This document shows positions 1 through 24,056 of a stretch of 24,056 nt of DNA, piece by piece. Position 1 is the stretch's first letter; every line of letters starts with the position of its first letter. The translations under genes and the position numbers were made by a program. The notes below the pieces were generated by a model. The model saw only the letters and a program-made list of their open reading frames with translations, had not been told where the DNA came from and did no database searches. The DNA lies in the IMG/VR virus record IMGVR_UViG_3300010354_000649, positions 1 through 24,056 of that record; one strand, 5' to 3'. This DNA is from a virus.

Positions 1-440
1 CCCTTCCAATGACTTTTTCCAACACAGACAAGTTCATCATTTTCATCAAACTTCCAGTGTTGAAATGGTGGAAAGTTTACACGATCGTGTCCATCTGCTT
101 CAGTTTTTTGATTCTTTTTTCGTGTTTTATTCACAGGAATGTGTTCATAGGTCATAATCCTAAATACTAGATCAGTTTTAGCCATTTTTTTATAATCAAC
201 TTCACATTCGGCTAGTTTAACTTTTTCCCCTGCCTCTTTTAATCTAGCATATTCTTGATCACCCATACGTTTGGCACGATTTCTTTTCGCTTCAGCTATG
301 GTTCTTATATTAATTTTGTCTAAACTGGGTAAAATAATATCGTATTGATTGTATTCTGGTTTAGAATAACTGCTATAAGTGTTTTTACTCTTGTGTATTT
401 CTTCTAACAAATCTTTGTTATTAAGATAATTTACAGTCAT
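1..440 (-). CDS. Phage protein of unknown function, 5' part (runs off left edge)
   Basis: Reading the minus strand from an ATG at 440-438 gives 146 codons without a stop up to the window edge, so the C-terminus is missing. The protein begins MTVNYLNNKDLLEEIHKSK. A basic, probably helical stretch rich in K, R and A follows at about residues 60-90, then a VFRIMTYEHIP block and an NFPPFQHW block at about 124-131. A purine-rich ribosome binding site (GAGGAGA, minus strand of 451-457) lies 10 nt before the ATG, and a sigma70-like promoter lies just upstream. I do not recognise a catalytic domain. The opening 'YLNNKDLLEEI' loosely recalls the start of T4 late sigma factor gp55, but nothing after it looks like a sigma region. 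From memory only, the NFPPF block occurs in hypothetical proteins of marine T4-like phages. Its promoter type and opposite orientation suggest expression separate from the late structural genes. Confidence 0.8.
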   Translation of the reverse strand, partial: MTVNYLNNKDLLEEIHKSKNTYSSYSKPEYNQYDIILPSLDKINIRTIAEAKRNRAKRMGDQEYARLKEAGEKVKLAECEVDYKKMAKTDLVFRIMTYEHIPVNKTRKKNQKTEADGHDRVNFPPFQHWKFDENDELVCVGKSHWK

Positions 441-462
441 TTGTAATAATTCTCCTCATGTT

Positions 463-491
463 ATTATAAACTACGCACATTTGAAAGTCAA
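463..491 (-). promoter_or_regulatory. Sigma70-type (early-like) promoter for the minus-strand gene
   Basis: On the minus strand a TTGACT box (486-491) is separated by exactly 17 bp from a perfect TATAAT box (463-468). This is 11 of 12 matches to the sigma70 consensus with ideal spacing. Transcription would start near 456-457, giving a leader of only about 17 nt that begins at the GAGGAGA ribosome binding site. The host RNA polymerase could use it without phage factors. Confidence 0.75.
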
Positions 492-498
492 ATAAATA
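491..498 (+). promoter_or_regulatory. T4-late-like promoter box AATAAATA for the baseplate operon
   Basis: AATAAATA matches the T4 late -10 element TATAAATA at 7 of 8 positions. It sits 7 nt before the ribosome binding site of the first plus-strand gene. Initiation about 6 nt downstream would give a leader of roughly 14 nt. The same 8-mer recurs in the only other gap of the operon (6435-6442). The box lies inside the perfect inverted repeat CAAATA-AA-TATTTG (489-502) and touches the -35 box of the divergent promoter. A weaker alternative is TATAAACT at 465-472. Confidence 0.55.
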
Positions 499-505
499 TT
501 TGCCA

Positions 506-512
506 AAGGGGA
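506..512 (+). promoter_or_regulatory. Ribosome binding site fixing the start at 518
   Basis: AAGGGGA lies 5 nt upstream of ATG 518. A longer frame could begin at TTG 500, but that codon is upstream of the ribosome binding site and would place the site inside the coding sequence, so 518 is preferred. Confidence 0.8.
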
Positions 513-517
513 ATAAA

Positions 518-1534
518 ATGAGCCTAATTTCAAATATTGCCAGTGCTGCTATTGGGGCCACTGTAGGTAATTTAGTAGGTGGCCTAGCTGGTGCAGCCAA
601 CAGTCTAACAGGTGGCCTAGCTGGTGCAGCAGGTGGCTTAATGAGTGCTCTAAGAAGTAAAAATATACCCATTAATGCTGAAAATTTTATTCCCAAGGAA
701 GTAACAACGGCCCAGATTGGATCTGATGGTGATCCAAAAGATTGGAGGGTACGTCTCAGCTTTCCCTCCAGTGTCGCTCCATTTCAAAATTCACCTTTAT
801 TTAAGCCTTTACAAGAAGCAGGAGGGTTAATTTTTCCCTATACACCAACTATCAGTATCAGCAGTGTTGCTAATTACAGTGAAACACCCATAACGCACAA
901 CAATTTTCAATTCGTAAGTTTCAATGCAAGTAAGGTAAATGAAATCAGTGTTAGTGGTGAGTTTTTTGTAGAAGATGCAGTTCAAGCTCAATACTGGTTA
1001 TCATGTGTTCATTTCTTACGCAGTGTGACCAAAATGTTTACAGGTGATAGTAGTTTAAGTGGTAATCCACCTGTGATTTTATATTTCAATGCCTATGGAG
1101 ATTATGTTTTTAAGGATATACCTGTAGTGGTAAGAAGTTTTAGTATGACTTTACCCAAGGAAGTTGATTATATAACAACTAACATGACCAACCCAAAAGC
1201 TGGATCAGCAGGCGGCTTTGCTGATCCCACGAGCAGTCTAGCAGATACAGCCAGTCAAATAGCAGGTGTGGCCAGTGCATTTGGAGCTACAAAGGCTGCT
1301 AATGCTTTAAAAACGGTCAGCAATGTGGCCAATTTAGTAGGTGGATTAACAAGTATAGCTAATAAAACTTTAGCACCTAGTGGTAGTGGTACAGCAGGAG
1401 CAGATGATAGTCATGTTCCAACTCAAAGTACATTAACTTTAAGCCTATTACCCATTTATAGTAGAAATAGAATAAGAAAATTTACACTAGATGACTTTGT
1501 GTCTGGCAAATACGTAAAGGATGGGTTCATTTAA
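518..1534 (+). CDS. Baseplate/tail-tube junction protein, gp48/gp54-like
   Basis: The predicted protein has 338 residues, close to T4 gp48 (364) and gp54 (320), the baseplate proteins that cap or initiate the tail tube. It begins with a Gly/Ala-rich hydrophobic stretch (about residues 4-45) containing the duplicated segment GGLAGAA. Next comes a tube-like beta-rich core with SVSGEFFVEDAVQAQYWL and, near residue 189, a block YFNAYGDYVFKDIPVVV followed by MTLPKEVDYI. A second Ala/Gly/Ser-rich low-complexity segment (about 230-300) precedes a C-terminal block TLTLSLLPIYSRNRIRKF and DDFVSGKYVKDGFI. This core and tail pattern resembles tube-cap/initiator proteins of marine T4-like phages. I cannot decide between gp48 and gp54 by eye. 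It overlaps gp53 by one base (TAATG), so the two are probably translationally coupled. Start chosen from the AAGGGGA ribosome binding site. Confidence 0.7.
   Translation: MSLISNIASAAIGATVGNLVGGLAGAANSLTGGLAGAAGGLMSALRSKNIPINAENFIPKEVTTAQIGSDGDPKDWRVRLSFPSSVAPFQNSPLFKPLQEAGGLIFPYTPTISISSVANYSETPITHNNFQFVSFNASKVNEISVSGEFFVEDAVQAQYWLSCVHFLRSVTKMFTGDSSLSGNPPVILYFNAYGDYVFKDIPVVVRSFSMTLPKEVDYITTNMTNPKAGSAGGFADPTSSLADTASQIAGVASAFGATKAANALKTVSNVANLVGGLTSIANKTLAPSGSGTAGADDSHVPTQSTLTLSLLPIYSRNRIRKFTLDDFVSGKYVKDGFI
577..630 (+). repeat. 21-bp in-frame direct repeat (577-597 and 610-630)
   Basis: AGGTGGCCTAGCTGGTGCAGC occurs twice with identical sequence, 33 bp apart start to start, so the repeat is in frame (11 codons). 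It encodes the duplicated GGLAGAA segment of the N-terminal Gly/Ala region. Identity at the wobble positions as well suggests a recent duplication or gene-conversion event. Confidence 0.9.
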
Positions 1535-1836
1535 TGGTAGCTAGATATAATTCAACCAGTCCTTATCAAGATACAAAAATAACAAAAAACTATCTTGATA
1601 TATTGACTATAAGACCTGTTAGTGCTGAAAGTGATGATTTTTTATATACCATAGAAAGTCAATATGCTTTAAGACCAGATTTATTGGCCTTTGATCTTTA
1701 TGGCAGTCATCATTTATGGTGGGTATTCATACAAAGGAATTTAGATGTATTGCAAGATCCTATTTTTGATTTTGTACCAGGTGTACAAATATATCTACCA
1801 AAAAAGAGCAGTTTGTTTAAAGTATTAGGAGCCTAA
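1534..1836 (+). CDS. 53: Baseplate wedge protein gp53 (short form)
   Basis: This 100-residue protein carries the gp53 signature: an N-terminal motif with two aromatic residues (MVARYNSTSPYQ), then YALRPDLLAFDLYGSHHLWW at about residues 44-63, and DFVPGVQIYLPKK near the C-terminus. In T4, gp53 joins neighbouring wedges and is about 196 residues, so this copy corresponds to roughly half of it and lacks any further C-terminal domain. Its ATG overlaps the preceding TAA (TAATG), with a modest AAAGGA site at 1516-1521, 12 nt upstream. The next gene follows with no spacer. Identification rests on the motif and on the gp53-hub-gp5-gp25-gp6 neighbourhood. Confidence 0.85.
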   Translation: MVARYNSTSPYQDTKITKNYLDILTIRPVSAESDDFLYTIESQYALRPDLLAFDLYGSHHLWWVFIQRNLDVLQDPIFDFVPGVQIYLPKKSSLFKVLGA

Positions 1837-4353
1837 ATGAGTGTTTTGAAAAATGCCCTAAAAGCTACTATAGCCACAGCAGCAGTTGGTGCAGTGGCCA
1901 ACCAACTAAAAAATGTAAATCCTGTAAGCGATTTAAAAAATGCTGCATCTACTCTTTCAGGTGGTTTAGATAAACTCAAAGCAGGCTTGAATATTGATAC
2001 TAGTCAATTAACAAGTAAAATAGCTGGTCAAGTCCCAACAGGATTCGACGTAGGTGAGGTTGGTGGATTTTTTAAAGTTCCTACACGTAAGTTGAGCATC
2101 GATCTTAAAGATGAAAATATTGTAGAAACAAATATTAAAAAATTACCTTTGGCAAATGTTTTAAGAAACTATGCAAGTGTTAACTACGTTTGGACTTTAA
2201 GTGTTTTAAGTCCATTTGCTTGTAATTTTCCAGATGAAACTTATAAAAAAGGTGAATTGGGAGATATTATTCTACGTAGCGGTGGTGGTGATCCAGAAAA
2301 TAGAGTAAGCCTTAAAAATTACGGTTATAGCGGCGAAGCTAGAATGGATCATAATCCTGATGGCAAATTTGATTTTTATATTGATAATGTCAAAATACAG
2401 AGTGTTATAGGACTAGATCAAAATACTAAAAATACCAATGCGTCCACTTTACAATTTAATGTTTTTGAACCATACAGTTTAGGATTATTCTTCCAAAGTT
2501 TACAAATGGCAGCTGCTAATAATGGTTATGAAAATTGGGTAATAATGCCTGTGCTATTAACTTTAGAATTTAAAGGACATTATGGACCAGATCAGCAAAT
2601 GGTTGATAGTGCTGTTACCAAAAGACATTTTCCATTAAAAATTACTAACATAGATTTACAGGTTACAGATAGAGGCAGTCAATATGCCTGTCAAGCTGTA
2701 GCATGGAATGATGAAGCATATAGTGATACTATAAGTAGAACAAGAGTTGATCTACAAATACAGGGTAAAACAGTACAAGAAATGTTACAAAGTGGACCTT
2801 ACAGTGTACAAAGTATTCTAAATGATCAACTATTAGAACAGGCTATAAAAAATAAAGTACCTGTAGCAGACAGAATAGTAATTTTATTTCCAACAGATAC
2901 AAGTAGTAAACGAAATACTGATAGTACTGATGATACCAGCAGTCCAAAAAGTGCTACAGCTAACCCTAATGCCAAAAAACAAAATGTTATGAAAAAATTA
3001 GGATTAGAACTGGCCAACGATGGATACAATTATGTACAAAAAGATAATGTAAACAATGTTGGTACAGCATCAATGGGGTTTACGGATCGTAAAAAAGCAG
3101 AAGGTGTATTTGGTAAAGACAATCTTGTATGGGATGAAAAGAAACAAGTATTTCAAAGAGGCAATATAGAACTTAATACAACTATGGGCAAAGCCGAATT
3201 TAAACAAGGTAGTATGATACCAAATATTATTATTGAAATTATTACCAGTAGCAATTATGGTATTGAAGCTTTACAGCCCAGTAATATAGTAAAGGGTAAA
3301 GTTAAATGGTTTAAAATAGATAGTCAAAGTTATATAATTGACACAGATGCTAATATTCCAAAAACTGCACGTATGCCAATGGTCACTGTTTTTAGGATTA
3401 TACCTTTTGAGGTAGATAAATCAAGATTTCAAGCAGCTAAAGACAAACCTGAACATGCTCCAGAAGTTGCTAAAACAAGTTTGAAGACTTATGACTATTA
3501 TTATACAGGACAAAATACAGAAATATTAGATTTTCAAGTAAAATTTGCTACAACATTTTATAAAGCGACCACTGCTGATAGTGGTATTAATAATGAGGAT
3601 GCTAGACAACGTGATAAAAATGCTGTAGTAGCAACACCTACAACCCCCGTCATATCTAATGGTAAAGTCACTAATTTTAGACGTAAGGAAGACGGTAGTA
3701 TATATGATGCCACGGATGAATATAAGCAAGGCAAGCATGGTAATACTAAAATTAATGATGCTGCAACTAAAGTATTGATACAGGCAGATCAACTCAAACC
3801 CAAGCGTAATGGAGGTGGTGTAACAACACAGGACACAGGCACATTGATTGCAAAACAATTTAATGATGCCATTAATAGTGCTGGTGATATGATTACTGTT
3901 AATATGAAAATTTTAGGTGATCCTTTCTTTTTAGGTGATAGTGGATTTGGTAATTACACTGCTCAAGGAACTGAAAATCCTGCTATCACAGCAGATGGAA
4001 CAATAAATCATCAGCGTAGTGAAGTTTTTATTACAATTAATTTTAAAAATCCAACAGACATAAGTGGAAATTTATATAAATTCCCTGGTCCTAATACCGT
4101 TAATACAATAAGTGGATTATACAGAGTAAACACGTTGGAAAGTTATTTTGATCGTGGTATGTTTACACAAAATTTAGATTTAAGTAGAATGCCAAATCTT
4201 GATAGTGCCTCAAAAGCTTCAGGTAGTGGTGCTTTTGTAGGGGAATATGAGGATGCTGCTCCAGCTACTGATACTCCATCTGAAATGGCAGGTGGTACAC
4301 CACCACTATCAGATGCTGATCTAACAGTATATCCAGAAGATGGAGTGATCTAA
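1837..4353 (+). CDS. Large baseplate hub-like structural protein
   Basis: This is an 838-residue protein between gp53 and gp5. The N-terminus is Ala-rich and hydrophobic (ALKATIATAAVGAVANQL), like that of the first gene of the operon. A structured region follows, with FEPYSLGLFFQSLQ (residues 211-223), LLTLEFKGH (about 240-248) and RHFPLKITNIDLQVTDRG. A polar linker rich in S, T, D and K (about 350-385) is followed by a second half that ends with GDMITVNMKILGDPFF (about 684-699) and SGLYRVNTLESYFDRGMF. The GDP.. and 'GLY.V...S.F..G.F' pattern near the end resembles the terminal beta domains of myophage hub proteins (T4 gp27 and relatives). Its position next to gp5 fits a gp5 partner in the central hub, but at 838 residues it is about twice the size of T4 gp27 (391). 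AGGAG at 1827-1831 lies 5 nt before the ATG. Its TAA overlaps the gp5 ATG. The hub role is inference; the structural role is firmer. Confidence 0.65.
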   Translation: MSVLKNALKATIATAAVGAVANQLKNVNPVSDLKNAASTLSGGLDKLKAGLNIDTSQLTSKIAGQVPTGFDVGEVGGFFKVPTRKLSIDLKDENIVETNIKKLPLANVLRNYASVNYVWTLSVLSPFACNFPDETYKKGELGDIILRSGGGDPENRVSLKNYGYSGEARMDHNPDGKFDFYIDNVKIQSVIGLDQNTKNTNASTLQFNVFEPYSLGLFFQSLQMAAANNGYENWVIMPVLLTLEFKGHYGPDQQMVDSAVTKRHFPLKITNIDLQVTDRGSQYACQAVAWNDEAYSDTISRTRVDLQIQGKTVQEMLQSGPYSVQSILNDQLLEQAIKNKVPVADRIVILFPTDTSSKRNTDSTDDTSSPKSATANPNAKKQNVMKKLGLELANDGYNYVQKDNVNNVGTASMGFTDRKKAEGVFGKDNLVWDEKKQVFQRGNIELNTTMGKAEFKQGSMIPNIIIEIITSSNYGIEALQPSNIVKGKVKWFKIDSQSYIIDTDANIPKTARMPMVTVFRIIPFEVDKSRFQAAKDKPEHAPEVAKTSLKTYDYYYTGQNTEILDFQVKFATTFYKATTADSGINNEDARQRDKNAVVATPTTPVISNGKVTNFRRKEDGSIYDATDEYKQGKHGNTKINDAATKVLIQADQLKPKRNGGGVTTQDTGTLIAKQFNDAINSAGDMITVNMKILGDPFFLGDSGFGNYTAQGTENPAITADGTINHQRSEVFITINFKNPTDISGNLYKFPGPNTVNTISGLYRVNTLESYFDRGMFTQNLDLSRMPNLDSASKASGSGAFVGEYEDAAPATDTPSEMAGGTPPLSDADLTVYPEDGVI

Positions 4354-5996
4354 TGCCAGAAATTAATAGATCAACTCTTGAAGGTGAAGGCACTAGTAAG
4401 GAAGATGGTCTTATATTAGCCATAGTTGTCAGTCATCTAGATCCTGATTATATGGGTAGTTTACAAGTAGAAAAATTAAGACAGGTTGGTAATGATCGTA
4501 AACGCACAGGACAATTGGCCACAGTAAAATATGTTAGTCCATTTTTAGGTGTTACTAGTGCAGAATTTAATTCAAATGAAAATACATTTGACGGTACTCA
4601 AAAAAGTTATGGCTTTTGGGCTATACCACCAGATGTAGGAACTACAGTTGTTTGTTTCTTTGTAGATGGAGATCCAGCCAGAGGTTATTACATAGGTAGC
4701 ATACAGGATAAAGATATGAACTTTATGATACCTGGTTATGCTGCCACAAGTTTTCATGCAGATGGTATAGAAGATCGTGTGCCGGTAGCTGAATATAATA
4801 AAAAAGCTGGCTTACCAATTAAAAAAGATACCACAAGAATTGAAAAACCACAACATCCTTTTACTGATGTACTAAAAGATCAAGGATTACTACGTGATGA
4901 CACAAGGGGTATAACAACTAGTAGTGCTCGTAGAGAGTGGCCCAGTGCTGTTATGGGTATAAGCACTCCAGGACCCTTGGATAAAGATGGCCCAAAAGGT
5001 AGAGTAGGTAAAAAAGAGAACGAAATTCTTAAAATGCCAGTGAGTAGATTAGGCGGATCTAGTTTTGTTATGGATGATGGTGATGATAAGTTTTTACGTA
5101 CTAAAAACGCCAGTGAAGGTCCACCTGAATATGCTGCTGTAGAAGATGGTGAAGTAAATGGTGATAGAACTTTACTACACAATGAACTAATAAGAATTCG
5201 TACAAGAACAGGTCATCAAATACTTTTACACAATACTGAAGATTTAATTTACATAGGCAATGCTCGTGGCACAGCTTGGATAGAGTTAACTAGTGATGGT
5301 AAAATGGACATTTATACAGAAGATAGTGTTAATGTCCATACAAAAAATGATTTTAACTTATATGCTGATCGTGATATAAACATGGAAGCAGGACGTAATT
5401 TTAATATCAAAGTAAAAGAAGAAATGCACACACAGGTTGGTAAAGACAGTATTTTAATTGTAGATGAAAATCAAAAAATACATATCAAAAAAGATGTAGA
5501 AATTAATTTTGATCAAAAACTAACGCACAAAGTCACAGGAGTCGTCAATATTAAATATGATGCGAACTATTTTCATTCTGTGGCTAGCAATTATCATATG
5601 ACTAGTGGGTCTGGTACATATATGACAGCAGGTACAACCAATGAAACTAACGCAGGTAATTCAATTATAGAAACTGCTGGTGTTATTCATATGAATGGGC
5701 CCAATGCTGCAACAGCCACAGCGGCTACTCCTGTAGATCCACCTAAAGAGCTTAAAACTCATAGCGTGCCTGATCAGGAAGGTGCAGAGCTACTAAAAAC
5801 AATTATGCGTAGATTACCCATTAAGGAGCCATGGTGCCATCATGAAAATTTAGACCCAGTCGAGTTTAAGCCTGATAAAACAGATCGTGATGTAGATGGT
5901 AGATATGAAGAAAACAGTGAAAGCATATTAAAAATTCCAGATTATTTCAAAAAATATACAACAAAGTATGACACTTTTAGTAAGGTAAAATCATAA
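4353..5996 (+). CDS. 5: Baseplate central spike gp5, without a lysozyme domain
   Basis: The 547-residue protein has an N-terminal OB-fold typical of gp5/VgrG spikes: AIVVSHLDPDYMGSLQV at about 24-40, then GFWAIPPDVGTTVVCFF and GDPARGYYIGSI at about 87-117. A C-terminal triple-stranded beta-helix is shown by about 15 octad repeats at residues 326-445. The region between (about 120-325) shows no T4-lysozyme-like block with its catalytic Glu and substrate motifs; instead it has a polar linker and a conserved-looking segment (ELIRIRTRTGHQILLHNTE). T4 gp5 is 575 residues including its lysozyme, so the length here comes from other sequence. After the helix there is an IHMNGP turn and a C-terminal tail RRLPIKEPWCHHENLDP (about 486-502), also familiar from marine phage spikes. 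It is the membrane-piercing needle of the baseplate. ATG overlaps the previous TAA, with GGAG at 4342-4345. Confidence 0.88.
   Translation: MPEINRSTLEGEGTSKEDGLILAIVVSHLDPDYMGSLQVEKLRQVGNDRKRTGQLATVKYVSPFLGVTSAEFNSNENTFDGTQKSYGFWAIPPDVGTTVVCFFVDGDPARGYYIGSIQDKDMNFMIPGYAATSFHADGIEDRVPVAEYNKKAGLPIKKDTTRIEKPQHPFTDVLKDQGLLRDDTRGITTSSARREWPSAVMGISTPGPLDKDGPKGRVGKKENEILKMPVSRLGGSSFVMDDGDDKFLRTKNASEGPPEYAAVEDGEVNGDRTLLHNELIRIRTRTGHQILLHNTEDLIYIGNARGTAWIELTSDGKMDIYTEDSVNVHTKNDFNLYADRDINMEAGRNFNIKVKEEMHTQVGKDSILIVDENQKIHIKKDVEINFDQKLTHKVTGVVNIKYDANYFHSVASNYHMTSGSGTYMTAGTTNETNAGNSIIETAGVIHMNGPNAATATAATPVDPPKELKTHSVPDQEGAELLKTIMRRLPIKEPWCHHENLDPVEFKPDKTDRDVDGRYEENSESILKIPDYFKKYTTKYDTFSKVKS
5328..5687 (+). 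repeat. About 15 octad repeats encoding the gp5 beta-helix
   Basis: Residues 326-445 of gp5 can be written as consecutive eight-residue units, for example FNLYADRD, INMEAGRN, FNIKVKEE, MHTQVGKD, SILIVDEN, QKIHIKKD, VEINFDQK and VNIKYDAN. Alternating hydrophobic positions are followed by a charged or small turn in each unit. This is the pattern of the intertwined trimeric beta-helix of T4 gp5. The DNA itself is not repetitive, so the repeat is old. Confidence 0.85.
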
Positions 5997-6436
5997 TGAG
6001 CATTCAGAGATTATATGAAAATACTGTGGTTAAAGGCGATAATAGAAAAGCCAAACCACCCTTGCCTAGAACATATAGGGGATTTAGCACTATAAGTCCA
6101 GACAGCGAAAACTTTACACTTTATGATCTTTCACTTATCAAGCAGGATTTACTCAATCATTTTCATATAAGACAGGGTGAAAAACTTAATGATCCCACAT
6201 TCGGCACTATAATTTGGGACCTAATTTTTGAACCATTAACACAAGATGTAAAACAATTAGTTCTAGATAACGTGACAACTATAATAAATTATGATCCAAG
6301 GGTTCAGGCTAACAGTATAATCGTAAGCAGTTATCAAACAGGCATACAAATTGAGTGTGAATTAACCTATTTGCCCTATAATGTTAGTGAGAAAATACAG
6401 TTTAGATTTGATCAAAGTTTGGGTTTGATAGGTTAA
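5996..6436 (+). CDS. 25: Baseplate wedge protein gp25
   Basis: The 146-residue protein (T4 gp25 is 132) belongs to the gpW/gp25 family of wedge proteins that start sheath assembly. The diagnostic pattern is HIRQGEKLNDPTFGT at residues 57-71 (the 'R.GE....P.FG' core), followed by LIFEPLTQDV and the INYDPRV block at about 97-103. A variable N-terminal extension is rich in Pro and basic residues (about 10-30). ATG overlaps the gp5 TAA (TAATG), with AAGG at 5982-5985, 10 nt upstream. The gene ends in a tandem stop (TAA TAA, 6434-6439), followed by the only non-trivial gap of the operon. Confidence 0.92.
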   Translation: MSIQRLYENTVVKGDNRKAKPPLPRTYRGFSTISPDSENFTLYDLSLIKQDLLNHFHIRQGEKLNDPTFGTIIWDLIFEPLTQDVKQLVLDNVTTIINYDPRVQANSIIVSSYQTGIQIECELTYLPYNVSEKIQFRFDQSLGLIG

Positions 6437-6455
6437 TAAATAAAAAATAAGGAAG
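6435..6455 (+). promoter_or_regulatory. Late-like AATAAATA box plus ribosome binding site before gp6
   Basis: The gp25-gp6 gap contains AATAAATA (6435-6442), identical to the box before the first gene of the operon, followed 6 nt later by AAGGAAG (6449-6455), 4 nt before ATG 6460. If the box works as a late -10 element, the transcript would begin near 6448, at the ribosome binding site. It may be a booster promoter for gp6 and the giant gene. The box alone could occur by chance in AT-rich DNA; its matched placement at both gaps is what makes it notable. Confidence 0.5.
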
Positions 6456-6459
6456 TTTT

Positions 6460-9400
6460 ATGTCATCCACTGATAGACAAAATAGATTGCTTGTAGCCGA
6501 AGATTGGAAGAGAATCTATCAAAGTTTCAAAAATGCTGATTTTACCAGTTATGATTTTGAAAATTTGCGTAGAGTAATGATTGCCTATCTTCGTGAAAAC
6601 TATCCTGAAGATTTTAATGACTACATAGAAAGCAGCGAATATCTAGCACTTATAGATATGATTGCTTTTTTAGGTCAAAGTTTTGCCTTTCGTGTGGATC
6701 TAAATGCTCGTGAAAACTTTTTAGAACTAGCAGAACGTAGGGAAAGTATATTACGATTAGCTCGTACATTAAGTTATAATGCTAAACGTAATAAACCAGC
6801 TACTGGATTACTCAAGTGGGAAAGTATAAGTACCACAGAAGATATTATAGATAGTAATGGTCGCAATATAAGCAACCAAGAAATTATTTGGAATGACCCT
6901 AGCAATTCTAACTGGTTAGATCAATTTATAAGAGTAGTTAATGCTGCATTACCTATGACAGCACAATTTGGTAGTCCAGATTCTGCAAGTAATGTTTTTA
7001 ATATACCAACTGAACAATATAGACTGCAAACTGTGGGAACTAGTGTGCCCGTATATGCCTTTAGTAAAGCAGTTGATGGTCGTAATATGAATTTTGAATT
7101 GGTAAGCACAGTTTTAAAAGATAATAATATCACAGAAGAACCGCCTCTTGCAGGACGTAGGTTAAGTTTCATTTATAGAGATGATGGTAAAGGTGCCGCT
7201 AGCAATAGTAATGGTTTCTTTCTTATGTTTAAACAAGGAAGTCTAAACACAGGCACATTTACATTAAATGAACCAACAACCAATGAAATTGTAGATATTG
7301 ATGCCACTAATATAAATGATAGTGATATTTGGTTGTATAAACTTAATTCTAACGGTAGTGAAAGTGAATATTGGGATAAAGTTTCTAATTTTGAAGCTAA
7401 CAATATCATATACAATAGTGTTAAAAAGAATATTAAAAATATTTACAATGTTATTACACGAACAAATGATAGAGTAAGTTTAGTCTTTGGAGATGGAGTA
7501 TTTGGTAATCTACCATTTGGCACTTTTAGAATATATTACAGAACTAGTAATGGTATAAGCTATACAATAAATCCAAAAGACATGCGTAGCGTCAGTGTAG
7601 ATGTAAGTTACCTATCAAATACGGGACAATTAGAAGTTTTGAGTATAGCTATGAGCCTTCAAAATAGTGTGGCAAATAGTAGCCCTAGTGAAAGTGATGA
7701 TGAAATTAAAGCCAAGGCGCCTGCTACATATTATACTCAAAATAGAATGATCACAGCAGAGGATTACAACATCAGTCCATTGAGTGTAGATCAAGATGTA
7801 TTAAAAATAAAAACAGTGAATAGGTCAAGTAGTGGTATAAGTAGGTATTTCGATCTTATAGATCCTACAGGTAAGTACAGTAGCACTGACTTGTTTAGTG
7901 ATGATGGTATAATTTATAGAGAAGAATATGAAGATACTTTTAGGTTTACCTATAAAAATAGAGTTGAAATACAGGCAGTAATCATAAATCAAGTATTACC
8001 TTACATTAGTAAAATTACTATTAGAAATTATTATTATCAAAAGTTTGCTAGGATAGTTTTAGATTATGATCCTGCTCTACAAATTAAATGGCAACAAAAT
8101 AGTCAAGGTACTAATTTTAGCACTGGCAAATTTAAAAATAATGCAGGGGTGATATTTGGATATAATTCAAATAATACTTTTAAAAGTTTAGAGCCAGGTG
8201 CATTACTTAAATTTGTAGCCCCAGATAATTATGTATTTTTACGCAGTGAAAACAATAGATTAGTTGCAACTAGTTTAAATTTGCCTAATACAACCAAGTA
8301 TGTTTGGGCTAAATTAGTTGATATTACCAGTGACGGGTTAGTTGAAGCACTACCAAATGGTAGTGGACCTATTACACTTAATGAAAAAATTCCTTCCAAT
8401 TCAATTATAACAGAAATTATACCAAAATGGACTATTAAATTAGATGATACTACAATGACACTGATGAATGATCTTATTTTCAACAATAAAGATTTTGGTT
8501 TACGTTATGATTTAGATACAAAAAGTTGGCAATTAGTATTTGATACAAACTTAAATCTTGTTGATCCTTTCAATATCGGAAGAACTGGGGATATAAGCAA
8601 CCAAAAATTAGATAGTAGTTGGTTATTAAGTTTTACAACAGATACAGAAAGATACACTGTGCGTAGTAGAAATTTACGATATATATTTGAAAGTGACAAG
8701 AAAATTAGATTTTATTATGATAAAACTAACAAAGTTTTTGACACAAAAACAAATAAAATTATCAAAGACAAAATAAGTATCCTAAATATTAATACAATAC
8801 CAGATTCACCTTACAGTCCTTTAAATTATTCAATAGATTGGGAAATTATAAATGAATTTATTGGTAATGATGGATATATTGATACTAAAAAGATCGAACT
8901 AACATTTAAAGATTCTAATGATGACGGTGTAGTAGATGATCCAGATATTTTTAACTTAATTGTAAGTCCTAGTAGTACAGATACATATAAGTTTATTATA
9001 CTTAAAAAGTATGAAACAAGTACAGGACAAATAGATTATGCTTGGGTGGAAAATTTGGCACCTGATGGATATCGTTTAATTGACATTGTTAATACATTTG
9101 GTAATATTCCATCTAGTTATTTTGTTGATAAAAAATATGTCTATGTTTATGATACTGATACGTTATTTCAGTATGATATGCTTTTGAATAAATTTGTAGT
9201 AAGTGTGGATTATAAAGTGCATCAAGGACGTAAAGGACTTAAATTTCATTACATTCATAGTGCAGATTATGAGGCTAGAATTGATCCAGGATATAGTAAT
9301 TTTATGGATCTGTATGTTTTAACCAAACAATATGATATAAACTTTAGACAATGGTTGTTAGGAAGTATAGATGTAGAACCAATGCCGCCTAGCACAGACC

Positions 9401-9912
9401 AGTTAGCTATAACTTTAGGTAATAAATTAGAACAAATAAAGGCAATGAGTGATGAAATTATATATCATCCGATAAGATATAAAATTTTATTTGGTGCCAA
9501 AGCTATTCCAAATTTAAGGGCTAGTTTTAAATTAGTTAAAAATCAAGAACAAATTATCAGTGATAATGATCTTAAATCAAGAGTATTAAATTCTATTAAT
9601 GAATTTTTTAGTTTAGAAAATTGGGATTTTGGTGATAGTTTTTATTTTAGTGAGTTAGTTGCTTATATAATGAATAGAACCGCTCCATTTTTAGTTAATA
9701 TTGTGATCGTCCCAAGGCAAGAAGATCTTACTTTTGGTAGTTTATTTGAAATTAAAGCAGAAAATGATCAAATTTTCATAAGTGGAGCTACTACCGAAGA
9801 TTTAGAAATAATTGATAGTATAACAGTGAGTAGCCTTAATGCTACAGGACTTATCAGTACAAATAATACTGTATTAAGTCAACAATTTATTGAGAGCAGA
9901 GCGAGAAATTAA
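6460..9912 (+). CDS. 6: Baseplate wedge protein gp6 (enlarged)
   Basis: This 1,150-residue protein carries recognisable gp6 blocks. Near the N-terminus are YLALIDMIAFLGQSFAFRVD (about 61-80) and NARENFLELAERRESILRLA. The mid-region has FGDGVFGNLPFGTFRIYYR (residues 344-362) and MITAEDYNISPLSVDQDVLK (from about 430). The C-terminus has an NWDFGDSFYFSELVAYI block near 1055 and NRTAPFLVNIVIVPRQ. In T4, gp6 (660 residues) dimerises to form the continuous inner ring that joins the six wedges; the conserved ends fit that role. The roughly 490 extra residues lie mainly between about 480 and 950 and look like beta-rich, Asn/Asp/Ser/Thr-rich added domains. A strong ribosome binding site and a tentative late promoter precede it. 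Its TAA overlaps the ATG of the giant gene. Confidence 0.9.
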   Translation: MSSTDRQNRLLVAEDWKRIYQSFKNADFTSYDFENLRRVMIAYLRENYPEDFNDYIESSEYLALIDMIAFLGQSFAFRVDLNARENFLELAERRESILRLARTLSYNAKRNKPATGLLKWESISTTEDIIDSNGRNISNQEIIWNDPSNSNWLDQFIRVVNAALPMTAQFGSPDSASNVFNIPTEQYRLQTVGTSVPVYAFSKAVDGRNMNFELVSTVLKDNNITEEPPLAGRRLSFIYRDDGKGAASNSNGFFLMFKQGSLNTGTFTLNEPTTNEIVDIDATNINDSDIWLYKLNSNGSESEYWDKVSNFEANNIIYNSVKKNIKNIYNVITRTNDRVSLVFGDGVFGNLPFGTFRIYYRTSNGISYTINPKDMRSVSVDVSYLSNTGQLEVLSIAMSLQNSVANSSPSESDDEIKAKAPATYYTQNRMITAEDYNISPLSVDQDVLKIKTVNRSSSGISRYFDLIDPTGKYSSTDLFSDDGIIYREEYEDTFRFTYKNRVEIQAVIINQVLPYISKITIRNYYYQKFARIVLDYDPALQIKWQQNSQGTNFSTGKFKNNAGVIFGYNSNNTFKSLEPGALLKFVAPDNYVFLRSENNRLVATSLNLPNTTKYVWAKLVDITSDGLVEALPNGSGPITLNEKIPSNSIITEIIPKWTIKLDDTTMTLMNDLIFNNKDFGLRYDLDTKSWQLVFDTNLNLVDPFNIGRTGDISNQKLDSSWLLSFTTDTERYTVRSRNLRYIFESDKKIRFYYDKTNKVFDTKTNKIIKDKISILNINTIPDSPYSPLNYSIDWEIINEFIGNDGYIDTKKIELTFKDSNDDGVVDDPDIFNLIVSPSSTDTYKFIILKKYETSTGQIDYAWVENLAPDGYRLIDIVNTFGNIPSSYFVDKKYVYVYDTDTLFQYDMLLNKFVVSVDYKVHQGRKGLKFHYIHSADYEARIDPGYSNFMDLYVLTKQYDINFRQWLLGSIDVEPMPPSTDQLAITLGNKLEQIKAMSDEIIYHPIRYKILFGAKAIPNLRASFKLVKNQEQIISDNDLKSRVLNSINEFFSLENWDFGDSFYFSELVAYIMNRTAPFLVNIVIVPRQEDLTFGSLFEIKAENDQIFISGATTEDLEIIDSITVSSLNATGLISTNNTVLSQQFIESRARN

Positions 9913-12900
9913 TGTCTGATGAAAATACTTTAGGAGTACCTTTAGATAATAATGAAAAGCGTAAAGCTGAAAGATTTTTACCTCAATTTTATCGTACTGA
10001 TAGTAACAAAAAATTCCTATCAGGAACTATAGATCCTTTAATACAAAGAGGAACAGCTAAAAAACTTAATGGATTTATAGGTAGAAAAAATAGTAAAGCT
10101 AGCAAAGGCGATGATATTTTTTTAAAAGAGGTTACAGATGAACGTAATGCATATCAATTAGAACCTTGTTTAACAACTGAAGACATACTAGGAAATACAA
10201 CCTTTTTTAAAGATTATATAGATTATATTAATACAATTAATGTATTTGGCGGTTTAACTAATAATCATCAAAGATTAAATGTACAAGAATTCTATAGTTG
10301 GAATCCACATATTTGTTGGGACAAATTTGTAAATTATTTGCAATACTATTGGTTACCTTACGGTCCAGAAACAATTAGGATTAATGGTAATAAAACATTA
10401 GATATAGTTAGTACATTTAAAGTTAACATTGTAGACGAAGGTGATAATTTTGCCTATTTAATGACTCCTGATGCACTTACACTAAACCCTGCATTAAGAT
10501 TATATAGAGGGGAAACTTATAGATTTGATATCACTGCTAAAGAACATCCCTTCAGCATACGTACAGATAGAGTAAGTAGTGCTAGCCCTGAATTTAGAGG
10601 TAGTACAAGTTTCAACTACAAACAGCATGGATCTAATAATTTTGAAATTGATATTCTTACAGATTCAGATGTAATACATTTAGAAGCACAACAAAGATTC
10701 GTTACAAGTGGTACAGGTCTTATGAGAGCTAATATTCAAGCTCAAGACGGAACTGTAAGAAGTATTACTAGTACTCAAACTAATCATTTAACACATGTTG
10801 TCTCAATAACACCTACTGCACAAAATCTATTAAAAATTAATGACATTGTAACATTTGATGCTGATATAACAGGGTCTACAGGATTATTAGGTGGTTTAGA
10901 ACCTATACAAACATATTACATAAAGAGTTTTGTATATGATGTTCCTCCAGTACCACCACAAGGAGTAGCCCCAACACCACCTAAAATTATAGGTTTTACA
11001 CTGAATTGGATACCACCTATTAATTTATTTGCAGAAGTTTATGTGAATGGTGCCAAACTCAAGCAAGGTGAATTTAATTTCACCACAAATGTTAAAAGAA
11101 AAAGAGTTTTAAACATACAATCTAATATAGGTAACAATGATGTTGTTATTTTAGATTTTTTTAAACTTAAAGATAATGACCAGTTTAGATATTTTGATGG
11201 TATAAAAACATTTGAAAGGATCAATAACAAACTAGTTGAAAGTAAAAATTTTAGCGTCAGTGATGGAATTTTAGAATTTACTGTATCTTTTGATGCACCT
11301 GATGTATTGTATTATGTTAGTAATGTTGATCCCAATACTAGTGGACTAATAAAGATTTTTGATATTACTGAAAATACTACTATAAATGTTGAACAAGAAG
11401 TAGTTGGTAAAATCAATTATAGTTCACAAGGTATAGATTTAAGCAACGGAATGAAAATTAAATTTGGTGGTTTGGTTTATCCTGTAGCATACCGTGATAG
11501 AGAATTTTACGTTGAAGGTGTAGGTGAAGAAATAAAACTTGTCGATGTTAAAACTTTAGAAGTTGTAACAGATATAGCATACAATGTTGATGTTAATTTC
11601 GACACAGGTGGTTATGATGAACTAGCATTTAATAATGTTAATTATGCAGCTCTAGATAAAGATTATATTGTAATTAATAGATCTAGTCGTGATCGTAATC
11701 CTTGGACTAGATATAATCGTTGGTTTCATAAAGATGTTATTGAAAAAACTGCAAAAATTTTAGGTAAATCAGCTGTTTATGATCAAAGTAAAAGAGCAAT
11801 AAGACCTATTATTGAATTTAATCCTGATATTAGATTGTATAATTTTGGGAATATTAGTAAACAAAATGTAGATTTAATAGACAATTTTACTAAAGATGTG
11901 TTTAGCACTATAGAAGGAAGTCTTGGTTATATTGTAGATGGTATAGAATTATTTAATGGACATAGAATAATCTTTACTGCGGATACAGATATAAGAGTTA
12001 CAAATAAAATCTATAAAGTAGAATTTACCAATGTGTATGATGAAAACACAGGCATTACAAAAAGACTTATACATCTAGCAGAAGAACCTGATGGTATACC
12101 AAAAGAGTTAGAAACTGTATTAGTTTTAGCAGGTAAAGAATACGGTGGAAATATGGTTTGGTTTAACGGAGTTACTTGGGTAAAAGGTCAAGCCAAAACT
12201 TCACTTAATCAAGCACCATTATTTTCTCTATTTGACAAAGATCACACACCTTTGAATGAAATAAGCAAATATGACGGAAGTACATTTAAAGGTACAAAAC
12301 TTTTCTCTTATAGAACTGGCAAAGGTACTACAGATAAAGAATTAGGATTCAGTCTAACCTATAAAAATATTAATAATATAGGTGATATATTATTTGATTT
12401 TAATTTAAGTGTTGATAATTTTAGATACAAAAAAGAAAATAAAGTTGTAGAGGAAAGTGTATCAAATAAATTTTTACAAAAATTATCTTCTGGTAATACA
12501 CAAGATTTAATTAACGGATGGACTAAAAATTCGATTGAAAATGTACAACCAATCGTTAGAATTTTTAAACAAGAATTAGTGGAAAAAAATTCAATTAAAC
12601 AAATACAAGTAAACAATTTTCCATTAGATGTATTTGAAGATAGTACGGATTTAGAAGATTTACGCATTAAAGTTTATGTGAATAATAAGAGATTATCTGA
12701 CAATGAGTATGAGCTTTACCAAGGTGTTGATATAAAATATATCAGATTAGAGCGTGATATAAAAACTGATGATATTTTAACTGTAAAATTATATACAAAA
12801 AAATCAAAAAGCACTGAAAAGGGCTATTATGAGTTCCCAATTAATTTTCAAAATAATCCCTTAAATGAGGACATAACAAATTTTACTCTTGGGGAAGTAA

Positions 12901-15900
12901 TTGATCATGTAAATTCTATTGTAGATAATGTTGATAATTTTGATGGGATATATCCAGGAGCAAGCAATTTAAGAGATATTGGTCAATTATCTGCTAAAGG
13001 ATTAAAATTTGTACAACATAGTGGGAGTCTAAATTTAAGTTTGTATCATTTGACCAATACTGATGCAAATATAATTAGAGCTCTTGAAAAAAGTATGTTT
13101 GATTACAATAGTTTTAAAAAATCCTTTATGTTCAATACAGAATATTTAGAAGAAGGATTGACTGATAAAGATGCTGTAGATAAACTATTGCAAATAATAA
13201 ATCAGAATAAAACTAGTAACATGTCCTATTATTTTAGTGATATGTTAGCTTATTTAGGAGAAAAAAATACACAATTTAAGATCAAAGAGTTTGTTCAAAG
13301 TAAATTTCCGTTATCTGATAATTTTTCTTTAGAAAAATTAACTGAAAAAGCAGTTTACATATATGTTAATGATCAACAATTAATTTACGAAAAGGATTAT
13401 AAATTTACAGGAGATGGGTTTGTAGAACTATTTGTAGAATTAAAAGAAAATGACATTGTAGATATGTATGAATATTCTAGTACAGATGGATGTTTCATAC
13501 CTCCCACTCCAACTAGTTTAGGATTATATCCAAAATATGAACCAAAAATTTATTTAGATACTACTTTGTTAAGTCCACAAAATGTAATACAAGGTCATGA
13601 TGGAAGTATAATTTTAGCATTCAATGATTACAGAGATAATTTAATATTAGAGTTAGAAAAAAGAATTTTTAATAATATTAAGGTAAATTATGATCCACAA
13701 ATTTTAGATATTTATGATTATATTCAAGGACCTAATAGACCTACATCTTACTCTCGAGACGAATTAAATAGAGTATTAGCACCAAACTTTTTTAAATGGA
13801 CTACTTTTGTAGATAAGGACTATACAAAAAGTCAATTATATATACAGTCCAATCCTTTTACTTTTAATTACAGCGAAATTCAAAGCTTTGATTTCACACC
13901 TTTACCAGGATACTGGAGAGGAATTTATAAATGGTATTACGATACAGATCGTATAAATTTATGTCCATGGGAAAGTTTAGGATTCAGCATAGAACCAACA
14001 TGGTGGCAAAACGTGTATGGTCCTGCTCCTTACACCAAAGATAATCTTATATTGTGGAATGATTTACGTGATGGTATTGTACGTGAACCAAATAAACCAA
14101 TTAGAATAGCAAATAAATTTATAAAACCTGTGCTTGAAAATATTCCAACTAATTCTAACGGTTTTTTACTTAATCCCATGGATGCTAATCTAGCTACAGG
14201 ATTGTTCAACGCACGTACAGAAAAGAATTATGTGTTTGGTGATGTTAGCCCAGTAGAAAATGCATGGCGTAGAAGTAGTTACTATCCATTTGCACTTCTT
14301 AAAACCATAATTTTACTAGCACCTAATCGTGTTTTCAGTGTATATTTTGATCGTAGTAGAATAATTAGAGATCAAGCAAGTCAGTTAATATATGAACCTA
14401 CAGGTAAAAGATTAAAATTACAAGATTTATTAATTACTAATACTGTTAATGATCAACAAAGGGTACAGACTTCAGGATTAGTTAATTATATAATAGATTA
14501 CTTGTTAACAAGAAAAAATAAAGCTATTGAAAGCTATAAATTTGACCTACAAAATTTATCAAATAAAATTAGTCATAGGTTAAGTGGTTTTAGCAGTGAA
14601 GAAAAATTTAATTTAATTCTCGATAGTAGAAATATAAATTCAACAACCAGTGTATTTGTACCTAAAGAGAATTATAAAATATTTTTAAACACTGGATCAC
14701 CTACAACACGATTATTTTATAGTGGAGTAATAATAACCAAATTATATACAAGGTATGGTTTAGGTTATGAAATAAAAGGATATAGTCAAAGTCAACCGTT
14801 TTTTTATTATCTACCTTGGTCCAAGTCTGGATTTAAAATAAATGTTGGTGGTATAAGTGAATCATATATTATATATGAACCTAATCAAACCTACGTAGCT
14901 GGTAATATAGTAAAAATTTTAGAAAATTACTATAGAGTAAAAATAAGCCATAATAGTGGACCTAATATAGACTATAGTTTATTAGCGAAATTGCCTAGTT
15001 TACCAATTGTGGGAGGAATTGATGCTGATTTTAGGGCAGAATTTTATAATAACCCACAAATACTTAATTATGGAACTATTCTATACAGTGTGCAGGACGT
15101 GGTTGATTTTATATTAGGTTATGGAGAATATTTAAAAAGTAATGGATTTATATTTGACACCTATATCCCAGAACTAAAGGATGTAGGATCATGGCAATTG
15201 AGTGCCAAAGAATTTATGTTTTGGGTCACACAAAATTGGGGTACTGGTAAAGATTATTATGATGAATGGAAGCCATTTACTAACTATAGAACTGGCGATT
15301 TTATTATCAATAATAATCTTTTTTACAGTGTTAAAGAAGATCATACCACAACAAGTATTTTTGACAGTGACAAATATTTACCAATAGAAAATATAGATAG
15401 TTCAGGAGCAAGTGCAATAAGTTTAAGTCCAGCTGCTCTTGGTATAACTTTAAGTTTAAAATATAACATCGTTGATAATGTAATAAGTCCTTTAGATTAT
15501 GAAATTTTCAAAAGTGATGGTAGTAAATACGAACCTAACGATTTAAATTATTATAGAGATGGTAATAGATTTACTTTAAAACCTAAAAATCAAGACCAAG
15601 GGATATACGGTGTTGGATTTTATCTAGTTCAAAAAGAACATGTTTTAGTGATAGATAATACTACTCAATTTAATGATATTATATACAATACTGCTACAGG
15701 ATATAGACAAGAAAGGCTAAAAGTATATGGATATAAAACTATAGACTGGAATGGAAGTTTTGATAGTCCAGGATTTGTTTATGACTCAGCAACTTTAAGC
15801 GAATGGAGCACATGGACAGACTATAATGTTGGAGATATTGTAAAGTACAAAGAATTTTTCTACACTGCGACACAAAAAATAGTTGGAACAGATGCCTTTG

Positions 15901-18900
15901 ATACTAATGTTTGGCAACGACTTTCGCAATCTCCAACAAGTCAATTACTACCAAATTGGGATTATAAGAGTTTACAATTTTTAGATTTTTATGATTTAGA
16001 TAGTGATAATTTTGATAGTAATCAGCAATCAATAGCACAACATCTTATTGGATATCAAAAACGTCAATATCTAAACAACATTATTAAAAACGATGTAAGT
16101 GAATTTAAATTTTATCAAGGCATGATTACTGAAAAAGGAACATTAAATTCTCTTAACAAATTATTTGATGTTTTAGGTCCTGATAATAAAGAAAGTTTAG
16201 AATTTTTAGAAGAATGGGCAGTGCGTGTAGGTACTTATGGGGCAACAAATACATATGAAGAAATAGAATTTGTTTTAGATGAAATTAAATGGAAAACAGA
16301 ACCTCAAGCTTTTGAACTAGTTAATGAAATTGACCCTACTAAAAAAGATTATGTAATTAGACAAACAGATAATGAACTTTATCTAAAACCAATAAATTAT
16401 AATAAAGATATTTGGCCTATTGCTAATGATTATACAAAATTTCTTAAAACTCCTGGGTTTAGTAAGGTAGAATTTGCAAAACTTATATTAGACGATTTAT
16501 CAGATATATTAACACTACAAGAGAAACAAACTATAGATATAAGTGTAGGAGACTATGTATGGTGCGGGTTTCAAACAAAAATAAACCAATTTGGTGATGA
16601 TTGGAACATTTTTAGATATAACAAACTAGATGTATCAGTGACTATGGTAAGTGTTAGTACCACAGATCCTACAAAATTAATAGTAACATTTAATATTTGG
16701 CCAAACTTTGTAGATGGCGACATAGTTAAATTTAAAAGTAATTATGAAAAGTTTAATAAATTTTATGTTGTTAAAGTTAATTACAATGGTATTACTCCTG
16801 TCAACATAACTATTTCAAAGGATAAAGATTTTCAGCTTAATGAACTACAACTTAACACAAATGAAACTTATACTTTCAACAAGCAAAGATATAATAATAT
16901 TGATGAGGTTGTAATACCTAAATATGTAAACCAAGAAACTAATAAATGGCCATATGGTGAGTTACTTTGGTTTACAGATAGTGAAGGTAAAAATAGTATT
17001 TGGAAAAATAGGAATGTTTATAGACAGGAAAATATTACTAATTTTAGTAATATTGAAAATCAAGAATTTGGACATACTGTAGCAGTTAATGAAGATTCTA
17101 CTGTTTTAGCAGTATTATCAAGAACTGATGAAATTTGGAGTGGCGACTTTTCATCTGGCACAACATATCAAAAAAATAATATTGTATATACAGATAATAA
17201 GTTTTGGAGATGCATTGCTGACACTAGTACAAAAAATATTTTTACTCCAAGTAAAAATTTAGCAAATGTTGAAATAATTGAAGTAGACGGGCAAAAAAGA
17301 TTTTCTTGTGATAGTGTTGAATATCTACAAGTAGGATCTCTAATACAAGTATCTGGCGTATTTGTAGGTTTTGCTCAAATATCAGGGCATGTTGATGGTA
17401 AAATATATAAAGTTAGACAAGTTATTAACAATTTAAACCAAAATGATTTTATTTTAGAGAATTTGGATGGCAGTAATTTAACATTATCAGTTGGTGTACC
17501 AAGTAGTGTAAGTTTTACACTTCAAGGTGATTGGATAGAAACTAATCAATCTAGTAGACAAATTGTAATATTTGTTAAACCTTATTTAAGTACACAATGG
17601 GCTAAAAAACAAGTTATATACGCTGAATCAAATACATTTAAATTTGGTGAAAACATTAGTATAGATAAAAATGGTAGATTTATTGCAATTACAGGAATAA
17701 GAAAAAAGAACAATACTAATCAATTAGAATCTGCTGTATATTTGTATAGTATACCTCAAAGAGTAGTTACATTCAGCAGTGATTATACCCTAACAACAGG
17801 TAATAGATTAGATTATAAAAATAACAAAATAATTATTCCTGGGCACTTACTTGCTGAAGGTACCCTTGTAAAATACACGACTTCAGGTACTCCATTGAAA
17901 GGTTTAGAAAATAATCAAGAATATTATGTTCAAACTCTTGATAGTGAAAGTTTTAGATTAACTAGAGATGTAGATAGAATCGATTTAATTATTTTACAAA
18001 AAAGTGTATCTGGAACTCATTATATAACTAATTTAAATATAGCTCAAGATTATAGTTTGACTACTGTAATATCAAATACTGAAACAACTGATATAAATTT
18101 TGGTAGGAAAATAAGATTTGGTATTATTGAAAATTCTAATCCAATTTTTAACTCTTACAGAATTTTAATTAGTAGCTTTGAAAAGGGTGTATTTGTATAC
18201 AGCTATTTTAATAATATCTTAAACAATCCTATAAAGATAGATAATGCCAATCCTGCTAGTTTTGCATATGATTTTGATATAAGTGCTAATGGATTGAGAA
18301 TTGTCATAAGTGCTCCTAGTCAAGGCAAAGTATTTTTTTACAATAACTCATATACACCATCATTAATAACAGCAACTAATAACGAAGGGTTCGGTCAAAG
18401 TTTAAGTTTGAGCAATGATGGTAGATATTTGGCTATAAGTAGTCCTATTTTTGATCGAATTAGAACAGATCAGGGTAAAGTTAGTGTACTTAAATTAGTT
18501 AATACTTGGATGCCTGATACCTTTTATAATGCAAATGATTTAGTTTTTTACAATTTTAATCATTATATAGTTTTGGTAAACCATACATCACCTAGTAGTT
18601 TCAGTACTAATAATTTACAATTATTGTCTAATATATCTGGAACAAGTCCGTTTTATCTTGATCAAATTATAGAAGATCGCAATCCAGAAAATAATGAAGA
18701 ATTTGGGTATTTTGTTAAATTTTCAAATGAAGTAGATAATATACCAAAAACTTTAATAATTTATAGCAGAAAAGCAGATGCCTTTACTCTGGACACTTAT
18801 GATGACGTACTTTATCCTCAAATAAGTGATACTAATTCAGTTGTAGACGTAGGTAGAATTGACATATTTGATAGATATGTTAGCAAGTTCATTTATTCAG

Positions 18901-21900
18901 AATCTTTACCAGCAAGCAATATTCCTTTAAACACACCTTATAGTTTAGCAATAGGAGAAAATACAATAATTTTAGGAAATCCTAGTATTTTGAAAGAAAA
19001 TAAAAGAGATGGAAAATTGTATCTTTACAACAAAAAGGCTAATACTTATAGTTGGGAACCTTATATTCAACAGCAACCTAATATAAAAATAGATTGGTTT
19101 AAAAAGGTATTTGTTTATAACAAAAAGAGTAATAGTTTTATTAGCTATCTTGACATAATTGATCCTGTACAAGGTAAAATATCAGGTGTTGCAGAACAAG
19201 AGTTAAAATTTAAAACTTATTATGATCCTGCAACTTATTCATTTAAAAATACTAATTTTAATAAAACAGTATCAGTAGATAGCGGTACAGCTTGGACTGA
19301 TAAACATGTGGGAATGCTATGGTGGGATTTACGACGAGCTAAATTTTTGGATGCAGGATTAGGTGATGTTGTCTATAACAATAGTGTATGGAATACTCTT
19401 TTTCCTACAGCCAGTATTGATGTATACGAGTGGGTAGAAAGTAAGCTATTACCTAGCGAATGGGATAGTATAGCTGATACTGTTGAAGGGTTTGCAGATG
19501 GTATCAGTGGAACAAGTTTATATGGTAATAATGTTTACAGTGTCAAAGTAACTTATGACACTTTAAGTAATAAAAATGTACCAACTTACTACTTTTGGGT
19601 TAAAAATAAAGTAATAGTCCCAAATGTCAAAGATAGAAAATATAGCGCATCAGATGTAGCTAGCCTAATTCAAAATCCTAAAAATTATAATATAAAATAC
19701 ATTCAATTTACTTCTAAAAATAGTTGGGGATTAGTTAACGTAAAAAATATTTTAGATAAGAAGGATGTTGTTCTTAGTGTACAATATTGGAATTATGAAC
19801 CTACTGATCTTAAAATTCATAATCAATTTAAAATAATCAGTAATAATAATAAAACCGAAATACCATTAAATATTGAACAAAAATGGTTTGATAGTCTTGT
19901 AGGATTTGATAAAAAAGGAAGAATGTTACCAAACTTAAAAATAAGTCCTAAACTTATGTATGGTATTGAAAATTCTCCAAACCAAACCATGTTTGTTAAT
20001 AGACTTGAAGCTTTAAAGATTTTTATAGAAAATTTAAATTATGAACTTAAAAATATTCAAATAGATAATATAGATATCCAAGATTTATATCTAAAGGATA
20101 ATATTCCTGAATTTAAATTTGGATATTATGATTACATCAAAGATTTCTATGATGAGTTGTCATATATTGTTCCTGATACTTTTCAACCTGGATCTTTACA
20201 GCCAATTATAATAAATGGTAGAATAAACGGTATAAAAATAATTAAGTCAGGTTCAGGATATAAATCTGCGCCAATAGTAAAAGTTAAAGGTAAGGGCTAT
20301 AATGCAGAAGTTAAAACACAAATAAATGCAGCAGGGGCAATTACTAATGTTAACATTATATCTAAAGGTTATGGATATTTAGATGATACTGAATTAGAAA
20401 TAAGACCTTTAAGTGTTCTTATTCGCAGTGACAAATATACACTAAATGATTGGGCTATATATCATTACATAAATGGAAATTGGGTAAAAGCAAAAACTAA
20501 AGAATTTGACGTTACTGAATATTGGTATTTTATAGATTGGTATTCTCCAGGTTATAATCAATACACTAAAATTGATTATAAAATAAAAGGGTTCAATGAA
20601 TTACTTAATCTTAAATGTAATATAGGTGATATAGTTCAAATTGAAAACACACAAGGAACACCTAATTGGACTTTATTTGAAAAAATATCAAATGAATTAG
20701 CTATTGATTATAGTAGAATTTATCGAGTAATTGGAAAGAAAAATGGTGCCATACAAATAAGTAATAACTTTTATGATTTTAAACTAAATGAACAAGGTTA
20801 TGATGGTTTACTTTACGATAGTGATTTATATGACAGAGTTGGAACTATTGAATTAAAGGTTATTTTAGATAGTTTAAAAAATAAAATTCTTATAGATAAT
20901 AGAAGAAGCATTTATATAAATCTATTTTTCAGTAGTCTTAAACATATATTAAAGGAACAACCATTTGTAGATTGGTTCTATAAAACAAGCTTTGTAAAAG
21001 TTCTTCATAATGTAGGTAGTCTAAAACAAAAAATTAATTTTAATAATGATAATTTAAGTGATTATGAAAATTACATTAAGGAAGTTAAACCTTTTAGAAC
21101 AAAGATAAGAGAATTTGTAAGCGTATATGACAATATAGAAAATTCTAACAGCCTTATAACTGATTTTGACGTACCATCATTTGTTACTCCTACAAACACC
21201 ATCAGGAATTTATATACCCAGTATAAAAATAATGGAATATATGTTAATGATAATGTACTTGTAAATCAATATCCATACAAATCTTGGATAGATAATGTTG
21301 GATTTAGTTTGAAAGAAGTAGTTATAGTTGATCCAGGTCAAGGGTATATAGACTACCCTAATATTAAAATTACTGGTGTTTGCAAACGACCTGCCAAAAT
21401 TAAAATTTACATTAGTAGATCAAAAATTAGTAAAATTGACATATTAGATGCGGGAGAAGGGTATTTTAATCCGCCTACAATTAAATTAGAAGGACAATTT
21501 ATTCAAAATGGCTATGAAGCAAAAGTCGTTGCAATTTTAGGAAATAATCCAATTAGAAGTAATCATATTGCCATTAAATTCGACAGATATGCAAAAGAAA
21601 CTATTGCCAATGTGCAAGATATAAATGTTGTCGAAAATTTTATTGGAGATGGAAGCACAATTAGTTTTCTATTAAAATATAGTCCAGAAATAATAAGAAA
21701 TATGATTAAAGTGTACATTAATAATGTGCAGTTATTCAATAATCAATTTTCTATTACAAAAACAACAAACAATGATAAAGGATATAAAATATACATAGGA
21801 CATTTAACATTTCCTAATCCACCAGTTGACAATGCAGCGATTAGAATAGAATATGTTAAAGACTTTAATAATCTAAATGCTTTAGAAAGAATTAAACATT

Positions 21901-24056
21901 ATTATACACCAACAGCAGGTATGTTGGGATTAGAATTTGAGCAGTTAATGACAGGTATTGATTATGCTGGAGTTAGTATAACTGGTATAGGATTTGATAA
22001 AGTTAACACTTGGGACGGTGAATATAGTTGGAGCAGTAAAGGTTGGGATGCAGGTGATCCTACAGATGATGAACGTTTTGATGTTATTGTTGACGGAGGT
22101 AATCTACCTAAACTTAATGCTGCCTATAGAACAGCTAACGGTATACGTGCAGAAGATATAATCATTGATGGCGATAGTTTTATAACACCAATGACTAGTC
22201 CTGCACCAGAAGAAATGGTACCTGGGCATACAGCAGATACACTTGCTATCAAAGTTTTTGAAAGAAATATCAGTGTAACTAGTGAAATTAATTGCGTAAG
22301 ATATATTACTGATGGAATATCTAATGAATTTAAGTTAGATGTTTATCCAAATAATGAAAAAGCAATAATTGTTAAATTAGACGACAACCTTTTAAATTCA
22401 AATGAATATGTATTTGATTATAACACGCTTACTATTACACTTATACAAACCCCGTCAATTAATAAAGATTTAAGTATTATTTGTTTTGGATTTAACGGTA
22501 ATAATTTATTGGCTATTGATAGAGTTGTTGTTACTGAACGTAGTGATACAGTAATTTTAAATACTGACTGGCAAGATAATATCAGTGTTTATACTGTAGT
22601 TGCTGGTGATCCTACAGATTGTATTCCATTTCAAACATTTGGCGCTTATCAATCTAACATACCATATAAGCTAAATGATAATATTGTATATCAAAATCAA
22701 CTATTTCAATCTAAAATCAATAATAATTTTAACAATATTCCGTTAATTTATAGTGAAAATGATAGAGGATTTATAGTTAATAGCACTTTTTGGACTAAAA
22801 TAAAAGATGGTGTTACATCATATACAGAGATAAACAAGATAGGAGTTATACTCCCAATCACGGTGGATGTAGGTGATGTCATTGTTTACAGTGTATTCAT
22901 CGGAGATACAAAAGATCAAAGTGTTTTAACTAAAGAAATAGTAGTTTCAAATGGAACTAGCACCGAATATACATTAAGTAATTTTGTTGGTTATAGTTTT
23001 CCTTTAGCTAGTAATACACTAGTTAGAATCAATAATACTGTTCTTAATAGTATAGATCAGTTCAAGTTTACATTAAAAAATAGACAAACTAAATTTATTA
23101 TACCACTCAATAAAGGTGATATAGATGTTTATTCAACTAATGATTATGAGGTTTACATAAATTCTATAAAAGTTCCTGATGCAATTGCTTACACAATAAA
23201 TCTTTTAGATAATACTATTACAATTAAACCTAATTACTATAGAGAAAATGCCGAAGTTTTAGTTGCTATAACTAAATTTAGTGATTATACAATAAGCAAT
23301 GCAACAGGTAAGTCAGTTCTAACTTTAAGACAAACATACCCATTAGGTACAAGAATTGAAGTTATTGCAATGACTAATCATGATATTTTAAAAATTAATC
23401 GTAATTATTTGACTATAGAAAAAAATGTAAATGCTTTAGAAGATAATCTATACAAAGCTGTTCTTATGGAAGCTAGTGGTGGTATACTATATTTGGGACA
23501 AGAGATAGTTAATAGCAATTATGTTTGGGTAACTAAAAATAAAGAATTATTAGTTCCTTTATTAGATTATCAATTAAGAGAAGATAAGAGCAGTATTAAA
23601 TTATCTGAAACCCCAACTGAAGATGACACATTTGGCTTAATTACTTTCACTAGTAATATAGTTCGTAATCCAGTAAGTTTTATGCAATTTAAAGATATGT
23701 TAAACGATTTTAGTTTTAAGCGTTTGAACAAATATAGAACAACAAGATTAAAAGCTAATTTAAGACAAAATGACAAAGAGATTCTTGTTGAGGATAGTGA
23801 TCATATAGCAGATGGCTTAAGAGACAGTAATACACCAGGTGTAATCTATATAAATGGAGAAAGGATTGAATATTTTGTAAGAACAGGTAATAAGTTAAGT
23901 GAAATACGCAGAGGAACTAGAGGAACTGGTGTTCCACAAATTCACAAAGCAGGAACAGAATTATACGATATAGGTATAGCAGAAACTATTCCCTATACAG
24001 ATACAACTACAATTTACAAAATATTAGGTACTTGGATACCAAGTTATAGATATCTA
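9912..24056 (+). CDS. Giant phage structural protein at the gp7 position (runs off right edge, at least 4,715 aa)
   Basis: From ATG 9912 the frame stays open for 4,715 codons to the window edge; I followed it codon by codon and met no stop. No strong ribosome binding site precedes it, so coupling to gp6 through TAATG is likely. Blocks I associate with large structural proteins of marine myophages include ERFLPQFYRTDSNKKFL (N-terminus), NPWTRYNRWFH (about 595), NQAPLFSLFD (767), PGYWRGIYKWYYDTDR (1332), PTWWQNVYGPAPY (1361), FYQGMITEKGT (2067), VGMLWWDLRRAKF (about 3133), FVDWFYKTSFV (3685) and EVKPFRTKIREFV. T4 has gp7 (1,032 aa, the outer wedge protein) here. Internal modules include an LYRGETYRFD...HPFSI domain (about 197-220), six CBM-like modules, a seven-blade FG-GAP-like propeller and GxGY modules, each listed separately. 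No enzyme motif or signal peptide was seen. A wedge/fibre scaffold that may contact the host surface is inference. Confidence 0.85.
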   Translation, partial: MSDENTLGVPLDNNEKRKAERFLPQFYRTDSNKKFLSGTIDPLIQRGTAKKLNGFIGRKNSKASKGDDIFLKEVTDERNAYQLEPCLTTEDILGNTTFFKDYIDYINTINVFGGLTNNHQRLNVQEFYSWNPHICWDKFVNYLQYYWLPYGPETIRINGNKTLDIVSTFKVNIVDEGDNFAYLMTPDALTLNPALRLYRGETYRFDITAKEHPFSIRTDRVSSASPEFRGSTSFNYKQHGSNNFEIDILTDSDVIHLEAQQRFVTSGTGLMRANIQAQDGTVRSITSTQTNHLTHVVSITPTAQNLLKINDIVTFDADITGSTGLLGGLEPIQTYYIKSFVYDVPPVPPQGVAPTPPKIIGFTLNWIPPINLFAEVYVNGAKLKQGEFNFTTNVKRKRVLNIQSNIGNNDVVILDFFKLKDNDQFRYFDGIKTFERINNKLVESKNFSVSDGILEFTVSFDAPDVLYYVSNVDPNTSGLIKIFDITENTTINVEQEVVGKINYSSQGIDLSNGMKIKFGGLVYPVAYRDREFYVEGVGEEIKLVDVKTLEVVTDIAYNVDVNFDTGGYDELAFNNVNYAALDKDYIVINRSSRDRNPWTRYNRWFHKDVIEKTAKILGKSAVYDQSKRAIRPIIEFNPDIRLYNFGNISKQNVDLIDNFTKDVFSTIEGSLGYIVDGIELFNGHRIIFTADTDIRVTNKIYKVEFTNVYDENTGITKRLIHLAEEPDGIPKELETVLVLAGKEYGGNMVWFNGVTWVKGQAKTSLNQAPLFSLFDKDHTPLNEISKYDGSTFKGTKLFSYRTGKGTTDKELGFSLTYKNINNIGDILFDFNLSVDNFRYKKENKVVEESVSNKFLQKLSSGNTQDLINGWTKNSIENVQPIVRIFKQELVEKNSIKQIQVNNFPLDVFEDSTDLEDLRIKVYVNNKRLSDNEYELYQGVDIKYIRLERDIKTDDILTVKLYTKKSKSTEKGYYEFPINFQNNPLNEDITNFTLGEVIDHVNSIVDNVDNFDGIYPGASNLRDIGQLSAKGLKFVQHSGSLNLSLYHLTNTDANIIRALEKSMFDYNSFKKSFMFNTEYLEEGLTDKDAVDKLLQIINQNKTSNMSYYFSDMLAYLGEKNTQFKIKEFVQSKFPLSDNFSLEKLTEKAVYIYVNDQQLIYEKDYKFTGDGFVELFVELKENDIVDMYEYSSTDGCFIPPTPTSLGLYPKYEPKIYLDTTLLSPQNVIQGHDGSIILAFNDYRDNLILELEKRIFNNIKVNYDPQILDIYDYIQGPNRPTSYSRDELNRVLAPNFFKWTTFVDKDYTKSQLYIQSNPFTFNYSEIQSFDFTPLPGYWRGIYKWYYDTDRINLCPWESLGFSIEPTWWQNVYGPAPYTKDNLILWNDLRDGIVREPNKPIRIANKFIKPVLENIPTNSNGFLLNPMDANLATGLFNARTEKNYVFGDVSPVENAWRRSSYYPFALLKTIILLAPNRVFSVYFDRSRIIRDQASQLIYEPTGKRLKLQDLLITNTVNDQQRVQTSGLVNYIIDYLLTRKNKAIESYKFDLQNLSNKISHRLSGFSSEEKFNLILDSRNINSTTSVFVPKENYKIFLNTGSPTTRLFYSGVIITKLYTRYGLGYEIKGYSQSQPFFYYLPWSKSGFKINVGGISESYIIYEPNQTYVAGNIVKILENYYRVKISHNSGPNIDYSLLAKLPSLPIVGGIDADFRAEFYNNPQILNYGTILYSVQDVVDFILGYGEYLKSNGFIFDTYIPELKDVGSWQLSAKEFMFWVTQNWGTGKDYYDEWKPFTNYRTGDFIINNNLFYSVKEDHTTTSIFDSDKYLPIENIDSSGASAISLSPAALGITLSLKYNIVDNVISPLDYEIFKSDGSKYEPNDLNYYRDGNRFTLKPKNQDQGIYGVGFYLVQKEHVLVIDNTTQFNDIIYNTATGYRQERLKVYGYKTIDWNGSFDSPGFVYDSATLSEWSTWTDYNVGDIVKYKEFFYTATQKIVGTDAFDTNVWQRLSQSPTSQLLPNWDYKSLQFLDFYDLDSDNFDSNQQSIAQHLIGYQKRQYLNNIIKNDVSEFKFYQGMITEKGTLNSLNKLFDVLGPDNKESLEFLEEWAVRVGTYGATNTYEEIEFVLDEIKWKTEPQAFELVNEIDPTKKDYVIRQTDNELYLKPINYNKDIWPIANDYTKFLKTPGFSKVEFAKLILDDLSDILTLQEKQTIDISVGDYVWCGFQTKINQFGDDWNIFRYNKLDVSVTMVSVSTTDPTKLIVTFNIWPNFVDGDIVKFKSNYEKFNKFYVVKVNYNGITPVNITISKDKDFQLNELQLNTNETYTFNKQRYNNIDEVVIPKYVNQETNKWPYGELLWFTDSEGKNSIWKNRNVYRQENITNFSNIENQEFGHTVAVNEDSTVLAVLSRTDEIWSGDFSSGTTYQKNNIVYTDNKFWRCIADTSTKNIFTPSKNLANVEIIEVDGQKRFSCDSVEYLQVGSLIQVSGVFVGFAQISGHVDGKIYKVRQVINNLNQNDFILENLDGSNLTLSVGVPSSVSFTLQGDWIETNQSSRQIVIFVKPYLSTQWAKKQVIYAESNTFKFGENISIDKNGRFIAITGIRKKNNTNQLESAVYLYSIPQRVVTFSSDYTLTTGNRLDYKNNKIIIPGHLLAEGTLVKYTTSGTPLKGLENNQEYYVQTLDSESFRLTRDVDRIDLIILQKSVSGTHYITNLNIAQDYSLTTVISNTETTDINFGRKIRFGIIENSNPIFNSYRILISSFEKGVFVYSYFNNILNNPIKIDNANPASFAYDFDISANGLRIVISAPSQGKVFFYNNSYTPSLITATNNEGFGQSLSLSNDGRYLAISSPIFDRIRTDQGKVSVLKLVNTWMPDTFYNANDLVFYNFNHYIVLVNHTSPSSFSTNNLQLLSNISGTSPFYLDQIIEDRNPENNEEFGYFVKFSNEVDNIPKTLIIYSRKADAFTLDTYDDVLYPQISDTNSVVDVGRIDIFDRYVSKFIYSESLPASNIPLNTPYSLAIGENTIILGNPSILKENKRDGKLYLYNKKANTYSWEPYIQQQPNIKIDWFKKVFVYNKKSNSFISYLDIIDPVQGKISGVAEQELKFKTYYDPATYSFKNTNFNKTVSVDSGTAWTDKHVGMLWWDLRRAKFLDAGLGDVVYNNSVWNTLFPTASIDVYEWVESKLLPSEWDSIADTVEGFADGISGTSLYGNNVYSVKVTYDTLSNKNVPTYYFWVKNKVIVPNVKDRKYSASDVASLIQNPKNYNIKYIQFTSKNSWGLVNVKNILDKKDVVLSVQYWNYEPTDLKIHNQFKIISNNNKTEIPLNIEQKWFDSLVGFDKKGRMLPNLKISPKLMYGIENSPNQTMFVNRLEALKIFIENLNYELKNIQIDNIDIQDLYLKDNIPEFKFGYYDYIKDFYDELSYIVPDTFQPGSLQPIIINGRINGIKIIKSGSGYKSAPIVKVKGKGYNAEVKTQINAAGAITNVNIISKGYGYLDDTELEIRPLSVLIRSDKYTLNDWAIYHYINGNWVKAKTKEFDVTEYWYFIDWYSPGYNQYTKIDYKIKGFNELLNLKCNIGDIVQIENTQGTPNWTLFEKISNELAIDYSRIYRVIGKKNGAIQISNNFYDFKLNEQGYDGLLYDSDLYDRVGTIELKVILDSLKNKILIDNRRSIYINLFFSSLKHILKEQPFVDWFYKTSFVKVLHNVGSLKQKINFNNDNLSDYENYIKEVKPFRTKIREFVSVYDNIENSNSLITDFDVPSFVTPTNTIRNLYTQYKNNGIYVNDNVLVNQYPYKSWIDNVGFSLKEVVIVDPGQGYIDYPNIKITGVCKRPAKIKIYISRSKISKIDILDAGEGYFNPPTIKLEGQFIQNGYEAKVVAILGNNPIRSNHIAIKFDRYAKETIANVQDINVVENFIGDGSTISFLLKYSPEIIRNMIKVYINNVQLFNNQFSITKTTNNDKGYKIYIGHLTFPNPPVDNAAIRIEYVKDFNNLNALERIKHYYTPTAGMLGLEFEQLMTGIDYAGVSITGIGFDKVNTWDGEYSWSSKGWDAGDPTDDERFDVIVDGGNLPKLNAAYRTANGIRAEDIIIDGDSFITPMTSPAPEEMVPGHTADTLAIKVFERNISVTSEINCVRYITDGISNEFKLDVYPNNEKAIIVKLDDNLLNSNEYVFDYNTLTITLIQTPSINKDLSIICFGFNGNNLLAIDRVVVTERSDTVILNTDWQDNISVYTVVAGDPTDCIPFQTFGAYQSNIPYKLNDNIVYQNQLFQSKINNNFNNIPLIYSENDRGFIVNSTFWTKIKDGVTSYTEINKIGVILPITVDVGDVIVYSVFIGDTKDQSVLTKEIVVSNGTSTEYTLSNFVGYSFPLASNTLVRINNTVLNSIDQFKFTLKNRQTKFIIPLNKGDIDVYSTNDYEVYINSIKVPDAIAYTINLLDNTITIKPNYYRENAEVLVAITKFSDYTISNATGKSVLTLRQTYPLGTRIEVIAMTNHDILKINRNYLTIEKNVNALEDNLYKAVLMEASGGILYLGQEIVNSNYVWVTKNKELLVPLLDYQLREDKSSIKLSETPTEDDTFGLITFTSNIVRNPVSFMQFKDMLNDFSFKRLNKYRTTRLKANLRQNDKEILVEDSDHIADGLRDSNTPGVIYINGERIEYFVRTGNKLSEIRRGTRGTGVPQIHKAGTELYDIGIAETIPYTDTTTIYKILGTWIPSYRYL
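14874..14996 (+). other. CBM5/12-like aromatic module 1 in the giant protein
   Basis: Residues about 1655-1695 read YEPNQTYVAGNIVKI followed by ENYYRVKISHNSGP. This fits the pattern 'Y..G..V......Y.......' of small chitin/cellulose-binding modules (carbohydrate-binding module families 5/12). It lacks the leading and trailing Trp of the best copy. Confidence 0.4.
15255..15395 (+). other. CBM5/12-like aromatic module 2 in the giant protein
   Basis: Residues about 1782-1828 contain YYDEWKPFTNYRTGDFI, then LFYSVKEDHT and FDSDKYLPI. The W...Y..GD......Y sequence matches the carbohydrate-binding module pattern. Confidence 0.45.
15804..15923 (+). other. CBM5/12-like aromatic module 3 in the giant protein (best copy)
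   Basis: Residues about 1965-2004 contain WSTWTDYNVGDIVKYKEFF, YTATQKIVGTDAFD and a closing NVWQRL. All the usual landmarks of a CBM5/12-type module are present: opening Trp, Y..GD.V.Y core, aromatic strand and closing Trp. Confidence 0.55.
17136..17262 (+). other. CBM5/12-like aromatic module 4, after propeller blade 1
   Basis: Residues about 2409-2450 contain WSGDFSSGTTYQKNNIVYT, then KFWRCIADT and FTPSKN. The pattern is the same, with NN in place of GD. The module lies between propeller blades 1 and 2. Confidence 0.45.
18507..18635 (+). other. CBM5/12-like aromatic module 5, between propeller blades 5 and 6
   Basis: Residues about 2866-2908 contain WMPDTFYNANDLVFYNFNHY, then LVNHTSPSSF and LQLLS. 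The W....Y...D.V.Y....Y core is intact, but the closing Trp is absent. It separates blade 5 from blade 6. Confidence 0.45.
20232..20408 (+). other. First pair of GxGY beta modules in the giant protein
   Basis: Residues about 3441-3499 contain IKIIKSGSGYKSAPIVKVKG, then AGAITNVNIISKGYGYLDD. The 'I....G.GY...P.I.I.G' unit is a small beta repeat common in phage structural proteins. Two units stand in tandem. Confidence 0.6.
21315..21540 (+). other. Second pair of GxGY beta modules in the giant protein
   Basis: Residues about 3802-3877 contain VVIVDPGQGYIDYPNIKITG and KIDILDAGEGYFNPPTIKLE. The unit is the same as in the first pair about 360 residues earlier, but the DNA is divergent. The conserved FVDWFYKTSFV and EVKPFRTKIREFV blocks lie between the two pairs. 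Confidence 0.6.
22638..22805 (+). other. CBM5/12-like aromatic module 6 in the C-terminal part of the giant protein
   Basis: Residues about 4243-4298 contain FGAYQSNIPYKLNDNIVYQN, LFQSKINNNF and a closing TFWTKI. It has the Y..ND.VY core and a closing Trp, with a longer insert before the Trp than in the other copies. Confidence 0.45.

Follow-up and report, generated by a model that had tools for sequence, protein, structure and literature searches.

A giant gene at the gp7 place of a T4-type baseplate cluster encodes a member of a RaK2-type virion structural protein family with a predicted beta-propeller

The core of gp7-type proteins is described, in the sections available of PMC10457771, as a set of helices, comprising the core bundle and the trifurcation, packed against the gp6 dimer. 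The same sections describe XM1 gp17, a gp7 orthologue, as holding spikes through a loop and its C-terminal region, which provides an analogy for a wedge scaffold that carries surface modules. The protein encoded after gp6 measures 503 aa in YB07, 1,016 aa in HTVC008M, 1,032 aa in T4 (the length assumed in an earlier, sequence-only reading of the DNA analysed here), 3,515 aa in S-RSM4, 4,225 aa in ACG-2014f and 6,076 aa in Syn9. The RAS14 protein, at 3,138 aa, is assigned to PHROG 10938, a family of giants from RaK2-type jumbo phages named 'virion structural protein'; those of Syn9 and S-RSM4 are assigned to PHROG 701 and PHROG 4406, respectively. Members of PHROG 10938, a family with no assigned function, include RaK2 gp465 (3,326 aa), CBB_236 (3,340 aa), SCTP-2 140 (3,807 aa), PA5oct gp355 (3,857 aa), Atu_ph07 gp180 (4,449 aa) and Phosso 294 (4,555 aa). 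We group with them AP-J-162 ORF58 (4,455 aa), without a family search; it is printed as 'Structural protein' in the available part of PMC11242549.

Homologues of this kind are found in virions. PA5oct gp355 was seen there by mass spectrometry, according to a note in its record. The accessible texts report 21 unique virion peptides (7.72% coverage) for CBB_236, whose gene directly follows gp6 (PMC5259590), and 17 peptides (7.6% coverage) for phAPEC6 gp245, a protein of 381.88 kDa (PMC7247149). We infer from its size and its 'baseplate wedge' neighbour that gp245 is an orthologue. Coverage of 7–8%, as given in these texts for the two homologues, falls short of proving a full-length product. Neither the RaK2 genome paper nor the Alcyoneusvirus adsorption paper mentions gp070 or gp70 in its main text.

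The window, that is, the whole stretch of DNA analysed here, is a complete IMG/VR record of 24,056 b. It contains the following genes:

500-1534, + strand: virion structural protein of 344 residues (phrog_12050), TTG start as listed, which opens the forward-strand structural cluster
1534..1836, + strand: baseplate wedge subunit (phrog_7145, E 5e-28)
1837..4353, + strand: virion structural protein (phrog_11190)
4353..5996, + strand: hub protein (phrog_13211 and phrog_430, 'baseplate hub subunit and tail lysozyme')
5996..6436, + strand: baseplate wedge protein (phrog_261 and phrog_43, 'baseplate wedge subunit')
6460..9912, + strand: gp6-like baseplate wedge protein, 1,150 aa (phrog_10646, E 1e-293; phrog_219, E 2e-23)
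9912..24056, + strand: giant structural frame (PHROG 10938), with about 250 codons and the stop missing by comparison with sister contigs G001 and G002

We take the T4 counterparts of 1534..1836, 4353..5996 and 5996..6436 to be gp53, gp5 and gp25, respectively. The giant follows the gp25-like and gp6-like genes and thus occupies T4's gp7 place in a T4-type baseplate cluster, the position that the sequence-only reading had given it. Its ATG overlaps the stop of the gp6-like gene by one base. The G+C content of the window falls from 0.32–0.37 in the first 8 kb to 0.25–0.31 from inside the gp6-like gene to the end.

From its ATG the giant frame runs for 4,715 codons without a stop up to the contig edge. 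The product as truncated by the contig has a computed mass of 540.9 kDa, in agreement with the earlier estimate of at least 4,715 codons and about 540 kDa. Because the window is the complete record, the contig edge is what truncates the gene at its 3′ end. The stop that was to be sought beyond the contig lies in sister contigs G001 and G002, where the frame extends 762 bases (254 codons including the stop) past the part that matches the end of the window. Three other IMG/VR contigs hold the complete frame (L007, 4,917 aa; L008 and L009, 4,915 aa each), with 85% identity to the window over the first 2,000 residues and 91–92% over the window's last 1,000. The proteins of L008 and L009 are identical, so these two were counted as one (duplicate removal took 41 sequences to 39). 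More broadly, a peptide-pattern scan of viral contigs matched 529 stretches, every one of which encodes a relative. The best 80 of the 529, together with five isolates, made up a set of 85 loci (L002–L086); both gene ends are present in 40 of them, at lengths of 3,326–5,089 aa.

Compared with L007 and L008, dN/dS was 0.03–0.20 in all 250-codon blocks (pS 0.48–0.64), indicating purifying selection throughout, and peaked at residues 2251–3000. Given these values and the complete relatives, a chance frame is ruled out and missed frameshifts are unlikely; on the sequence evidence the giant frame is no chance open frame, and the claim that it is a real structural gene holds. Conserved blocks had been said to run along the whole length. 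This is largely the case, with exceptions at a variable region (residues ~2200–3050), an insert (~201–400) and a more weakly conserved segment (4201–4300). The window DNA yielded no tandem repeats, and a sequence search of the whole giant frame against the PDB gave no match at E ≤ 1.

The giant matches a single PHROG, 10938, at E ≤ 0.01 (E 0, 1,081.9 bits, five stretches). When the giant was searched in two pieces, each matched 57 of 50,697 phage records, all at below 60% identity. These are RaK2-type jumbo phages of Klebsiella, Escherichia, Salmonella, Erwinia, Pseudomonas, Agrobacterium and others, and they include a marine Vibrio phage and a Salicola phage; no Synechococcus or Prochlorococcus phage is among the organism names of the 57. 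The expectation of large homologues in marine myophages was therefore borne out in part: Syn9, ACG-2014f and S-RSM4 have big proteins in the gp7 slot, but HTVC008M does not, and the homologues by sequence are those of RaK2-type jumbo phages. Tested by profile, 12 of 15 records carry PHROG 10938, with no match in Syn9, T4 or YB07. All 12 also carry the gp6-type PHROG 10646, and the two genes adjoin in 11. The exception is SCTP-2 (MF360958), with about 92 kb between them (giant, 127770-139193; gp6-type gene, 231230-234952); there a hypothetical protein of 3,097 residues precedes the giant.

The PHROG 10938 giants share with the window's the family match, this gp6-type neighbour and a conserved KGT block, and differ in having 23–29% identity to its first 2,000 residues. 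The giants of RaK2, PA5oct and SCTP-2 differ further in lacking the FG-GAP match described below and in being shorter at that place. Among the nearest predicted viral structures (BFVD) are the giant of Atu_ph07 and proteins of uncultured phages at 24–40% identity; two of these are named 'YHYH domain', a name that no Pfam match in the window backs.

Beyond the giant, sister contigs G002 and G004 carry genes for a collagen-like fibre, a subtilase, a protein of 202 residues and three proteins of fibre type (collagen-like and Peptidase_S8 genes at L101:1552-4418 in G002 and L102:16170-18841, minus strand, in G004). In G002 the family search gave Collagen at E 8e-38 and Peptidase_S8 at E 1e-29; in G004 the subtilase was confirmed by search and the remainder assigned by reading. 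Both contigs also hold a 275-residue frame after the tail genes (L101:14432-15259, L102:4803-5630). Read by eye, this frame looks like a KDO-8-phosphate synthase and its neighbours like glycosyltransferases.

We then asked whether the giant resembles gp7 in more than its position. At E ≤ 0.01 none of the three gp7 family profiles (PHROG 964, 26741 and 17744) matched it. The same profiles found no gp7 core in any of seven giant-bearing records (PA5oct, RaK2, Atu_ph07, SCTP-2, Phosso, RAS14 and G004), and the weak hits that Atu_ph07, Phosso and G004 gave fall in repeat parts of the profiles; as a control, they do detect the gp7 of T4, YB07 and Syn9. Gene position and elimination, no other gp7 core having been found, point to the giant as the leading candidate for the gp7 slot. 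With T4 gp7 and the compact gp7 of YB07 it shares the position after gp6 and a KG(T) motif, but there is no family match and the giant is nearly five times the length of T4 gp7. With the cyanophage giants (Syn9, S-RSM4 and ACG-2014f) it shares size and place, and with Syn9 also GxGY repeats; however, Syn9 and S-RSM4 match gp7 profiles, whereas the window giant does not. The Syn9 giant carries a gp7 core, matched by gp7 profiles at E 3e-15 and 9e-6. One of these profiles matches it twice, about 640 residues apart, at profile positions 6–51 (E 0.002) and 84–177 (E 3e-15). T4-like gp7 proteins align with the Syn9 giant at a 25-residue KGT motif, singly weakly (E ~0.4–10 among the matches listed).

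Two stretches of the window giant bear on this comparison:

9912..10271, + strand: N-terminus of the giant, LPxFYRTD..., residues 1-120; LP pair aligned in 14 of 15 giants
15948..16241, + strand: most conserved block, FYQGMITEKGT, residues 2013-2110, candidate gp7-like core; motif pattern in 15 of 15 giants

Among 77 slices, slice 1–120 ranked first against the first gp7 half-core (score 18.6, next 16.0, probability 3.5%). Slices 1981–2100 and 2041–2160 tied for first against the second half-core (19.9, next 16.5, probability 4.5%), aligning in register with the gp7 KG motif. In a 27-member alignment the KGT block scored 18.4, reached by 2 of 100 shuffles. In an alignment of 15 diverse giants it scored 19.7, reached by 2 of 200 column shuffles, and the N-terminal score fell to 14.7, a value that 6 or more of the 200 shuffles exceeded. 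Comparison of 12 giant slices with T4-type gp7 by hhalign gave nothing. Pfam searches on the candidate core (26 members) returned no consistent family, the commonest being Phage_T7_Capsid (5 members, best E 0.07). The candidate core was modelled at a pLDDT of only 28–47, and T4 gp7 is absent among the structural matches listed for the giant models, an absence that excludes nothing. A relationship to P2 gpI was also considered and the comparison with the giant gave nothing; Tail_P2_I was found in P2 alone (1 of 11 records) and does not discriminate, because T4, YB07 and Syn9 were missed too. The short in-register KGT motif is at most suggestive of homology to T4 gp7. Because the direct evidence is weak and the motifs were seen before testing, we did not file the giant as a gp7 family member.

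A stronger version of this likeness would make the giant a true gp7 orthologue with a split core, its N-terminal half and residues 2013–2110 being separated by about 2,000 inserted residues; Syn9 would follow the same plan with a shorter insert. The top ranks of both sets of slices, the KG motif in register and the double profile match in Syn9 all point this way. Nevertheless, the probabilities of 3.5% and 4.5% are far below those expected of homology (T4-type against cyanophage or YB07 gp7 gave 40.8% and 97.7%), the first half lost its score among diverse giants even as few shuffles reached the second, and both motifs had been noticed by eye ahead of the scoring. We regard orthology through a split core as possible but lean against it. 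Alternatively, the giant could be a fibre or whisker protein that lies near gp6 by gene order and has no part in the wedge. The available texts describe tail whiskers in CBB (PMC5259590) and hair-like fibres in phAPEC6 (PMC7247149), the frame contains motifs of carbohydrate-binding type, BFVD matches outside the family include tail fibres and the SCTP-2 giant is not next to gp6. Set against this are the gp6-type neighbour in 11 of 12 records and the lack of any collagen or fibre family match to the giant, and we consider such a protein unlikely.

Cleavage of the giant as a polyprotein by the downstream subtilase, to give several products, would fit the position of the Peptidase_S8 gene, two genes beyond the giant in both G002 and G004, and the presence of S8 matches in half of the examined records (12 of 24). 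Yet PA5oct, RaK2, SCTP-2 and RAS14 have the giant but no S8 match, the S8 matches of Atu_ph07 and Phosso lie in large frames far from it, and no cut sites are known, which makes this reading very improbable. As the window is a metagenome contig cut at its end, an assembly artefact or missed frameshifts might also be suspected; the same stop-free frame in other contigs and in five isolates, under purifying selection throughout, leaves a vanishingly small chance of either.

We therefore favour, as the probable reading, that the giant is a virion protein of RaK2-type jumbo myophages that fills the gp7 place in the baseplate wedge and combines a conserved scaffold with lineage-specific modules. 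This role rests on the gp7 slot, on the absence of another recognisable gp7 in seven records, and on a site whose filling differs between lineages (little, a propeller or something else). The scaffold (residues ~1–200, 500–2200 and 3050–4700) would pack against the gp6 dimer, keeping the wedge together, and one copy per wedge would give about six per virion. Surface modules would be seated in inserts of the scaffold, the main one in the window's lineage being a predicted FG-GAP beta-propeller with CBM5/12-like motifs nearby, which would most likely contact the cell surface or dock fibres. If so, the wedge protein would host surface modules that T4 puts in separate proteins, and a family known as 'virion structural protein' would gain a testable role. 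A bolder and improbable extension would make the wedge protein itself the adhesion device: its gp7-type core, split by about 2,000 residues, would offer a fixed site at which lineages exchange large modules, here an integrin-type propeller built into the wedge, and surface binding by that propeller could tug the gp6 ring and so set off contraction with no separate fibre connector in between. Giant size alone is not new, the family being already known from jumbo phages. In the literature searched, to the extent that its texts were available, we found no description of the propeller-bearing form or of the gp7-slot placement and no paper linking a giant protein to the baseplate wedge.

The scaffold reading leads to the variable region, which had been marked for structure prediction in pieces:

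16893..19061, + strand: predicted FG-GAP beta-propeller with inserts, residues ~2328-3050 (AlphaFold2, Foldseek, VIA-align, Pfam FG-GAP_2 on slice)

An AlphaFold2 model of residues 1985–3130, built from 30 homologous slices, had a mean pLDDT of 59.3 and a pTM of 0.59. In ten-residue blocks the propeller part was mostly at 50–90 and its inserts at 32–45, and the rest of the model was poor. Foldseek's top hits in the PDB were propellers of the WD40 and integrin-alpha kinds (lowest E 4e-7; E 3e-6 for integrin alpha5). VIA-align gave a Z of 18.0 for a WD40 chain and for integrin alphaL alike, with TolB within 1, so these are tied; the integrin alphaL alignment spans 295 residues at 4.1 Å (model residues 384–1061, protein ~2368–3045). 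Seven blade-like motifs were counted by reading, at 2386, 2578, 2730, 2785, 2827, 2931 and 3008; a regular expression for FG-GAP motifs proved too strict for blade counts across homologues.

Pfam FG-GAP_2 was found in 22 of the 30 slices (E ≤ 0.01), the window slice scoring 23.3 bits, narrowly over the 23.0 cut-off. FG-GAP_2 is listed in whole L030, but not in the whole-frame scan of the window giant (E ≤ 1) or in whole L008 (E ≤ 0.01). Of 24 records searched in six frames (E ≤ 0.01), 13 gave an FG-GAP_2 match, 4 of them over the cut-off: in giant-length frames of 11 of 17 IMG/VR records, and in other frames of Phosso and Atu_ph07. That search found none in G001–G004 (the nearest kin), G008, G012, PA5oct, RaK2, SCTP-2, Syn9 or RAS14. 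From fold and family together, residues ~2328–3050 are predicted to form a beta-propeller of the FG-GAP (integrin-alpha) type. With the integrin alpha headpiece the window shares the predicted fold and Pfam FG-GAP_2; its own propeller differs in being broken by inserts, in its structural tie with WD40 and TolB, and in showing no sign of integrin-like binding. Phage phi11 of S. aureus reportedly has a propeller in its host-recognition device, a separate protein of a siphophage; the likeness lies in having a propeller in a phage receptor-binding device.

The stretch between the two conserved blocks that flank this region measures 181 aa in RaK2, 283 in PA5oct, 448 in SCTP-2 and 861 in the window, 580–1,041 in the IMG/VR set and 1,473–1,480 in Phosso and Atu_ph07. 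Because its length varies from 181 to 1,480 aa, we take this site to be a place where lineages differ in cargo. Elsewhere in the Phosso record are two more giant genes (3,162 and 3,692 aa; L119:2339-22979, record 48338-68978), annotated hypothetical and with many FG-GAP matches; the record has 55 such matches in total (E ≤ 0.01). Atu_ph07 has four FG-GAP matches in a 409-codon frame annotated 'hemagglutinin protein' (L120:3019-4200), and so an FG-GAP-type repeat protein is also a separate gene in this phage group. A literature search on phage FG-GAP in propeller, tail fiber and baseplate contexts found, within the texts available, no paper naming FG-GAP.

The giant had been suggested as a possible fusion of a wedge protein with fibre-like material. 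This was not supported, no collagen or fibre family in PHROG or Pfam having matched the frame; the extra mass appears to consist of beta modules, namely the predicted propeller and the following, of which the cupredoxin-like domain is included with a perhaps:

10377..11381, + strand: tentative cupredoxin-like domain, split by an insert, residues ~156-490 (structural alignment, Z 9.4)
15801..15878, + strand: CBM5/12-like motif, best of four stretches, residues 1964-1989 (Pfam PF02839)
18504..18596, + strand: CBM5/12-like motif within the propeller stretch, residues 2865-2895 (Pfam on slice, slice residues 881-911)
20250..20411, + strand: GxGY repeat pair common to the Syn9 giant, residues ~3447-3500 (hhalign 96.9%, E 2e-10, single pair)
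21336..21491, + strand: second GxGY repeat pair, residues ~3809-3860 (hhalign 96.1%, E 3e-9)

Slice-by-slice comparison with the post-gp6 proteins of marine T4-like phages, as the sequence-only reading had proposed, was productive for the GxGY repeats and not for gp7. Across 12 slices the only strong hhalign matches were to the Syn9 repeats (up to 96.9%), with weaker ones to HTVC008M (up to 53.4%). The N-terminal model (mean pLDDT 57.6) found nothing in the PDB by Foldseek at E ≤ 0.001; the second-ranked entry, at E 0.01, was a phage KP1-variant baseplate chain. Its cupredoxin alignment reached a Z of 9.4 at best (2.5 Å over 105 residues) against a background of 7–8, and so lies little above it. 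The residues that we take to bind copper in cupredoxins are not visible at the expected place. Pfam PF02839 (CBM family 5/12) scored 55.0 bits over the giant frame, above its cut-off of 26.2; matches below the cut-off occur in PA5oct, Atu_ph07 and Phosso, and RaK2 has none. Vibrio phage 2.275.O has the annotation 'carbohydrate-binding module family 5/12' on the gp6-type gene that precedes its giant (L121:1-2361).
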